From an uncultured Actinomycetes bacterium (GTDB lineage: Bacteria > Actinomycetota > Acidimicrobiia > Acidimicrobiales > RAAP-2), in NCBI GenBank assembly GCA_903825305.1, contig CAIKAC010000002.1:1-64000 (forward strand): a stretch of DNA of 64,000 nucleotides, written 5' to 3'. Positions 1-64,000 of the stretch are shown piece by piece (the first letter of the stretch is position 1; every line of letters starts with the position of its first letter). The notes below the pieces were generated by a model. It did not search any database. It worked only from the letters and a program-made list of their open reading frames with translations, and had not been told where the DNA came from. The translations under genes and the position numbers were made by a program.

Positions 1-3000
1 CGCTACCGGCGCAGTCGGTGCGACTGGCGCAGTTGGTGCAACTGGTGCGGTTGGAGCAACAGGATCGGCCGGCGCCACGGGTGCTCAAGGAGCCACTGGC
101 GCTACCGGCGCAGTCGGTGCAACTGGTGCGGTTGGAGCAACAGGATCGGCCGGCGCCACGGGTGCTCAAGGAGCCACGGGTGTTCAGGGTGCGACCGGAG
201 CACAAGGTGCTACTGGTGTAGGTGCAACCGGTGCCCAGGGAGCCACGGGCGCCCAAGGTGCAAGCGGCACCCAAGGAGCACAGGGCGCAACCGGAGCTGG
301 AGCAACTGGTGCCCAAGGCGCAAACGGGGCGACGGGTTCGACCGGCGCTCAAGGTTCGACGGGTTCTACTGGTATGACCGGTGCCCAGGGCAACACTGGC
401 GTGCAAGGTGCCACCGGAGCTCAAGGGTCGATTGGTGCCACTGGTCTTCAGGGCGCGACAGGAAGTCAGGGTCGCGCAGGTAACACGGGCGCAACCGGTG
501 TTCAAGGTTCCACTGGTCTTCAGGGTGCAACCGGTGCTCAAGGTGGCACTGGTGTTCAAGGTGCGACTGGCGCAACCGGTGTTCAAGGTGCAACTGGTCT
601 TCAGGGTGCCACAGGAAGTCAGGGTCGCGCAGGCGCAACCGGTGTTCAAGGTGCCACTGGTGTAGGTGCCACTGGTCTTCAGGGTGCAACCGGTACTCAG
701 GGCAACACTGGCGTGCAAGGTGCCACCGGAGCTCAAGGGTCGATTGGTGCCACTGGTCTTCAGGGCGCGACAGGAAGTCAGGGTCGCGCAGGCAACACGG
801 GCGCAACCGGTGTTCAAGGTTCCACTGGTCTTCAGGGTGCAACCGGTGCCCAGGGCAACACCGGTATCCAAGGTGCCACCGGTTCAAATGGCGCCCAAGG
901 TGCCACCGGCGCTCAAGGAGACGTTGGTGCCCAAGGCTCCACCGGTCTCCAAGGGGCCACGGGTTCAACTGGTCTTCAGGGAGCGAACGGAAACACGGGA
1001 GCCCAAGGATCGACCGGTAGTTCAGGTGCTCAAGGTTCAACCGGTTCACAAGGCGCGACCGGCGCTCAAGGCGCCACCGGTCTTCAAGGCGCTGTCGGCG
1101 CACAAGGTGGAACCGGTGTCCAAGGTGCCACGGGCGCCACTGGTGCTCAGGGTTCGAATGGCAACACCGGAGCTCAAGGTTCCACCGGTTCCACGGGTGC
1201 CACCGGTGCACAGGGTGACATCGGTCTTGCTGGATTGAACGGTGCAACGGGTGCTCAGGGAGCCACCGGTGTGCAAGGTGCATCTGGATCAACTGGTCTG
1301 CAAGGCGCAACCGGCATGCAAGGACTCCAGGGTGCGACTGGTTCAACTGGTGCCCAAGGTGCTCAAGGTTCAACGGGTGCCGGAAACACGGGAGCTCAAG
1401 GTGCTACCGGTGGAACTGGCGTGCAAGGCGCAACCGGTATGCGCGGTGCAACTGGCGTTGGAAATACGGGAGCCAAGGGCGCAACTGGTTCAACGGGAAC
1501 ACAAGGCACTACCGGTGCTCAGGGTGCCACCGGTAATCAAGGTGCGGCGGGTGTTCAAGGTTCCACTGGTGTGCAGGGCTCGACTGGCGTGCAGGGCGCC
1601 ACGGGAATGACTGGTGCCCAAGGTGCTACTGGAGCGACGGGCCGTCAAGGTGCCACTGGTGTGCAGGGAGCAACCGGCGCCCAAGGTTCGACTGGTGCCG
1701 GCGCTACCGGCATGACGGGTGCAACGGGTAACACCGGTGCTCAAGGAGCTTCGGGTGCCACCGGTTCAACCGGTGCAACCGGCGCCCAAGGCGCCACGGG
1801 CGCGACTGGATCAACCGGTGCTCAAGGAGCTTCGGGCTCAACAGGCGCCACCGGCGCATCGGGCGCCACGGGTTCGACTGGTGCCACAGGCGCTACGGGT
1901 AACACGGGAGCTCAGGGCGCCACAGGTTCAACGGGTGCAACGGGCGCCCAGGGTGCAACGGGCGCGACTGGCTCGACCGGCGCTCAAGGTTCAACCGGCG
2001 CCACGGGCGGCACTGGTTCGACTGGTGCCACAGGTTCGACCGGCGCCACGGGCGCTACTGGTAACACCGGTGCTCAAGGAGCTTCGGGTGCCACCGGTTC
2101 AACCGGTGCGACTGGTGCTCAAGGTGCCACTGGTGCTACCGGCTCAACCGGAGCTCAAGGTTCGACTGGCGCAAGCGGCGCCACTGGTGCTACCGGCTCA
2201 ACGGGAGCTACTGGCGCTACCGGTAACACGGGTGCCCAAGGCGCCTCAGGTGCGACCGGCTCTACCGGTGCCACCGGTGCTCAAGGTGCCACTGGTGCTA
2301 CCGGCTCAACCGGAGCTCAGGGCGCTACCGGTGCAACCGGAGCCACTGGCGCAACCGGTGCCACAGGTTCGACTGGTGCCACTGGTAACACCGGTGCTCA
2401 AGGTGCTTCGGGCGCAACTGGTTCAACCGGTGCCACCGGCGCTCAGGGTGCAACAGGTGCAACCGGAGCCACTGGTGTGCAAGGTTCGACCGGCGCAACC
2501 GGTGCAACGGGCGCCACGGGTTCGACCGGAGCGACAGGTGCTACCGGTAACACCGGTGCTCAAGGAGCTTCGGGTGCCACTGGCTCAACGGGTGCCACGG
2601 GCGCTCAGGGTGCAACGGGCGCGACGGGTGCCACTGGTGCGCAAGGTTCAACTGGCGCCACCGGCGCTACTGGTTCGACTGGCGCCACGGGTTCGACCGG
2701 AGCGACAGGTGCTACCGGTAACACCGGCGCACAAGGTGCTTCGGGCGCCACTGGCTCAACGGGTGCCACTGGCGCCCAGGGTGCAACGGGCGCGACTGGT
2801 TCAACCGGTGCGCAAGGTTCAACTGGTGCCACCGGCTCAACTGGTGCCACGGGTTCGACTGGCGCCACGGGCGCGACTGGTAACACCGGTGCTCAAGGAG
2901 CTTCCGGCGCAACTGGTTCAACAGGTGCAACTGGCGCACAAGGAGCAACCGGCGCGACTGGCTCAACCGGTGCGCAAGGTTCAACTGGCGCCACCGGTGC

Positions 3001-4570
3001 AACGGGCGCCACGGGTTCGACTGGAGCCACGGGCGCGACTGGCTCGACGGGTGCTCAAGGAGCTTCCGGCGCAACTGGTTCAACAGGTGCAACTGGCGCA
3101 CAAGGAGCAACCGGCGCGACCGGTTCAACTGGTGCGCAAGGTTCAACAGGCGCCACCGGCTCAACTGGTGCCACGGGTTCAACCGGCGCCACGGGCGCAA
3201 CTGGTAACACCGGTGCTCAAGGAGCTTCGGGTGCCACCGGTTCAACAGGCGCCACTGGCGCCCAGGGTGCAACCGGCGCTACTGGCTCGACCGGCGCCCA
3301 AGGCGCAACGGGCGCCACGGGTTCAACCGGAGCAACGGGCGCCACGGGTTCGACTGGAGCCACGGGCGCGACTGGTAACACCGGTGCTCAAGGAGCTTCG
3401 GGTGCCACCGGTTCAACAGGCGCCACTGGCGCCCAGGGTGCTACGGGCGCGACCGGTTCAACTGGTGCGCAAGGTTCAACAGGCGCCACCGGTGCAACGG
3501 GCGCCACGGGTTCAACCGGCGCCACGGGCGCAACTGGTAACACGGGTGCTCAAGGAGCTTCGGGTGCCACCGGTTCAACAGGCGCCACTGGCGCACAAGG
3601 AGCAACCGGCGCTACTGGCTCGACCGGCGCCCAAGGCGCTTCGGGTGCGACTGGCTCAACTGGTGCCACGGGTTCGACTGGAGCAACCGGCGCTACTGGT
3701 TCGACTGGCGCACAAGGAGCTTCGGGTGCTACCGGCTCAACAGGTGCGACGGGCGCCCAAGGCGCAACCGGAGCGACTGGCTCAACGGGCGCCCAAGGTG
3801 CCACGGGTGCCACGGGTGAGCAAGGACTCACTGGTTCAACCGGTATGACCGGTATGACCGGAGCATCAGGTTCCACCGGCGCCCAAGGCGCTTCAGGCGC
3901 GACTGGTTCAACCGGTACCTCAGGTGCCCAAGGTGCCACGGGCTCGACGGGTAACACCGGAGTCCAGGGCGCCACCGGTGACACGGGTCTCCAAGGTATG
4001 ACTGGTTTCACTGGTGCCACGGGTGCTCGAGGCGCTCAAGGTGTTGCGGGTTCCATCGGTGCTCAGGGCCTTCAAGGTGCGCAAGGTGCCCAGGGTGCAC
4101 AAGGTGCCACTGGCGCCATTGGTGCTCAAGGTAACACTGGTGTGCAAGGTCTCCAGGGTGCACAAGGTGCTCAAGGTGCCGCCGGTCAAAACGGCACCAA
4201 TGGTGTCGACGGTGCACGAGGTGCCACCGGTGCCCAGGGTGCACGAGGCGCCACCGGTGCCCAAGGTTCCTCCAGTGGCGTTGAGGCTGGCGTTGTTGAT
4301 ACCAGTATGGGAGTCGCCGGCACGACGGGCCTTTCGGGCATGTCGGGCTTCACGGGTTCGAACTGGGTCACGATTCAGGTGACGCTGCCCTCGAGCATCA
4401 CCGACGGCAACTACGCCTTGAGCTTCACCCCAGAAGGCCCCTTGGCGGCCGCTCCATATATCTCGGCCAAGGATGCGAATGGCTTCACGATGCATGTCTT
4501 GGACCCAAGTGGAGCAGCGCTTTCCATCGAGTGGACGGCTACGCCGTACACGTCAGCAAGCCATTCATGA
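1..4570 (+). CDS. Collagen-like glycine-repeat surface protein (5' end outside window)
   Basis: The reading frame is open from the first base of the window, so the N-terminus lies upstream; at least 1,520 residues are encoded here and the stop is TGA at 4568-4570. Nearly the whole protein is Gly-X-Y triplets dominated by [15 protein letters not shown] and GLQ. Proline is virtually absent from the triplets, unlike animal collagen, and threonine often fills the Y position. The periodicity is broken at several places by a missing residue (for example [22 protein letters not shown]). The last ~95 residues leave the repeat and form a compact, beta-rich, non-collagen domain ([13 protein letters not shown] onward) that could trimerise or bind a ligand. 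No LPXTG signal or C-terminal membrane segment is present. A Thr-rich triple-helix-like rod resembles bacterial collagen-like filaments such as BclA, whose threonines are glycosylated; glycosylation here is inference, helped by a nearby glycosyltransferase. Confidence 0.88.
35..196 (+). repeat. 81-bp tandem repeat inside the collagen-like gene
   Basis: A block starting at 35 recurs at 116 with an 81-bp offset (27 codons, nine triplets) and near identity, including the GSAG interruption of the GAT/GAV pattern. Exact codon identity in both copies points to recent duplication. Confidence 0.7.
391..849 (+). repeat. 312-bp-offset duplication inside the collagen-like gene
   Basis: Bases 391-537 recur at 703-849 with a single visible mismatch. 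The offset of 312 bp is 104 codons, which is not a multiple of three residues. The second copy therefore returns to Gly phase only because a one-residue GVG interruption lies between the two copies. Confidence 0.75.
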
Positions 4571-4676
4571 ACCAGTAATCAAATCTGAGTGAAATCACTG
4601 TGAAACCGGTGATTCTGAAGAAAATTCTCTGAATTTGCTTACTACTGTCAAGGTTCGAGTTACGGAAAGGACTCCC

Positions 4677-5255
4677 ATGAGCATGTTTTCTCGTACTAGT
4701 CGATTTGGAATTCGTCGCACGGTTCTCACCGGCGTAGCCACCTTGGGTCTCGCGGTCACCTTGGCGAGTTGTTCCTCAGGTGGATCTTCTTCATCATCGA
4801 GCCCTAAGACGCAACTTTCTCAGGGCATAGCGCAGTCGCGCGCGGGGAACTACACCCAAGCTGAGCACCTCTTTGGTGATGTCATCAACAACTCCGCTAG
4901 TACGAAGGCTGAAAAGGCACTGGCGTTCTACAACCTTGGCGTCATTCACCAGAACATCGGCCCGCTTCGCACCACCCTCATTGACTACCTCAATGCGGTG
5001 AAGTACGACCCGAAGTTCCCTGCCGCATGGTTTAACTTGGCCGTCGCCGAATCGAAGATCAACTCTAAGCAAGCCCTGGTGTACTACAACAAGATTCTTG
5101 CCATCAAGCCTGGTGACACCAACACCTTGTTTAACTCAGGGCTCATCATGTACGCAGAAGGCAACACGGCCCAAGGTGCTGCTCGAATCAAGCAAGCAAT
5201 CAGCCAAAACCCGGCGTTGGCTGCTCGAGTGCCTGCCAACGTCAAGCTCGGTTAA
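4677..5255 (+). CDS. TPR-containing lipoprotein
   Basis: 192 residues from the ATG at 4677, chosen because GGAAAGG at 4664-4670 sits six bases upstream; an in-frame TTG at 4635 has no such site. The N-terminus is basic, then hydrophobic, with a lipobox LASC ending at Cys32, followed by a Ser/Gly-rich linker. This predicts export and lipid anchoring to the outer face of the membrane. The rest is helical with TPR character: ALAFYNLGVIHQNIG, AAWFNLAVAESKIN and TLFNSGLIMYAEGN in register. It ends in VPANVKLG, almost the same tail as the lipoprotein at 15656 (VPSYINLG), so the two are paralogues. It lies 106 bases after the collagen-like gene. TPR proteins mediate protein-protein contacts; a role in exporting, assembling or anchoring the neighbouring giant protein is inference. 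Confidence 0.85.
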   Translation: MSMFSRTSRFGIRRTVLTGVATLGLAVTLASCSSGGSSSSSSPKTQLSQGIAQSRAGNYTQAEHLFGDVINNSASTKAEKALAFYNLGVIHQNIGPLRTTLIDYLNAVKYDPKFPAAWFNLAVAESKINSKQALVYYNKILAIKPGDTNTLFNSGLIMYAEGNTAQGAARIKQAISQNPALAARVPANVKLG

Positions 5256-5288
5256 TTACCGCGCATTCGACTTACTTCTGATTCGGCC

Positions 5289-6548
5289 ATGCCAAAACTC
5301 TCGGTGTTCACGCCGACTCACAACCCGAAGTATTTGAACGAGTGCTTCGAGTCCCTTGTGGCGCAGGCGTTTAGGGACTGGGAGTGGGTGGTGTTGCTCA
5401 ACAATGGCGCGCAATGGAGCCCACCGGTTGACGACGATCGCGTTCGGGTGATTCGCAGCCCTGAGGGAATTGTCGGTATCGGGGCGCTGAAAGGTTTGGC
5501 CTGCAGTTTGTGTGAGGGCGAGATCCTCGTAGAGTTCGACCACGATGACGTGCTCGTTGGCGATGCCTTAGGCCAGATTGCTGCCGTGTTTGATGAGCGA
5601 CCCGAGGTGGGGTTCGTCTACAGCCAGTACGCACAGATCAATGAAGACGGTTCACGCTGCGACACCCGCTTCAACGAAGCCATGGGATGGCAATATCGAG
5701 ACATTGAGGTGAATGGGCAAGCGTTGTTGCAATGCGACAACTTTCCCGCCTACCCCTCCAATGTTGGCTACATCTGGTTCGCTCCCAATCACGTCCGGGC
5801 CTTTCGACGCTCGGTCTATGAAGCGGTAGGGGGCTATGACCCTGGCCTTGATGTGCTCGATGATCAAGACATCATGTGCAAGATGTACGCCGCCGCTGAA
5901 TTCCACATGATTGATGAGTGCCTGTACCTCCAGCGGGTGCATCAGCGAAACACCCAGGCAGATCCCGAGATCAATCCCCGCATTCAAGTCGAGACTATTG
6001 CGCTCTATGACCGCTACATCGAGTCGCTCGCTCTTGCCTGGGCCAAGCGCCAAGGCCTGCACTGTCTTGATCTTGGCGCGGCCCACCGCAAGCCTGAGGG
6101 TTACCTCGGTGTTGACATGTACGAAGGCGACAGTGTGGACATTGTCGCTGACGTCACTAAGGGCATTGACTTGCCAGACGGCAGCGTTGGGGTTATTCGT
6201 GCGGTTGACTTTCTTGAGCACATTCCCGACAAGATCGCGCTGTTTAATGAGCTCTATCGACTCTTGGCTCATGGAGGCATGCTGTTGACCTTGACGCCGT
6301 CGACGGATGGCCGAGGCGCATTCCAAGATCCCACGCACGTTGCGTACTACAACGAAAACTCATTCTGGTATTTCACCAACAAGCAGTACGCAAGTTTCGT
6401 TCCACAGATTCAGTGCCGGTTCCAGTTATCACGCATGGTGACCTTCTACCCCGACGCCTGGCACGAAGAGCACCTCATTAGCTACGTCAACGCCAACATG
6501 ATCGCGATCAAGGATGGACCGCGCATGGCTGGGGAGCTCTTTATCTAA
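5289..6548 (+). CDS. Glycosyltransferase family 2 - SAM methyltransferase fusion
   Basis: 419 residues with two domains. Residues ~1-230 are a GT-A (GT2) fold: LSVFTPTHNPKYLNECFESL at the start, the acidic motif VEFDHDD (~80), and later LDVLDDQDIMCKMY, matching the acceptor-side acidic motif of the family. Residues ~255-419 are a class I methyltransferase: LDLGAAHRKPEGYLGVDM (SAM-binding glycine-rich loop), DIVADVTKGIDLPDG, then AVDFLEHIPDK and the catalytic-core strand MLLTLTPSTDG. GT2 enzymes move a sugar from a nucleotide sugar; the second domain would methylate the product or another sugar. It starts 33 bases after the lipoprotein with no clear Shine-Dalgarno, suggesting co-transcription. 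No signal peptide or membrane span is seen, so it should be cytosolic. A role in decorating surface proteins or glycans is inferred from context only. Confidence 0.85.
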   Translation: MPKLSVFTPTHNPKYLNECFESLVAQAFRDWEWVVLLNNGAQWSPPVDDDRVRVIRSPEGIVGIGALKGLACSLCEGEILVEFDHDDVLVGDALGQIAAVFDERPEVGFVYSQYAQINEDGSRCDTRFNEAMGWQYRDIEVNGQALLQCDNFPAYPSNVGYIWFAPNHVRAFRRSVYEAVGGYDPGLDVLDDQDIMCKMYAAAEFHMIDECLYLQRVHQRNTQADPEINPRIQVETIALYDRYIESLALAWAKRQGLHCLDLGAAHRKPEGYLGVDMYEGDSVDIVADVTKGIDLPDGSVGVIRAVDFLEHIPDKIALFNELYRLLAHGGMLLTLTPSTDGRGAFQDPTHVAYYNENSFWYFTNKQYASFVPQIQCRFQLSRMVTFYPDAWHEEHLISYVNANMIAIKDGPRMAGELFI

Positions 6549-6601
6549 GACTCGCGATGGCGTTGGTTTTATCGACGCCTAGCGCAGCGCTGAGGTCTTG
6601 A

Positions 6602-9001
6602 CTAGTCGAGGTCGGTCGCTGATGGATCGTCGTGTGGTGCATCGCTCTCGATGAGCGCTTCGGTGTCGTCATCTTGGACAGGTAATGCAGCCGGAGTGGT
6701 CGACGCTTCATCTTCGCCATGTTCGTGAGCGATTCCTCCATGGGCATGCCCATGGGCATGGATCGAGGTTGGTTGTTCCCAGGGTTGCACCGTGACGAGG
6801 GCTGAAGAGGCGTTCCGGGATTTGCGTCTCGCCCACCAAAGCCCGAGCAGGCTGAAGACGCCGAGCTCGAGGTAGTACTGGAAGCCTTGGTAGTGGAAAC
6901 TGACCGTGTGAACTCCAGCAGGCACGGGCACCGATACGAGTGCCGGGGCCAGCATCTGGGTCTTGACGTTGTGGCCATCGACGCTGGCTTGCCAGCCTGG
7001 ATCGAATGATGCTGACAGCACGACGTTGGCGGGACGAGAAAGCGAGAAGGTCCCCGAAGCCTGGCCGTGGAGGAGATCAAAGTTGTAGGTCAGCGTTCTG
7101 CCAACGGGTGCGCTGAAGGCCTGGGTAGGCAGCGTCACGTTGAGAGTGGTGACGCCCCAGTTGACGATGGGGTCCACGTAGTGCGAGTAATACGGCAGGT
7201 TCATGACCGATGGTGCTTGCGCCGCCAAGGTGCCCTTGTTCTCGTCAATGGATCCCGAGGGAACGATGACAGAGAAATAAGTGTTGGAAGGAATTTCCCA
7301 AAGGTTGTAGGGCCCTTCGGTCATCACGAGATTGGCAGTCACCATGGGTGCTTTGTAGATGGTCCCGTCATGGCCGCTTGGCAAGATGAGGTAGCGCACC
7401 CCAAACATCGCATAGTCGGCCGGGTTGTTCTCATTGAATTCGGCTTCGGGTTGTTCCATCAGCGATGCCGTTCGCAAGGTGAAGCCCACTTGGTCAATGT
7501 CTTGACTGGTGAGGTACTCAAAGACCGGGACGTAGCCGACTCTGAAATTGAAGCCCCAGTTGATGGGAGTTCCCGCATAGACCCGGCCGTTGTTTGCTTG
7601 CCGCAAGAAATCGACAATGGGTCCAATGAAGGGCGCCATGTTGCTTTGATACTGCCGCTGATTGGAAATGTCGTTGGCATTGAGCTGGTCGTAGTTGTAC
7701 ATCAAGGGAGCAGCGATAATGACGCAGAACACCGCAATGATCAAACTTGTACGCAGCGAAATCCACGAGAGCAGGGCGCTCATGCGGGTGGGGGATTCAT
7801 GGCGTGTACTGAGCTTCAGCAGCCAAGGCGCGATGAGTGAGGCCACCCACGCAATGCCATAGCCGGCGAGGAAAATTCCGGCCATCGACACGCTCATTTG
7901 GAAGCGACGGAAGTAGATGTCTTGGTGGCCAGGGATAACGGCAATGAAGGGACCCCAGGTGGTCGGGCCCCATGAAATCAAGAAGTATGCGGTGAACAAC
8001 AACACCAAGGCTCTGGCCAGGTAGTCCCGCTTCCAGTTGACGATGGCAGCGACAATCCCGACAAAGACAAAGATCGTGATGATGGGGAAGGGGACGCCAA
8101 AGATGGTTCGGTGATCGTCAAAGAGTTGACCTTTAAAAAGCCACTCGAGATTTGCGCGAGCACCGTATCCGCGCACCAGCCCCGTCGGGGCAATGGCCGT
8201 GTTGATTGCCGCCCATTGGCGGTTCAACAACAGAGGAACCGTCACCCACGAGGAGGCGACGAGCGCGCCGATGAGCACGACCAGCATGTTCTTGATTCGC
8301 TTGGCCAATTGGCTCGGCACCACAAAGGGGAGGAACACAATGGCGGAGATGGCCATGTATCCCGTTTCAAAGTGTAAGGCCACGGTGAGGGCAATGAACA
8401 GCACGGCTCGGAAGGCATAGCGTCGATCCCCAATGGCACGCCAGGTATACGCCCAAGCAAAGGGCAGCGTCCAAGAAGCACAGAGTTGTGCCCAGACGCC
8501 ATAGCCAATCCAGATATAGGCCTTTTGTTCATAACCCACGAGAGGAACCGAGATGAGCCACGGCGAAATCAGCGTGGCGGCGATTTGGGCGTTTCGCGAT
8601 AGGCCCATGATGCGGGCCGACTTATAAACCACAATGGGCCACAGCACCAATAAGAGATAGAGCGACCAGCGAAAGACGAAGTTGGGCTGGAAGATCAGGC
8701 CCAACGCACCGGCAAGGGTGGCGCCAAGGCCTTGGTAGTGAAGAAATTGGGGTGAACCGAGGTTGAGCCAGGGGTACCACTGCGTCATGGGGAAGTGGAA
8801 GTTCAGCAGCGACTGATTGGCAAATCTCACCATGGACTCGTGCATGGCTGAGTCATTGAGATAGGCCACCGCGGCCGCTTCAGCCCGTAATTGCCAAAGG
8901 TTCCAGAGAATTACCAAACCAAGGATGAACTTGCCGAGCCGTTCTGCCCCTGGGGCTTGGGGGGTTTCAAGAGGGTCAAGAAATACAGCTGTGTCGGTCA
9001 C
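6602..9001 (-). CDS. Large YfhO-like polytopic membrane protein with His-rich tail
   Basis: 799 residues with a GTG start (9001-8999). A short cytosolic N-terminus is followed by about a dozen hydrophobic segments up to ~residue 440, a large soluble, probably extracellular, region (~450-700), a last membrane span (YYLELGVFSLLGLWW) and a cytosolic tail. The soluble region contains a beta-sandwich-like stretch ending in SFDPGWQASVDG and VPVPAGVHTVSFHYQGFQ. That signature is typical of YfhO/DUF6541-type membrane proteins, related to GT-C glycosyltransferases that use lipid-linked sugars. The tail carries HAHGHAHGG and AHEH, then many acidic residues, suggesting metal binding. It converges on the glycosyltransferase gene with 53 bases between them. 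The start lacks a strong ribosome-binding site, so the first codon is uncertain. Exact substrate unknown. Confidence 0.72.
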   Translation of the reverse strand: MTDTAVFLDPLETPQAPGAERLGKFILGLVILWNLWQLRAEAAAVAYLNDSAMHESMVRFANQSLLNFHFPMTQWYPWLNLGSPQFLHYQGLGATLAGALGLIFQPNFVFRWSLYLLLVLWPIVVYKSARIMGLSRNAQIAATLISPWLISVPLVGYEQKAYIWIGYGVWAQLCASWTLPFAWAYTWRAIGDRRYAFRAVLFIALTVALHFETGYMAISAIVFLPFVVPSQLAKRIKNMLVVLIGALVASSWVTVPLLLNRQWAAINTAIAPTGLVRGYGARANLEWLFKGQLFDDHRTIFGVPFPIITIFVFVGIVAAIVNWKRDYLARALVLLFTAYFLISWGPTTWGPFIAVIPGHQDIYFRRFQMSVSMAGIFLAGYGIAWVASLIAPWLLKLSTRHESPTRMSALLSWISLRTSLIIAVFCVIIAAPLMYNYDQLNANDISNQRQYQSNMAPFIGPIVDFLRQANNGRVYAGTPINWGFNFRVGYVPVFEYLTSQDIDQVGFTLRTASLMEQPEAEFNENNPADYAMFGVRYLILPSGHDGTIYKAPMVTANLVMTEGPYNLWEIPSNTYFSVIVPSGSIDENKGTLAAQAPSVMNLPYYSHYVDPIVNWGVTTLNVTLPTQAFSAPVGRTLTYNFDLLHGQASGTFSLSRPANVVLSASFDPGWQASVDGHNVKTQMLAPALVSVPVPAGVHTVSFHYQGFQYYLELGVFSLLGLWWARRKSRNASSALVTVQPWEQPTSIHAHGHAHGGIAHEHGEDEASTTPAALPVQDDDTEALIESDAPHDDPSATDLD

Positions 9002-9411
9002 GGAGCGACTTTATCCGGGGAAATCCCCGAAAATCTCCGAAGAAATGCCTTGGGAGGCTTGTTTCATGCAAGATTCACCCCCTCGTCACTCAGTCGTTAG
9101 TAGAGAGGGTCGAGACCAAGGGGTCGATGGGGCAAGGTCTTCTAGGAGCTGTGCCTATATATAAGGTGCGAGGCTGCCTCTGCGATCCTCGTTGCCTTGC
9201 TCGCCAGAGATGCTCTGGGCATCGTTAGGGTCTGATTTGCGAGTCCGGTCGACCTCAGATCGAGTGAATTCGTCTCTTTTGGGGCCAAATGGTGAACTTT
9301 TCGTACAAAGAAGCAAAACTTTAGAAAAAGCAAGGATTTTGCTTACATTTGGCCCTCAAACAACACTATCGTTGTGCCCCGGTGAGTCCACGCCTCAAGG
9401 AGTAAGTACCC
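9002..9411. other. Divergent intergenic region before the giant FN3 gene
   Basis: 410 bases without a convincing gene. It contains a 5-bp stem CGGGG-AAAT-CCCCG (9016-9029) in the leader of the membrane-protein gene, a TATATA stretch (~9156-9162), and an A/T-rich tract (~9290-9360) before the FN3 gene. No promoter with two well-placed boxes could be fixed by eye. Confidence 0.4.
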
Positions 9412-12400
9412 GTGCACACAGCTAGTAACTCGTCAGTAACCACATCCAAGCGCTTCGCCACGCGAATCTCTCGATTCTTCGGCGTTGTCATGGCAACCCT
9501 GATCGCCATGGCTACCTTCGTGGTCGCGGTTCCTGCGGCTTATGCAGGTGGATCGACGGTGACTGCAACTAATGCCTACGAAAACGTGCAGGTGACAGCC
9601 GACCCAAGCTCCACGACCACCCTCGACGTTTCTGGTCAGGTAAACGGCAGCGGGTGGGGAACGCTCACCTCACCGTCGGTGACGTTCTACGCATTTCCAG
9701 CTTCGAACGGACCCAGCCAAGCCATGCCAGATATCAGCACGGCGACAGGATCGTGCACCCCAACGTCGCTAGTGACCTCTTCGACGGGTACGACCCCGGC
9801 GACCGTGAGCCCTGCTGGCACCTGGGATGTCAATGGCTATGGCGGAACGGGCTTTGAAAATTGTCAGATCACGGGTCTGACCGAAAACACTCGATACCAA
9901 ATCTGGAGCATTTTTAGCTCGAACGGTGCCACCATCACCGGTTTGAACAACACCTATGCGTCTTACGGAGAGCCTGGTGTGTTGCCCAGTGCGCCGACCA
10001 ATGTCGTTGCCACTCCCGGCCCTGCCTCGATGACCGTGAGTTTCAGTACTTCTGACCTTGGAAGCGAGACGCACGGCACCTACGACGTGGCATTGGAGCA
10101 GGCGAACTCCCTCTCAAGTAGCCAGGTTGCCTACTGCTACGTATCGGTAACTCCTTCCACCAACACGGGTACGCAGAGTTGCACCATGATGGGCCTCACG
10201 CCTCAGACCTTGACGCACTACGACCCGACGAGCACCACATGGCCAGGAGGCTATGCAGTCAAGGTGACCTTGAGTACCGCCGTCGGGTACACCTCTTCAT
10301 CTCTCGTGGATGTTGGTGGCGATGTCATTGCCCCGGCTGCCGCTCCTAACGCTCCAGTCATTTTGGGCGTTCTACCTGGCGGCGTCTCGGGAAGCGTGTA
10401 CGTGGCGTATCCGACGCAACCGGGTGGTGACTACGTCACATCGATTACCTGTACTGCGACCGACACGGCCAACCCCAGCGACACGGTCTCAACCACGACA
10501 TCGATCACGAATATGCCTTTCTCGACGGCGCCCGGCGACAATGGCTTTAGTGGTTCGACCCCAATGTGTAATTTTTCGCCTGTCTCATCGCAGGTGCCCG
10601 TGTACAACATGAACACGCAGATGTCATCCACGGCGACCCTACCGGCTGCCCCATTGGTCCCGGGTGAAACCTACGTATTCACCGCCACCGCCACGAATGC
10701 AGCTGGCACATCGGCAGCTTCTGCTGGGTTCACCCAGGCAGATGCCGCGGCGCCTTCAGTCATTCCTTCATCAAGCATTGTGACCACCCAAGCACCAGCG
10801 TCAACGGGTGGTCTCACCATTACGTGGCCAGCGGCTACCGCCAATGGTGCCCCCGTCACGAGCTACACGGTGAACGCATCACCGGTGACCCAAGTCGGTG
10901 GACCTGGAGCTACGAACTGTGCCCCGGCGCAAGGTTCAGCGCCGCTGTCTCAGATTAAATACGACACGATGGGCAATCGCTTCGGCTACAACATGACCAC
11001 CGCGACCGTCAACAATGTCCCGACGACGACGTACAACATTGTGGAGTGCTCACCAACAGGCACCACGATCACGTATCCGCTCAGCGGCCTACAGACGGGA
11101 CCCTTCACTATGGGGACGCCCCAGACCAATGGCAGTGGGGTGACCACGATTTACACCTACGACTCGTTCTTGGTGAATTCAATGCCCACCCAAGCAATTT
11201 CCGAATGGACCTTGACCCCGCCGTCATCTGGTTCGACCGGTACGGTGGTGCAAGTTGGCAACTCGACCTACTCGGGAACGAACCCGTCTAACAGTCCATT
11301 TTTGGGACCAGTGTCTGGGGTGGCTGGTAGTGCCGATGGCTCCAAGGTCTATGTAGAGACGGAATCGTTCGGCATGAGTGGCTTGGCATACAAGGTGTAT
11401 CAGATGTCGGGCGGTACCGCTAACGCCACAGCTCCTGTTGTTTTCTCTGGACCCGTGGCTCCCATGGGCGGGACGACCTCGCCCGTCGCGGGCCAACTCG
11501 TGATGGACGGTGCGGGGAACCTCTATTTCAGCGATGGGCTTGTGAACCAACAATCCAACTCGTACAGCAGTGCCAACCTTATGGAATTCACCGCGGCATC
11601 ACTTGCGGCTTTCACAACCACTGCTTTGACGCCTGATTACTCTATTCCCGTCGCTGGCCAGATCACCGGTATTGCTCCCTTGGCCAACAACTCGGTGGCA
11701 ATTGCCGAGTTTGGAAGTTCTGGATCGTTCCTCGCAACCCAATCGATGGCCAATGGCAGCACGCCGACCATCGTCGCTGGTGTAGGTGGACCCTCGGGAT
11801 ATGGCATCGCGGGAACCATCCAAAATGTCGCGGCAAAGTCCGACGGCACGTTGATTTACACCACTCGCGTCACCAGCGGCGGCGTTAGTTATCCCAGCTT
11901 CGCGTTTAACCCTTCGGTGAGTATTCCCGGTGGAACGTGCACCGTGTCGGGTGCCAATCTTCAAACGACGGGCAACAACACCTGCAACATTTCAGGTCTA
12001 TCCTCCTCGATCTACTACACGATCACGATCACGGCGCACGCAAGTTTGGCCGTCGCTGAAGCACCTGGTCCGAGCAATGGCATCACGTTGCCGACCTTCG
12101 CGCCAGAGACCTTGAACCTGAACTCCGTGGCGAGTGCGAGTGCCACGGTCTACGCCTCCAACCCGAACACGCCTCCTGGCGCGGTTACCGGAATCACTGC
12201 AACAAATGGACAGGCAGGAGTAACCGTCTCGTGGACGCCGTCGACTGACCAGACCAAGGCTTCTGCAACGGCGTACACCGCATCCGCCTATGCAAGTGCA
12301 ACGGCAACCACCGCATCAGGGACATGCACGGCTACGGCACCAGCCACGACCTGTGTCATTACTGGCCTGGCTTCTGGCACCTACACCATCAAGGTCATTG

Positions 12401-15400
12401 CAACCAATGCCTACACGGCTACGCACGCGAGCACGATTCCTTCCACGACCATGACGGGAACGGTGGCGGTGGTTACACCCCCGCCGACGCCGACCGCCAT
12501 TGCGGCGACAGCCGCGTTTGATGGTGCGACCTTGTCGTGGTCAGAAGCTGGGACAACGGCAACGGCGTACACCGTTACCGCAATTCCTGCAACGGGCAGC
12601 CAAGTTGGTACCTGTACCTGGGATGGAACGGGCACAACGACGGCCACGTGCACGGGCTTGAGCTCAAACGTGACCTACACCTTCTCAGTCGTAGCTTCGA
12701 ACTCGGCGGGCAACTCAGCCGCTGACACCTTGTCACTCGGTATCACTCCCTACGGTGCTCCGGGAACGCCTACGGCCCCCACCGTCACCCCTGGTAATGG
12801 TGGTGTGATCGTCAAGGGTGCTTCGGCGACTGGTTCAGGTTTGGCTAACAACTTGTCGCAGAGCCTCACCTACACGGCGAGTGCCGTGTTGGACGGCGAT
12901 AGCTCGAACACTGTTCAAGGTACGTGTTCCTACACCGACCCAACCGTCGGCTGTGCCATCACCGGCTTGACCAATGGTCTGGCTTACGACGTGACGGTAA
13001 GCGCAACGAACTCACAAGGCATTGCCGGCAGCGCATCGCCTGCTTCCACGCAGACACCTGCTGGTGCGCCATCTGCTCCACAATCGTTGACCGCCACACC
13101 TGACTCTGCAGGGTCCCTCGTTCACCTTTCGTGGGCCCCTCCTGCTTCGACGGGTGGAACCGGCATCTCTGGATTCACCGTCACCGTTTCGCCTGCTGAT
13201 GGTTCTTGCACCACGCCAGTGGTTGGCCAATCATCGATCACCTCAGACTGCTCTGGCTTGGTCAATGGCACGCAGTACACCTTCAGCGTCACCGCTCAAA
13301 ACGGAACGGGCAATGGTGTGCAAACCTCAGTGGCATCGAACGCTGTGGTCGCAACCCCGGCGAGTTTGCCTGGCGCCCCGACGGCCGTGAAGGCAGTTGC
13401 CGGTGACACCTCGGCAGCAATCACCTGGACGGCTCCCACCACAACCGGTGGAACGGGCATAGCCATCACGGGCTATGTCGCCAATGCTTACCTTAAGACC
13501 GGTTCAACCATCGGCTCAACGGTGATTAGTTCGTGCACCGCCACGACCGCTTCCGGCTGCACGATTACCGGCTTGACTGACTCAACGACGATTATGCCCG
13601 TGAGCTACGTCGTGGAAGTTGCTGCCATTAACCAGGCAGGAACTGGCGCGCTCTCAGTTGCTTCAACGGCATTCAGCCCGGTTGCTCCTCCGGCATCAGC
13701 ACCTCTGGCTCCTGTCGTGACCGCTGCTCAGAACTCGGCGAAGTCAGCCGTGATTCTGACGGTTACCGTTCCCGCGGCAGTTACCGCTGGTGGCAAGAGT
13801 TGGCCTGTCACGGGCTTCTCGACCCCGGTATCGAGTCCTGCTGGTGCAACCTGCACGGGTATGCCAACCACAATCCCGGCTGCTGGTCACACCTTTACGC
13901 TGACCTGCACGGGTGCACCTGGTGTTCAGTACAGCTTCTCGTTGGCAGCCACCAACACGCCAAAGGCAGGGACCACCATCCCCGCTGGTGTGAAGTTGGG
14001 CCAAGGCTCTAACTCAAGCGCCACTTCATCGCTGATGATTGAGGGTGTTGCTAATGCTCCGACCAACCTTTCGGTGGTTGCCCTTAACGGCAACATCACC
14101 GCAAGTTGGACTGCGCCAAGCAACATCGGTGGTGTGACGAGTCTCACGGGCTACACCGTGACGGCAAGCGACCCCGCTGGTGTTTCGGCCACGCAGACCT
14201 GCACCACGACCACCGCAACGATGTGCACTATTTCGGGCCTGGCTACGACTACGGCCTACACGGTCTCGGTGGTAGCCAACAACAGCTTTGGCGCCTCGGC
14301 ATCAGCGAGCGCAACAGGGCTTACCCCCTCGTTGAACTTTGCTTCGCTGGTGCCCGTTACTAACAACCTGCAAATCGCAGTAGGAGGCAACGGTGCCATT
14401 ACCCGTTCAGTGAACGGTGGTACTACGTGGGCAGCAACAGCTGACTCGAGCCCGAGCTTGAGCAACCTCAACGCTATTGACTGCGCAGGCTTGAACTTCT
14501 GTGTAGCAGTGGGTGACAACGGGACCTTGTTGGAGTGGGTCTTTAAGACCACACCCGTCACCATTAGCTCAACCACCGCACCGAGTGTTGCGAGTGGTGT
14601 CGTTACCGTGAAGGCCACTAACAGCCTGATCCCAGGCCAAGACGTGTGGCTGCCTTCGAGCATCGGCACGCCCTACGTGGTGGTTTCAGCAACGTCCACG
14701 CAGTTCACCTTCAAGAACACAACGGTCCCGACCGGCTTCACCAAGGGCGCAAGCCTTGCGGCCTATGCCAACGGTGGACAGACGTGGGTACCAGTCGCCG
14801 CCCCACAAGGCGTTACCGCCAATCTCTTTGGTGTGAAGTGCTACTCGGCTACGGGCTGCATTGTCGTGGGTGACAGCGGAACGGTCTTGAGCTTGACGGC
14901 CAACACGAACAATGTGATTACCCCAAGCGTGGTCTCCGTTTCTGGCGTCACGTCAGCAATTCGCGGTGTGTGGTGCTACTCGGCGACCGGCTGTGTCTTT
15001 GGTGGCGACAGTGGCACCTTGGGCAAGATTGCCATCGCCTCAACGGGTGTTACCGCGAGTTCCATTGGTGTGAGCTCTTCAGTACTTGCGAGCACTGCGA
15101 ACATCTACGCGGTACGTTGCCCTGGCACTACCTATTGCTTGGCCTTTGGTAGCAACGGTCTCATCTTGGCCGACAACAAGGGTTCGGCTGCTGGTGTGCC
15201 AACGGCTGCTGCCAACTGGCAGGTCGTTTCCAATGCCGGCAACACCTCGCATGACCTTCACGGTGTGGCTTGCCCGACGGCAAACCTGTGCATCATCGTC
15301 GGTGCGAGCGGTGAAGTTGAATACTCAACCTCAACTGGTACTGCTATTCCGGGTGCCACCTGGACCGTGGTTCCCACCAAGCTTGCCTATTCCCTGAATG

Positions 15401-15513
15401 GTGTCCGTTGCTCTTCGGCAACGTCCTGCACCGCGGTGGGTACGGGTCACTTGGTGCAGATCACTCGCCCGAGCAGCACGTCGACCACCTTCACGGTGAA
15501 ACAGACGGCCTAA
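9412..15513 (+). CDS. Giant secreted fibronectin-III / beta-propeller protein
   Basis: 2033 residues. The GTG start at 9412 is supported by AAGGAG at 9397-9402. Residues 1-46 form a signal peptide (basic start, hydrophobic core MATLIAMATFVVAV, cleavage near AYAGG). About ten Fn3-like modules follow, each opening with a proline-rich seam such as PSAPQSLTATP, PGAPTAVKAVAG or ANAPTNLSVVA and ending in a YTVSV/FSVTA-type strand. Many carry a paired cysteine motif (GTCTATAPATTCVITGL). Residues ~600-840 form an inserted NHL/propeller-like region (GVAGSADGSKVYV, LVMDGAGNLYFSDG). The last ~380 residues hold six copies of a short repeat with a cysteine pair (IDCAGLNFCVAVGDNG, VKCYSATGCIVVGDSG and relatives), best read as propeller blades with disulfides. 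No LPXTG motif or C-terminal membrane span is visible, so how it stays at the surface is unknown. Adhesion or matrix function is likely but unproven. Confidence 0.88.
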   Translation: MHTASNSSVTTSKRFATRISRFFGVVMATLIAMATFVVAVPAAYAGGSTVTATNAYENVQVTADPSSTTTLDVSGQVNGSGWGTLTSPSVTFYAFPASNGPSQAMPDISTATGSCTPTSLVTSSTGTTPATVSPAGTWDVNGYGGTGFENCQITGLTENTRYQIWSIFSSNGATITGLNNTYASYGEPGVLPSAPTNVVATPGPASMTVSFSTSDLGSETHGTYDVALEQANSLSSSQVAYCYVSVTPSTNTGTQSCTMMGLTPQTLTHYDPTSTTWPGGYAVKVTLSTAVGYTSSSLVDVGGDVIAPAAAPNAPVILGVLPGGVSGSVYVAYPTQPGGDYVTSITCTATDTANPSDTVSTTTSITNMPFSTAPGDNGFSGSTPMCNFSPVSSQVPVYNMNTQMSSTATLPAAPLVPGETYVFTATATNAAGTSAASAGFTQADAAAPSVIPSSSIVTTQAPASTGGLTITWPAATANGAPVTSYTVNASPVTQVGGPGATNCAPAQGSAPLSQIKYDTMGNRFGYNMTTATVNNVPTTTYNIVECSPTGTTITYPLSGLQTGPFTMGTPQTNGSGVTTIYTYDSFLVNSMPTQAISEWTLTPPSSGSTGTVVQVGNSTYSGTNPSNSPFLGPVSGVAGSADGSKVYVETESFGMSGLAYKVYQMSGGTANATAPVVFSGPVAPMGGTTSPVAGQLVMDGAGNLYFSDGLVNQQSNSYSSANLMEFTAASLAAFTTTALTPDYSIPVAGQITGIAPLANNSVAIAEFGSSGSFLATQSMANGSTPTIVAGVGGPSGYGIAGTIQNVAAKSDGTLIYTTRVTSGGVSYPSFAFNPSVSIPGGTCTVSGANLQTTGNNTCNISGLSSSIYYTITITAHASLAVAEAPGPSNGITLPTFAPETLNLNSVASASATVYASNPNTPPGAVTGITATNGQAGVTVSWTPSTDQTKASATAYTASAYASATATTASGTCTATAPATTCVITGLASGTYTIKVIATNAYTATHASTIPSTTMTGTVAVVTPPPTPTAIAATAAFDGATLSWSEAGTTATAYTVTAIPATGSQVGTCTWDGTGTTTATCTGLSSNVTYTFSVVASNSAGNSAADTLSLGITPYGAPGTPTAPTVTPGNGGVIVKGASATGSGLANNLSQSLTYTASAVLDGDSSNTVQGTCSYTDPTVGCAITGLTNGLAYDVTVSATNSQGIAGSASPASTQTPAGAPSAPQSLTATPDSAGSLVHLSWAPPASTGGTGISGFTVTVSPADGSCTTPVVGQSSITSDCSGLVNGTQYTFSVTAQNGTGNGVQTSVASNAVVATPASLPGAPTAVKAVAGDTSAAITWTAPTTTGGTGIAITGYVANAYLKTGSTIGSTVISSCTATTASGCTITGLTDSTTIMPVSYVVEVAAINQAGTGALSVASTAFSPVAPPASAPLAPVVTAAQNSAKSAVILTVTVPAAVTAGGKSWPVTGFSTPVSSPAGATCTGMPTTIPAAGHTFTLTCTGAPGVQYSFSLAATNTPKAGTTIPAGVKLGQGSNSSATSSLMIEGVANAPTNLSVVALNGNITASWTAPSNIGGVTSLTGYTVTASDPAGVSATQTCTTTTATMCTISGLATTTAYTVSVVANNSFGASASASATGLTPSLNFASLVPVTNNLQIAVGGNGAITRSVNGGTTWAATADSSPSLSNLNAIDCAGLNFCVAVGDNGTLLEWVFKTTPVTISSTTAPSVASGVVTVKATNSLIPGQDVWLPSSIGTPYVVVSATSTQFTFKNTTVPTGFTKGASLAAYANGGQTWVPVAAPQGVTANLFGVKCYSATGCIVVGDSGTVLSLTANTNNVITPSVVSVSGVTSAIRGVWCYSATGCVFGGDSGTLGKIAIASTGVTASSIGVSSSVLASTANIYAVRCPGTTYCLAFGSNGLILADNKGSAAGVPTAAANWQVVSNAGNTSHDLHGVACPTANLCIIVGASGEVEYSTSTGTAIPGATWTVVPTKLAYSLNGVRCSSATSCTAVGTGHLVQITRPSSTSTTFTVKQTA

Positions 15514-15524
15514 GCGAACGCGTC

Positions 15525-15564
15525 AAAACCCCCTCTCTGGCGAACTCGCCAGAGAGGGGGTTTT
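15525..15564 (+). terminator. Rho-independent terminator of the FN3 gene
   Basis: A perfect 18-bp inverted repeat (15525-15542 and 15547-15564) with a 4-base loop, starting 12 bases after the stop codon. It is followed by a T-rich run (TTTTGTTGTT); its symmetric A/T ends would also let it act on the other strand. Confidence 0.95.
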
Positions 15565-15655
15565 GTTGTTGATGGGCCGAGCGCTTGACCTGCCCTGACG
15601 CTGGAATCATTGATCGCTAACCTGTGACATTGAATTACGAGAAAGAACGCATTTC

Positions 15656-16222
15656 ATGATCGCACCGTCGCTAGGAACCAAGGCCATTCGCATAGCTGTT
15701 GCTGGGGTGGCGGTGTGTGGCCTTGGGGCCTTGGTGAGCGCATGTGACACCACCTCTAGTGCTGGAGCGGTGAATTCGAATCTTGAGAAAGGAATCGCGG
15801 CCGTGCAAGCGGGCCAGACAGGCCAAGCCGAGCAGTATCTCAGTGAAGTCATCACGAGCCCGGGTGCGACGGTGTCGCAAAAAGCGGCGGCCTATTTCAA
15901 TCGAGCAGAAGCTCGCAGCCAAGCCGGCAACACGAGCCAAGCCATTGCCGATTATTCGAAAGCCGTGGCCAATGCACCAACCATGATCAATGCTTGGTAC
16001 AACCTCGCCGTGGCCGAGACATCAGTGAATTACTCGGCAGCACTTCGCGATTACGACAAGGTGCTGGCCTTGCAACCTTCTAATCAAGCAGCCCTGTATA
16101 ACTCTGGGATTCTGCTGTACAGCCATGGGGATAAGGCAGCAGGTATTGCTCGCATTCGTCACGCCATTGCGATCAATCCGCAACTCGCGAGCCAAGTACC
16201 GAGTTACATAAACCTCGGTTAG
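15656..16222 (+). CDS. TPR-containing lipoprotein (paralogue of 4677-5255)
   Basis: 188 residues; ATG at 15656 with GAGAAAG at 15639-15645. A hydrophobic N-terminal segment ends in VSAC with the lipid-modified Cys at 30, so it should be anchored to the outer face of the membrane. Three TPR-like units follow: LEKGIAAVQAGQTGQAEQYL, AAYFNRAEARSQAGNTSQA and AWYNLAVAETSVNYSAALRD, then NQAALYNSGILLYSHGDKAA. The C-terminal VPSYINLG matches VPANVKLG of the lipoprotein at 4677, and the two align along their whole length. It lies just after a giant secreted protein and its terminator, as the first copy follows the collagen-like gene. Because the terminator separates it from the FN3 gene, it probably has its own promoter; no clear -35/-10 pair is visible. 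Confidence 0.85.
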   Translation: MIAPSLGTKAIRIAVAGVAVCGLGALVSACDTTSSAGAVNSNLEKGIAAVQAGQTGQAEQYLSEVITSPGATVSQKAAAYFNRAEARSQAGNTSQAIADYSKAVANAPTMINAWYNLAVAETSVNYSAALRDYDKVLALQPSNQAALYNSGILLYSHGDKAAGIARIRHAIAINPQLASQVPSYINLG

Positions 16223-16252
16223 GGCTACGGACTGGAGGTCGCCGCGTAGCCC
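16222..16252. terminator. Possible bidirectional hairpin between convergent genes
   Basis: Stem GGGCTACG (16222-16229) / CGTAGCCC (16245-16252) with a 15-base loop, exactly filling the gap between the lipoprotein stop and the end of the convergent PQ-loop gene. There is no T-run, so terminator activity is uncertain. Confidence 0.35.
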
Positions 16253-16876
16253 CTATAGGGCAGTAGTGGGAGCGGAAACCTTCTTGCGGTTCATCACGGT
16301 GCGCACCACGACAGTGGTGCAGGCCGGCAGTTGCACGATGACCGGTGCATAAATCGGTGGCTGGTGGGCAAGCACGCCAAACACTCCCCACATCGTGGCT
16401 GTCGCCATTCCGAGCGACCAGGCCGTTATGGAAATGCCCGTCAGATCCTTGCTCGTAACCGCATCAAAGGCCTGGGGCAAGAACATGACAAAAGCACAGG
16501 ACACTGCCACGACGGACAGAATCGCCATGTGACCGGCGAGTTTGGAGATGATCACGGCCACAGTGGTAGCTCCAACGGCGAGCAGTGACAACACGATGCC
16601 CCGACCCAAGGTGTTTCGTCGAGCGTGAACTACCAAAAAGGTGGCGCCAGCAAGGAGAAAGCAGGGCAAGTTGGCGTAGGTCTCAGCGGGAACATGGTTG
16701 AAGACACCAAAGGCAAACCAGACCAAGTTGCCAAAGAAGGTAATGAGCCACGTGGCGGTTGATACCCCTTCATCGGAGACCCGAATGACGCGCCACACTT
16801 GGGGAATGGTTCGAGACACCGTGAGGCCAGCGGCGAGGTAACCCACGCCGAGCGTGAACACCGAGAGCGCCAGCAT
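16253..16876 (-). CDS. PQ-loop (SWEET/SemiSWEET-like) membrane protein
   Basis: 207 residues when started at the ATG 16876-16874, which has GAGG eight bases upstream; an ATG 21 codons earlier adds a charged, non-conserved extension. About seven hydrophobic segments are visible. Two PQ-loop repeats are present: TVSRTIPQVWRVIRVSDEGV followed by STATWLITFFGN, and FVMFLPQAFDAVTSKDLTGI followed by SITAWSLGMATATMWG. The Pro-Gln pair sits at the same place in each. This arrangement is that of SWEET/MtN3-type transporters (two triple-helix bundles plus a linker helix), which move sugars down a gradient. The substrate cannot be read from the sequence. It is convergent with the lipoprotein gene and divergent from the secretion locus that starts at 17106. 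Confidence 0.72.
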   Translation of the reverse strand: MLALSVFTLGVGYLAAGLTVSRTIPQVWRVIRVSDEGVSTATWLITFFGNLVWFAFGVFNHVPAETYANLPCFLLAGATFLVVHARRNTLGRGIVLSLLAVGATTVAVIISKLAGHMAILSVVAVSCAFVMFLPQAFDAVTSKDLTGISITAWSLGMATATMWGVFGVLAHQPPIYAPVIVQLPACTTVVVRTVMNRKKVSAPTTAL

Positions 16877-17105
16877 CGTCACTACCTCGTCACCGTCTTC
16901 GCAGTCATGCTCTGTCTCCTTGGAGCCGACGGTAAACAAGCGCGATCGCCGAGCCGGGCTGAGATTCCAATGCTAGCGAGGCAGGTGCTCTAATGAGGGC
17001 AGGTTCTTCAAAATCATGAGTGGTGAATGCTGAACGTATTGAGGTGAGCCGCACCAAGTAAGGCGACAAGGCGACCGATGTGGGCATCACGTCCAAAGGA
17101 GCCCC

Positions 17106-17408
17106 ATGTCAATGTCCTCATTGCTCGTTGTTGCCAACGTTTCTCTGAATCCCACGCCGAGTGATCTTCCGGGCAGCGGGACGCTGCAGACCATGGCCAA
17201 CGGTTTGGCTGGTTGGGGCCTCGTGCTCTCCTTGATCGCCTTAGTGGTGGGGGCGGCACTGTGGGCGCTCGGGGCGCATTCTCAAAACGTTCACCAATCC
17301 ATGGCGGGCCGGCGGGCCGTGTTGATTTCGCTGGGCGCTGCCATCGTGATTGGTGGTGCACCAGTCTTGATCAACTTCTTCTTCGACGCAGGACGTGGGT
17401 TGCATTAA
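17106..17408 (+). CDS. Small VirB2/TrbC-like integral membrane protein
   Basis: 100 residues; ATG 17106 with AAAGGAG just upstream (a second ATG at 17112 is better spaced and equally possible). A short hydrophobic N-terminus is followed by two strong membrane spans (WGLVLSLIALVVGAALWALG and VLISLGAAIVIGGAPVLINF) joined by a short basic loop. This two-helix hairpin layout is that of VirB2/TrbC pilin-like subunits and of the small membrane proteins (DUF6112 type) that open actinobacterial conjugation loci. Its place as first gene before VirB6-, SCO6880-, VirB4- and VirD4-like genes supports that. Function as a pilin or channel subunit is inferred from context; the sequence is too short to decide. 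Confidence 0.65.
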   Translation: MSMSSLLVVANVSLNPTPSDLPGSGTLQTMANGLAGWGLVLSLIALVVGAALWALGAHSQNVHQSMAGRRAVLISLGAAIVIGGAPVLINFFFDAGRGLH

Positions 17409-18554
17409 GTGGTCGCGACCTCGTCTCCCCACAGCTTGTCCATTGGCTCTTCACTGGCGAAAGACATTGCCAATGCCTTCTTCTCGGGGGCGAGTTCGTG
17501 GATGGCCGGGGGAGCAAGTTGGATGCTGACTCAAATCGGCAAGGTCTTGGCCACCACTACCCAGGTGAATCTCTTCGCGCCTTGGTTTGTCGCCCGCAGC
17601 CACATCATTGATGGCTTCTTACCCATCGTGGCCACGATCTTCCTCGTGGTTGCCGTAGTGCAAGCATTACTTCGTCAAGAAGCCGCCCTGTTGTTTCGTA
17701 TGGTGCTTGTCAATCTTCCGGCGTCGATCGTGTTGGCCAGTGTGGCCGTGGAATTGGCATCCCTCGGCTTGTCGGTTAGTGACCAATTGTCATCGGGGAT
17801 GAGTGCTGGCAGTGGTGCTCAGATTCAACAAGTCATGGAGCATTTGAGTTCGGCCGTAGTCAAACTCACCGAAACGGCGAGCACCATTCCAAGTTTCATA
17901 ACGGCCCTGCTTGGCCTCATCGTGGTGCTGAGCTCACTGGCATTGTGGGTCGAGCTCATCATTCGCGCCAGCGCCATTTACGTCGTAGTGGCATTTTGGC
18001 CACTTGCCTTGCTTACCCTCGTGTGGCCGGGGATTTCAGCATGGGCTCGGCGATTGAGCGAAACCTTGGTGGCGCTGATCGCCTCCAAGCTCGTCATCGT
18101 AGTGGTGTTGAGTTTGGGAGTCGGGGCCCTGAGCCAAGGGAGCGCCGGGGGAGTGGCATCTATCTTGGTTGGCCTCGCGATGGTGATCCTGGCCGCCTTT
18201 TCGCCCTTTGCCTTGTTGCGGCTCATACCAATGATCGAAGCTGGTGCCACCGCTCACCTCCAAGGCCTTCGCCAACACGCTCAACAGGTCGTCCATCACG
18301 GCAGTGCCCGAAACGCAGTGAACTTTGCGATGAATCGCCTTACAACGCCCATGGTGCCACCCCTCGCGATGGCCACCACAGGCCCACCTCCTCGAGTGGG
18401 GGTGCACCTGACCAGCGACCCTATGGCCGGCAGTGCCGTCATGCGAGCGAAAATGAATCCGCCGCGGCCAGCTCGTGGTCCTGGTCTTGAAATTGGACGC
18501 GACGCCATGGGTCCGGTAATTCAGCCACGAAGGGTGCTTCGAGATGACGACTGA
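17409..18554 (+). CDS. VirB6/TrbL-like polytopic membrane protein
   Basis: 381 residues; GTG start directly after the stop of the previous gene, so translation is probably coupled. Six or so hydrophobic segments lie between residues ~55 and 285 (for example FLPIVATIFLVVAVVQALL, ALLGLIVVLSSLALWVELII, YVVVAFWPLALLTLVWPG, LVALIASKLVIVVVLSLGVG). They are followed by a ~100-residue Pro/Arg-rich cytosolic tail. This is the shape of VirB6/TrbL inner-membrane channel proteins, and the motif FSPFALLRLIPMIEAG before the tail is typical of the actinobacterial TrbL-like group. It overlaps the next gene by 11 bases. The likely role is the inner-membrane pore of a DNA or protein transfer apparatus. Confidence 0.68.
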   Translation: MVATSSPHSLSIGSSLAKDIANAFFSGASSWMAGGASWMLTQIGKVLATTTQVNLFAPWFVARSHIIDGFLPIVATIFLVVAVVQALLRQEAALLFRMVLVNLPASIVLASVAVELASLGLSVSDQLSSGMSAGSGAQIQQVMEHLSSAVVKLTETASTIPSFITALLGLIVVLSSLALWVELIIRASAIYVVVAFWPLALLTLVWPGISAWARRLSETLVALIASKLVIVVVLSLGVGALSQGSAGGVASILVGLAMVILAAFSPFALLRLIPMIEAGATAHLQGLRQHAQQVVHHGSARNAVNFAMNRLTTPMVPPLAMATTGPPPRVGVHLTSDPMAGSAVMRAKMNPPRPARGPGLEIGRDAMGPVIQPRRVLRDDD

Positions 18555-19803
18555 TCACATGAGCATCATTGGTCCCCCCGAGCCGTTGCGTCACCTGATG
18601 GGCCTGCGCTATGGGCAAATCATGGTGATGGCCCTTGCTTGCGTGATTGCGGTGGGCCTGTCGCTCTTGCTGCATGGAGCCTTGGGGGCGATTGGCGCCG
18701 TACTCGTCATTGCAATGGGACTCATGGCTGCTTGGATACCGTGGAACGGCCGACACTGTGATGAATGGCTGAGCGTTATTGCGTGGCATGGGCACGTTCG
18801 TCTTACGGCGAAACGAGCATTGGTGGTGCGGGTCGATGATGCAGGCCTAGTGTGGGCAACCTCAGCCGTCACTAAATACATCGGTCTCGAAGTGGAGCCG
18901 TTGGCGCTTCAGAGCTATGAAGAACGCTCTCAGCGCACGCAGGCCTTTGCCTATGCCATTGCCGCCACCTTGTCCACTCATTCGTCTCTGAGCGACATCT
19001 CGTGGACCATCTCCACGCAGGTTCGCGATCCTCGGGCGAACTCAGCTCGATGGGTGCGATGTCATCGTCAGGGATCGGCGCACTCGCTCCTCGATGGTTA
19101 CCGCGAAACCTTGCACGAAGGGCACGTCGAGACGATGGCCCAACACATCGTCATGGCCCTCTCGGCGCCACCCCTGGGTGGAGAAGGACTTGACGCGGCG
19201 GTAAAGACCTTGGAGGCAGAACTCAATGGCACGGGAATAACGCTTCACAATCTTGACGCTGCGGATTCTGGAGCGTGGCTGTCTAGCCTCACGGGAGCCT
19301 CGGTGAGAGGCGGTGATGTGGCGCTAAGCGTGGCCCCTAGTTGGGGCTCGGCGAGATCTGGCGACACCGCCTGCGTGGCCTACTGGGTAGAACAATTCCC
19401 GAGATCAGGCATAGGCCCAGAACTATTTGCTGATCTCTTCGTGCGCCACGGTGGTGTCTCGTTGCAGGTCACTATGCGTCACATGGACGCAGCCACCGCG
19501 TTGCGCAGGGTGCGATCGCGGAGAACGAGCAGCATTGCTGATGCCACGATGCGACGCCGGGCAGGGTTTCTCGCGAGTACGAAAGCCCAGCACCTTGAAG
19601 ATGAGCGACAACGTCGAGAATCTCGTTACGCCTCGGGCGAAGCCGGCATGGTACTGAGTGTCATCATCATGATGAGGGAAGACGAAGAACGAAATACTGA
19701 GATGGTCGCCTCCCTTCAGGCCAAGGGAGTTGGGCTTCGCCGGTTAAACGGTGAGCATGCGCAACGCTTAGCAGCGTTCATGGACCCTGGGATGAACCAG
19801 TGA
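18544..19803 (+). CDS. SCO6880-like conjugation protein (PrgI/VirB3 plus VirB4 N-terminal type)
   Basis: 419 residues. After a short basic N-terminus come two adjacent membrane spans (QIMVMALACVIAVGLSLLLH and AIGAVLVIAMGLMAAWI), then WNGRHCDEWLSVIAWHGHVR and a long soluble region rich in short beta-strands and Arg-rich helices. This is the layout of SCO6880-family proteins in actinobacterial integrative elements, which combine a PrgI/VirB3-like membrane hairpin with a VirB4-like N-terminal domain. No Walker motif is present; the ATPase half is in the next gene, whose GTG start overlaps this stop by four bases. The two together look like a split VirB3-VirB4 unit. Assignment rests on topology and neighbours more than on individual motifs. 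Confidence 0.62.
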   Translation: MTTDHMSIIGPPEPLRHLMGLRYGQIMVMALACVIAVGLSLLLHGALGAIGAVLVIAMGLMAAWIPWNGRHCDEWLSVIAWHGHVRLTAKRALVVRVDDAGLVWATSAVTKYIGLEVEPLALQSYEERSQRTQAFAYAIAATLSTHSSLSDISWTISTQVRDPRANSARWVRCHRQGSAHSLLDGYRETLHEGHVETMAQHIVMALSAPPLGGEGLDAAVKTLEAELNGTGITLHNLDAADSGAWLSSLTGASVRGGDVALSVAPSWGSARSGDTACVAYWVEQFPRSGIGPELFADLFVRHGGVSLQVTMRHMDAATALRRVRSRRTSSIADATMRRRAGFLASTKAQHLEDERQRRESRYASGEAGMVLSVIIMMREDEERNTEMVASLQAKGVGLRRLNGEHAQRLAAFMDPGMNQ

Positions 19804-21047
19804 GGTGGCATGTGCGCACCCTTGCTCGCCATGAAGCCACGATTGGCGATCTCCAAGCGTTGACACCGCTCATGGGGGCGACTGATCAACCAGCGAGTGG
19901 GATTTACCTTGGTGAGGATCTCATAGGCCGACCCTTCACCTTCGATCCCTTCGAGCTCTATCGCGAGGGCCGCATCACCAGTCCCAACCAGTTGATTGTC
20001 GGGCAAATTGGAAGGGGCAAGAGCTCGTTGGTCAAAGCCATGGTCTTGCGCCACCTGGGTCTCGGACGAAGTGCCTTTGTCGTGGACCCCAAGGGTGAAT
20101 ACGCCGCCCTTGCCGAAGTGGCCGGTGGCCTCGTCATCAAGCTCAGCCCAGGGGGTGGCCAACAGATCAACCCCTTGAGCCCAGTGCCGGGGGCTAATCA
20201 CGATCAGCAGCGTGCCGGCCATGTTCGGCTCCTCGAAACCATTGCGGCAAGCACCTTGGGGAGACCGGTGCGACCCATGGAACGTCTCGCCATAGAGGTA
20301 GCGCTTGATGCCTCATCGAACGATCAGCGTTCTCCAACGGTGAGCGGAGTTGTGGATCGACTGTTTCGACCCGAGGGCATGGTGTTCAATGCCCTCGGGA
20401 TTGCCGATGGTGATGTCTTGGCGCAGAGCCGTGACCTTGCCATTGAGTTACGTCGCCTCGTGGATGGTGATCTCCGAGGAATGGTCGATGGCGACGATGG
20501 CTTTCGTGTTGACGATGCTGATCTCGTTGTGGTGGATCTCTCAGCGCTCTATGGCGGCGATGGCCTGGGTGTGGTGATGGTCTGTGTAATGGCCTGGATG
20601 CAGCAAATCCTGGCGCAACGCCATCGTCGGGGCTACCAAGCGATTCTGGTCATTGACGAAGCATGGGCACTCTTGAGGGATCTCGAGGCAGCACGATGGC
20701 TGCAGCATGCCCTCAAACTCAGTCGTGCCTGGGGTATCTCGACAGTGGCGGTGCTCCATCGCATCTCAGATCTCACTGCCGTAGGCGATGATGGCTCCGA
20801 ACAGCGAGCGCTGGCGCGTTCTTTGCTCCTCGAGACAGAAGTCCGCACCGTCTTTGCACAACCTGCCTCTGCATTGGATGAACTTGATCGAGCACTCTCG
20901 TTGTCTGAAATTCAACGTGAATTAGTACCTCGATTGCCCAAAGGCACTGCCCTGTGGCACGTGGGTGCTTCAGCACACGTCGTTCACCACCGGGTCGGCA
21001 GTACTGAGTGGGATCTCATCGATACTGACCACATGCTGCGCTCATGA
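19800..21047 (+). CDS. VirB4-like conjugation ATPase
   Basis: 415 residues. Walker A is GQIGRGKSS (~residues 69-77), preceded by the FDPFELYREGRITSPNQLIV strand. FVVDPKGEYAALAEVAGG is a motif shared by VirB4/TraC/HerA-type ATPases. Walker B is AILVIDEAWALLRD, with a downstream region (WGISTVAVLHRISDL, then the sensor-like segment of LLLETEVRTVFAQP) typical of VirB4 C-terminal domains. The protein is about half the usual VirB4 length because the N-terminal part is missing, presumably supplied by the preceding gene. It should form a hexamer at the membrane and power substrate transfer or pilus assembly. The start overlaps the previous stop, and the next gene overlaps by four bases, so the genes form one operon. 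Confidence 0.8.
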   Translation: MRWHVRTLARHEATIGDLQALTPLMGATDQPASGIYLGEDLIGRPFTFDPFELYREGRITSPNQLIVGQIGRGKSSLVKAMVLRHLGLGRSAFVVDPKGEYAALAEVAGGLVIKLSPGGGQQINPLSPVPGANHDQQRAGHVRLLETIAASTLGRPVRPMERLAIEVALDASSNDQRSPTVSGVVDRLFRPEGMVFNALGIADGDVLAQSRDLAIELRRLVDGDLRGMVDGDDGFRVDDADLVVVDLSALYGGDGLGVVMVCVMAWMQQILAQRHRRGYQAILVIDEAWALLRDLEAARWLQHALKLSRAWGISTVAVLHRISDLTAVGDDGSEQRALARSLLLETEVRTVFAQPASALDELDRALSLSEIQRELVPRLPKGTALWHVGASAHVVHHRVGSTEWDLIDTDHMLRS

Positions 21048-22390
21048 TGATCCTCGGTGTTGCCGGCGCAGGATTACTTCTCTTCTTGGTGGTCCTTCAA
21101 CGCAACAAACCAAGCACCGGGACGGTCGCAGGTCACCGAGACCTGAAGTGCACCAGACGAAGCCAAGGGCATCGCGTGGTGCTTGGTCATCGAGCGTCAA
21201 CTACGTGGATGACATTGCCGAGCAGACTGCTCGCTCCCCAGGACCACTCGGTGCTCATCGTTGGGCCCACCCAATCAGGCAAGACCTCATCGCTCGTCAT
21301 ACCCACGATTGCAGCTTGGGATGGTCCGATACTGGTTGCCAGCGTCAAAGACGATCTTGTTGTGGCAACGGCAGCACTGCGTGGAGAGCGTGGCGAGGTC
21401 GGTGTAGTGGACCCGACTCGATCTCATGGCTCATTCTCGCGATGTGTTGATCCGGTGGCGCTCATTGGTGACTTTGCTTCAGCCAAGCGGGTTGCCTTCA
21501 GCTTGTGTGACGCGAATATGGAAGGTCCCCAGAGTTCAGAGAGCCAATTTTGGAATCAGATGGCGGCGAAAACGCTTAGCGTGCTGTGTTTCGCTGCATC
21601 ACTGAGTACTGGTTCTCTTCATGAAGTAATCAGCTGGGTGAATCATGGAGAAAGCGCTCCATGGCTTGCCCTCATTGGCGCGAGTCAAGACAATGCGGCC
21701 ATAGAAATTGCGCAGGCCTGTGCGCGAAGAGACGAGCGTCAAGCAGCCTCGATAGCAGCCACCATGGAAGCCGTGCTTGAGCCCTTTTCATTAATCACCT
21801 CACACCCAAGCATTGATGTCGAGCACTTCCTTGATTCTTTCCACAGCATGTATTTCTGTGCGCCCGCCTTTGAGCAGCGTCGTTATCGAGCGATGTTTGT
21901 GCTCGCCATCGAAGAGATCATTCGCCGAGCCTACGAACAGGCTCAGCGAGAAGGAGGGCGGCTGAGTAAGCCTCTCCTCGTGGTGCTCGATGAAGCTGCT
22001 GCCATTGCGCCCTTACGTGAACTTGACGTTATTGCGGCTACGTGTGCGAGCCATGGCATCGTCTTGCTCAGCGTCTTTCAAGACTTGACCCAGATTCATG
22101 CTCGCTGGCCCGGCCGAGCCGATTCAATTGTGAATAATCATCGGACGCGAGTCTTGTTGTCGGGCAGTAGTGATCCCCTTGTTGGCACCATGGTGAACCA
22201 AGCCCTTGGCGTGATGTCCGCATCTGACCAGGAGTATTCCTTCGATATCCGCACCCTTCGCAGCCACCGAGGCATTGTCATTAGTGGTGCCCTGCAACCC
22301 GTTCGTCTGGCGCTTATGAAGCCAAGGATTCCTAAGCGAAAGCGACTCGCTAGGTTGGACGGATGGCGATCACGCTCTGCGTCGACATAG
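21044..22390 (+). CDS. TraG/VirD4-like coupling protein
   Basis: 448 residues. One N-terminal membrane span (ILGVAGAGLLLFLVVLQ) is followed by a cytosolic ATPase core. Walker A GPTQSGKTSSLVIPTI (~residues 74-89), the typical VASVKDDLVV strand, Walker B LLVVLDEAAAIAPL, and the arginine/sensor region VLLSVFQDLTQIHARW and VLLSGSSDPLVG are all in the expected order for TraG/TraD/VirD4 proteins. These are hexameric coupling ATPases that bring relaxase-DNA or protein substrates to the secretion channel. Only one membrane helix is present instead of the usual two. No relaxase gene is found in the window, so the cargo is unknown. The following kinase gene begins inside its last 28 bases. Confidence 0.82.
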   Translation: MMILGVAGAGLLLFLVVLQRNKPSTGTVAGHRDLKCTRRSQGHRVVLGHRASTTWMTLPSRLLAPQDHSVLIVGPTQSGKTSSLVIPTIAAWDGPILVASVKDDLVVATAALRGERGEVGVVDPTRSHGSFSRCVDPVALIGDFASAKRVAFSLCDANMEGPQSSESQFWNQMAAKTLSVLCFAASLSTGSLHEVISWVNHGESAPWLALIGASQDNAAIEIAQACARRDERQAASIAATMEAVLEPFSLITSHPSIDVEHFLDSFHSMYFCAPAFEQRRYRAMFVLAIEEIIRRAYEQAQREGGRLSKPLLVVLDEAAAIAPLRELDVIAATCASHGIVLLSVFQDLTQIHARWPGRADSIVNNHRTRVLLSGSSDPLVGTMVNQALGVMSASDQEYSFDIRTLRSHRGIVISGALQPVRLALMKPRIPKRKRLARLDGWRSRSAST

Positions 22391-23097
22391 GCGCCACTTC
22401 CATCAAGGCGGCACCTGTTACTGATGATGGGGTATTGATGAGTGCGATTCGGTCACTCAAGACTCAAGCCCCGTTGCGTCCTGATGAGTTGGTCAAGCGC
22501 ATCACTACGCTCGCAGCCTCGTTCGAAGACGTTTCGCGAGTGGCGGTGGGCTTTCCAGGAGGTATCGAAGCAGGGGTAGTGACGGATCCATCGAATCTGG
22601 CACGCAACAAAGATGGTCACAACGAGGCTTCGGTGGTGGAAGCGTGGAAACAGGTGGATCTCAACAGCCTGCTGAGTCAAGCTTTGGCACAACCGATAGC
22701 CACTGCCAATGATGCTGATGTTGCGGCGCTAGGAGCATGCGATGGCGTGGGCCTTGAAGTAACGATCACTTTGGGAACCGGAGTGGGATGTGGCTGCACC
22801 CTCGATGGCGAGCTCCTTATCCATAGGGAGATCCATGACTTCGTCAACCAACCCACTATTCGCTATGACGGCTTGCTTGGCACCAAAGCACTCTTGGCGA
22901 TGGGTGAACAATATTGGTCTCAAGATGTCGCTCAGCTGATAGCCAAGGTGGTGGAGATTCATCACCCAGACAAGATCCACCTTGCCGGTGGTAATGCTCC
23001 ACGTCTTGATCGAAGGGTTCTTAATCCGTGGGAAGAGACGGTCTGGGTGCATCGTGAACCCGTCGGGATTCTCGGTGGGGCAGCACTGTTCTCCTGA
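22363..23097 (+). CDS. ROK-family sugar kinase, polyphosphate glucokinase-like
   Basis: 244 residues; ATG 22363 overlaps the coupling-protein gene by 28 bases. The phosphate-binding motif LCVDIGATSIKAA (residues 5-17), the strand AVGFPGG (~61-67), the catalytic motif ANDADVAALG (115-124, catalytic Asp near 117-119) and the second phosphate loop TLGTGVGCG (136-144) give a complete ASKHA/ROK core. The length and the lack of the ROK zinc motif (CXCGXXGC) match the actinobacterial polyphosphate/ATP glucokinase branch (PpgK), which phosphorylates glucose in the cytosol. Glucose as substrate and polyphosphate as donor are inference. Its tight coupling to a secretion locus is unexpected and may be accidental. 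It converges on the amidase gene with an 88-base gap. Confidence 0.78.
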   Translation: MAITLCVDIGATSIKAAPVTDDGVLMSAIRSLKTQAPLRPDELVKRITTLAASFEDVSRVAVGFPGGIEAGVVTDPSNLARNKDGHNEASVVEAWKQVDLNSLLSQALAQPIATANDADVAALGACDGVGLEVTITLGTGVGCGCTLDGELLIHREIHDFVNQPTIRYDGLLGTKALLAMGEQYWSQDVAQLIAKVVEIHHPDKIHLAGGNAPRLDRRVLNPWEETVWVHREPVGILGGAALFS

Positions 23098-23185
23098 GCA
23101 GCAGATGGTTGGATATGCACAGTTGCCATCTCTCGAGCCGAATCTCGCTATCAACTTATGGCGATGGCGAAAAGAACGGGCCTCG

Positions 23186-24223
23186 CTACCGAACGTGAGT
23201 AGCCATAGTGCGAAGACGCTGGTGGGCTCCGCCCATCACCACCGCTCCCTTGAGAGCAGACTTCGGCACCTTGGCAACGACGGTGTAGTTGGTGTCAACA
23301 ACATTGGCGATAGGCGTCAGAGCCACTTGAGATACCAGCTGATACGCATCCATGGTGGAAAGGCCAGTGAGTTCTGCAATCCAATGCACCATTTGGGTGT
23401 GGGCAATGCGAAAGGCATCTTCGAGAGGCCGAGCAGAACCCGTGGTCATAATGAATTCGTCTGATTCGAGGCGCGGCCATGGGGTGGGGTATCCATCAAT
23501 GACATCCAAGATCAAGGTGGTATCCATGGCGGTCTCTACTGCGACCCCACAGGTTTCGCCCTCGCCTTGGCGGGCATGGCCGTCGCCAAAGCTGAAGAGC
23601 GCGCCCTCGACATTGACACCGAGATAACAGGTCACCCCACTGCGCATTTCGGGGGTGTCCATATTGCCGCCCCAGTCACCGGGGGTGAGTGACGAGCGCA
23701 CCTCGCCGAGGGGAGGGGCGACACCCACGGTGCCGTGCATGGGATCGAGGGGGAGGTCAACTTTGAAGTTGGAGTCCTTGGCTTCATAGCGAACACTGCG
23801 CTCGTCAAAGTCGATGCCGTAGCGCCAGGTCATCTCAGGCAAGGCCTGTTGAAGGGTGGCGGTGAAGCCCGTTGAGGTTAGGGCGCCAAAGAAAGGCACC
23901 GTCGTGGAGAAGCCATGGGTGAAGTGTGGCTCAATGGAGACGAAGTGCACACAGAGGGTGTCGCCAGGATTGGCCCCATTGATAAAGAACGGTCCGGTTT
24001 GAGGGTTGAGATAGCGCGGGTCACAAACGTGGGAAACGAGATCGTGCTCTGAGTGAATGGCCCCGGCAAAACAATCTTGGCTTGAGGTCACGAGCACGCT
24101 TGGGGTGTTGAGGCTCACTTTGGCCTCAACACCACCAAAGGTGTAAATCAATGACGAAGGGTCAGCTTCGAAGTCAACCTCGTAGGTAACGAGATCGGGC
24201 GACGAAGCTGACCCTTGTGTCAT
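23186..24223 (-). CDS. Acetamidase/formamidase family amide hydrolase
   Basis: 345 residues. The FmdA/AmdA signature is visible throughout: GPFFINGANPGDTLCVHF, HFTHGFSTT, GTVGVAPPLGE, GDWGGNMDT and the metal-site region LFSFGDGHARQGEGETCG, followed by the VETAMDTTL strand. Enzymes of this family hydrolyse small amides (formamide, acetamide) to ammonia and the acid in the cytosol. The gene lies 15 bases downstream of the APC permease on the same strand, so the two likely form an operon, with the permease importing an amine or amide. The operon is divergent from the microcompartment run, which suggests a shared nitrogen/carbon substrate. The precise substrate cannot be told. No strong ribosome-binding site precedes the ATG, consistent with translational coupling. 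Confidence 0.86.
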   Translation of the reverse strand: MTQGSASSPDLVTYEVDFEADPSSLIYTFGGVEAKVSLNTPSVLVTSSQDCFAGAIHSEHDLVSHVCDPRYLNPQTGPFFINGANPGDTLCVHFVSIEPHFTHGFSTTVPFFGALTSTGFTATLQQALPEMTWRYGIDFDERSVRYEAKDSNFKVDLPLDPMHGTVGVAPPLGEVRSSLTPGDWGGNMDTPEMRSGVTCYLGVNVEGALFSFGDGHARQGEGETCGVAVETAMDTTLILDVIDGYPTPWPRLESDEFIMTTGSARPLEDAFRIAHTQMVHWIAELTGLSTMDAYQLVSQVALTPIANVVDTNYTVVAKVPKSALKGAVVMGGAHQRLRTMATHVR

Positions 24224-24238
24224 CGGAGTGCAGAACGC

Positions 24239-25819
24239 TTAGTCGCGCTCTTGGGTTTCTTCCAAAATCGTCTTACCCAACTGTGAGTACTCGTCAGGGT
24301 GACGCTGGCGCAAGAACAACACGTAACCACCAGCAAGTACGGCCACCGCCACCACGATCCACGGAATGGCGTGGAAGAAGGGGCTTGATGCAGCAGCACC
24401 AGCAGCGAAGCTCAGGTTGTTGAACAGCAGGTAGATCACGTAGATCATGCCGGCTGCGCCAATGATGGGAGCGATGATGGTGCGGAAGACGTTGGCCGTT
24501 TCAGGGTGTTGCTTCTTCACGTGGAAGTAGCTGATCACCGAGATCGAGCACAGTGACTGCACAATCAACACGATCATGGTGCCAAGGATGGCCAAGAGAC
24601 CGTAGATGTCCGAGTAAGCAACGTCGGGCACGGTAGCGGTTGGCTTTTGGAAGATCCAGAAGCCGAGCACGAAGGCCAAGGTGATGATGGTCTGCGTGAT
24701 CGAAGCTACGTGTGGGCTCTTGTGCTTGTCGTGGGTCTTGCCCAAAGCGCGAGCAATGCTCTTGGAGGGAAGCTCACGGCCAATCGAGTAGATGTAGCGA
24801 GACGCTGCATTGTGGAAGGCCAAGGCACAGGCGAAGGAGCCGGTGATGATGAGCACCTGGTAAATGTTCTTGGCCCAGCCACCGACGAAGATGTCGGCCA
24901 CGTTGTAGAACATCGCAAAGGGGTTAGAGCTACGCGAGTAGGCGATGGCCTGGTGCGTGCCGTCACCCGCAATGGTCATCCAAGAGACGAATGCGTAGAG
25001 CACCATGATGGCGATAACCACGATGATGAGCGCCTTGGGGATGACCTTCTTGGGGTTCTTGGACTCTTCACCATAAACAGCAGTGGTCTCATAACCAACC
25101 CATGACCAGAAGGCGAAGAACAATCCAATAGCGGCTGATCCAACGATGCCGGCCTTGGGGTCGGCGGCTACCGCCGAGAACGCCTTGATCGGGCTCAACG
25201 CTTGGGGGATCAGACCGTCTGGGCCACCACCGTGGAAGAGCACGGAGAAGCTCATGAGCAGCAAGATTGCAACTTCCGTGACCAAGAACACACCGAGAAT
25301 GACACCCGAGATTGAGATATCGAAGTATCCCAACAGGGCGATCAAGACAATGCCAACCAAGGCGATGGGCACCCAGCTAATGGTGGGTCCGTGGAAGGCG
25401 ATGATCGTCGTTCTCGTAAAGGAAGCAAAGATACCGATAATCGAAGCTTCGAAGACGATGTAGGCAAAGGCACTCAAGACGCCGGAGATGAAGCCGACTG
25501 CTGGGCCGAGGCCGTGACTAATGAAGCCGTAGAACGATCCGGTGTTGGTGATGTGGCGCGACATCGCGGCGTAACCAACGGTGAAGATCGTCAAGATGAT
25601 GCCGGCAAAGATGTAGCCACCAGGTGCGTACATGCCGTTACCGAAACCAACGGCGATCGGCACGTTACCGGTCATGGCCGTAATCGGCGCTGCCGTTGCG
25701 AGTGCCATGAAGGCCACCGCAAAGACACCGATCGATCCGGCCCTCAGCCGTTTGATCTCTTTGTTCATGGTGGCATCACCCACCTTGACTTTTAGTTCCC
25801 TCTCATCGATGGGATCCAT
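24239..25819 (-). CDS. APC-superfamily amino acid/amine permease
   Basis: 526 residues; ATG 25819-25817 with a G-rich ribosome-binding site (AAGGGGGG) about six bases upstream. Twelve or more membrane spans are visible, beginning with AGSIGVFAVAFMALATAAPI. This carries the unwound TM1 region (AAPITAMTGNVPIAVGFGNG) where APC transporters bind the amino group of the substrate. TM3 (YGFISHGLGPAVGFISGVLS) and TM6 (IGLFFAFWSWVGYETTAVYG EE side) also fit the family. APC permeases are regular members of the mycobacterial aminoacetone/amino-propanol microcompartment loci. I infer uptake of an amino alcohol or amine such as 1-amino-2-propanol. It is transcribed divergently from the class III PLP enzyme across a 325-base regulatory region. 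Confidence 0.85.
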   Translation of the reverse strand: MDPIDERELKVKVGDATMNKEIKRLRAGSIGVFAVAFMALATAAPITAMTGNVPIAVGFGNGMYAPGGYIFAGIILTIFTVGYAAMSRHITNTGSFYGFISHGLGPAVGFISGVLSAFAYIVFEASIIGIFASFTRTTIIAFHGPTISWVPIALVGIVLIALLGYFDISISGVILGVFLVTEVAILLLMSFSVLFHGGGPDGLIPQALSPIKAFSAVAADPKAGIVGSAAIGLFFAFWSWVGYETTAVYGEESKNPKKVIPKALIIVVIAIMVLYAFVSWMTIAGDGTHQAIAYSRSSNPFAMFYNVADIFVGGWAKNIYQVLIITGSFACALAFHNAASRYIYSIGRELPSKSIARALGKTHDKHKSPHVASITQTIITLAFVLGFWIFQKPTATVPDVAYSDIYGLLAILGTMIVLIVQSLCSISVISYFHVKKQHPETANVFRTIIAPIIGAAGMIYVIYLLFNNLSFAAGAAASSPFFHAIPWIVVAVAVLAGGYVLFLRQRHPDEYSQLGKTILEETQERD

Positions 25820-26055
25820 CTATGCCCCCCTTGGGTTGTGAGCCGGCCAGTGGCCGGATTGGTCAGCCCCACTCGTGACTGACGTTCATGTAAAAGTACG
25901 GTAAGAATCACCTGAATTCAAGAGAAAAGTGTTTCTGTTTCGTGAATTATCAAGAAAGCAAGTTAATGGTTCCCTCTAAAATTGGCTAAAAATTGGGGTT
26001 TTTATTCAAATATGCCGTTATTTTTGAGTTTTCATACCATTTACCTTCTTTTTGG

Positions 26056-26084
26056 TTGACAAATTAGGTCTCAACCATTACTTT
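26056..26084 (+). promoter_or_regulatory. Sigma70-type promoter of the microcompartment operon
   Basis: A perfect -35 box TTGACA (26056-26061), a 17-base spacer and a -10 box TACTTT (26079-26084) predict a start near 26091, about 54 bases before the first ATG. The operator-like repeats overlap the spacer and start site. Confidence 0.62.
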
Positions 26085-26114
26085 TTGGTCTGAACCGATA
26101 GTTTCGGTGGTTCA
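26067..26114. promoter_or_regulatory. Candidate GntR operator repeats
   Basis: GGTCTCAACC (26067-26076) and GGTCTGAACC (26087-26096) are direct repeats exactly 20 bp apart. The second half TGAACC (26091-26096) also forms an inverted repeat with GGTTCA (26109-26114). GGT...ACC half-sites are the style of HutC/UTRA-type GntR operators, and the operon encodes such a regulator. Binding would block the promoter at 26056-26084. Confidence 0.55.
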
Positions 26115-26144
26115 AGGCTTTGACCAGAGAGGAGGTGGGTGCCC

Positions 26145-27425
26145 ATGAGTGAAGACCTGATCGCATTTAGCTCCAAAGCTGACATGCTCGAGAAGTCCAA
26201 GACCTATTGGAACCCCGACAAGACCCAGTTCTGGAGTGATTCCGGCGTTCCGTTGGTGATTGACCGGCGCGAGGACTACTTCATTTACGACGTCTCAGGC
26301 AAGCGCCTCATTGACGTTCACTTAAATGGCGGCACCTACAACCTCGGTCACCGAAACCCCGAGGTCTCCCACGCCGTCACCGCTGCCATGCAGCACTTTG
26401 ACATTGGTAACCACCACTTCCCCTCGCTTGCTCGCACCGCCCTCGCCGAAGCGCTGATTAGCTCGGCACCAAAGAACATGTCCAAGGTGGTCTATGGGTC
26501 AGGTGGCGGTGAGGCCATTGACATCGCCCTCAAGACGGCTCGTCACGCCACCCAAAAGCGCAAGATTGTCTCGGTGATCAAGGCGTATCACGGCCACACC
26601 GGCCTGGCGCTGGCTACCGGTGACGAGCGCTTCTCCAATCTCTTTCTTTCGGATCGCCCCGAAGAGTTCCCGCACGTGCCCTTCAATGACCTCCAAGCCA
26701 TGGAAGACATTCTTCGTCCTCGTGACGTTGCGGCCATGATCATGGAAACGATTCCCGCCACTTATGGATTCCCGCTTCCTGAACCTGGCTACCTAGAGGG
26801 CGTCAAGAAGTTGTGCGAAACCTATGACGCGCTCTACATCGCCGACGAAGTGCAAACCGGATTGATGCGGACCGGCGAGTTGTGGGCCATCACCAAGCAC
26901 GGCATTGAGCCCGACATTATGGTGTCGGGCAAGGGCATCTCTGGTGGCATGTATCCCATTAGCGCCGTCATGGTTTCTGAGCGCGCCGCCGGTTGGCTTT
27001 CAGAAGACGGCTTCGGTCACATCTCCACCTTTGGTGGCGCAGAACTTGGTTGTGTCGCTGCCTTGAAGACTTTGGAGATCACGACTCGGCCCGAGACGCG
27101 CTCCATGGTGCACTACATCTCAGATCTCATTGGTCGAGGCCTTCGTGAAATCCAAGCGGTCTACCCCGACTGGTTCACCGGCATTCGCCAAAACGGATTG
27201 GTGATGGGCCTTGAGTTCAATGATCCCCAAGGGGCTAAGTACGTCATGCGCGAACTCTATGACGGTGGCGTCTGGGCGATTTTCTCAACGCTTGATCCTC
27301 GCGTCCTTCAATTCAAGCCAGGCATCTTGGTGACCCCAGCCTTGGCAGAAGAGTTGCTGGATCGTGTTGAGGTAGCGATCGGCCGTTCCGCCATTGCGGC
27401 ACGAAAGGCAGGTGCATTCGCATGA
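26145..27425 (+). CDS. Class III PLP enzyme (aminotransferase or amino-alcohol-phosphate phospho-lyase)
   Basis: 426 residues; ATG 26145 chosen because GGAGG (26131-26135) is nine bases away, whereas the in-frame GTG at 26139 is too close. Fold-type I class III features: phosphate-binding GSGGGEA (118-124), YHGHTG (149-153), the cofactor Asp in IADEVQTG (Asp234) and the PLP lysine in SGKGISGG (Lys263). Homologues are constant parts of the Rhodococcus/Mycobacterium microcompartment loci. Class III enzymes include both transaminases and phospho-lyases that cut phosphoethanolamine or phospho-1-amino-2-propanol to the aldehyde, ammonia and phosphate. With an amino-alcohol kinase-like gene in the same operon I favour the phospho-lyase reaction giving propionaldehyde, but sequence alone does not settle it. 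It overlaps the next gene by four bases. Confidence 0.82.
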   Translation: MSEDLIAFSSKADMLEKSKTYWNPDKTQFWSDSGVPLVIDRREDYFIYDVSGKRLIDVHLNGGTYNLGHRNPEVSHAVTAAMQHFDIGNHHFPSLARTALAEALISSAPKNMSKVVYGSGGGEAIDIALKTARHATQKRKIVSVIKAYHGHTGLALATGDERFSNLFLSDRPEEFPHVPFNDLQAMEDILRPRDVAAMIMETIPATYGFPLPEPGYLEGVKKLCETYDALYIADEVQTGLMRTGELWAITKHGIEPDIMVSGKGISGGMYPISAVMVSERAAGWLSEDGFGHISTFGGAELGCVAALKTLEITTRPETRSMVHYISDLIGRGLREIQAVYPDWFTGIRQNGLVMGLEFNDPQGAKYVMRELYDGGVWAIFSTLDPRVLQFKPGILVTPALAEELLDRVEVAIGRSAIAARKAGAFA

Positions 27426-29008
27426 GTGAGATCACCATTGACCTCTTGACGGAACCAGCTGGCGTCGCGCGAGCTCGTGCGATGTTGCAACGCGCTGAGT
27501 GGGCGGCCTTGAGTTTCACGACCTTCGATAAGGCTTCGGTTGACCGTATCGTGGCCGCAGTTGCCCAAGTGGGGGCAAGTCGTGCTCGTGAATTTGCTGA
27601 GAAGGCCGTGGCTGAAACGGGCTTCGGCGTTGTTGAGCACAAGGTCTTAAAGAACATCGCGATGTCCACTGGCATCGTCGAGACCTATCGCGATCACGAC
27701 TACGTCACGCCTCGCATTGACCCCACGGCCAAGATCGTCGAAGTTCCGCGTCCCGCTGGCGTGGTGTTGGCGCTCACCCCTTCGACCAACCCTGTCGCCA
27801 CCGTGTTGTTCAACACCATTTTGGCGCTGATGACGAGAAGCGTGGTGGTGGTGAGTCCTCACCCCATGGCCAAGCGTGTGTGTGCTGAAGCTGCTCGGGC
27901 CTTGGCCGAGGCCGCCGTGGCTGCAGGTGCCCCCGATGGTGTCATCCAAGTGGTGGACGAGCCGTCGGTGCCCTTGATCAACACCCTCATGCAAGATGAG
28001 CGCACCAGTGTCATCTTGGCCACCGGTGGTACTCCGGTCGTGCGCTCGGCGTACAGCTCAGGTAACCCAGCGTTGGGGGTAGGACCTGGCAACGTGCCCG
28101 TACTCGTTGATGCCACCGCTGATCTTGTCGAGGCTGCTCGCTTGATTGTGGAATCAAAGAGCTTCGACCACGGCATTCTCTGCACCAATGAATCAGTGCT
28201 CATCGTCGAAGAATCGGCTCATGCGAATCTCCTGCGTCACATGACCCGAGCTGGCGCCCATCTCTTGGAAGCCGATGAGCGTGATCGTCTGCGTGAGGTT
28301 TTATTCCCCGGTGGGCATTTCGACACTGGCTTCGTAGGCAAGAGTGCAGCCGAGATCGCCTCAGCCGCGGACATCCGCGTGGCTCCCAACACCAAGATCT
28401 TGGTCGCGCCCTTTGACTACGTGGTGCCTGAAGAGCCCTTGGCCCACGAGAAGCTCTGCCCCGTCCTTGGCCTCGTGCGAGTTCCCACAGCCTCTCGAGG
28501 CATCGATGCCGCCAAGGCCGTGCTGCGCCTAACTGGCAAGGGCCACTCAGCAGCTATTCACTCCAATGACGCGAACACAATCATGGCCTATGGCGCCGCA
28601 TTGCCTGTGCTTCGTATCAGCGTGAACGTTGGCAACTCCCTTGGCTCCTCAGGCGTGGCTACCAACTTGGCACCGTCCATGACGATTGGCACGGGCTTTT
28701 ATGGTCGCTCGTCTCTCGGTGAAAATCTGCAGCCAAAGCACTTAGTGCAATACACGAGGTTGGCCTACAACGCCGATACGGCCGTTCCCTTTGCCAACTT
28801 CTCGGGCCTCAACCCCTGGCAGGCATCAACGGGAAGCGTGCCGCCATATCCGGTGGCCTCGAACCTCGTGGCTTCTGGATCGGTGGCCCAGCCAGTTTCA
28901 GGATCCTTGGCACAGCACTATGAGCCGATGACCAATGAAGCGGCAGCTCTTCGAGAAGAAGTGCGTCGCATTGTGATTGAAGAACTCAGAAGGGTGGTCA
29001 GAAACTAA
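27422..29008 (+). CDS. CoA-acylating aldehyde dehydrogenase, microcompartment type
   Basis: 528 residues. The domain matches the PduP/EutE/AdhE N-terminal branch: VVLALTPSTNPVATVLFNTI (cofactor-binding), ATGGTPVVRSAYSSGNPALG, GPGNVPVLVD, and the nucleophile Cys254 in KSFDHGILCTNESV, the sequence context of CoA-acylating rather than hydrolytic enzymes. It would turn propionaldehyde (or a related aldehyde) plus NAD and CoA into acyl-CoA inside the shell. After the catalytic domain there is a ~45-residue Ser/Pro/Val linker and a terminal amphipathic helix (ALREEVRRIVIEELRRVVRN), the usual form of an encapsulation peptide that binds shell proteins. ATGA overlap with the previous gene; two bases to the first shell gene. 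Confidence 0.9.
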   Translation: MSEITIDLLTEPAGVARARAMLQRAEWAALSFTTFDKASVDRIVAAVAQVGASRAREFAEKAVAETGFGVVEHKVLKNIAMSTGIVETYRDHDYVTPRIDPTAKIVEVPRPAGVVLALTPSTNPVATVLFNTILALMTRSVVVVSPHPMAKRVCAEAARALAEAAVAAGAPDGVIQVVDEPSVPLINTLMQDERTSVILATGGTPVVRSAYSSGNPALGVGPGNVPVLVDATADLVEAARLIVESKSFDHGILCTNESVLIVEESAHANLLRHMTRAGAHLLEADERDRLREVLFPGGHFDTGFVGKSAAEIASAADIRVAPNTKILVAPFDYVVPEEPLAHEKLCPVLGLVRVPTASRGIDAAKAVLRLTGKGHSAAIHSNDANTIMAYGAALPVLRISVNVGNSLGSSGVATNLAPSMTIGTGFYGRSSLGENLQPKHLVQYTRLAYNADTAVPFANFSGLNPWQASTGSVPPYPVASNLVASGSVAQPVSGSLAQHYEPMTNEAAALREEVRRIVIEELRRVVRN

Positions 29009-29010
29009 CC

Positions 29011-29613
29011 ATGGCAGAACTGCGTTCTTTCATTTTCTTGGACCGGCTCCAACCCCAAACCATGAGCTATCTCGGCTCATGGATTCGGGGCAGCCTGCCG
29101 CGCCAAAACGAAGCGGCTCAAATTATTGAAGTCGCTCCTGGCCTTGACATCGAGCCCTTGACGGACGTTGCCCTCAAGCACGCCAATGTGCGTGCTGGCA
29201 TCTTGGTCGTCGAGCGGCAATTTGGCTACCTCGAAATTCACGGCAGCACCGATGAAGTCCAAGCGGCCTCATCGGCCGTTCTCGACGAACTCGGAGCAAC
29301 GGCTGCTGATGCGACGAAGCCCGAAATCATGGCATCGCGCATCATCACCATGCTCGATCCCCAGCATGCTTTTTTGATCAACCGCAACAAGATCGGTTCC
29401 ATGGCCTTGCCTGGCGAATCGCTCTATGTCATGGAGATGCAGCCCGCGAGTTACGCCATCTTGGCGACCAACGAAGCAGAGAAAGCATCTCGCATCAAGG
29501 TCGTGGATTACCGCATGATTGGCGCGACGGGCAGGGTGTATCTCTCAGGACCAGAAGCCGATGTTCGCCAAGCGGCCGATGCTGCTGAGGCGGCTCTCGG
29601 AGGGATGCACTAA
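29011..29613 (+). CDS. BMC-T tandem-domain shell protein
   Basis: 200 residues forming two BMC folds in tandem. The first runs from FIFLDRLQPQTMSYLGSWIR to about 100 and includes VAPGLDIEPLTDVALKHANV and the strand GILVVERQFGYLEIHG. The second runs from FLINRNKIGSMALPGESLYV to the end with VVDYRMIGATGRVYLSGPEA. Proteins of this type form trimers with pseudo-hexagonal shape and sit in the flat facets, often with a gated central pore. It is clearly homologous to the second BMC-T at 30750 (shared VAPGLxIExxTD and VERQFGxLExHG). It follows the aldehyde dehydrogenase directly. These sequences resemble the mycobacterial microcompartment BMC-T proteins more than PduB or EutL. Confidence 0.88.
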   Translation: MAELRSFIFLDRLQPQTMSYLGSWIRGSLPRQNEAAQIIEVAPGLDIEPLTDVALKHANVRAGILVVERQFGYLEIHGSTDEVQAASSAVLDELGATAADATKPEIMASRIITMLDPQHAFLINRNKIGSMALPGESLYVMEMQPASYAILATNEAEKASRIKVVDYRMIGATGRVYLSGPEADVRQAADAAEAALGGMH

Positions 29614-29615
29614 CC

Positions 29616-30107
29616 ATGTCCTCATTTAGCGAAGCTGACCTGCGCGCAATGGTGCGAGAAGCCTTAGGCGATCTCATGCCTCAAGGCCCTGCGCCAACGA
29701 CGGCTTCGGCACCCGCCATGAACCCCATGCCAGTCTCTTCTGGCCCCTCCCAAGAAGTCTCAGGGTTTGTCATCAGCGAAACCGTGGGCCAGGTCGAGAC
29801 CGTCAGCATTCGAAACGATGCAGAGCTCCACGCCTTCGTCATGAAGATCATGCACGTGATGGAGAACCCGAAGACGCGAGATGACCTTCGCCAGGGCAAA
29901 CTGCGGTTTTCCCTTGGCAGCCACACGCAGGCGAGCAGTGCTCAGCCATCGCACCGCATCGAGCGCGGCGCGGTGACGGAATCTATCGTGAAGCGAGCCG
30001 CCACAGCTGGGGCCAAATTGGTCCTCAGCCCAGAAGCCGTGTTGACCCCGCTCGCGCGCGATCGCGCTCGAGCTCTTGGAGTCACCATTGAAAAGGAGCA
30101 GCCATGA
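29616..30107 (+). CDS. Microcompartment-associated protein with cargo-like N-terminal helix
   Basis: 163 residues, function unknown. Residues 3-21 (FSEADLRAMVREALGDLMP) form an amphipathic helix, followed by a Pro/Ala/Ser linker to ~45: the same design as the N-terminus of PduD and other encapsulated enzymes. A middle domain (~50-110, NDAELHAFVMKIMHVMENPK and DDLRQGKLRFSL) has no family I recognise. The C-terminal segment (VTESIVKRAATAGAKLVLS then LTPLARDRARALGVTIE) contains the short motif L-(T/S)-P-x-A-R-D-x-A-x-x-x-G-(I/V) that recurs in several microcompartment proteins. It lies between BMC-T and BMC-P genes, two bases after the first and overlapping the second by four. A scaffold or assembly role is possible; a hypothetical protein occupies a comparable place in mycobacterial loci. 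Confidence 0.7.
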   Translation: MSSFSEADLRAMVREALGDLMPQGPAPTTASAPAMNPMPVSSGPSQEVSGFVISETVGQVETVSIRNDAELHAFVMKIMHVMENPKTRDDLRQGKLRFSLGSHTQASSAQPSHRIERGAVTESIVKRAATAGAKLVLSPEAVLTPLARDRARALGVTIEKEQP

Positions 30108-30400
30108 TCACTGGAACGGTCGTGGGAAATGTTTGGTCAACCCGCCGGTTGGCTGAAATCCCCAACGGAGCATTTCTAGAAATCGCCCTCGACAACACGA
30201 GCGCCACCATCGTCGCCTTTGACGTGCTGGGCACCGGGATAGGTGAGCGCGTGTTGGTCTCCACCGGTTCGGTGGCGGCCACGTGGTTTGGCGGCCAAAC
30301 GCCTCCCATTGATGCCCTCATCATTGGATCCATTGATGCACCAAATGCAGACAGTTCGACACCGCAAAGCAAAGCAAAGACACGGAGCACACAGAAGTAA
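30104..30400 (+). CDS. BMC-P pentameric vertex protein (EutN/CcmL family)
   Basis: 98 residues. The family pattern is complete: MITGTVVGNVWSTRR at the start, then the AFDVLGTGIGERVLVSTGSVA core with the glycine-rich strand characteristic of EutN/CcmL/BMV proteins, and PIDALIIGSID at the end of the fold. A ~20-residue Ser/Thr/Lys tail follows. Such proteins form pentamers that cap the shell vertices. It overlaps the previous gene by four bases. It is the only vertex protein seen in the window. Confidence 0.92.
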   Translation: MITGTVVGNVWSTRRLAEIPNGAFLEIALDNTSATIVAFDVLGTGIGERVLVSTGSVAATWFGGQTPPIDALIIGSIDAPNADSSTPQSKAKTRSTQK

Positions 30401-30409
30401 CCACAATTC

Positions 30410-30433
30410 TTTGACATTCACCCGAGTGTCGAA
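30410..30433 (+). other. Imperfect hairpin between BMC-P and BMC-H genes
   Basis: TTTGACA (30410-30416) pairs with TGTCGAA (30427-30433), 6 of 7 positions, in the only sizeable gap (68 bases) among the shell genes. It could stabilise or separate the BMC-H message, which normally needs the highest expression. No A/T-rich -10 follows the TTGACA, so I do not call it a promoter. Confidence 0.35.
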
Positions 30434-30468
30434 AAAAGCCTGGGTAACCAGAGAAGAAGGAGACAACA

Positions 30469-30753
30469 ATGTCCAGCAACGCAATTGGCATGATTGAGAC
30501 CAAGGGCTACGTGGCAGCACTCGCCGCCGCTGACGCCATGGTCAAGGCAGCGAACGTCACCATCGTGAGCCGCGATGAAGTTGGCGACGGCCACGTAGCC
30601 GTCACCATCATCGGCGACGTCGGTGCGGTCAAAGCAGCAACAGAAGCAGGCGCAGAGACGGCTTCGAGCATCGGTCACCTGATCTCGGTCCACGTCATTC
30701 CTCGTCCTCACGCTGAGCTTTCCAAGTACTTCAAGGTCGGCGGCGAAGCGTGA
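30469..30753 (+). CDS. BMC-H hexameric shell protein
   Basis: 94 residues. Canonical single BMC domain: AIGMIETKGYVAALAAADAM, VTIVSRDEVGDGHVAVTIIG and the pore-side stretch DVGAVKAATEAGAETA, ending with ISVHVIPRPHAEL. These proteins tile as hexamers and make up most of the shell facets. It has a strong ribosome-binding site (AAGAAGGAGA just upstream), which fits a need for high output. It is the only BMC-H gene in the locus, so shell permeability would depend on this protein and two BMC-T types. The next gene starts with GTG overlapping its stop. Confidence 0.95.
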   Translation: MSSNAIGMIETKGYVAALAAADAMVKAANVTIVSRDEVGDGHVAVTIIGDVGAVKAATEAGAETASSIGHLISVHVIPRPHAELSKYFKVGGEA

Positions 30754-31415
30754 GCCCACGCTCTGTAGCAGCGACTGCGTCGCCGCGACCGGAGCTGCGG
30801 GTCTACCTTCTCGTCACCGATCTGCAACGGCAGTTCGCGGCCTACATGGCCACGCCCACCCGGGCGCGGGGTTATCCCCCCTTCGAGGGGGAGCACTCGC
30901 TCATTGTCGAGGTCGCACCTGGCCTTGCCATTGAGCGCGTCACGGACCTCGCACTGCGGGCGGTGCCTGAAGTGGAACCCGGCATCTTGTTCGTCGAGCG
31001 CCAATTTGGGGTGCTCGAAGTGCATGGTCGTGATCTCGATGCGGTAACCCGTGCCGGTCAAGCGATCTTGGACGGCATTGGCGCCAGCGCTGCTGATCAA
31101 CTCAAGCCGCGGATTCTGTACTCGGACGTCATCGAAGATGTGACAGACCAGCACGCCGTGATCATCAACCGCAACCGTGAAGCATCCATGCTGATGCCCG
31201 GCGATACCCTAGGTATCGTCGAGTGCACCCCCGCACTCTTTGCGGCGGTGGCAGCCAATGAGGCCGAACGGGCCGCACCGGGTGTGACCATTGTGGATGT
31301 GCAGATGATCGGGGCTGCAGGACGCATCTCTCTTGGTGGTACCACCGAGAACGTGACCAAAGCACTCGAAGCGATCACCGAGGTGTTGAACGCGGTTGAA
31401 GGTCGCGAGCAGTAA
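30750..31415 (+). CDS. Second BMC-T tandem-domain shell protein
   Basis: 221 residues; GTG start overlaps the BMC-H stop. Two BMC domains are present: ELRVYLLVTDLQRQFAAYMA through GILFVERQFGVLEVHGRDLD, then ILYSDVIEDVTDQHAVIINR through VVDVQMIGAAGRISLGG-like strands (VTIVDVQMIGAAGRISLGG). It differs from the first BMC-T by an N-terminal extension of ~15 residues (Ser/Ala/Arg/Pro) and an insert around TPTRARGYPPFEGEHS. Two distinct BMC-T types suggest pores with different size or gating, perhaps one for substrate and one for cofactors. It is the last shell gene; the kinase follows after 32 bases. Confidence 0.88.
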   Translation: MSPRSVAATASPRPELRVYLLVTDLQRQFAAYMATPTRARGYPPFEGEHSLIVEVAPGLAIERVTDLALRAVPEVEPGILFVERQFGVLEVHGRDLDAVTRAGQAILDGIGASAADQLKPRILYSDVIEDVTDQHAVIINRNREASMLMPGDTLGIVECTPALFAAVAANEAERAAPGVTIVDVQMIGAAGRISLGGTTENVTKALEAITEVLNAVEGREQ

Positions 31416-31447
31416 ATTCGAGTCTCGCCAGAGGGGGAGGGTCTTGG

Positions 31448-32443
31448 ATGGACCAAGCTGAGCACGAAGAACTCATTGAGGGAGCACGGCGCATCGCCGC
31501 TGACGCCCTCAGTCACTATGACCTCGGCGGCGATTGCGAGATCAGCCTGCTCGACATCTCCGAGAACGCCACCTTCAAGGTGGTGCCTCGAGGAGATGCT
31601 CCGGTGGTGTTGCGGGTCAATCGGTTGGGCTATCACTCACCCGAAGCCATCGAATCTGAGTTGGCGTGGATGACGGCGCTTCGCCTTGAGGCGGGCGTCA
31701 CCACGCCAGAGGCGCTTCGTGCACGCAGTGGCGCTCGAGTGGTTCAAGGTCGCGACCCACAAACCGGCGCAGAACGTAACTGTGTTTTGTTCGAATTCCT
31801 GCCAGGCTCAGAACCTGCTGAAGATGACGCACCGAGTTTCGAAGCCTTAGGTGAGGTAACCGCTCGCATGCATCTGCATTCGCGCCAATGGACCAAACCC
31901 GAGGCCTTCACTCGCTTCTCCTGGGATCTCGATACGGCATTTGGAAATAACCCCCGGTGGGGCAAGTGGCAAGATGGTCCCGGCGTTGGCGAATCAGAGA
32001 TTGCGATACTGAGTCGCTTAGAAGCCACCATCGTCGATCGCCTGAAGGCCTTTGGTACGGGCCCCGAACGCTTTGGTCTCGTGCATGCCGATACACGACT
32101 GGCCAACCTCTTAGTTGAGGGAGACCAGGTCAGCGTCATTGACTTTGATGACTGTGGCTTTAGCTGGTTTCTCTACGACCTCGGCACCACGGTCAGCTTC
32201 TTTGAAGAAGCCCCGCAGGTTCCTGAACTCATCGACCGATGGCTGACGGGATATCGACGCGTGACCACCTTGTCGGCTGAAGACGAAGCGGAGATTTGGA
32301 CCTTTGTGCTCTATCGGCGCTTGCTGCTCTTGGCCTGGATTGGCACCCATGCCAACGTGACCATTGCCCAAGAGCTCGCCGATCACTATGCCGCTGACAG
32401 CTGCACCTTGGCCGAGGCCTATCTCAGTCGCCTGAAGTCTTAA
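31448..32443 (+). CDS. APH-family kinase, probable 1-amino-2-propanol kinase
   Basis: 331 residues of the aminoglycoside-phosphotransferase/choline-kinase fold. Catalytic loop GLVHADTRLANLL gives catalytic Asp215 and Asn220; the metal-binding motif VIDFDDCG gives Asp232. The N-lobe carries the nucleotide-contacting strand VVLRVNRLGYHS. Family members in the Mycobacterium smegmatis aminoacetone/aminopropanol microcompartment have been shown to phosphorylate 1-amino-2-propanol rather than antibiotics. That is the expected role here, in the cytosol or at the shell. Its product would be the substrate for a phospho-lyase, which is how I read the class III PLP enzyme at the start of the operon. A resistance function is unlikely in this setting. 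Confidence 0.82.
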   Translation: MDQAEHEELIEGARRIAADALSHYDLGGDCEISLLDISENATFKVVPRGDAPVVLRVNRLGYHSPEAIESELAWMTALRLEAGVTTPEALRARSGARVVQGRDPQTGAERNCVLFEFLPGSEPAEDDAPSFEALGEVTARMHLHSRQWTKPEAFTRFSWDLDTAFGNNPRWGKWQDGPGVGESEIAILSRLEATIVDRLKAFGTGPERFGLVHADTRLANLLVEGDQVSVIDFDDCGFSWFLYDLGTTVSFFEEAPQVPELIDRWLTGYRRVTTLSAEDEAEIWTFVLYRRLLLLAWIGTHANVTIAQELADHYAADSCTLAEAYLSRLKS

Positions 32444-32487
32444 TTCCTGATTCACTAGAGTTCTTGAGAGGAAAGCGAGAAACAAGC

Positions 32488-33273
32488 ATGTTTAGCTCCT
32501 TTGAAAACCGAGCCGTCATTGTCACTGGTGCCACCCGTGGCATCGGCAAGGGCATTGCCCGAGTCTTTGGCCGCGCAGGTGCTCAGGTGCTTCTCGTTGG
32601 CCGAGACGAAGCAGCAGGCCAAGCGGCGGCAGCCGATGTACAGGCCGAAGGCGCGGCTAAGGCTGTATTTTTTGCTGCCGATGTCGCCACTCGAGAAGGC
32701 TGCGAAGCCATGGCTGCCAAAGCCGTTGAGGTCATGGGTGGCATCGACGTGCTCTGTGCCAATGCTGGCATCTTCCCCGAAAAGCGACTCGAGGAGATGA
32801 CCGAAGCAGATCTTGATTGGGTGCTCTCCACCAACGTAAAAAGTTCCTTTTGGAGCGTGCAGGCCTGCACCGATGCTTTGGCTCAATCAGGATCAGGCCG
32901 AGTGATTCTTACCTCTTCTATTACCGGTCCCATCACGGGCTTTCCCGGCTGGACTCACTACGGCGCATCGAAAGCAGCTCAACTTGGCTTTATGCGTACA
33001 GCCGCTCTTGAACTTGCCCCCAAGCACATCACCGTCAATGCCGTCTTGCCAGGCAACGTGATGACCGAAGGCTTGCTCGGCATGGGCGAGGACTACGTAG
33101 CAGGGATGGCCGCGGCTATTCCTACTGGTGGGGTGGGCACGGTTGAAGACATTGGCTATGCCGCCTTGTATTTGGCAAGCAAAGAAGCAGGATTTGTGAC
33201 GGCCCAATCCATCGTGGTCGATGGTGGCCAAACCATTCCCGAGTCACCCGACGCGATTTTGCCCATGTCATGA
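32488..33273 (+). CDS. Short-chain dehydrogenase/reductase (amino-alcohol dehydrogenase candidate)
   Basis: 261 residues from ATG 32488; an in-frame TTG at 32464 would add a poor extension and overlap the ribosome-binding region. Classical SDR features: TGATRGIG (13-20) for the nucleotide, NAG (92-94), Asn116, Ser143/144 and the catalytic pair Tyr158-x3-Lys162 (THYGASK). PGNVMTEGLLGMG and SIVVDGGQTI complete the family pattern. SDRs of the Rhodococcus/Mycobacterium microcompartment loci oxidise 1-amino-2-propanol to aminoacetone using NAD. Whether it works on the amino alcohol or reduces an aldehyde here is not decided by sequence. It overlaps the regulator gene by four bases. Confidence 0.85.
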   Translation: MFSSFENRAVIVTGATRGIGKGIARVFGRAGAQVLLVGRDEAAGQAAAADVQAEGAAKAVFFAADVATREGCEAMAAKAVEVMGGIDVLCANAGIFPEKRLEEMTEADLDWVLSTNVKSSFWSVQACTDALAQSGSGRVILTSSITGPITGFPGWTHYGASKAAQLGFMRTAALELAPKHITVNAVLPGNVMTEGLLGMGEDYVAGMAAAIPTGGVGTVEDIGYAALYLASKEAGFVTAQSIVVDGGQTIPESPDAILPMS

Positions 33274-34100
33274 GTGAAGACAACGTCGCAGCGTTGCAGG
33301 AACGAGCCACGCAAGGCTCCATCGGCCGAGCGGCCGAAGAGGTGCGTCGTGTTTTGGCAGACCGCATCGCCCAAGGCCTCCTTCGCCCGGGCCAACGCTT
33401 AGGGTCCGAACGCGAACTCGCTGCTGAGTTTGAGGTGTCTCGCGCCACGTTGCGCCAGGCCCTTGGCATCTTGGAAGAGATGGGTCTCATTCACCGAGTG
33501 CTCGGCCGCTCGGGAGGCACCTTCGTCTCTCAAGCCAAGGTCGAGCGTGACTTGTCACAAGTAGTGGGCGTGCCGGCTTTGCTTCGCAGTCAAGGCATGT
33601 CAGCGGGGACCCGAGTGATTTCGAGTTCCTTGGTCCTCGCCGATGCCCAAGCGATGGACGCGCTGGGCCTCGACGCCGATGCCATGGTGATACAGATATC
33701 TCGAATCCGCCTCGCCGACGGCGTGCCGATTTCCTTTGAACAAGCGACCTTCCCCGCTGATCGCTTTCCTGGTCTCTTGGAACTACCCCTTGGGGGTTCG
33801 GTCTATGAATTGCTCGAGACGAATTTCGATACGCGGCCCGGTGAAGCCATCGAGCGCATTGAAGTCGTCCAAGCCACCCCCGATCAAGCGGCGGTGCTCG
33901 GCGTGGAGCCAGCCGCACCCTTGCTCTCCATTATCCGAACCACCTTGGATGATGACGGGGTGCCGTTCGAATACTCCCATGACCTCTTTCGAGGCGATCG
34001 CATGAGTTTCGTCGTTCGCACCCCCGGCCGCGGCGGCATCACCACAGCGGCGAGAGCTACGAGTCCCATCGTGGTCTTGCGGGCACAAAGCTCTGCTTGA
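33270..34100 (+). CDS. GntR-family regulator with UTRA effector domain
   Basis: 276 residues. Residues ~22-88 are the winged helix-turn-helix: DRIAQGLLRPGQRLGSEREL then FEVSRATLRQALGILEEMG and the wing RVLGRSGGTFVS. Residues ~105-260 form a UTRA domain (ISSSLVLADAQAMDALGL, VIQISRIRLADGVPISFEQA, YELLETNFDTRPGEAIERIE), which binds the inducer. This is the HutC subgroup, normally repressors released by a pathway metabolite. It sits inside the operon it probably controls, and the 20-bp-spaced GGTCT-AACC repeats at 26067-26096 are its likely target. It separates the amino-alcohol half of the operon from the diol-dehydratase half. Confidence 0.87.
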   Translation: MSEDNVAALQERATQGSIGRAAEEVRRVLADRIAQGLLRPGQRLGSERELAAEFEVSRATLRQALGILEEMGLIHRVLGRSGGTFVSQAKVERDLSQVVGVPALLRSQGMSAGTRVISSSLVLADAQAMDALGLDADAMVIQISRIRLADGVPISFEQATFPADRFPGLLELPLGGSVYELLETNFDTRPGEAIERIEVVQATPDQAAVLGVEPAAPLLSIIRTTLDDDGVPFEYSHDLFRGDRMSFVVRTPGRGGITTAARATSPIVVLRAQSSA

Positions 34101-34124
34101 TATCAATCCCAAGGAGGCACCAGC

Positions 34125-34538
34125 GTGCTGAATCTCGAACTCGCCAAGGCCATGTGTGACGCAGCCCTCGCAGAAGCCGCCGCACAAGGCGCCCAGGTGT
34201 CCGTCGCCATCGTTGATCAAGGTGGACACCTCATCGCTTTTCAGCGCATGGATGGGGCCGAGATCGCAGGACCCGTCCTCGCCACCGACAAGGCTTATAC
34301 GGCGGTAGCCAACCGCATTGCCACGGCTGAGCTCACGGATCTCGCCAAACCCGGCGCTGAACTCGCCGGACTGCACGCCAACGGCAACGGCCGCTTCGTC
34401 GTCTTCGGTGGTGGCGTGCCCTTGTGGAACCACGAACACAGCTTGGTGGTGGGGGGCATTGGGGTGAGCGGGGGAGCCGTGGTTCAAGATGTGGCATGCG
34501 CTAAAGCTGCACTTCGTCTCTGGGAGTCAACGAAGTGA
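34125..34538 (+). CDS. GlcG/HbpS-like (PduO C-terminal type) protein
   Basis: 137 residues; GTG 34125 with AAGGAGG (34111-34117). The GlcG/HbpS/DUF336 pattern is clear: AKAMCDAALAEAAAQGAQVS, VAIVDQGGHLIAFQRMDGA, ATDKAYTAVANRIAT, FVVFGGGVPLW and VGGIGVSGGAVVQDVACAKA. The same domain forms the C-terminal half of PduO in propanediol loci and can bind heme or cobalamin-related ligands in some members. Directly before the B12-dependent dehydratase, with a four-base overlap, it probably helps handle the cofactor. The adenosyltransferase half of PduO is not present in this protein or elsewhere in the window. Confidence 0.85.
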   Translation: MLNLELAKAMCDAALAEAAAQGAQVSVAIVDQGGHLIAFQRMDGAEIAGPVLATDKAYTAVANRIATAELTDLAKPGAELAGLHANGNGRFVVFGGGVPLWNHEHSLVVGGIGVSGGAVVQDVACAKAALRLWESTK

Positions 34539-36775
34539 GTGACGCGGTAGGTCGTTTTCGCTTCATGGACCAAGCCCGAGTCAACCTCGATGGCTTTGCT
34601 GTAGAAAACGTAGAACTCGGCCTCACCGCATTCTCCTCTCCTCACGATCCCATCCCGAGCATCACGATTGAGCAAGGCCGCGTCACCGAGCTCGACGGCG
34701 TAGCCGAAGCCGATTTCGATGCTATGGACGAATTCATTGCTCGTCACGGCATTGACGTCACGGTGGCCGAAGAAGCCATGGCATTGAGTGACGTCGCCTT
34801 CGCTCGACTCCTCGTTGACCCCTTTACTCCTCGGAGCGAAGTGGTGCGACTGAGCGCTGGCACGACGCCAGCCAAGTTGGCCAGGGTCTTGAGTTTGCTG
34901 CAGCCCTCAGAGTTGATGATGGCCATGACCAAGATGCGCAGTCGCGCTACGCCTAGCAACCAAGCGCACGTCACCAACCGCCAAGACGATCCGCTCTTGC
35001 TTGCCGCCGATGCAGCCACCGCCGCGGCCTTTGGCTTTCGCGAGATCGAAACGACGGTGCCAGTCCTTGATGATGCACCCAGCAATGCCGTGGCCTGCCT
35101 GATCGGCGCGGCGGTCGGTTCACCAGGTGTGATGCTGCAGTGTTCGGTGGAAGAAGCACTCGAGTTGGAACTCGGCATGCGAGGGATCACGAGTTACGCC
35201 GAGACCATCTCGCTCTATGGCACCGAACAAGTCTTCATTGATGGAGACGACACCCCATGGTCAAAAGCCCTGTTAACGAGCGCCTATGCCTCTCGCGGTA
35301 TGAAGATGCGAGTCTCTTCAGGTTCTGGATCAGAAGCCCTCATGGCTGGCTCCGAAGGCAAGTCCATGTTTTACCTCGAGGCTCGTTGTGTGTCTCTCGC
35401 TCGAGCCTTGGGATCGCAAGGCGTGCAAAACGGAGGCATTGATGCAGCTTCAGTAGCGGGTTCCGTCCCCAAGGGTGTGCGTGCCCTCATGGCTGAAAAC
35501 GTCATGGTCTTGATGCGCAACTTGGAATCGTGTTCGGGCAACGATGCGCTGATGAGCGAATCAGATATGCGGAGAACCGCCCGGACCATCCCCATTGTGT
35601 TGGCGGGATCGGACTTTCCCTTTAGTGGCTTTGGCATGATTCAGCGTTACGACAACATGTTTGGGCCTTCGAACTTCAATGCCGAAGACGTTGATGATCT
35701 TCTCGCCATTCAACGCGACTGGGGCGTGGATGCAGCACTGTCTACCCAAGACCCCACCAAGATTGAACAGCTTCGTCGCCAAGCGGCCCAAGCCTGTGCA
35801 GCGGTCTATCGACACTTGGGACTCTGTGACTTTGATGACAGCCATATAGAGCGAGCCGTCGATGCGGCAGGTTCCAAAGACTTAGGGACCACCGACACGA
35901 TGGCTGTCCTCAATGCGGCAACCACGATCATGGGCTCGGGGATCAGTGTGATCGATGTAGTCACTGCCTTAGAAGAAACCGGCTTTCACGAAGAAGCCGA
36001 GCGAGTCTTAGCCATGGCCAGAGCTCGACTCGACGGAGATTACTTGCAGACCGCCGCAGTATTCACTGAATCCATGGAGGTGTTGTCACTCATCACCGAT
36101 CCCAATGAATACGCCGGGCCTGGCACGGGCTATCTCCCCGATGAACACCGCCAACACCAGATTGACGCCATTCGCCAAGCGGTGACGGTAGATGACTTGC
36201 GACGAGAACAAGCGAAAAGCGCCAGCGATCTGCTTCACGCTCTCGGCCCAGCAGAGCCAAGTAGCGACCCTCGAGATGTGGTCATTGGGGTGTCGCCAGC
36301 CGTGGGCCGAGAGGTGTTCACGACCTTGTCGGGAGCCACAGTCGTGGAGGTTGTGGCTGAATTGCTGGCCGGCCTCGAAGAAGAAGGTTGCATCGGGCGC
36401 ATTGTTCGCTTCTCGGACACCGTCGATCTCGGCCGCATTGGATTGTCAGCGGCCAAACTTTCGGGTTCTGGCATCGGTATCGGCCTTCAAGGCAAAGGTA
36501 CCGCCTTGATTCATCGTCGCGACCTCTCACCCTTGGCGAATCTTGAGCTCTACTCAGTCGCACCGGCGGTGACCCTCGATCTCTATCGCTTGTTGGGGAT
36601 CAATGCCGGCCGCCACGCCAAGGGCGCCCGGCCCGATCCCGCCCGCAACCCTTATAACGATGAAGCTATTGAGGCGAGGTATCACACCAAGGTCATTGCC
36701 CTTCAAGCGCTTGAGCGCAGTCATGTGGTGACGAATGCGATACCAGAAGAACTCAGTCAAGAGGGAATCAGATGA
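34535..36775 (+). CDS. B12-dependent diol/glycerol dehydratase, large and medium subunits fused
   Basis: 746 residues. Residues 1-~545 are the large (PduC-type) TIM-barrel subunit. Relative to the Klebsiella oxytoca numbering as I recall it, the active-site residues occur with a constant +2 offset: Gln143, His145, Glu172, Glu223, Gln298, Asp337 and Ser364, so the site is intact. Residues ~580-746 are the medium (PduD-type) subunit: DVVIGVSPAVGREVF, GRIVRFSDTVDLGRIGLSAA, LSGSGIGIGLQGKG, LSPLANLELYSVAP. The N-terminal targeting helix of PduD is replaced by a linker (~545-580). The enzyme converts 1,2-propanediol to propionaldehyde (or glycerol to 3-hydroxypropionaldehyde) with adenosylcobalamin. 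Fused forms are known from mycobacteria. GTG start overlaps the previous stop. Confidence 0.9.
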   Translation: MSDAVGRFRFMDQARVNLDGFAVENVELGLTAFSSPHDPIPSITIEQGRVTELDGVAEADFDAMDEFIARHGIDVTVAEEAMALSDVAFARLLVDPFTPRSEVVRLSAGTTPAKLARVLSLLQPSELMMAMTKMRSRATPSNQAHVTNRQDDPLLLAADAATAAAFGFREIETTVPVLDDAPSNAVACLIGAAVGSPGVMLQCSVEEALELELGMRGITSYAETISLYGTEQVFIDGDDTPWSKALLTSAYASRGMKMRVSSGSGSEALMAGSEGKSMFYLEARCVSLARALGSQGVQNGGIDAASVAGSVPKGVRALMAENVMVLMRNLESCSGNDALMSESDMRRTARTIPIVLAGSDFPFSGFGMIQRYDNMFGPSNFNAEDVDDLLAIQRDWGVDAALSTQDPTKIEQLRRQAAQACAAVYRHLGLCDFDDSHIERAVDAAGSKDLGTTDTMAVLNAATTIMGSGISVIDVVTALEETGFHEEAERVLAMARARLDGDYLQTAAVFTESMEVLSLITDPNEYAGPGTGYLPDEHRQHQIDAIRQAVTVDDLRREQAKSASDLLHALGPAEPSSDPRDVVIGVSPAVGREVFTTLSGATVVEVVAELLAGLEEEGCIGRIVRFSDTVDLGRIGLSAAKLSGSGIGIGLQGKGTALIHRRDLSPLANLELYSVAPAVTLDLYRLLGINAGRHAKGARPDPARNPYNDEAIEARYHTKVIALQALERSHVVTNAIPEELSQEGIR

Positions 36776-37140
36776 GCGACACCTCCCGTCAAGCCCTATC
36801 GGGAAAAGACACCCAGCAAATCACGGTCGATGCTGCCGTGGCGGGGGAGTTGAGTCTTGATGATCTTCGCATTCACCCAGACACGCTGGAATACCAAGCC
36901 ACCCAAGCGCACGCCCATGCCAATCCTCAATTGGCGGCCAACTTTCGTCGAGCAGCGGAACTCACGAGACTGAGCGATGAAGAAGTCCTCGGTCTCTACG
37001 ACATGCTTCGGCCCTTTCGGGCCACTCCGCAAGAGCTTGCCGACAAGGGTGAGGAATTGACTGCTCGAGGTTTGCCTCTCGTGGGGGAGCTCTTTCATGA
37101 AGCGGCTGGCGTCTACGAGCGTCGTCACCTCGGAGCATGA
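36772..37140 (+). CDS. Diol dehydratase small subunit (PduE type)
   Basis: 122 residues. The conserved core is present: LRIHPDTLEYQATQAHAHAN, QLAANFRRAAELTRLSDEEV, LYDMLRPFRATPQELADKG, and the ending LFHEAAGVYERRHLG. It is about 50 residues shorter than enterobacterial PduE because the N-terminal extension is missing. It should complete the dehydratase with the fused subunit, giving an (alpha-beta)-gamma arrangement. It overlaps the preceding gene (ATGA) and the following reactivase (ATGA), so the three are translationally coupled. Confidence 0.9.
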   Translation: MSDTSRQALSGKDTQQITVDAAVAGELSLDDLRIHPDTLEYQATQAHAHANPQLAANFRRAAELTRLSDEEVLGLYDMLRPFRATPQELADKGEELTARGLPLVGELFHEAAGVYERRHLGA

Positions 37141-38852
37141 CGATCTATGCCGGCATTGATGTCGGCAACGCCACCACCGAAATCGTCCTCGTTGAACGCT
37201 CTAACACCGAGCTCAAACTTGTCGGCCATGTCCGAGGCCTCACGAGAGGCAAAAAAGGCTCTCGCTCAAGCCTCCAAGGAGCCGCGTCGTATGTACGTCG
37301 CCTTGAACGCTCACTGGGCGTCAAGGCTGACATCGGTTTTGTGGCTCCGTTACAACCCGTAGAGACCCGATCGCTCAAGGTTGAACTTCCAAACATCGAC
37401 ACAGGCCGCCTCGAAATCCTGGCGAGAGATGTCTCCACGCCTGGCCGAGCCGGAAAGGCGCTTGGCCGACCATTCCTGCTCACCAAGAACGAACCCATAG
37501 ATGACAGAGCTATCAATGATCCCGTTATCGTCATAGTGCCGCGATCGATTGGCTACCGCGAAGCAACCAAAACGATTGGCACGTTGACCTCGAGCGGCAT
37601 CAAGGTAACCGGCGTTGTGGCCGAAGGCGATGAAGGGGTCCTCATCGCCAATCGCATTGACCCAGCCATTGCGGTGCTTGATCAAATCAAGATTGATGGT
37701 CTCGAAGACGCAGCCTTGATCGGTATGGAAGTGGCCGGTCCCGGACAAAGCCTCTCGTTTCTGAGTGATCCGTTGGCTCTGTTTTCTCAATGTGGACTTC
37801 GAGATAGTGAGCGCGACAATGCGACAGCGCTTGCTGGCCAGCTTCTTGATGCGAGCAATGCCGTGGTTGTCCTCCACGACGTCGAAAGAACAAACGAACA
37901 GAATCTCGGAGCGTGGCTCGAGATCAACGGAGCACACCGAGACCTGATTGGCGGTATTGAAGAACTGATGCGCTCTGGCGTTGGGGGAGTCACGAAGATC
38001 AGCCTGGACGGCACTGACGCTGAAGTTTGTGAAGACGCATTCGGAGTTGATCTGGCTGATGTTGCTCGACGAGCTCACATCAGATTGGGCAGTGTCGAAT
38101 CAGGTTCGGTGGTGTTCTCGACCCTCGAACAAGACCCGGAACGCCTCGATCACGCGGCCGTGTTGAGCGAACTCCTCGGGATCCCGGTCACCGTTGCGGC
38201 TAACGAAGCACAAGCGGCTCGAGCTGGCGCGCTCACGACTCCTGGAGCGAGACACGATGCACTTGTGGTGGACCTTGGTGCCGGCACCATCGATGTCATG
38301 ACCGAATCCTCAAGCGATACCGCAGCAGGAGCCGGCGAATTGCTGAGCGCTTGTGTGGCTGAATTACTTGGCGTCACCCGAGCGGCGGCTGATTGGATAA
38401 AACGAGGACCTTCGGTTCGAGTGGAAGCACCACTTCGTTATGAAACAGAGAGTGCTGAGCGAGCCTTCTTTTCAGATCCAGCCCCGGCCGACACGCTCGG
38501 TCGTCTGGCCTGTCCTGGACCCATTGGTCTCATGGGCTTTGACGCCCCGTTGTCTCCGAGCGAATGGAGAGCACTTCGACTCAGCCTCAAAGAACGCGTC
38601 ATCGGCGCCAACGTCAATCGGGTGTTGGCTTCTCATCCTTCTGCCAACACACACGTCATCGTGGTGGGTGGACCAGCAGGTGACGATGAACTCATTGCTG
38701 TGTTGTCTCGCTGCCTGCCCGATGGAGCCGTGGTCGCTCGTGCCAATGTGGGTGCGGACTTCGTCGAACAAGGTCAGCCAACGCTCGACCATCGCTATGC
38801 CGCAGCGCTGGGACTCGTCCTTTTGGGTTTGGCTTCTGAACCTCAGCCTTGA
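37137..38852 (+). CDS. Diol dehydratase reactivase, large subunit (PduG/DdrA type)
   Basis: 571 residues with an ASKHA ATPase core: YAGIDVGNATTEIVLVE at the start, the DdrA-type insert (GRPFLLTKNEPIDDRAINDP), VLDQIKIDGLEDAALIGME, the second phosphate loop ALVVDLGAGTIDVM and VIVVGGPAGDDELI near the end. Reactivases exchange damaged cobalamin for adenosylcobalamin in the dehydratase, using ATP. The usual small partner (PduH/DdrB) is not found in this window. The gene is the last of the run, and its stop overlaps the convergent beta-helix gene by 10 bases. Confidence 0.88.
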   Translation: MTIYAGIDVGNATTEIVLVERSNTELKLVGHVRGLTRGKKGSRSSLQGAASYVRRLERSLGVKADIGFVAPLQPVETRSLKVELPNIDTGRLEILARDVSTPGRAGKALGRPFLLTKNEPIDDRAINDPVIVIVPRSIGYREATKTIGTLTSSGIKVTGVVAEGDEGVLIANRIDPAIAVLDQIKIDGLEDAALIGMEVAGPGQSLSFLSDPLALFSQCGLRDSERDNATALAGQLLDASNAVVVLHDVERTNEQNLGAWLEINGAHRDLIGGIEELMRSGVGGVTKISLDGTDAEVCEDAFGVDLADVARRAHIRLGSVESGSVVFSTLEQDPERLDHAAVLSELLGIPVTVAANEAQAARAGALTTPGARHDALVVDLGAGTIDVMTESSSDTAAGAGELLSACVAELLGVTRAAADWIKRGPSVRVEAPLRYETESAERAFFSDPAPADTLGRLACPGPIGLMGFDAPLSPSEWRALRLSLKERVIGANVNRVLASHPSANTHVIVVGGPAGDDELIAVLSRCLPDGAVVARANVGADFVEQGQPTLDHRYAAALGLVLLGLASEPQP

Positions 38853-40258
38853 ATGTTCCGAAGTGTCGCTGCCGGTCCATTTCCTGCGCCGTCTTGGGCC
38901 GTGACACTCACGCGATAGGCCTGAGATGAATCAAGACCATGAATGGTGCAGGTCACCTTTGAGGCAGTTCTACAAGTTTTGCCACTGGGAGTTGCCGTGA
39001 CCAGATAGCCAGAAGGCAAGGGTCCTCGACGCGGTACTGACCACTTCACCATCAAGCTTGAACCATTCGCGCTCGCGTGAACACTCCGCGGAGCACCGGG
39101 ATAGACCTTCCTGCACGTCAACAAAAATTGTCCTGATTTCTCATCGTTGCTTGGCGTCGTGGCCGTAGCGGTCACCACAAAAGCCTTGTTGTCTGAATAG
39201 GTGATGGGTGAACCGGGTGCTCCTGTGATGTATTCCTGCAAGCTCGACCAAGTTGAACTTCCCGTGCCAGCGGTAGTAGCCGATCCCGAAGTGGGCGCCC
39301 CATCAATGATGAGTGGCGAGGCAGGAGTGGTGGCACTAGGTGAAGGGTTTTGACTAAGTGGCGAATATTGCGAAGCGCCACCACCAATGCCGGCGCCAGC
39401 TCCCGTCCAGTCATAGAAAGCAAGGCCACCGCTCCCGCCGTTGGCAACAACGGATGCGCAGCCGCCGATGGTGATTGCAGGACCAGTTGAATAAGAGTTA
39501 GTAGCCCAACCGATACCGCTCGCCCCCTGCCCTCCTGTCGCTACAACGGAGCCCCCCTTGATAGCAATCTTCATGGGTGTATTGGCGTAGTCCTGATACC
39601 AACCGTTTCCGATTCCAGGGGCTTCCGAACCACCGAAAGCCTCAACGCTGCCGCCATTGATGGTGACGGATCCGCCACCGATGTAATACGCCCCACCAAT
39701 TCCTGACGCTCCTTGGCCACCCGTTGCGATGATGATTCCACCATCGATCGAGATGGACCCCATACTGAAGAAGCCACTTGTGTTCACGTTGGTCACGCCA
39801 TAGGCAGCCCCGATACCCGGCTCAAGGTATTGTCCGGTGGCGGTCACCGTTCCACCAGTCGAAGAATCTTCAATGGTTAATGATGCACCTTGGTACACGG
39901 AAATCGCCGCGTCATCTTCGTTAGCTTGTGACGTCACGGTGAGATGGTTGCCGTGAAGATCGAGCACGATACGAGCCCCACCCGAACCATGGTTCGACGG
40001 CACACTCAACGATTGTCCACCAACAGGACTTGATATTGAGGAGCCAAGTTGAATGGTCGTCGTGACGCCATTGGGCGCGGAAGTAAAGTCTCGGGACAAC
40101 TGACTCCACGTCGTCGCCACTTCTTTGGTGGCTGCACCGGATGAAGAAGCAACGACGGCGCTGAATCCGAGTGCCATGAAAGTGCTCAGGACCAAGGCGA
40201 TTGTGGGCCGATGGGATCGAGAATGAACACTACGTTTCGCACTCTGACGTTGAACCAT
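38843..40258 (-). CDS. Secreted Gly-rich beta-helix protein with C-terminal FN3 domain
   Basis: 471 residues from ATG 40258-40256, supported by AAGGAG (complement of 40266-40271) seven bases away; an earlier in-frame start lacks this. Residues ~1-42 form a signal peptide (TIALVLSTFMALGFSAVVAS then SGAATKE). The middle (~100-330) repeats short units of the type ITINGGSVxAxGGxxAxGIG with glycine turns, as in right-handed beta-helix carbohydrate-binding proteins (Cthe_2159-like). The last ~90 residues are one FN3 module (PGAPRSVHASANGSSLMVKW, ending YRVSVTAQDGAGNG) with two cysteines, close in style to the modules of the giant protein at 9412. Probably extracellular and glycan-binding. No sorting signal seen. 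Confidence 0.78.
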   Translation of the reverse strand: MVQRQSAKRSVHSRSHRPTIALVLSTFMALGFSAVVASSSGAATKEVATTWSQLSRDFTSAPNGVTTTIQLGSSISSPVGGQSLSVPSNHGSGGARIVLDLHGNHLTVTSQANEDDAAISVYQGASLTIEDSSTGGTVTATGQYLEPGIGAAYGVTNVNTSGFFSMGSISIDGGIIIATGGQGASGIGGAYYIGGGSVTINGGSVEAFGGSEAPGIGNGWYQDYANTPMKIAIKGGSVVATGGQGASGIGWATNSYSTGPAITIGGCASVVANGGSGGLAFYDWTGAGAGIGGGASQYSPLSQNPSPSATTPASPLIIDGAPTSGSATTAGTGSSTWSSLQEYITGAPGSPITYSDNKAFVVTATATTPSNDEKSGQFLLTCRKVYPGAPRSVHASANGSSLMVKWSVPRRGPLPSGYLVTATPSGKTCRTASKVTCTIHGLDSSQAYRVSVTAQDGAGNGPAATLRNIQG

Positions 40259-40608
40259 GGAGCTACTCCTTTGACCATGTCGAATCAAGATCCGATACGC
40301 CCGATTGTCCCACACGACCATCAGCGACGGCCATCGACACAGTCAATCTGCTTCATGTATTAGGGGGTTTAGGAGTTTCGAGACATGAGGAGAATGGTAA
40401 GGCGGAGAGCGATTCCAGATTCTCAAGCGATCGCCAACCCCGACAAAGGTTGACCAATGCGGGGAACCAGCCTTGGATTTTGAACGTGTTCGCGCAGACG
40501 ACTGCCGGTCATTGGCAGTTCAACAAGGCTCGCGACGAGGGCGGCCATCGAAGAATCACACTCCTGTTTGATCTAGTAAGATGTATCACGCTCTCTTTTG
40601 AGAGTCAT
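40259..40608. other. Intergenic region before tRNA-Arg
   Basis: 350 bases with no supported gene. It contains the ribosome-binding site of the beta-helix gene at its left end. At its right end there is a possible tRNA -10 box (TAAGAT, 40577-40582) and a perfect 5-bp hairpin CTCTC-TTTT-GAGAG (40591-40604) just before the tRNA 5' end. Confidence 0.4.
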
Positions 40609-40685
40609 GCGGCGGTAGCTCAGTGGATTAGAGCATTGGTCTACGGAACCAAGGGTCGGGGGTTCGAATCCCTCTCGCCGCACCA
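40609..40685 (+). tRNA. tRNA-Arg (anticodon ACG)
   Basis: Complete cloverleaf. The acceptor stem GCGGCGG pairs with TCGCCGC (G-T at the last pair). The D-arm is GCTC...GAGC, the anticodon stem TTGGT/ACCAA with loop CTACGGA, and the anticodon ACG at 40643-40645. The T-arm has TTCGAAT. The 3' CCA (40683-40685) is encoded. It marks the left edge of the defence island. Confidence 0.97.
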
Positions 40686-40779
40686 AAGTTGAGAATTCCA
40701 CTCTTGGGGTGGATTTTGATTTTCGCGAATCGGGTTTTCCGAGAGCAAAGTTAGCTGCCTTCTGACAAGCTAAGACTCG

Positions 40780-41688
40780 ATGGATGCCATAAGAGAGTTA
40801 GCCGTACGCGAAGCGATGTTCAATCACTTGGATGGGCTTCTTGCATCATCGAGCGACGACACGATCCATCGCGACAACACCGCCGAGTTCTCATTCCTTG
40901 GTGAGCGAATCGTCATGCGCCAGCTCTATGGGCGAGGTATTCACAAACCGCAGACATTAAGTGCGGCCCTTTCGATAACCACGACGTTTCGCGCTCCTGG
41001 CGCTAAGAAACCCTATGACGATTCAATTGGGGAAGAAGGCCTTCCAAGGTATAAATACGAAGGCACCGATCCTGATCTTTGGACGAACCAAGCCCTTCGA
41101 CGTGCGATGGAGACCGAACTCCCGCTGGTGTATTTCATCGGAGTTCGACCCGATGCTTTCTTGGTCCGTTATCCAGTTTTTGTCATCGGGGACGACCCGG
41201 CAAGACATGAATTTGTCCTCGGGTTTTCTCGTGCTGACTTTGGTATCGATTTAGCAAAGCTCTCGGCTCCCGAGAAGGTTTATTACGCAAGACTTACCAA
41301 GCAGCGCCTTCATCAGCCTCGATTCCGTCAGCAAATTTTGATTGCCTACGACTCTTCCTGCGCCGTGTGTCGACTGCGACATGAGCGGTTACTTGATGCC
41401 GCCCATATCATTGGAGACTCGGAACTCGGTGGAGATCCAATTGTTCAAAATGGCCTTGCGCTCTGCAAAATCCACCACGCTGCTTTCGACGCTAACTTCC
41501 TTGCGGTGAGGCCAGATTACCGGGTTGAAATCAATAAGAGACTCATGGAAGAAGTAGATGGCCCCATGTTGAAACATGGTCTTCAGGAGATGCATGGAGT
41601 CGAAATTTCAGTCCCTCGATCTCGCAGTTCTCGGCCGGATCCGGAAAGGTTGGCGATTAAGTACCAGGAGTTCCAGAGAGTTTCATGA
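40780..41688 (+). CDS. HNH restriction-type endonuclease
   Basis: 302 residues. Residues ~190-245 are an HNH nuclease with zinc ligands: Cys194-x2-Cys197, LLDAAHIIG (catalytic His209 region), NGLALCKIHHAAFD (Asn224, Cys229, His232/233). Residues ~35-150 form a separate N-terminal domain with the pattern YKYEGTDPDLWTNQALRRAM, PLVYFIGVRPDAFLVRYPVF and VIGDDP, shared by COG3440-type predicted restriction endonucleases. I think it reads the target or its modification. It lies between tRNA-Arg and the phosphorothioation operon on the same strand, 147 bases before sspA. It may cut unmodified invading DNA or sense sulfur-modified DNA; the sequence does not tell. It is clearly less GC-rich than the microcompartment genes. 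Confidence 0.78.
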   Translation: MDAIRELAVREAMFNHLDGLLASSSDDTIHRDNTAEFSFLGERIVMRQLYGRGIHKPQTLSAALSITTTFRAPGAKKPYDDSIGEEGLPRYKYEGTDPDLWTNQALRRAMETELPLVYFIGVRPDAFLVRYPVFVIGDDPARHEFVLGFSRADFGIDLAKLSAPEKVYYARLTKQRLHQPRFRQQILIAYDSSCAVCRLRHERLLDAAHIIGDSELGGDPIVQNGLALCKIHHAAFDANFLAVRPDYRVEINKRLMEEVDGPMLKHGLQEMHGVEISVPRSRSSRPDPERLAIKYQEFQRVS

Positions 41689-41770
41689 TCGGTCGACTCG
41701 ATACTAAAAGTTGCCGTACTTTGCTGGCTGTTGGGTACTAAGTACCAAGAATTTTCTTGAGTTTTCATGG
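41658..41770 (+). repeat. Imperfect ~40-bp direct repeat spanning the end of the HNH gene
   Basis: The stretch around TAAGTACCA at 41658-41666 up to TTTCATG recurs, with about two-thirds identity, around 41739-41747. The offset is 81 bp. The first copy encodes the last residues of the HNH protein; the second lies in the promoter region of sspA. Confidence 0.5.
41734..41746. promoter_or_regulatory. Near-perfect palindrome upstream of sspA
   Basis: GGTACTAAGTACC (12 of 13 positions symmetric) about 90 bases before the sspA start and inside the second copy of the direct repeat. It may be an operator for the phosphorothioation operon. No regulator gene of a known family is adjacent. Confidence 0.4.
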
Positions 41771-41835
41771 GAGCGAGGCATCTATAGGGCACACCCCCCA
41801 ACTACCCTTGAGGTTGTGAACTTCGGTGGCTCCAG

Positions 41836-42960
41836 ATGATTTACCTTGATTACAACGCGACAACTCCTGTTACCCCTAGCGTCCTCGAGGCAATGCTTCC
41901 ATGGTTTAGTGAAACATTTTTCAATGCCGCCTCTGCTCATCAGGGTGGTCGCAGAGCATCACATGCCGTCGATGTAGCTAGGGACCAGATTTCTTCGCTT
42001 CTTCATTGCCGAGCAGGAGAACTCGTCTTTACCTCTGGAGCGACGGAAGCCAATAATTTGGCGCTAAAGGGGTTGCGCAGTGGCGCGTCTCGGATGGTGA
42101 CTGTGGCAACCGAACACAAAGCCGTGCTTGACGTAGCTACGTATTGGTCCGAGCGTGGTCGCCCTGTCACGATTCTCTCCGTTAGTCGAGACGGCTTGAT
42201 CGACTTAGATGAACTCGCCGAAGTAATAGCAGTTGGTGATGTGGGTGTGGTTTCGGTCATGCTGGCAAATAACGAGACTGGGGTAATTCAAGATCTTGCC
42301 CGGATCAGCGAGATCATTCACCAATCTGATGCCCTCTTGCACTGTGACGCGACGCAAGCAGTAGGGAAAATGAAGGTTGACGTTGACGAACTTGGGGTGG
42401 ATCTTCTGTCGCTGTCTGCCCACAAACTGTACGGTCCGAAAGGCGTTGGGGCACTCTTTGTTCGGCGTGGGGTAGAGCTGGGCACGCAGATGCACGGCGG
42501 AGGCCACGAAAACGGGATGCGCAGTGGAACGTTGAATGTCCCCGGGATAGTTGGATTTGGCGCTGCAGCCGAATATGTCGGAGCTCATTTAGAGAATTCG
42601 ATGAAACTGACCGACCTCTTGGATGAATTCACGTCCCACCTCGCGGCGTGTGGTGTGGATTTCGATGTCGTTGCGGCTGGCACCCCAAAATTGCCGAACA
42701 CGATCAATATACGGTTCATCGGTGCAGATGGTGAAGCGGTGATGGTCAATGCGCCTAAGGTCGCAATGTCGTCAGGATCTGCCTGCACCGCTCGGATCCC
42801 GGAGCCTTCGCATGTCCTCACTGCCATGGGATTAAGCCATGCTGAGGCTGAAGAATGTTTGAGGATTAGTTGTGGGATCCCCACGACCGTTGTGGAGATG
42901 CGTGAGGCTGCAGCGTTAGTTGCGCAAGCTGTTACCCGGGTGAAGGAGTTGACGTCGTGA
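41836..42960 (+). CDS. sspA: Cysteine desulfurase of the phosphorothioation system (SspA/DndA type)
   Basis: 374 residues; begins MIYLDYNATTPVTP, the standard start of IscS/NifS/DndA enzymes. PLP lysine is Lys197 in SLSAHKLYGPKG, the cofactor His is in TEHKAVLD (His94), and the sulfur-carrying Cys317 lies in SSGSACTARIPEPSHVL. The enzyme takes sulfur from cysteine as a persulfide and passes it to the PP-loop protein (SspD here). First gene of an 11.5-kb operon in which the next gene starts at its stop (GTGA overlap). An ordinary iron-sulfur-cluster role is possible, but the gene order A-B-C-D fits the Ssp DNA phosphorothioation module. Confidence 0.85.
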   Translation: MIYLDYNATTPVTPSVLEAMLPWFSETFFNAASAHQGGRRASHAVDVARDQISSLLHCRAGELVFTSGATEANNLALKGLRSGASRMVTVATEHKAVLDVATYWSERGRPVTILSVSRDGLIDLDELAEVIAVGDVGVVSVMLANNETGVIQDLARISEIIHQSDALLHCDATQAVGKMKVDVDELGVDLLSLSAHKLYGPKGVGALFVRRGVELGTQMHGGGHENGMRSGTLNVPGIVGFGAAAEYVGAHLENSMKLTDLLDEFTSHLAACGVDFDVVAAGTPKLPNTINIRFIGADGEAVMVNAPKVAMSSGSACTARIPEPSHVLTAMGLSHAEAEECLRISCGIPTTVVEMREAAALVAQAVTRVKELTS

Positions 42961-43946
42961 GGTTTGAAGAGGCATGCGAGGCAGTTTTTGCTCGGCATGA
43001 GACCTTTTATCCCCGCTATGGCTGGGTTAAAAAAGCAGTCGATGCTGCTAGCGCCAATAGCGATCTCTTCAATGATGAGATGGCGGTTGTCGAATTGGGC
43101 GTGGGGAAAAATATGGTTCGTTCAATTCGCCATTGGGGTCTCGCATACAAAATGCTGGCCCAAGAAAAAGAAGAGGGCCGCCGCACTCCGGCAATTATCG
43201 ATTCGACACTTGGTAGGGCCGTTTTCTATGACGCTGGCCTAGACCCTTATGCGGAGTCTCCTGCAACTCCCTGGTTATTGCACTGGTGGCTCCTGGCACC
43301 TCCATCCCTCGCGCCAGTTTGGTGGCTTACGTTTAATGAATTCCCTGGGGTGGAATTCAATGAAGCTCAGCTAACTCAGTTTTTGTTAGAGCGTTGCAAG
43401 GACTGGAATCCCTTGCCGGCGGCCATTCAAAAAGATGTCTCCTGCCTTCTCCGAATGTATGCGGCAGGCGGAGCAGCGCGAATGGGTTTTGATGACTCCA
43501 TAGACTGCCCGTCGCGAGAATTGGGACTTATTCTTCCCACCTCGGAGAGAGGAGTATTTCGGTTTTCGATCGGCGAAAAGCCAACACTTCCCGCCTTGGT
43601 CGTTGCATACGCATGCCTTGATTTCCTAGCAAGAGTTGAAGGGGAAGCTAAGACTGTCATGGTGTCACGATTGGCAACAGAGTCTGGTGGCCCAGGCAGG
43701 GCATTCAAAATCACGGAACCAAATCTCCTTAACTTGCTCGAGATAGCCGAAACCCAAATTAAGGAGATTCACCTTTCAATGTCTGCAGGAGCCCCCCAGC
43801 TCTCCATTGATGGAAACATCGCAGAAATTGGTTCGCGAGTACTAGTTCAGTGCTTGAGCCAAGAAGGCAAAGTCGATTCATTGGATCGGGTACTTTGTGG
43901 CCGCGGTTCTGACCGAGGCGCCAAATCGCAAGTGGGAGCAGCCTGA
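42957..43946 (+). CDS. sspB: DUF4007 protein, probable SspB DNA nickase
   Basis: 329 residues. The N-terminus FARHETFYPRYGWVKKAVDA followed by VVELGVGKNMVRSIRHWGLA is the DUF4007 signature (Phe-x-x-Arg-x-Gly-Trp-x-x-Lys, then the ...GVGKNMV... turn). DUF4007 proteins are the SspB component of single-strand phosphorothioation systems, which nick DNA at the site to be modified. The helical middle (LEWWLLAP-like LLHWWLLAPPSLAPVWWL) also fits. It overlaps sspA by four bases and the ATPase gene by 50 bases if that gene starts at 43897. Confidence 0.82.
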   Translation: MRFEEACEAVFARHETFYPRYGWVKKAVDAASANSDLFNDEMAVVELGVGKNMVRSIRHWGLAYKMLAQEKEEGRRTPAIIDSTLGRAVFYDAGLDPYAESPATPWLLHWWLLAPPSLAPVWWLTFNEFPGVEFNEAQLTQFLLERCKDWNPLPAAIQKDVSCLLRMYAAGGAARMGFDDSIDCPSRELGLILPTSERGVFRFSIGEKPTLPALVVAYACLDFLARVEGEAKTVMVSRLATESGGPGRAFKITEPNLLNLLEIAETQIKEIHLSMSAGAPQLSIDGNIAEIGSRVLVQCLSQEGKVDSLDRVLCGRGSDRGAKSQVGAA

Positions 43947-46900
43947 TCTCGTGACGCGGTTGATTGATCTGAAAGCACCAAAGGCAAGATTTGCCCGGTC
44001 CATCAATGTCGAGCGTGATCGTGATGGGGACGCTATTGATGGATACCTGCCAGTTGGAAGGGCGATTGATGTCATCCAACGATTTGCCACCGCATTGGAT
44101 CGTGACGACGTTGAAGTTGCCATTTCGGTCACCGGACCTTACGGGTCCGGCAAGTCAAGCTTGGCAGTGTTGCTGAGCGCACTATTGGCTCCTCGCCACA
44201 ACGCCTCTCGCCAAGCAGCTGAGGAACTTCTTGGTTCTGCCGCCCCCGAAGCGCTTGCAAACATCCAATCTGCGAGGCAAAAACTCAATGCCGATCAATT
44301 TGGCTTTATTCGTTGTGTGGCAACGGCCCAAAGGGAGTCAGTCGCGAGCACCGTGGTGCGTGCTTTGACCAACGGTGTGGCTGAGTTCGATCCGCCAAAA
44401 GCCCAAAAGCCAGCTCTTGCAAAAATTTTCAAACGTCTCGAAGACATGGCCACCGCGTTGGATTCAGAATCTGAGGAAAATCCTTCCACTCGCGACATCA
44501 GGAATGTTGTTTCGGCGCTTGGTGAAATTGCCCCCGTGTTTTTGTTGATCGATGAGTTTGGCAAGAATCTTGAAGCATTCACGGACTCCAAGAGTGATGC
44601 TGATCTCTTCTTGCTGCAAGAACTTGCTGAATGGTCACGAGGCGGCGATGGCATACCGCTAGCCCTAGTGACGTTGCAGCACATGGCTTTTGACGAGTAT
44701 GCGGATAATGCAACTGCTTCACAACGCAGGGAGTGGGCCAAGATACAGGGCCGATTTGAAGACATCCCCTTTGTGGACAGTGCAGCACAAACGCGGTCGT
44801 TAATTTCTGCGTCATTTGACTTGTTAGAGCCGAGCGTGACCTCGGCGCTCGACGAGTGGTCTCGCGCGGTGTCTCGCGATCTAGCGAATCTTGGTCTTTT
44901 AGACCTAGCGCAATCTCCCGAGCTCCTCGCTCATTGTTGGCCCCTGCATCCGGTGTCGCTCCTCGTTCTCCCAGAGCTCTGTGAGCGATATGGGCAAAAC
45001 GAGCGCACTCTCTTTTCCTTCCTCGCGGGCCACGAACCGCTTAGTGTGGCGAGCTTTCTTCGCGAACAGGTTTGGGATGGAGAAGTCGGCACGTCACTCG
45101 TTCGTCTTGATCGTCTCTATGACTACTTCATTGAATCCGCAGCAAACTTGGTATCAGTATCTGCCAACGCCTCACGATGGATTGAGATCGACATGCGGAT
45201 CCGCGACGCGACGGGCCTGAGTCAAGCATCTCAACGAGTTTTGAAAACAGTTGGCGTCCTGAACTTGGTTTCCGCTGGGGGTGCACTGCGAGCCACCTCG
45301 TCTGTGGTTGCCAACGTGGCTGCGGACGGGCGCGAAGGAACGGAAACCGCTGAGGCAATCGCTGAACGCTTAACTGAACTTGAAGGTTTGGGATTTCTAA
45401 CTTTTAGAGATTTCGCCGATGAGTATCGAATTTGGCAGGGGAGTGATTTTGATCTCAGGTCAGAGGTGGATCTCGCGAGAAGGCGACTGCAGGATGTAGC
45501 GCCAGATCAAATTCTCAACCAAGTTCTACAAATGTCACCAATGATTGCCGCTCGTCACAGTTACAAAACGGGCACGTTACGAGCATTCGAGAGGCGCTGG
45601 ATAAGCGCCCTGACTACAGAGATCGTGCCACCGGGTGCGGCTGATCGATATGACGGGCTGATTTTGTACATGATCGGGGATTCTGTTCCTTCCGACAAAT
45701 TGAATCAGAGAGCAAAGCCGGTGATGTTTGTTCGGGCCCACGGTATGGAGCGCTTATTGCAGGCTGCTCGTGAAGAAGCCGCGCTGACTCAAGTAATTTC
45801 GACGTCAGAGAGTCTTGGCGAAGACTGGGTGGCTCGCAGGGAACTGCTGGAGCGTAGGGTCGAATCCCATGCTCAGCTTCGATCAGTTTTCAACGAACTA
45901 TTTCAATCCGACCATGCCATGTGGACCTGGCAGTCCCCCGACGGAGCATGGATGGACATCACGCAAACGTCTCCGTCGGCATTGATCTCCCAGGTTTGTG
46001 ATGAGTGGTACGACAAAGCCCCGGTCATCAAGAATGATTTAGTAAATCGTCACGATCTTTCTTCACAAGCGGCCAAGGCGCGACGAGTCTTGGTGGAGGC
46101 AATGTCTTCAAAAGGTTCGCAAGAAGGCCTAGGGATCGATGGATTCGGACCCGAACGAACGCTATATCTCTCCGTGCTCCAAGAGTTCGGCTTGCATCAG
46201 ACCAAAGACGGAGAAAGCGCTTTTCGATCGCCATCTGGTGCAAACAAAACGCTTGTCCCTGTGTGGAAGCATCTTCAAGCAATTTTCAAAAAAGCGCGAA
46301 GTGAGCGAGTTCGAGTAAGTGATATCTATCTCGAACTCGCGATGCCGCCCTATGGCATTCGTGAAGGCATTGCTCCCGTCATTGTTGTGGCAGCACTGAT
46401 CGTCCAGGCTGGTGAAGTTGCTCTTTACGAGCATGGGACGTTCCGACCGGCTTTGACGAACGACGTCGTCGAACGGTTACTGAAAAACCCAGGGAATTTT
46501 GAAATCAAGCACTATGGCGCAAAGTCTGGTGTTCGTTCTGAATTTGTTGCTGCGTTGATGAATGAATTTTCGATACGTCCAAGAGTTCAGCGTAACTCCG
46601 AGCAGTTCGGAAGTGTGCTTGCAGTGACTTCCAAATTTGTGCTCACCATGAACATGCTCCCTGACTACTCAAGGAAGACCTTGAGTCTTTCGCCTCGCGC
46701 ACTTGGTCTCAGGAAGTTGATCGCTACCGCCACTGAACCTGACGAATTATTGTTCAACGAAATTCCAAAACTGTTCTTGCGCGAACCCATCGCCCCTGAA
46801 GCAAAGATCAGCGGCACGGAGCTTGCCCTGCTTGCAAAGCAGGTTCGGGAGGCATCGCTGGAATTTGAGAATGCCTTTCCCAAACTGGTAAGAAAAATGA

Positions 46901-47409
46901 AGGCAGAGGTTAAGAAGCGAATTGGGCCAGACTGCTCACCACTGCAACAAGTATTGGGTGGCAGAGCGAAGGCCATAGAAGGAAAGATTGTTGATCCTGA
47001 ACTGAGGCACCTTGTTGCCGCCCTCAAGGCTGAAATTGATGGGGAAGAGGGGTGGCTTGAATACATTGGACTTCAGGTGTCGGGTGTGCCGCCGCGGAGC
47101 TGGAACGATGTTGATGTCAATCGTTTCTTCGTTGAACTTGAACGGTTGGGGGCGGCCTTTAGGCGTACCTATGCCTTAAATACCGAGATGGCAGCGATTA
47201 CGGAAGGCGACCTCATCATTCGAACAACCTTCACCAAGCCAGGTGGGCGGGAAATGGTGGACTTGATAGCGGTCAATAAGGAAGTTCGAGCGAAAGCGGA
47301 ACCAGCGCTACAAAAGGTTGTGGCTGATTTTGCGAAGACCTTGGGCGAGAACCCCGAGGTGGCACGCATGACCTTGTTGGCGCTGTTGGCCGACCAAAAG
47401 TTTGATTGA
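43897..47409 (+). CDS. sspC: Large P-loop ATPase, probable SspC
   Basis: 1170 residues from the GTG at 43897; an in-frame GTG at 43951, just after the sspB stop, is a good alternative that removes the 50-base overlap. Walker A is TGPYGSGKSSLAVLLS (residues ~79-94) and Walker B is PVFLLIDEFGKNLE. The rest is a long mostly helical region with conserved-looking segments LFSFLAGHEPLSVASFLRE and YLELAMPPYGIREGIAPVIV (phosphorothioation-type ATPases and BREX-like large ATPases share such segments). Position between the DUF4007 nickase and the PP-loop protein makes SspC the best call. It would supply the energy and DNA remodelling for sulfur insertion. Confidence 0.78.
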   Translation: MAAVLTEAPNRKWEQPDLVTRLIDLKAPKARFARSINVERDRDGDAIDGYLPVGRAIDVIQRFATALDRDDVEVAISVTGPYGSGKSSLAVLLSALLAPRHNASRQAAEELLGSAAPEALANIQSARQKLNADQFGFIRCVATAQRESVASTVVRALTNGVAEFDPPKAQKPALAKIFKRLEDMATALDSESEENPSTRDIRNVVSALGEIAPVFLLIDEFGKNLEAFTDSKSDADLFLLQELAEWSRGGDGIPLALVTLQHMAFDEYADNATASQRREWAKIQGRFEDIPFVDSAAQTRSLISASFDLLEPSVTSALDEWSRAVSRDLANLGLLDLAQSPELLAHCWPLHPVSLLVLPELCERYGQNERTLFSFLAGHEPLSVASFLREQVWDGEVGTSLVRLDRLYDYFIESAANLVSVSANASRWIEIDMRIRDATGLSQASQRVLKTVGVLNLVSAGGALRATSSVVANVAADGREGTETAEAIAERLTELEGLGFLTFRDFADEYRIWQGSDFDLRSEVDLARRRLQDVAPDQILNQVLQMSPMIAARHSYKTGTLRAFERRWISALTTEIVPPGAADRYDGLILYMIGDSVPSDKLNQRAKPVMFVRAHGMERLLQAAREEAALTQVISTSESLGEDWVARRELLERRVESHAQLRSVFNELFQSDHAMWTWQSPDGAWMDITQTSPSALISQVCDEWYDKAPVIKNDLVNRHDLSSQAAKARRVLVEAMSSKGSQEGLGIDGFGPERTLYLSVLQEFGLHQTKDGESAFRSPSGANKTLVPVWKHLQAIFKKARSERVRVSDIYLELAMPPYGIREGIAPVIVVAALIVQAGEVALYEHGTFRPALTNDVVERLLKNPGNFEIKHYGAKSGVRSEFVAALMNEFSIRPRVQRNSEQFGSVLAVTSKFVLTMNMLPDYSRKTLSLSPRALGLRKLIATATEPDELLFNEIPKLFLREPIAPEAKISGTELALLAKQVREASLEFENAFPKLVRKMKAEVKKRIGPDCSPLQQVLGGRAKAIEGKIVDPELRHLVAALKAEIDGEEGWLEYIGLQVSGVPPRSWNDVDVNRFFVELERLGAAFRRTYALNTEMAAITEGDLIIRTTFTKPGGREMVDLIAVNKEVRAKAEPALQKVVADFAKTLGENPEVARMTLLALLADQKFD

Positions 47410-47488
47410 ACCGGTGGCAATCAGGGGTAATGTCACAGCAAGGGCCTAGGATTAATCAGGAAAAAGGTCTTTCGAAAGGGCGAAAAGT

Positions 47489-48325
47489 ATGCGAAATGTA
47501 TGCGGCATTTCAGGCGGGAAAGATTCCAGCGCCCTGGCAATTTATCTCCGAGAATCAGTTCCAGACATGGAGTACTTCTTTTGCGACACCGGAGCCGAAC
47601 TCCCCGAGACGTATGACTATCTGAATCGCCTTGAAGTCGTTTTGGGAAAACCAATTGCACGACTCAATCCCGACAAGGGTTTTGACCACTGGTTTGAGGT
47701 ATATCGAGGAACCCTGCCGTCACCTCAAATGCGGTGGTGCACGAGGCAGATGAAAATCAAGCCCCTCGAAGATTGGCTAGGGGACGATGAGGCAGTTTCA
47801 TACGTGGCGATTCGTGCTGACGAAAAAAACCGTAAAGGCTATGTTTCCACCAAGCCAAATATTTCAGCGGTATTTCCTTTTATCGAAGACGACATTGACC
47901 ACGATGGAGTCTTAAGAATCCTCGATGAGGCTGGTCTCGGGCTTCCTGATTATTACTCCTGGCGAACCCGGTCAGGTTGTTATTTCTGCTTCTATCAGCG
48001 CAAAGCCGAATGGGTCGGGCTCTCTGAGCGCCATCCTGATCTTTTCGAAAAAGCTGTTGCGATTGAAAACAAGTTGCTTGTGGACGCCGGAGATGCGGGA
48101 GGTGCTGACTACTCAGCACTGGGCATGAGGGAAAGGCAGTTCACTTGGTCGCAGGGTGAATCGCTTCTCGAGCTTGTTGGCAGGAAAGTCGAAATCAAGG
48201 CAAAGCATGAAATTGCCATGGAGCGAGCACGGGCTCGACGCAAGAACATCCCACTCATAGAAGTGTTGGCTGATGCCCTTGATGAAGATGACGATTCACC
48301 AGCTTGCGCGGTTTGTGCACTGTAA
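47489..48325 (+). CDS. sspD: PP-loop sulfurtransferase-type enzyme, SspD (DndC-like)
   Basis: 278 residues; ATG 47489 with GAAAGGG (47474-47480). PP-loop SGGKDSSAL (8-16) for ATP pyrophosphatase activity, PAPS-reductase-like core (FCDTGAELPETYDYL, PQMRWCTRQMKIKPL). Cys84, Cys164 and Cys167 (SGCYFCFYQ) are candidate ligands of an iron-sulfur cluster as in DndC; two more cysteines end the protein (ACAVCAL). The enzyme should adenylate the DNA backbone so sulfur from SspA can replace a non-bridging oxygen. It closes the modification module; the helicase gene follows after a few bases. Confidence 0.87.
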   Translation: MRNVCGISGGKDSSALAIYLRESVPDMEYFFCDTGAELPETYDYLNRLEVVLGKPIARLNPDKGFDHWFEVYRGTLPSPQMRWCTRQMKIKPLEDWLGDDEAVSYVAIRADEKNRKGYVSTKPNISAVFPFIEDDIDHDGVLRILDEAGLGLPDYYSWRTRSGCYFCFYQRKAEWVGLSERHPDLFEKAVAIENKLLVDAGDAGGADYSALGMRERQFTWSQGESLLELVGRKVEIKAKHEIAMERARARRKNIPLIEVLADALDEDDDSPACAVCAL

Positions 48326-48334
48326 GGCCTAGTG

Positions 48335-50428
48335 ATGCTTCGAGATGAACCAAGTATTCGAGCGCGGATTTACCATCTCCCACGAGATCCGCTGGTATCG
48401 GAAATCTTGGTACCCGCTATGCGACAATCTGTTTGCGTAAGAGGTGCCTTCGGATGGTTTTCCGCTGGCTGGATTCCGTACCTTGCACCAGGCCTCGCAG
48501 AATTCCTCACTCGGCCCGATAGTGATCGTTTGAAAATGGTGGTGTCTCCGGCACTTTTCCCGGAGGAGCTCGAAGTCTTGACCTCTGTTGTTGAATCTCG
48601 AGAAGTCGCCATGGTCGCCTTCTCCCGGATTCTCGAGGAAGCGGGTGGTATTAACGAAGACGTACTAGCACGACACGCCCTCGAATGTCTCGCGTGGCTA
48701 TTCGCATCCGGTCGCCTTGAACTTCGGATTGCTGTGCCGAAACCAGGCTCGAATTATCACCCCAAAATATGGGAATTTTCAGATGACTCGGGGGACGTCA
48801 TCACTGTCCTTGGTTCTGCAAACGCGACAAGCCGAGCATTTCTCGCTGCGGAACACATGCAAGTTGAATGTTCTTGGGACCGCCCACTCAATGTTGAAAC
48901 AGCGGAAAGAATGATCGACGGCTGGTGGGCGGGGGATGATGATGCACTTCAAGAAACAATTCCACTTTCAAAGGCAGTTGAGCAGCAGTTGTTAGCTGTA
49001 ACTCCCGAAACTGCGCCCACCCAACAGGATTTCCAAGATGCATGGAACATGGAGATTTGGAAAATGACATTGAGCTCAGAGACATCCTCTGGTCCGGTTT
49101 TCCGTATTCCGCCAGAACTCAAGTGGCAGACGGGTAAATACTCACATCAAGGCGAAGCTGTGATTGCGTGGGAAGCAGCAGGCAGGCGCGGAATCCTTGA
49201 GATGGCAACGGGCGCCGGAAAGACCATCTCGGCACTGATCTCAGCGTACCGAACAAGCCAAGTTCACCAAGGGCCTCTGTTTGTAATGATCAGTGCTCCA
49301 ACAGGTGCTCTTGTCTCCCAATGGGATTCAGAGTGCAGACGGTTCGGCCTCGAACCAGTCATACCTGTTGAATTTAGAGGGGTAAATCGTCGAGTGGCCA
49401 TTTCTCATATCTTTGATCGGCTTCGAAACGCGGGAGATGGACACGTCGAGGCCATGATCGTTTCCAATTCCTTGCTTCGAATGGGAGATTTCCAGGATGC
49501 AATCAAGCGTGAGGCAATAATGACGCCGGCTCTTGGGCTTCTACACATTGGCGACGAGGCACACGGCTTAGGAGCAGAAGGATTCATTTCGAATCCGCCA
49601 GACTTTTTCGAATATCGACTTGGGCTTTCAGCTACTCCTGATCGCCAGTATGACGATGATGGAACTGTGAAACTGAAGGAATACTTCGGTGAGACTGTCT
49701 ACGAATTCGGTTTGGATAGGGCAATTGGGTTTTGCCTTGTGCCCTACGACTACTTCATTCACGTCGTGCACCTCGACATAGAAGAACTTGATGAGTACCG
49801 TCGGTTAACTGCCGTTGCCATGGCTGCCTTATCAAGAGGCGACGAAGAGGCGCAAAGAAACGCTCTGATTAAGCGTCGGTCAGTAATTGAAAGTACGGGT
49901 AGTAAGATTCCCGCTCTCGAGACCATTCTGCGAGGTCAACGGCCCCGTCATTTGCTGGTATACACATCAGCAAAGAACCCTGAGCAATTGCCGATGGCAA
50001 AAAATATTCTTGACCAACTCGGAATTGATTCGGCAGTTGTAACGGAGGAGCAATCGAAAAATCCCGAACTCCTCAAATCAATCCTCGATTCATTTGCGGA
50101 GGGTGATATAGACGCTCTTATCGCCAAAAAAGTTCTTGACGAAGGCGTGGACATTCCCGCTACGCGGGAGGCAGTTCTAGTCGCTTCATCGACAGTTGCA
50201 CGAGAATGGATTCAACGCCGCGGTCGAGTCCTCAGAATGGCTCCCGGTAAGGATTTTGCGGTTATTCATGACATTGTCGCAGTTCCACCCCCGACATTGG
50301 ATTTCGACTCTGGCACATTTAGTATTGTGAGGTCTGAGTGTGATCGAGTTCGCGAATTTGCGAAATATGCTCGAAACGCTAATGATGTTTTTGGGCAAGT
50401 AGAGGAGCTCCTTAATGGCTACCAATAA
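48335..50428 (+). CDS. PLD-domain SF2 helicase of the Ssp-linked cassette
   Basis: 697 residues (ATG 48335, with AAGG seven bases upstream; GTG 48332 also possible). Residues ~60-200 form a phospholipase-D-like domain with one HKD-type motif: NYHPKIWEF then VLGSANATSRAF. Residues ~270-690 are an SF2 helicase: Walker A ATGAGKT, box II IGDEAHGLGAEG (DEAH), motif III LGLSATPDR, and motif VI REWIQRRGRVLRMAPGKD. PLD-helicase proteins are common nucleases in defence loci. Here it follows sspD by nine bases in the same operon. I take it as part of the restriction side, comparable in position to the SspFGH module known for some Ssp systems. Which of F, G or H it equals I cannot say. Confidence 0.82.
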   Translation: MLRDEPSIRARIYHLPRDPLVSEILVPAMRQSVCVRGAFGWFSAGWIPYLAPGLAEFLTRPDSDRLKMVVSPALFPEELEVLTSVVESREVAMVAFSRILEEAGGINEDVLARHALECLAWLFASGRLELRIAVPKPGSNYHPKIWEFSDDSGDVITVLGSANATSRAFLAAEHMQVECSWDRPLNVETAERMIDGWWAGDDDALQETIPLSKAVEQQLLAVTPETAPTQQDFQDAWNMEIWKMTLSSETSSGPVFRIPPELKWQTGKYSHQGEAVIAWEAAGRRGILEMATGAGKTISALISAYRTSQVHQGPLFVMISAPTGALVSQWDSECRRFGLEPVIPVEFRGVNRRVAISHIFDRLRNAGDGHVEAMIVSNSLLRMGDFQDAIKREAIMTPALGLLHIGDEAHGLGAEGFISNPPDFFEYRLGLSATPDRQYDDDGTVKLKEYFGETVYEFGLDRAIGFCLVPYDYFIHVVHLDIEELDEYRRLTAVAMAALSRGDEEAQRNALIKRRSVIESTGSKIPALETILRGQRPRHLLVYTSAKNPEQLPMAKNILDQLGIDSAVVTEEQSKNPELLKSILDSFAEGDIDALIAKKVLDEGVDIPATREAVLVASSTVAREWIQRRGRVLRMAPGKDFAVIHDIVAVPPPTLDFDSGTFSIVRSECDRVREFAKYARNANDVFGQVEELLNGYQ

Positions 50429-50666
50429 CACCGAGAGTGGAATCTCAATTAACTCAAAGGCGATCACATCTGCAGTTGATCAAATTATCCAGAAGCACTT
50501 CAGTGACATGCCTCCTGCCCTGCAGGTCTCTCTCAAGGATGCAGCCTTGAACTGTATTTCGGACGAGATGGATCATGCTTTAAATCCAAGCAATATCAAT
50601 CAGACTTTTGCGAAGCGGCTGGACCTCTTGGTCGAAGAATCTAAAAAAGCGGGGTATGGATCATGA
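50415..50666 (+). CDS. Small helical protein in the Ssp-linked cassette
   Basis: 83 residues, no family recognised. It is predicted mostly helical (AITSAVDQIIQKHFSD, LQVSLKDAALNCISDEMDHA, TFAKRLDLLVEESKKA), acidic, with no signal or membrane span. It begins inside the last 14 bases of the helicase gene and overlaps the ATPase gene by four bases (ATGA), so it is co-translated with both. This tight wedging suggests a subunit or adaptor of their complex. The function is unknown. Confidence 0.7.
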   Translation: MATNNTESGISINSKAITSAVDQIIQKHFSDMPPALQVSLKDAALNCISDEMDHALNPSNINQTFAKRLDLLVEESKKAGYGS

Positions 50667-52876
50667 AGATTCGCTTCGAGGCACTCGAGCTCGAGAACTT
50701 TGCAATCTACCCGCACGTTGAAGTTGAATTCAGCCTCGACGACGCGATGCCACTCACTCTTATTCGGGGCGAAAACAATTCAGGCAAAACAACCCTCATG
50801 CGTGCATTTATTTGGATTCTGTTCGGAGAAAGCCACGTGCCGGCCCTTGCGGATTCCACTCACCCCATCCGACCCGCATGGGCTGAACAGAAAGCAATAC
50901 AAACGAAGGGTGTACTGAAGTTTCGGGTGGAGCAACCAAACGGAGATGTTGTTCTTTACAAGCTGATCCGCAAGGGACGTACACGTGTTGAGAGTCGGCC
51001 TGGAAAGCCTGACAAAGTGATCTACGACAATGACGAATTAGACCTCTTCAGAAATGTTCCGGGGGCTGGGTTTCAAAAGGCAAATGACCGGCTAGCCGCT
51101 CTTCAACTCCGCTATTTCCCCGACGATATTCGGGAGTTCATTCTGATCGATGCCGACAAGGCGGAAGATCTCGTCGGGGGTTCAGCTGCAAATCACAATC
51201 TGCAATTAATGCGAAAGACCACCACGACAGCGGTCCGTTCTCTTTTGGGGCTCGAACCTATGCGCCGCTCTGGCGAGCGAATTCGTAGGATTGGATCTGA
51301 CTTAATGGCGAAGGCGGCCCGGAATTCTGGGGATAAGGACCTCACGCGTCTTGCTGATGAAGAAGAGAAGGTTGCGATGGCAGTCAAGGAGCAGAACGCC
51401 ATCGTTACGCAGTTGGAAGGCGAAGTTGAAAGACTGGGTAGTGAAGTTCGAGACACGCGCCTAAATCGGGACTCTCAATTCCGTGAGCATGACGAAATTC
51501 AATCGGTCGCTCGTGATCTTGAGATAAAGAAGGTAAATCGGAAAAATTTAATCGATCTCCGCACTCGGCAGATCGCTTCTCTTAGCACATCACTTTTGTC
51601 GGAACGCGGGCTGGGTCTTCTGCTCGCACCCGCTCTGGCAGATGTTGTCACCACACTCGATCCTCTCAAAATTGAGGGAAGAATTCCTGCATCTGAGATT
51701 TCACTACTTCCTCGACTTCTTAGAGATGACGAGTGTGTATGTGGTCTGAAGTTTTCTGAACATCCCGATCGAAGAGCCGAAGTGGAACGTCGCATTGAAC
51801 TCTCGAGCCCCAGAAAAGCGGAGGCGAATTTTGGAGACCAATGCCTCGAAACAGCGCGAGACATCCTCAATCGAAGCCTTGGACCCGGTGCTACCGGCTG
51901 GATTGAGGAAATTACAGAGTTTCGAACCAACCTAGGGGATACCGACCGAAAACTTTTGTCAATCGATGCTGAAATAGAGCGGCTGGAAAAGGAAATATCA
52001 GAGAAAAGCAAGTCAGAAATAGGAGTCCTCTCTGAGTTGGCAAAAGCATTTGATACCTTGACTGAGACGTACCGAGATCGTGAGCGCAAACTCGAAACTG
52101 CTCGAAGCCTTTTGAAGCAAGCTCAATCGGACCAGCGATCAGTCTCTGAAGGACTTAGATTGGCGAGGACCAAATCTAAGGATCTTGCCCATAATCAAAA
52201 TTTGGCGAAGTTTGCTGAGAACCTGGCAATTGTGATCGATGGAGCGCGGGAAATCATCGAGAGCGAAGAAGTCTCAAAAATTGATGAGACAGTCAATACC
52301 ATTTTCATGGAAGTTGTGGGCGCCACGGAAGGAAGTCTCTACAAGCACGTAGGAATAAGATCAACTCCAGAAGACCATGAAATTTTTGAGCCATATGTTG
52401 AGGGTTCTTCTGGAGAGGATCGACCTCTTTCAATTTTGAATGGAGCTTCACGACGAGCAGTTTCCACAGCAGTAGTTCTCGCACTGTCGGAGGTGACCGG
52501 CACCTCCATCCCTTTTGTCGCAGACTCACTTCTCCACGCGACGTCTGGCGCCGTAAAGCGGCGATTGGTTGACTACCTCACAAGTGGCAAACAAGTAGGA
52601 CAGCCGATCCTGTTCGCCACGCGCGATGACCTTCTCGCCGACCGAGAAAATGATGAGGTCGTCACAGTGAAGGAAATTGTGAAAGCGCGAGCAGGGAAGA
52701 CTTACACAGTCACCAGCCAAGCTGATGGCGACATTGTTAACAGGGATCTGAACGCGGAGCATCCTCAGCAGTCTGTTTTGTGTCTATGCGGACCAGATGA
52801 GTTTTGTAACGTCTGCGAGCGTAAAGGCGATGTTAAGGCAAAGCACCTCATCTCCGTGAAAGAGAGCAACCGATGA
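50663..52876 (+). CDS. Rad50/DndD-like SMC-type ATPase
   Basis: 737 residues. Walker A GENNSGKTTLMRAFIW (residues ~34-49) follows the EALELENFAIYPHVEVEFS start typical of RecF/Rad50/DndD proteins. Long coiled-coil segments (~220-300 and ~440-540) flank a zinc-hook-like CVCGLKF. The C-terminal half has a signature-like stretch RPLSILNGASRRAVSTAVVL and a Walker B region IPFVADSLLHATSG in which the usual Glu is not obvious. The end carries a second cysteine cluster, CLCGPDEFCNVC, possibly zinc-binding. DndD and related proteins couple ATP use to DNA structural change. Placed after the helicase, it is likely the motor of the restriction cassette. Confidence 0.8.
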   Translation: MKIRFEALELENFAIYPHVEVEFSLDDAMPLTLIRGENNSGKTTLMRAFIWILFGESHVPALADSTHPIRPAWAEQKAIQTKGVLKFRVEQPNGDVVLYKLIRKGRTRVESRPGKPDKVIYDNDELDLFRNVPGAGFQKANDRLAALQLRYFPDDIREFILIDADKAEDLVGGSAANHNLQLMRKTTTTAVRSLLGLEPMRRSGERIRRIGSDLMAKAARNSGDKDLTRLADEEEKVAMAVKEQNAIVTQLEGEVERLGSEVRDTRLNRDSQFREHDEIQSVARDLEIKKVNRKNLIDLRTRQIASLSTSLLSERGLGLLLAPALADVVTTLDPLKIEGRIPASEISLLPRLLRDDECVCGLKFSEHPDRRAEVERRIELSSPRKAEANFGDQCLETARDILNRSLGPGATGWIEEITEFRTNLGDTDRKLLSIDAEIERLEKEISEKSKSEIGVLSELAKAFDTLTETYRDRERKLETARSLLKQAQSDQRSVSEGLRLARTKSKDLAHNQNLAKFAENLAIVIDGAREIIESEEVSKIDETVNTIFMEVVGATEGSLYKHVGIRSTPEDHEIFEPYVEGSSGEDRPLSILNGASRRAVSTAVVLALSEVTGTSIPFVADSLLHATSGAVKRRLVDYLTSGKQVGQPILFATRDDLLADRENDEVVTVKEIVKARAGKTYTVTSQADGDIVNRDLNAEHPQQSVLCLCGPDEFCNVCERKGDVKAKHLISVKESNR

Positions 52877-53382
52877 GACTTGCACCGTTCACCGCAAAAC
52901 AAAGTCGGCTTTACCTTCCTCAAAAGAATCGCGACATTGCAAAAGATCGCTGGGTACAACAGCAACAAACCAAGACCCATCAAAGCATCAACGATGCGCC
53001 CTTTCCCAGAATGATCGATTTCTGGTTTGCTTCAATCGTGGTGGCTGCGGGTGATGAATTGCCACTTCCAAAGAAAGTCGGAGGCGTCCACTTTGTGACT
53101 GTCGGTCCGAATAAGAGCGACGTGCAGAGATTCCCCGACTTTTGGGCTCAAGCTTTAACCTTGCTTGCCGTAAAGACATGGGGTTACGACAACCCCGCGT
53201 GCACCGAACCCACCGAAGTGATTGCTCTCGGCAACCTCTTTGCGGAAGTCGGATCGTCGCCGCTTCTCGATGCCCTTGAACAAAGTTCGGATATGGCGAG
53301 TGCTCGGCTCTATGTCCTAGCGGATATCTTTACCGACAAGGCGGCAGTTATTTTGGATCGTTACAAAAAGAACGCATTTTAA
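52873..53382 (+). CDS. Uncharacterised protein closing the Ssp-linked cassette
   Basis: 169 residues, no family recognised with certainty. The N-terminus is basic and rich in Gln/Lys (FTAKQSRLYLPQKNRDIAKD). The core looks alpha-helical with KVGGVHFVTVGPNKSDVQRF and a helix-rich half (PLLDALEQSSDMASARLYVL). Small basic proteins at the end of phosphorothioation operons include DndE-like DNA-binding subunits, but I see no DndE signature. It overlaps the ATPase gene by four bases, so it belongs to the operon. Its stop overlaps the convergent HNH-repeat gene by four bases. Confidence 0.68.
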   Translation: MRLAPFTAKQSRLYLPQKNRDIAKDRWVQQQQTKTHQSINDAPFPRMIDFWFASIVVAAGDELPLPKKVGGVHFVTVGPNKSDVQRFPDFWAQALTLLAVKTWGYDNPACTEPTEVIALGNLFAEVGSSPLLDALEQSSDMASARLYVLADIFTDKAAVILDRYKKNAF

Positions 53383-53954
53383 AGATCTGGGATACCCTCA
53401 AGGTGGCTTGCCAGCCGGTATTCAGCATTTGCGCTCTTCTTCTCAATGGCCTTTGAGTTTGAGCTTTGAATACGCAGGAGTTCCTGGCGAAGTTCTAGCT
53501 CCGTTCCATTGAGCAGCCTTGAAGATTTTCTCCAGTTTCGTGCAACGTACATCACGTTGTCCCAATCCTCTGAGATCAGTTCGAGGACGAGGTTGACTGG
53601 TGGCAGATGAAATTTCCGAACAAATCTTGGATAGGAACTTCGATACATTCGTTCAGGATGCTGGTCGTTCCACTTCTTGAGAGCATTTGCCACTGACACA
53701 GCAGTCCATTTCGTATCTTTTGAAACGGATTCCGGCGTTGGAATCAAAGCGATAGCTTTGCGGAGTGCCTTCGACCAAGATCCGAAGCGCCGAGTAATTA
53801 CTACTGCATCCGGAGCTTCTTTATGGCGCAACCGGAATTGCTGGTACGCAGTGGGACTCACTCCTCGTCCGATTTCGGCGACCGCCATTGCGAGGAATGC
53901 CAAAATCTCGTCGTCAGTGAAAATCCCGTCGCTAGCCATGCTTGGCGAATTCAT
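53379..53954 (-). CDS. HNH-repeat (homing-endonuclease-associated) DNA-binding protein
   Basis: 191 residues; start uncertain (ATG 53954 or 53939). Two repeats of the homing-endonuclease-associated type are visible: FLAMAVAEIGRGVSPTAYQQ with ITRRFGSWSKALRKAI (Phe-Gly-Ser-Trp-x-x-Ala-Leu), and a degenerate copy VANALKKWNDQHPERMY with VLELISEDWDNVMYVARNW. Such repeats are DNA-binding modules found near or in HNH nucleases; no nuclease motif is present here. It is convergent with the Ssp operon. It could act as a regulator of the island, but this is a guess from domain type and position. Confidence 0.6.
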   Translation of the reverse strand: MNSPSMASDGIFTDDEILAFLAMAVAEIGRGVSPTAYQQFRLRHKEAPDAVVITRRFGSWSKALRKAIALIPTPESVSKDTKWTAVSVANALKKWNDQHPERMYRSSYPRFVRKFHLPPVNLVLELISEDWDNVMYVARNWRKSSRLLNGTELELRQELLRIQSSNSKAIEKKSANAEYRLASHLEGIPDL

Positions 53955-54319
53955 TTTCGATTTCTACGAACAATCTTATTTCTCCATTTCAATTCGTATT
54001 TAATCGACAGGTTAACTCACAACTTAAAGTTCATTATGAGCAAAGAAGTAGCTAACAGAGCCATGTTTGAAGTGCCCAGTCCTGCCACCCATTTTCTTGC
54101 ATATCATAACCTTTTGCACCTGAACTAAAAATTAGATTTTGTCTTCAATGACAGACGATGGTCACTTTAGAGCAGAGTGCAGCCGAAGCCTCGCTTGCGA
54201 CTCCCATGAAATTTACTTGACGTAAATCCCAACCACCCAAGCGAATAGGCAATAAGACTTAAACCCACCTTGGGCTTAGGTGAGCACTCATCAAGGCTCT
54301 AGCAATGGCACTTCTGTGG
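53955..54319. other. A/T-rich intergenic region in the defence island
   Basis: 365 bases without a supported gene. It holds an inverted repeat ATTTAC-TTGAC-GTAAAT (54211-54227) and a weak hairpin CACCT/AGGTG (54266-54282). The hairpin lies downstream of the minus-strand NERD gene and could end its transcript. Confidence 0.4.
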
Positions 54320-55924
54320 CTAAATACCGAGCGTATTTAAGGTCCTTCTTGAACCAACGACTGCCAACGTATCAATGGCTCTACTGATTCCGGCATAGAG
54401 CAACCGTAGGTGTTCGTACTCATCGGAAATTGGTTTGAGAGAAACCAGAATCACTTCAGGCACGTCCAAGCCTTTGAGCCGTCTGACGGTCTCACACACC
54501 ACGGTGGCGCCTTCTTCATCCCAGGCCCGCAGGCCCATCACCTCTCGTAAGTGGTCACGCTCTTGGCGAGAGGTCGTCAGCACCCAAATATCCGATGAAG
54601 CTCGTTCGCTGCGCTCTAAGAGCTGATCAACGACGGCCGTCATCTGATCAAGATCAGACACTTCTGCCTTTTTGATGGATTCATGGAGGGGGAATCTGTC
54701 GGCTGATGCCCCAGCACCTTGGAAGCGGCGCTTCATAAATTCAGCGATGTGGGGAGCATTGCGATAATTACTCGTTAACTCCGCCATGGCCCACCCTTGG
54801 TCATTGTTGGGGAGTTGTGCTCCAGCACCACGGACATCTTGATAGGGATCGCCGACCATCAGGATTTTGCCCTTTCCGTCCTTCGGCAGGAGGCGTTCCA
54901 GTACCGCAATCCATCGTTCGTCAAAGTCTTGGGCTTCATCAACAATGATGGTGTCGAACTGTTCGGCAAAGGTGCCCGATGACGTGAAACACAACTGCGT
55001 CATTGACTCCCAGTAGGGGGACAGGTCTTCATTCTCTTCTGGCTCTCGCCATTCGAGACCCAATTGATATTCGAGGTGTCGAAGAATGGGCGCAACGGTT
55101 AAGTCGCCTTCTTGGTAACTCAATTGCTCCTGGAGGTCGATGGCCAAGGGATCGTTGTAACAGGTAACCAGAACTCGATCACCACGTCGCAGCGCCCGTT
55201 GGGCCCATGCGAGCGCAAGTCGGGACTTGCCGCTTCCCGCACCTCCCGTCACGATGGCTCGGTTATTGATGTCAAGGCTTTCGAGAACTTGAGTCTCAAG
55301 CAGCATGCGTTGTTCGAGCTGGGCGTGGGCAACCTTGCGCAGTCCTTCCACCGAGTTGTCAAAGTCAGCACTGGGGCAGAGTTCATCCAAGATCAACTTG
55401 AAGGCGTGTTCTCCGAGAAAAAAAGTTCTTTTATCGATAGAACAGAGCTCATCAATCCATCTCGGGATGTTTGCGAGTTTTCCTGAGTCAAGAATTTGAA
55501 TCGTTCGATAACCAGCCGGCAAGGTACCGGTGATCTCTACCGTGGCAGGAGAAGCAATCACTCGTCGGATCTTGTTGTAGATGTCTCTGTCTATGTGGAG
55601 GAGTGCTTCAGTGAGTACTTCTCGCTGCGCTTGAAGTTGGCGAGTTGGATCCTTGTCGAGTTTTTTGTCTTCACGGATTTTGTAAAACTCGCCATCACGT
55701 ATTGCGAAGGCGGATTTGACTTCAATTAGCACCATGCCATGTTCGGGGTGGATGAGAAGAATGTCCGCTTCTCGTTCTTTAAAGGAATTTTGGAGCAGGA
55801 GCTCGATATTTGGGATGATGACCCAGCCAGCATCGAGACCATAAAGCAGGCGCTCGTACGCTTTGAATTCAGAGTCGTGTTTAAAGTCTTCACGACTTCT
55901 CATGGGTCGGGAGATTGCTGGCAT
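54320..55924 (-). CDS. NERD-domain UvrD-like helicase
   Basis: 534 residues. Residues ~15-120 are a NERD nuclease-related domain: FKAYERLLYGLDAGWVIIPN, KEREADILLIHPEHGMVLIE VKS-type motif (Asp and Glu-x-Lys positions of the PD-(D/E)XK fold). Residues ~215-530 are an SF1A helicase: Walker A VTGGAGSGKSRLALAW, Walker B TIIVDEAQDFDERW, GDPYQDVRG, ELTSNYRNA and the final YAGISRAIDTLAVVG. It probably unwinds and cuts DNA or acts in defence; NERD helicases recur in phage-defence islands. Transcribed alone, opposite to both flanking genes. A 10-bp palindrome TACCTAGGTA (55934-55943) lies right before its start. Confidence 0.85.
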   Translation of the reverse strand: MPAISRPMRSREDFKHDSEFKAYERLLYGLDAGWVIIPNIELLLQNSFKEREADILLIHPEHGMVLIEVKSAFAIRDGEFYKIREDKKLDKDPTRQLQAQREVLTEALLHIDRDIYNKIRRVIASPATVEITGTLPAGYRTIQILDSGKLANIPRWIDELCSIDKRTFFLGEHAFKLILDELCPSADFDNSVEGLRKVAHAQLEQRMLLETQVLESLDINNRAIVTGGAGSGKSRLALAWAQRALRRGDRVLVTCYNDPLAIDLQEQLSYQEGDLTVAPILRHLEYQLGLEWREPEENEDLSPYWESMTQLCFTSSGTFAEQFDTIIVDEAQDFDERWIAVLERLLPKDGKGKILMVGDPYQDVRGAGAQLPNNDQGWAMAELTSNYRNAPHIAEFMKRRFQGAGASADRFPLHESIKKAEVSDLDQMTAVVDQLLERSERASSDIWVLTTSRQERDHLREVMGLRAWDEEGATVVCETVRRLKGLDVPEVILVSLKPISDEYEHLRLLYAGISRAIDTLAVVGSRRTLNTLGI

Positions 55925-56220
55925 TCCTTCACCCTACCTAGGTATTGAGATGAGGGAATTGAGCAAGTTGTCTTGTTCTGTTGAGCCTAATTATCAAAAA
56001 ATCAGCGGGAATTAGCACCGGAAACATTTACAACTGTTTGGATTCATTAGTCCCTTGTTACAACCTTTGGCTATGGTGCAAAGCGATTATCTAGAACTGA
56101 CTAGCAACGTGAGTTCCCGGTGGGAATTTAGAAAAATGATGTTCTCAAGAGGCGTCGTCAGAGGGTCCACGTTGCCTGAGTCAGGATGTAGTCAGCCTCA
56201 CCTACCAGCAAGGATGATTT
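55925..56220. promoter_or_regulatory. Divergent promoter region of the NERD-helicase and DUF2130 genes
   Basis: A perfect palindrome TACCTAGGTA (55934-55943) sits about ten bases upstream of the NERD-helicase start, where a repressor would block it. The ribosome-binding site AAGGA (56210-56214) for the DUF2130 gene closes the region. The middle is A/T-rich, with no well-defined promoter pair. Confidence 0.45.
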
Positions 56221-57423
56221 ATGAACGAAATTGTCTGTCCCCATTGCAATAAGGCATTCAAAATCGACGAAGCGGGCTACGCCGACATTTTGAAGCAAGT
56301 TCGTGATCGTGAGTTTGAGAAGTCCCTTCACGACCAGCTCGAACTAGCCGAAAAGGAAAAGAATACGGCCATCGAACTTGCGAAGGCTCAAGTCGCAGCT
56401 GAGCTCGCTCAACAGTCGGCGAATAAAGACATTGAGATTGAAAAGTTGAAGGCTGAATTGAGCGGCACAGAGCTGGCAAAGCAGTTAGCACTCAACGAAG
56501 CCCTGGGAGCAATTGCCAAAGAACGAGATGATCTCGCCCGAGAACTTGAAGTCAAGTCGGCGGAACAGAAATTGCTCGAACATTCCTTGAGTGAAAAGTA
56601 TCAGGCTGAGATCAAAAGCAAAGACGAATTGATCGCCTATTACAAGGACTTTAAAGCTAAGCAGTCGACGAAGATGGTTGGCGAGTCTTTGGAGCAGCAC
56701 TGCGAAATCGAGTTCAACCAACTCCGATCAACAGGCTTTCCTCGTGCGTACTTCGAGAAAGACAACGATGCCCGCACCGGGAGCAAGGGTGACTACATCT
56801 TCCGTGACTACGGAGATGACGGCACGGAATTCATCTCGATCATGTTTGAGATGAAGAACGAGAGCGATGCCACTGCATCTAAGAAGAAGAATGAAGACTT
56901 CTTCAAGGAACTCGACAAAGACCGAAATGAAAAGGGCTGTGAGTATGCCGTCTTAGTCTCACTATTGGAATCCGACAACGAGCTCTACAACGCGGGCATC
57001 GTCGATGTCTCACATCGTTATCCCAAGATGTATGTGGTTCGTCCCCAGTTCTTTATCCCCATCATCACGGTGTTGCGAAACGCCGCACAGAACTCCTTGG
57101 CCTATCGAGCAGAACTTGCTCGGGTACAAGAGCAGAACATTGACATCACGACCTTTGAAAGTGATCTTGAGACCTTCAAACAAGGTTTCGCGAGGAACTA
57201 CGAATTGGCCTCGAAGAAGTTCAAAACCGCCATTGATGAGATCGACAAAACCATCGACCACCTTCAAAAGACAAAAGACGCTCTCTTGGGCTCGGAGAAC
57301 AATCTCCGGCTCGCCAATAACAAGGCTGAGGATCTCTCGATTAAGAAACTCACCAAGGGGAATCCAACGATGGCGGCGAAGTTCCAGGAGGCCAGAGACG
57401 TTCTCGGAGAGGGTCAGGAATAA
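56221..57423 (+). CDS. DUF2130 protein with zinc ribbon and coiled coil
   Basis: 400 residues; ATG 56221 with AAGGA six bases upstream. The N-terminal [13 protein letters not shown] is half of a zinc-ribbon-like motif. Residues ~30-150 form an Ala/Glu/Lys-rich coiled coil. The core (~155-320) is the DUF2130 domain: [44 protein letters not shown]-type motif (D...E-x-K, a restriction-endonuclease-like fold) and [20 protein letters not shown]. It ends in a second helical region. DUF2130 proteins are found in defence islands and are presumed nucleases. It lies upstream of the nuclease-helicase gene, 122 bases away, and may be co-transcribed. Confidence 0.82.
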
Positions 57424-57545
57424 AGACTTCAGATCGAAGGTGAAGGCGGGAACCACTGCCATTTTGGGGTCCGACCAATTCCATTAAATAGTTTGCGAGT
57501 CTCCCAAGCCATTTGTTGTTACAGCCTTGGTTTAGGGTGTCTCGC

Positions 57546-60500
57546 ATGTCTCTAGAAGCCTTAAGCCCAACTGTTATTACCGGATGGCTCGAGTGTGAGC
57601 ACTCACTCACCCTGCGCCTGAAAGGCTCTTCAGCCCCTCAGGCCTTCGGAGATTTTGCTGATCTTGTGCGCGATAAGGGAACGGCGCATGAGGAAGCGGT
57701 GTTGGCTCGCTATGAGGCTGAGGGACTTCGGGTATTGAGGGTCCCAGAAAAAGGCGATTACAGCTTTGAGCAGTGGGCGCATAACTCAGTTGCCCTTTTA
57801 GAGCAGCCCGATATTGACGTGATTTATCAATTCCCACTCGTTTGGAATGGGATCAAGGGTGTCGCGGACTTTTTGGTCAAGGTGAAGGCTGATGGTGACT
57901 ACAGCCAATGGGAACCCGTTGACGCGAAGTTAGCGCGTAGTGAAGGTAAGCCCGGGCACCTTCTTCAGATTTGTTTTTACGCAGAGGCCGTTGAATCGCT
58001 CGTTGGGGTACCGCCTAAGCAAATGCACTTAGAGCTCGGTTCTGGAGTGCGCGAGTCTTATCGCTTCGAAGAGTTTGGCCCCTATTGGCGTCGAATGAAA
58101 TTGGAGCTCTCCCGAGCTTCTGAGGGTGGTGCCGTTGACGTCGCCACTGAACCCGAGCCCTGCAAGTTTTGTGATTATTGCGATTTCCAGAAGATCTGCG
58201 AAACGCAGTGGCGCCAAGAGGACTCCCTTGTGTTTGTTGCCAACTTGCTGAAGGCTGATCGACAAGCTTTGAAAGCGGCGGGCATTGAAACCTTGGAAGC
58301 TCTGGCCACCGCAACGGTCACCAAGGGTTTGCCAGAAGAGCGCTTTGAGCGAGTGCACGAACAAGCGGCCTTGCAACTTCAACACCGTAATGACGAGTCA
58401 TCTCCAATTCCTTATCGACACGTCGCCCCTGGAGATGACCCCACCTGGGGACACGGATACTCCCACCTTCCGCACCCAGCACCAGGCGATGTGTTTTTCG
58501 ACCTCGAAGGCCACCCCTTGTTCACAGCCGAACGAGGCATCTTCTTCCTCTTTGGACTGCTCTATGAACAAGACGGAGAGTGGATCTACGACGCCCGCTG
58601 GGCTCATGACTTTGAATCCCAAGCACGCGAAGCCGTTGAGCTGGTTGCCTTCTTCGAACAACGCCGCAAACAGTTTCCTGGCATGCACGTGTATCACTAC
58701 AACCACACGGAGCGAAGCTCGCTGGCCTCAATGACCGCAGACACCGAAGCTTCCGTGGGGTTCGCTCACTTAGTCTCACGCGGTCTCTTCGTTGACTTGC
58801 TCACTGTGGTGCGAAATGCCTATCAGATGGGCATTGAGTCCTATGGCCTCAAGAACATTGAAAAAGTCACAGGCTTTGAGCGTTCAGGCGAGATCGAAGC
58901 TGGATCAGGAGCAGTGCTGCTCTATGAGGGCTTTGTGAAAGATGGGGATGAACAACATCTCACCGACATTGCGCTCTATAACGAAAACGACGTTCGCTCC
59001 ACCAAGGCTCTTCGCGACTGGCTGATCGAACACCGTCCCGAGGGACTTCGCTGGCGAGACGCCGAACTGCCCGAATATGACAACAACGCCGAACTCGACG
59101 AACTTGAATTCAACCTGCTGGCGTTTGACCAAGGAACGATTCAGCACCTCTTAGGAAATTTGATTGGCTACTGGAAACGAGAGCGCTCGGCTCAGATGAC
59201 GCCTCTTCGGGCACTGGTGGCCCAACCGGCGGCCGATTTGGTGGACGAACCCAAGGTGATTACCAACCTTGAAATCAAGACTCGAGAGGTCGTCTCCGAA
59301 GATCCCAACACGGGCATCGTCAAAGAAAAGGGAACGTTTACCTTCCCAGAGCAAGATATTGATGATGGCTGGGGAGAAAATCAATCCAGCTTCTTTGTGG
59401 GCGGAACTGATGACCAAACGAGTTTTGCCACCGGATCAGAACTTGACCTCACCAATCGCAGCATGACCTTGACGTGGTCGCGAGACTCCACGCTTCAAGA
59501 TCTTGTTCCCATCTCCGTGGTCCCCGATGATTGGGTGCGTCCGTCGACCAAACAAGACGTGCTTATGGAAGCTGCTCGCAATATCTTGGCGGACTCGAAC
59601 TCTTTACCCGAGGTGACCCAAGAGATCTTGCGCCGCCACAAGCCTCGCTTTATCGACGGGGGAGGCCCAGCCAAGGGCGTCTTCACGGATGATGTCGACG
59701 AGATGATCGGCTGGATCAGCGAACTTGATCGCAGCATCGTGGCGATTCAAGGCCCTCCTGGGACAGGCAAGACCTATCGAGGGGCCCGCATGGTGCGAAA
59801 GCTTCTGAATGAAGGAAAGCGTGTTGGTATTTGTGCTCCGAGCTACGCCGCCATCGGCAACTTCATGGAAGCCGTGGTCAAACTTCATCGCGAAGAAGGC
59901 GGTTTTGATCTCAAGGCAGGCCAGAAGATTCCCGGTTCCAAATCTCCCAAGCCCTTAGAACCAGAGGTGTATTACTCAACGTCAAACAAGACGATTGCGA
60001 ATACCAAGTACAACTTGGTTGGAGGAACCAGTTGGTTCTTCTGCGGTAAAGACATCATTGAGAATCCGGTTGACTATCTCATCGTGGATGAAGCAGGACA
60101 GATGTCCTTGGCTGACGTGGCGGCCATGTCGCTCCATGCCACCAACGTCGTCTTGCTCGGTGATCCGTTGCAACTCGAACAAGTGTCCAACGCGCTTCAT
60201 CCCGAGGGCTCAGGCAGTAGTTCGCTGGAATACATGCTTGATGGAGCACTCACGATTCCTCAGGACCGTGGTGTCTTCATTGAAGAGACCCGTCGTATGC
60301 ACCCGAGTATTTGCCACTTCATCTCGACGCAGATTTATGAAGACCGCTTGCACAGCCATGAGTCTTGTGAGCAACAAGTGGTCGAAGACTTTGGGGCTGG
60401 GTTGCGTTGGATTGAAGCTCACCACGCGGACAATTCAACGGAATCAGTCGAGGAAGCGAAGCTGATCGTCGCTGAGATCAAGAAGTTGATGGGCAAGACC

Positions 60501-60896
60501 TGGACGAATCAAAAGGGTGAGCAGCGTCCCTTGGAAGCCAAGGACTTCATGATTGTGGCTCCCTTTAACAAGCAAAAGGATCTCATCCGTAAGGAATTGG
60601 AACTCGATCCTGCACTCGCAACCATCGCTGAATCCGTTGGAACGGTGGATAAGTTCCAAGGTCGAGAAGCACCGGTTGTCTTCTTCTCTATGACTACGTC
60701 AGATGGCGAAGGCATGGTTCGCGGTGCAGACTTCTTGTTCTCGAGGAGTCGCTTGAATGTTGCGGTGAGTAGGGCTAGGAGCCTTGCATACCTCGTCTGC
60801 ACCGACGCACTCCTGGGTACGAAGGCTTCCAAGGTTGATGACATGCGGCTGATTGGAACACTGAACTCGTTTGTGGAGATGGCCGAGCGGGTCTGA
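57546..60896 (+). CDS. TM0106-family RecB-like nuclease fused to SF1 helicase
   Basis: 1116 residues from ATG 57546 (MSLEALSPTVITGWLECEHS); an in-frame TTG 11 codons earlier is less likely. Residues 1-~235 are a RecB/Cas4-like nuclease with a Cys set for an iron-sulfur cluster: Cys at WLECEHS and the cluster CKFCDYCDFQKIC, plus GVADFLVKVKADG and EPVDAKLARS (PD-(D/E)XK). Residues ~320-520 are an RNase-H-like exonuclease domain (VFFDLEGHPLF, YHYNHTE, YNENDVRSTKALRDWL). Residues ~720-1116 are a UPF1/Dna2-like SF1 helicase: GPPGTGKTYRGARM, DYLIVDEAGQMSLAD, LLGDPLQLEQVS, VDKFQGREAPVVFFSM, SRLNVAVSRAR. Dna2-like end processing in repair or defence is expected. Confidence 0.88.
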   Translation: MSLEALSPTVITGWLECEHSLTLRLKGSSAPQAFGDFADLVRDKGTAHEEAVLARYEAEGLRVLRVPEKGDYSFEQWAHNSVALLEQPDIDVIYQFPLVWNGIKGVADFLVKVKADGDYSQWEPVDAKLARSEGKPGHLLQICFYAEAVESLVGVPPKQMHLELGSGVRESYRFEEFGPYWRRMKLELSRASEGGAVDVATEPEPCKFCDYCDFQKICETQWRQEDSLVFVANLLKADRQALKAAGIETLEALATATVTKGLPEERFERVHEQAALQLQHRNDESSPIPYRHVAPGDDPTWGHGYSHLPHPAPGDVFFDLEGHPLFTAERGIFFLFGLLYEQDGEWIYDARWAHDFESQAREAVELVAFFEQRRKQFPGMHVYHYNHTERSSLASMTADTEASVGFAHLVSRGLFVDLLTVVRNAYQMGIESYGLKNIEKVTGFERSGEIEAGSGAVLLYEGFVKDGDEQHLTDIALYNENDVRSTKALRDWLIEHRPEGLRWRDAELPEYDNNAELDELEFNLLAFDQGTIQHLLGNLIGYWKRERSAQMTPLRALVAQPAADLVDEPKVITNLEIKTREVVSEDPNTGIVKEKGTFTFPEQDIDDGWGENQSSFFVGGTDDQTSFATGSELDLTNRSMTLTWSRDSTLQDLVPISVVPDDWVRPSTKQDVLMEAARNILADSNSLPEVTQEILRRHKPRFIDGGGPAKGVFTDDVDEMIGWISELDRSIVAIQGPPGTGKTYRGARMVRKLLNEGKRVGICAPSYAAIGNFMEAVVKLHREEGGFDLKAGQKIPGSKSPKPLEPEVYYSTSNKTIANTKYNLVGGTSWFFCGKDIIENPVDYLIVDEAGQMSLADVAAMSLHATNVVLLGDPLQLEQVSNALHPEGSGSSSLEYMLDGALTIPQDRGVFIEETRRMHPSICHFISTQIYEDRLHSHESCEQQVVEDFGAGLRWIEAHHADNSTESVEEAKLIVAEIKKLMGKTWTNQKGEQRPLEAKDFMIVAPFNKQKDLIRKELELDPALATIAESVGTVDKFQGREAPVVFFSMTTSDGEGMVRGADFLFSRSRLNVAVSRARSLAYLVCTDALLGTKASKVDDMRLIGTLNSFVEMAERV

Positions 60897-60905
60897 TCTT
60901 GAATG

Positions 60906-60926
60906 AAGGCACCGTCGTGGCGCCTT
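60906..60926. terminator. Hairpin between the nuclease-helicase and rsgA
   Basis: AAGGC (60906-60910) pairs with GCCTT (60922-60926), with two further G-C pairs inside; it lies between convergent genes. Without a T-run the terminator call is weak. Confidence 0.35.
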
Positions 60927-60928
60927 AG

Positions 60929-61960
60929 TCAGATTTCTTCGAGATCTTCAGCCGTACTCCATCGAGATCGGCGGCGGTTGGGTTTTTGTTCTTTTGAACG
61001 CTCACGTTCTTCTCGGCGCTCGGAGATCTGGGCGCGCTGCGATGTCTCTGCGAGATACGCATTGACTCGTTCTTGATCCAGTGTCCCCGAAGCCAAGGCT
61101 TCGCTCACCGCACAGCCTGCGGTGTCACCGTGCTCGCAGTCGTTGAATCGACATTGAAGAACGACGTCGTAGACGTCGTGAAACGCCATGGCGATGCCAT
61201 GGTCGCCTGAGAACGACGACGCGTCTCTGACTCCTGGGGTATCAATCACCACGCCGCCGGTGGGGATGACGATGAGTTCACGATGGGTGGTGGTGTGTTT
61301 GCCTTGGCCAGATCGCGAGAGTTCTCCTGCAATGAGCTGCTCTGAGCCTGCGAGCTCATTGGTCAATGTGGATTTGCCCGTGCCTGATTCTCCGAGCAAC
61401 ACGATGCTTTGATCTTTGATTCGTTGCCTTAATGCGTCGAGTCCATATCCGGTGGCGGTCGAAATCGTCATGGCTTCGACGCCGCCGAGTTTGGTTGAGA
61501 TATGCCTCGCCACATTGTCAGCATCATCGATGAGATCGCTCTTGGAAATGACGACGAGGGCATCTGCGCCAGCGTCATAGGCCATGACGAGAAAGGTTGA
61601 CAGCAACTCCAAACGAAACTGGGTAACGGCCGAGTGCACAATGACGACCAAGTCAACATTCGCCACCACGGTTTGGCGCTGATCTTTGTGGGGACCGCCC
61701 AGTCGAGCGAGCTCGCTGTGGCGGGTCAGCAGCACTGCTTGGTCAGCGGTACCGCCAAGCCAGTCACCAACGACGAGTTCTTGGCTGGCTTGAGTCTCGA
61801 TTCGTATTAGTCCTTGAGCGGTTTCGACGGTGGCGAATCCACGATCCACGCGACTCACTCGACCGAGCACCCCTGAAAGTCCTCGCTCAATACATTCATC
61901 GACTTGGGCGGAGGAAAGGCCCAATGCGTTCAAGCGAGCGTCAGGCATGGTCGAAGACAT
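60929..61960 (-). CDS. rsgA: Ribosome small-subunit-dependent GTPase RsgA
   Basis: 343 residues with the circularly permuted GTPase order typical of RsgA: an OB-like N-terminal domain (VLGRVSRVDRGFATVETAQG), G4 ISKSDLIDD, then G1 LLGESGTGKSTLTNEL, G2 GKHTTTHREL and G3 VIDTPGVRDA. The C-terminal zinc region (CRFNDCEHGDTAGC) is intact, followed by a basic tail. RsgA matures the 30S subunit in the cytosol, using GTP. It is a normal chromosomal gene and marks the right edge of the defence island. Confidence 0.93.
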   Translation of the reverse strand: MSSTMPDARLNALGLSSAQVDECIERGLSGVLGRVSRVDRGFATVETAQGLIRIETQASQELVVGDWLGGTADQAVLLTRHSELARLGGPHKDQRQTVVANVDLVVIVHSAVTQFRLELLSTFLVMAYDAGADALVVISKSDLIDDADNVARHISTKLGGVEAMTISTATGYGLDALRQRIKDQSIVLLGESGTGKSTLTNELAGSEQLIAGELSRSGQGKHTTTHRELIVIPTGGVVIDTPGVRDASSFSGDHGIAMAFHDVYDVVLQCRFNDCEHGDTAGCAVSEALASGTLDQERVNAYLAETSQRAQISERREERERSKEQKPNRRRSRWSTAEDLEEI

Positions 61961-62002
61961 AGAGCAACGCTAAATGACGATTCCACGTGTGACGTAACGT
62001 CA

Positions 62003-63508
62003 CTACAGATCACCACGGTCAAGGCGGTCAAGGACTTCATGTGCACGAATCCTCACGGCTTCTAAGTCACTGAGTTTTCCTGAGGCCGCAACTTGGCGAG
62101 CCATGCGGTGATTTTGTCTGAGCTGATCATGGTGGCGATCAAGGAAATCCCAATAGAGCGTGGTGAAGGGACAGGCGTTCGGTCCTGTACGGGCCTTTCG
62201 ATCAAAGACACAGTCTTTACAGAAGTCACTCATCTTGTCGATATAGGCCCCACCAGCGGCATAGGGCTTGGTTGCCATGACCCCACCATCGCCATAGAGC
62301 GCCATGCCAATGACGTTGGGAGCCATGACCCATTCGGCCGCATCAACAAATCGTTCCGACATCCAGTTCATGAGTTGCATCGGATCGATGCCAGCAATGA
62401 GGCCCAAGTTTCCGAGCACCATCAATCGCGGTATGTGATGCGTCCAGCCATAGGTGTCAATGTCGCCCAAGACCTGAGACACACAGGTCATCGTGGTGGT
62501 GCCAGAGGTGAAGAGCGGAGGGAGCGGCCGGGTGGCGTTGAGGGCGTTCAAGTTCTTGTACTCAGGGCCTTGGGTCCAATAGAGACACCACACAAATTCG
62601 CGCCACCCAATGACTTGGCGGAGCAATCCTTCAGCACTGGCAATGGGCACCGTGCCCGATCGATAGGCCGTCTCAATGGCATCGGCGACTTCTCGTGGGT
62701 GTAACAGCCCAAGATTAAGTGCCGGGCTCAGCATGGTGTGGGCCAGATGCCAGCTGCGGGTAGTCATGGCATCTTCATAAGGTCCAAACTGAGGCAAGAC
62801 TTTGGAGATGACGTGGTCGAGTCGGGCCAAGGCTCCAGAGCGAGACGTCGGCCACCATCCAGCAGGAACCGCTCCAACTACCGAATCAGGTAGATCGTCG
62901 ATGACCTCACGGTCGAGGTCGTCAAGGTGGTCCTTGATGGGCTCGGGGAAGTCCACGCCTCCCTTGGGGAGTGCTTGGCGGTTGTCTTCGTCGTAGTTCC
63001 ACCGGCCCGTCACGGGCTCGTCACCATCCATGAGGTAACCCAAGCGTTGGCGTTGCCAACGATAAAAGGTCTCCATGGTGAAGCGCTTCTTGCCGGCAAA
63101 GAGTGCTTGGAATTCATCGGGGGAGGTGAGAAAACGATCGTCGTCGACGAGGGAGACACCAAGGGACGTTATGAACGCTCGACCTGAATAGCTAGACGGG
63201 GCCATGGCCGTGATTGATGATGGCGAGAAGGCGGTTTGGTGCTCAGTGAGGCCATGGCGATAAGAGCTTGCCCGGCGATAGTCGACCACGAAGCCCTCGG
63301 ACTTGAGTTCTTGGGCAAAGCGACGCATGCTGGTCACGATGAGGTGGACTCGTTGTTGGTGCCAGGCTCGGCGAGCAAGATGTTCTTGCGATTCGACGAA
63401 CAAGATGGTGTGGCGACGCGGCTCAGCCGTGGCTAGTGGACCGAAAGCGCGATTCATCTGATCACCAAAGACCCAGATGGTGTCGTTGATCGGGGTAGTT
63501 GATGCCAT
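62003..63508 (-). CDS. FeS-type cryptochrome/photolyase-related protein (PhrB/CryB group)
   Basis: 501 residues from ATG 63508-63506, chosen for the GGAAGAG site seven bases away; a start 35 codons upstream lacks support. The DPRP N-terminal domain (NDTIWVFGDQMNRAFGPLAT, LFVESQEHLARRAWHQQRVH) and the C-terminal FAD domain (WLAHTMLSP-type SWHLAHTMLSPALNLGLLHP, GWREFVWCLYWTQGPEYKNL) are typical. Four cysteines in WCLYW, DFCKDCVFD and NACPFTTLYWDF would hold the 4Fe-4S cluster. Family members repair (6-4) photoproducts with light or act as photoreceptors; which applies is open. It is 42 bases upstream of rsgA on the same strand, perhaps one operon. Confidence 0.88.
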   Translation of the reverse strand: MASTTPINDTIWVFGDQMNRAFGPLATAEPRRHTILFVESQEHLARRAWHQQRVHLIVTSMRRFAQELKSEGFVVDYRRASSYRHGLTEHQTAFSPSSITAMAPSSYSGRAFITSLGVSLVDDDRFLTSPDEFQALFAGKKRFTMETFYRWQRQRLGYLMDGDEPVTGRWNYDEDNRQALPKGGVDFPEPIKDHLDDLDREVIDDLPDSVVGAVPAGWWPTSRSGALARLDHVISKVLPQFGPYEDAMTTRSWHLAHTMLSPALNLGLLHPREVADAIETAYRSGTVPIASAEGLLRQVIGWREFVWCLYWTQGPEYKNLNALNATRPLPPLFTSGTTTMTCVSQVLGDIDTYGWTHHIPRLMVLGNLGLIAGIDPMQLMNWMSERFVDAAEWVMAPNVIGMALYGDGGVMATKPYAAGGAYIDKMSDFCKDCVFDRKARTGPNACPFTTLYWDFLDRHHDQLRQNHRMARQVAASGKLSDLEAVRIRAHEVLDRLDRGDL

Positions 63509-63561
63509 GGCTCTACTCTTCCCTGATCCGTACCGCTGGTGATGCATGGCTCGGCGAGCCC

Positions 63562-64000
63562 TTACCCATTGGCAATTTTTTGCAAGATATCCATGGCCTG
63601 AAGGGCCAGCCAAAACAGGGCGATGTTTGCCGTTTCTGAGAGCGATCTTCCCGTCAATTCTTCAATTCGTTTGATGCGATAGATGACGGTTTGTCGGTGG
63701 ACGTGGAGACGCTCAGCGCAGCGGTGCCAAGAGCGTTGTTCCTCAAGGTAGATCGACAGCGAGCGGATCAGATCCGTGTGATGGCTTTCGTCGTAGTTAA
63801 TCAGCGGCGACAAAATACGATCAATCAAAATCACGGCTTCGTCGGGATCATGGAGGCCGAGCAGCGGCGAAGCGGCTCCATAGTGAGAAATCCCTGAGTC
63901 TTCAGTTGGTGCGGCGAGCGCCCAGAGTGCCTCTCGTGCCGCTGCTGGAATGCGCTCGAGGTCTCGGACCTCATTGCTGACTCCTAGTGAAGCGTTAGGC
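63562..64000 (-). CDS. PucR/CdaR-type regulator, C-terminal part (5' end outside window)
   Basis: The reading frame is open from the right edge to the stop at 63562-63564, about 145 residues. It ends in the PucR C-terminal helix-turn-helix: SIYLEEQRSWHRCAERLHVH then RQTVIYRIKRIEELTGRSL, preceded by GGDEF-like-region helices (LERIPAAAREALWALAA, YDESHHTDLIRSL). PucR/CdaR proteins are activators or repressors responding to a metabolite via their missing N-terminal half. Next to the photolyase gene on the same strand, 53 bases upstream of its start. The target cannot be guessed. Confidence 0.82.
   Translation of the reverse strand, partial: PNASLGVSNEVRDLERIPAAAREALWALAAPTEDSGISHYGAASPLLGLHDPDEAVILIDRILSPLINYDESHHTDLIRSLSIYLEEQRSWHRCAERLHVHRQTVIYRIKRIEELTGRSLSETANIALFWLALQAMDILQKIANG

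Follow-up and report, generated by a model that had tools for sequence, protein, structure and literature searches.

A probable composite phosphorothioate restriction-modification operon joining SspABCD to PbeABCD

Overall organization of the operon

The locus analysed here, on the forward strand of a 64,000-nucleotide stretch of DNA (the window), is very probably a composite phosphorothioate (PT) restriction-modification operon, in which an SspABCD modification module is followed by a PbeABCD restriction cassette. The eight open reading frames that an earlier note had placed at this locus were all confirmed in position and strand from the ORF list and the translations. The consecutive genes are separated by −4, −50, +79, +6, −14, −4, and −4 nt, and this range of spacing fits a single tight operon, bearing out the claim that the four genes behind sspABCD are co-operonic with it; a scan for promoter and terminator patterns gave no clear excess over shuffled sequences (7 versus 8.6, and 15 versus 13.1). 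The gene identities are firm for SspA–SspD, PbeA, and PbeC, and indirect for PbeB and PbeD.

The SspABCD modification module

The module is complete, as had been proposed, with family matches in PADLOC and Pfam for all four proteins. The cysteine desulfurase SspA (374 aa; 41836–42960, +) matches PADLOC SspA at 3.3e-133, narrowly ahead of DndA (6.3e-130), and Pfam Aminotran_5. SspB (329 aa; 42957–43946, +), a DUF4007 DNA-binding protein, matches PADLOC SspB (1.2e-92) and PF13182 (2.9e-77); its characterised homologues are described as nickases. The large ATPase SspC (1170 aa; 43897–47409, +) carries the Walker A motif GPYGSGKSS and matches PADLOC SspC at E=0 with 1102.6 bits, versus 385.3 bits for BrxC. 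SspD (278 aa; 47489–48325, +) is a PP-loop, PAPS-reductase-like enzyme with an SGGKDS motif, matching PADLOC SspD (2.2e-111) and PF01507. Type 4 BREX, whose BrxC/SspC, PAPS reductase, and DUF4007 components are homologous according to PMC12839542, was considered and rejected, as no PglZ or BrxL was found in the ten neighbouring proteins scanned and SspC scores far above BrxC.

As the earlier note had also claimed, SspE is missing from the operon: none of its eight proteins matched SspE in PADLOC. When the genome of origin was searched with two SspE models, the matches obtained were weak (C9:249–1859; best E, 1e-11), and the same models also match 6 and 7 of 14 control genomes.

PbeA and PbeC

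The protein that had been described as a PLD-helicase proved to be PbeA, an HKD (PLD-type) nuclease–SF2 helicase fusion (698 aa; 48332–50428, +). It matches PADLOC PbeA at 1.2e-157 and NCBIfam TIGR04095 (dnd_restrict_1) at 6.1e-95 (318.9 bits, below the model cut-off of 600), together with ResIII and Helicase_C in Pfam, and contains the motifs HxK, GSxN, Walker A, DEAH, and QRRGR. In the PbeA clade to which the protein belongs (see below), Walker A, DExH, and QR[RL]GR occupy the aligned columns of all 33 rows, and HxK and GSxN are present in each of the 30 rows reaching those columns, with rows L042, L047, and L050 ending short of them.

PbeC (737 aa; 50663–52876, +) is an ABC ATPase scoring 2.3e-36 with PADLOC PbeC versus 2.8e-16 with DndD. 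The zinc-hook-like cysteines noticed earlier are indeed present, as CVC at residues 358–360. Both hook cysteines (Cys358 and Cys360) are invariant across a nine-row alignment, in which only L010 differs in spacing (CxxC); with this same exception, CxC is found in 81 of 82 PbeC proteins versus none of 21 DndD controls (residues 200–500). PbeC has two further marks, namely NGASRR at the position of the ABC signature and a C-terminal cysteine cluster, CLCGPDEFCNVC. The altered signature and the C-terminal CxCx5CxxC occur together in 31/31 rows of the PbeA clade versus 0/50 outside it, a count that is descriptive because the patterns were drafted after viewing the alignment, while the clade was set independently by another protein, PbeA. 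The signature pattern admits variants (FGA in L038, where other rows have NGA), and the count leaves out L037 and L050, whose PbeC is truncated or split, as well as eight of the 58 rows that the tree places outside the clade. Both marks are also borne by PbeC of G051, a locus added by likeness, outside the tree. Descriptively, this PbeC subtype is thus confined to the Ssp-linked PbeA clade.

The two small proteins

Two proteins of the cassette had been said to have no assignable family. With PADLOC, NCBIfam, and Pfam neither of the window proteins scores above background, but they can be assigned indirectly as PbeB and PbeD, by position, size, and clade alignments, and the latter also by a DndE-like predicted fold. 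The 83-residue protein (50415–50666, +) has the position between PbeA and PbeC and the small size expected of the fast-evolving PbeB, and is alignable with 20 clade candidates at a mere 9–18% identity; its AF2 model consists of three helices (pLDDT, 70). The 169-residue protein (52873–53382, +) is modelled as beta-alpha-alpha repeated twice (AF2; pLDDT, 84), which is predicted to represent two ribbon-helix-helix units. The best VIA match of this model is DndE (4lrv_E; Z-score, 7.0; root-mean-squared deviation, 3.5; 101 aligned of 102), followed by a chain of the F-plasmid relaxosome (Z-score, 5.8). With Foldseek the model found nothing significant (DndE at E 6.7), the hhalign comparison of PbeD with DndE was not significant, and the PbeD profile had no match among PDB sequences; TIGR04062 matches 8 of 25 clade PbeD members, the window protein not among them. 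We regard this protein, on indirect grounds including the model, as a putative DndE-like PbeD.

How widely Ssp and Pbe are paired

Among the best 80 PbeA loci from a search with a capped number of hits, 40 have SspB/SspC, 23 have Dnd genes, one has a methyltransferase seed family, and 16 have none of these; since the loci were chosen by likeness to the window PbeA, 40/80 should not be read as a general frequency among Pbe systems. The 43 Ssp-coupled loci comprise 27 in tandem (Ssp–Pbe), 12 convergent, three in the order Pbe–Ssp, and one divergent. The eight-gene order is identical on a plasmid of Sphingomonadaceae OTU29MARTA1 (L004), and the seven profile-identified genes stand in the same order in a further genome from the phylum of the window (G051, the same locus as L114), with a 289-nt gap at the expected place of pbeB. 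In the PbeA tree, the window lies within a clade of 33 rows (SH-aLRT, 100), of which 27 are Ssp, six unassigned, and none Dnd, and two more Ssp groups are located elsewhere; the Ssp label requires three changes on the tree, or nine if the unassigned rows are treated as a state of their own. Distances of PbeA and SspC correlate with r 0.38 (n, 25), a value confounded by host relatedness.

Viewed from the side of SspB, Pbe genes (pbeB aside) adjoin at least 10 of the 30 loci sampled from the phylum to which a Clostridia genome belongs, a lower bound since several of the stretches are short (L147, L159, L160, L161, L163, and L166) and one (L148) holds PbeA fragments alone. Two short stretches (L117 and L119) are also in the sample from the window's phylum. 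Pbe genes were found at none of nine loci in the phylum of a Mesorhizobium, where five weak PbeA-like matches beside SspBCD (L127, L132, L133, L136, and L137) were left uncounted because no PbeC accompanies them, and at 2 of 60 among the plasmids listed. The Ssp–Pbe pairing thus recurs across several arrangements and phyla, and is rare in some groups. As a separate observation, two loci of the Clostridia phylum (L170 and L171) may contain fused, BREX-4-like genes.

These data bear on the alternative that Ssp and Pbe are mere neighbours in a defence island, with PbeABCD acting alone or with another modification. The locus does lie in a low-GC island next to a tRNA and near other nuclease and helicase genes; 155 of 320 solitary pbeAC are located near methyltransferase genes (PMC6459918); and six of the 33 clade rows have no SspB/SspC within the available stretch. 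Of these six, however, three have an SspD-like gene (L019, L020, and L036), two meet a contig end on one side of the locus (L014 and L042), and the sixth (L041) lacks any Ssp gene within some 9.5 kb. Moreover, the genes of the window overlap or nearly touch, the pairing is repeated in several arrangements and phyla, and the clade has 27 Ssp and no Dnd rows with PbeC marks of its own, all of which make mere adjacency improbable and favour a composite operon.

Comparison with known systems

PbeABCD is known from Dnd systems as an HKD nuclease–helicase, a small protein, a CxC-hook ABC ATPase, and a DndE-like protein (PMC6459918). The closest counterpart of the window operon is DndCDEA–PbeABCD of Haloterrigena jeotgali A29 (Xiong 2019, PMC6459918), a system treated as a CxC ABC ATPase system by Rakesh 2024 (PMC10853773), in which the four restriction genes have the same order and fitting sizes (66 aa for PbeB and 152 aa for PbeD). 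Common to both are adjoining PT genes, the HKD-helicase, the CxC hook, and a fourth gene that in the window is DndE-like by predicted fold. In contrast, the writer in the window is SspABCD, which in known cases marks one strand at a CCA motif, whereas archaeal DndCDE acts at GATC; the window PbeC has the altered ABC signature and the extra C-terminal cysteine cluster; and none of the library models matches the window PbeB or PbeD.

A likeness to SspFGH had also been suggested. SspABCD–SspFGH of Vibrio anguillarum FF-93 (Wang 2021, PMC8092258) shares with the window the modification module and a multi-gene restriction cassette, so that a divergent SspFGH module, equally placed behind the Ssp genes and likewise including an ATPase, might be considered. 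SspFGH is, however, composed of three genes versus four, and is described as having no homology to annotated genes except for a Walker A motif and the FtsK-like C-terminus, SspH resembling FtsK/SpoIIIE; the PADLOC, NCBIfam, and Pfam matches listed for the four cassette proteins include no family of the FtsK/SpoIIIE type. The profile comparison likewise yielded no SspF, SspG, or SspH for PbeA (21 PADLOC families listed) or for PbeC (the best 25 of 85 listed), and PbeB and PbeD have no PADLOC family whatsoever. Together with the strong PbeA and PbeC matches and the PbeABCD gene order, these results leave an SspFGH identity with hardly any probability. SspABCD–SspE (Xiong 2020) has the same modification module, but its one-gene effector, a DUF262–DUF1524 homologue, has no equivalent in the window operon. 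The earlier proposal of a new variant of PT-based defence therefore stands as to a PT-defence variant, and falls as to a restriction cassette new in kind, as the cassette corresponds to PbeABCD.

Both modules are known singly, and their pairing is the part that we did not find reported. Krishnan 2020 (NAR) is reportedly the first CxC paper. The literature searched did not mention the pairing, which may appear in supplements, in Krishnan 2020 (NAR), or in Xiong 2020 (Nat Microbiol). A genus tally of human-associated strains, in the part of PMC7464106 available, counts PT-modifying genes together with pbeA–D without splitting ssp from dnd, and may include Ssp–Pbe pairs. Wang 2021 (PMC8092258) reported 2,678 sspBCD modules, of which 2,211 (83.9% as printed) are accompanied by neither sspFGH nor sspE, and raised the question of further restriction counterparts. 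Recurrence of the pairing in other bacteria suggests one answer, PbeABCD being a candidate partner for some of these partnerless modules.

Proposed mechanism

By analogy with the homologues, from which the chemistry, motif, and antiviral action of the operon are inferred, SspA would draw sulfur from cysteine and hand it to SspD, and SspB and SspC would insert it into a single strand of the DNA, at a short motif that for the characterised Ssp systems is 5′-CPSCA. PbeC and the putatively DndE-like PbeD would then survey the DNA and recognise its PT state, and incoming DNA that is unmarked would trigger PbeA and cease to replicate, with PbeB as a possible regulator or adaptor. Archaeal PbeABCD shows antiviral activity depending on PT, and in archaeal Dnd–Pbe the cassette must sense PT in the cell for activity (PMC6459918), as may the window cassette.

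Rakesh et al. (PMC10853773) put forward a different outcome for CxC/Pbe systems, altruistic killing: upon infection PbeA would cut the DNA of its own cell, PbeB being a restrained trigger, instead of attacking the invader and sparing PT-marked DNA. We consider this unlikely, because archaeal PbeABCD was escaped by PT-modified SNJ1 virus (PMC6459918), which fits self/non-self discrimination better. Returning to discrimination by PT state, we tentatively propose, at somewhat less than even chance, that PbeABCD is a third, widespread restriction partner of SspABCD, coupled with it in at least three distinct parts of the PbeA tree, and that the specialised PbeC of the clade, with its diverged ABC signature and extra C-terminal zinc-type cluster, acts with PbeD to read the PT that Ssp motifs carry on one strand, in a design unlike SspE, SspFGH, and Dnd-type Pbe. 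If so, the Pbe cassette would be a plug-in effector for both Dnd and Ssp as different PT writers, in addition to methyltransferases, and the marks in PbeC would indicate parts possibly adapted to a one-strand mark; the partnership is testable with existing laboratory strains and phages.

Surroundings of the operon

The left edge of the island is a tRNA-Arg (ACG) gene (40609–40685, +; ARAGORN), and no convincing attachment-site repeats were found around the island; in a genome of the same family some 50 bp separate this tRNA from rsgA. Directly upstream of the operon is an HNH gene (40780–41688, +; PF13391) of uncertain membership, homologues of which are present at three other Pbe loci (L036, L071, and L009).

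Identification of the operon genes

The eight open reading frames placed by the earlier note at window 41836–53382 (+ strand) are present there, overlapping or closely spaced, and its claim of an SspABCD module was borne out for the first four genes by PADLOC HMMs (SspA, 3.3e-133; SspB, 1.2e-92; SspC, 1102.6 bits; SspD, 2.2e-111). PADLOC also identifies the fifth gene as PbeA (1.2e-157) and the seventh as PbeC (2.3e-36, ranking above DndD at 2.8e-16). No HMM searched matched the sixth gene (83 aa) or the eighth (169 aa) above noise, in keeping with the earlier remark that two cassette proteins could not be assigned to a family, but their places in the gene order are those of PbeB and PbeD. In its gene order the cassette corresponds to PbeABCD. 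The pbeABCD products of Haloterrigena jeotgali A29 (PMC6459918) are, in order, PbeA, a PLD-type nuclease-helicase; PbeB, of 66 aa; PbeC, an AAA-type ATPase; and PbeD, of 152 aa. Rakesh et al. (PMC10853773) re-read PbeA as an HKD nuclease-SF2 helicase, PbeB as small and largely disordered, PbeC as a CxC-hook ABC ATPase, and PbeD as a DndE cognate.

The HxK, GSxN, Walker A, DEAH, and QRRGR motifs are all found in the window PbeA. The hook-like cysteines suspected in the seventh protein correspond to a CVC hook, and the CxC hook occurs in 81 of 82 PbeC proteins versus none of 21 DndD controls. PbeB of the window aligns with 20 clade candidates at 9–18% identity, and is predicted, with modest confidence, to form three helices. 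The PbeD model (pLDDT 84, good confidence) has two β-α-α units and a C-terminal helix, with Escherichia coli DndE (PDB ID: 4lrv) as the best VIA-align match (Z, 7.0; rmsd, 3.5; 101 of 102 residues), followed by a chain of the F-plasmid relaxosome (Z, 5.8). Because this Z value is middling, Foldseek gave no significant match, hhalign against DndE was below significance, and a PDB sequence search returned nothing, the putative DndE-like nature of PbeD rests on fold, position, and the match of TIGR04062 to PbeD in 8 of 25 clade members.

The cassette had also been likened to SspFGH, a likeness that we reject. SspFGH is described (PMC8092258) as three genes that lack homology to annotated ones, except that SspF has a Walker A motif and SspH ends in an FtsK/SpoIIIE-like region, whereas the window carries four genes in the PbeABCD order.

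The Ssp-linked clade of Pbe cassettes

In the unrooted PbeA tree (91 rows; quick IQ-TREE run with SH-aLRT support only), the window protein falls inside a clade of 33 rows (support 100), consisting of 27 Ssp, 6 unassigned, and no Dnd rows. The clade spans nine named phyla, with an Ssp row in eight of them. Two further Ssp sets lie elsewhere, one of 12 rows, mostly from Bacillota (support 83), and one of 4 alphaproteobacterial rows (support 100). At least 3 changes between Ssp and Dnd are required when unassigned rows are left out, and their direction is not readable because the tree is unrooted.

PbeC of the clade bears the motif [NF]GA[SNA]xR, at a place where other PbeC proteins often have STGExQ- or SAGERQ-like sequences, and a C-terminal CxCx5CxxC (spacers of 4–6 residues were counted; those inspected have five). 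Both occur in every clade row whose PbeC is near complete (31 of 31), and also in G051, a genome of the window's own phylum, versus 0 of 50 others; the patterns were drawn up after viewing the alignment, so that these counts are descriptive. As judged from sequence, PbeC, a separate protein, marks the same clade as the PbeA tree. Within the clade, distances between PbeA proteins are correlated with those between SspC proteins (Mantel-type r, 0.38; n = 25; none of 1000 permutations reached this value), as they are among other Ssp loci (r, 0.64; n = 14); both values lie above that for PbeA and DndC (r, 0.23; n = 24), with host relatedness uncontrolled.

Recurrence of the Ssp–Pbe pairing

A PbeA search of GTDB contigs gave at least 414 relatives among at least 585 pattern matches. 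Among the 80 of these at least 414 most similar to the window PbeA, profiles built in this analysis labeled the partner as SspB/SspC in 40, DndC/DndE in 23, and the MTase seed family in 1, leaving 16 without such a label, 3 of which (L019, L020, and L036) have an SspD-like gene. SspD is the only Ssp gene within the stretch of L020. When plasmid loci and the window are included with the best 80, 27 of 43 Ssp-coupled loci are tandem with Ssp before Pbe, 12 are convergent, 3 have Pbe before Ssp, and 1 is divergent. The eight-gene order of the window recurs in a Sphingomonadaceae plasmid (L004), and the order of the seven profile-identified genes in G051, with a gap of 289 nt at the expected place of pbeB. 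Several Ssp-coupled loci (L020, L023, L027, L087, and L093) have a DndB-like protein of ~420–435 aa close to PbeD. Next to Dnd genes at L055, L063, and L082, the Pbe cassette is preceded by another one, which is complete or partial.

Seen from SspB, the pairing is frequent in one sample and infrequent elsewhere, and Pbe can therefore account for only some of the Ssp modules that have no known partner. L065 comes from a Clostridia genome in whose phylum DUF4007 occurs in 31 of 398 genomes; of the 30 besides the centre genome, 10 have the three genes sought (PbeA, CxC-bearing PbeC, and PbeD) beside Ssp. At one of these ten loci (L162) PbeC is in two ORFs, and both clade marks of PbeC are absent from all ten. 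In the window's phylum, 8 of 396 genomes carry DUF4007, and PbeC adjoins in two (the window's genome and G051). In the phylum to which the Mesorhizobium genome of L021 belongs, DUF4007 is present in 10 of 398 genomes, and PbeC lies beside Ssp in 0 of the 9 besides the centre genome. Among plasmids, 2 of the 60 SspB records listed, out of 77 that matched, are also in the 29 PbeA records. Helicase-like proteins with weak PbeA likeness lie near SspBCD, without PbeC, at L127:15316–16989, L133:15175–16845, and L137:11774–13402 (~540–560 aa), and at L132 and L136, where they are cut by the stretch; they are possibly another Ssp partner.

Proposed mode of action

Judging from the protein families, SspABCD would place the mark on one strand at a short motif, PbeC and PbeD would scan and read the DNA, PbeA would carry out the attack, and PbeB may act as a regulator. 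In the archaeal system (PMC6459918), pbeB, pbeC, and pbeD are needed and pbeA partly; PbeABCD depends on phosphorothioate for its action and is non-toxic without it, a virus with the modification escapes, and cleavage of viral DNA was not observed. The HKD domain is taken by Rakesh et al. (PMC10853773) to imply cleavage. SspABCD and PbeABCD are each already known, and the apparently new element is their composite, for which no report was found in the literature searched, supplements and two key papers lying outside that search.

The island and its other genes

The operon lies in an island of about 20 kb between tRNA-Arg(ACG) and rsgA (window 40609–60928), with a GC content of 51.2% versus 58.3% in the left flank. 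The two genes are separated by about 50 bp in G401, a genome of the same family, and the ~20 kb between them in the window thus look inserted. No integrase family was found among the island proteins scanned, and a repeat search gave no clear repeat. Among 61 relatives searched, SspC matched only in the window's genome and G366.

Directly upstream of sspA is an HNH_2 protein (window 40780–41688; 302 aa). Its relatives lie in three further Pbe loci (L036, L071, and L009), making it a possible accessory of PT/Pbe systems. A NERD-helicase (window 54320–55924, − strand; RTasNERD-Hel-like, 2.9e-29) and an RNase_H_2/AAA nuclease-helicase (window 57513–60896, + strand; 1127 aa; partial MkoA/MkoC matches, 3e-39) are candidate further defence genes of the island, which also encodes a homing-type repeat protein and DUF2130. 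On a contig other than that of the operon, a 759-aa frame (G000:C9:249–1859) is matched weakly at both ends by SspE models, which also give matches in control genomes. Outside the island, the window encodes a 1398-aa protein with collagen-like repeats (PF01391; 374–4570) and, to the left of the island (34535–38852), a diol/glycerol dehydratase with fused large/medium and small subunits, accompanied by a reactivase.
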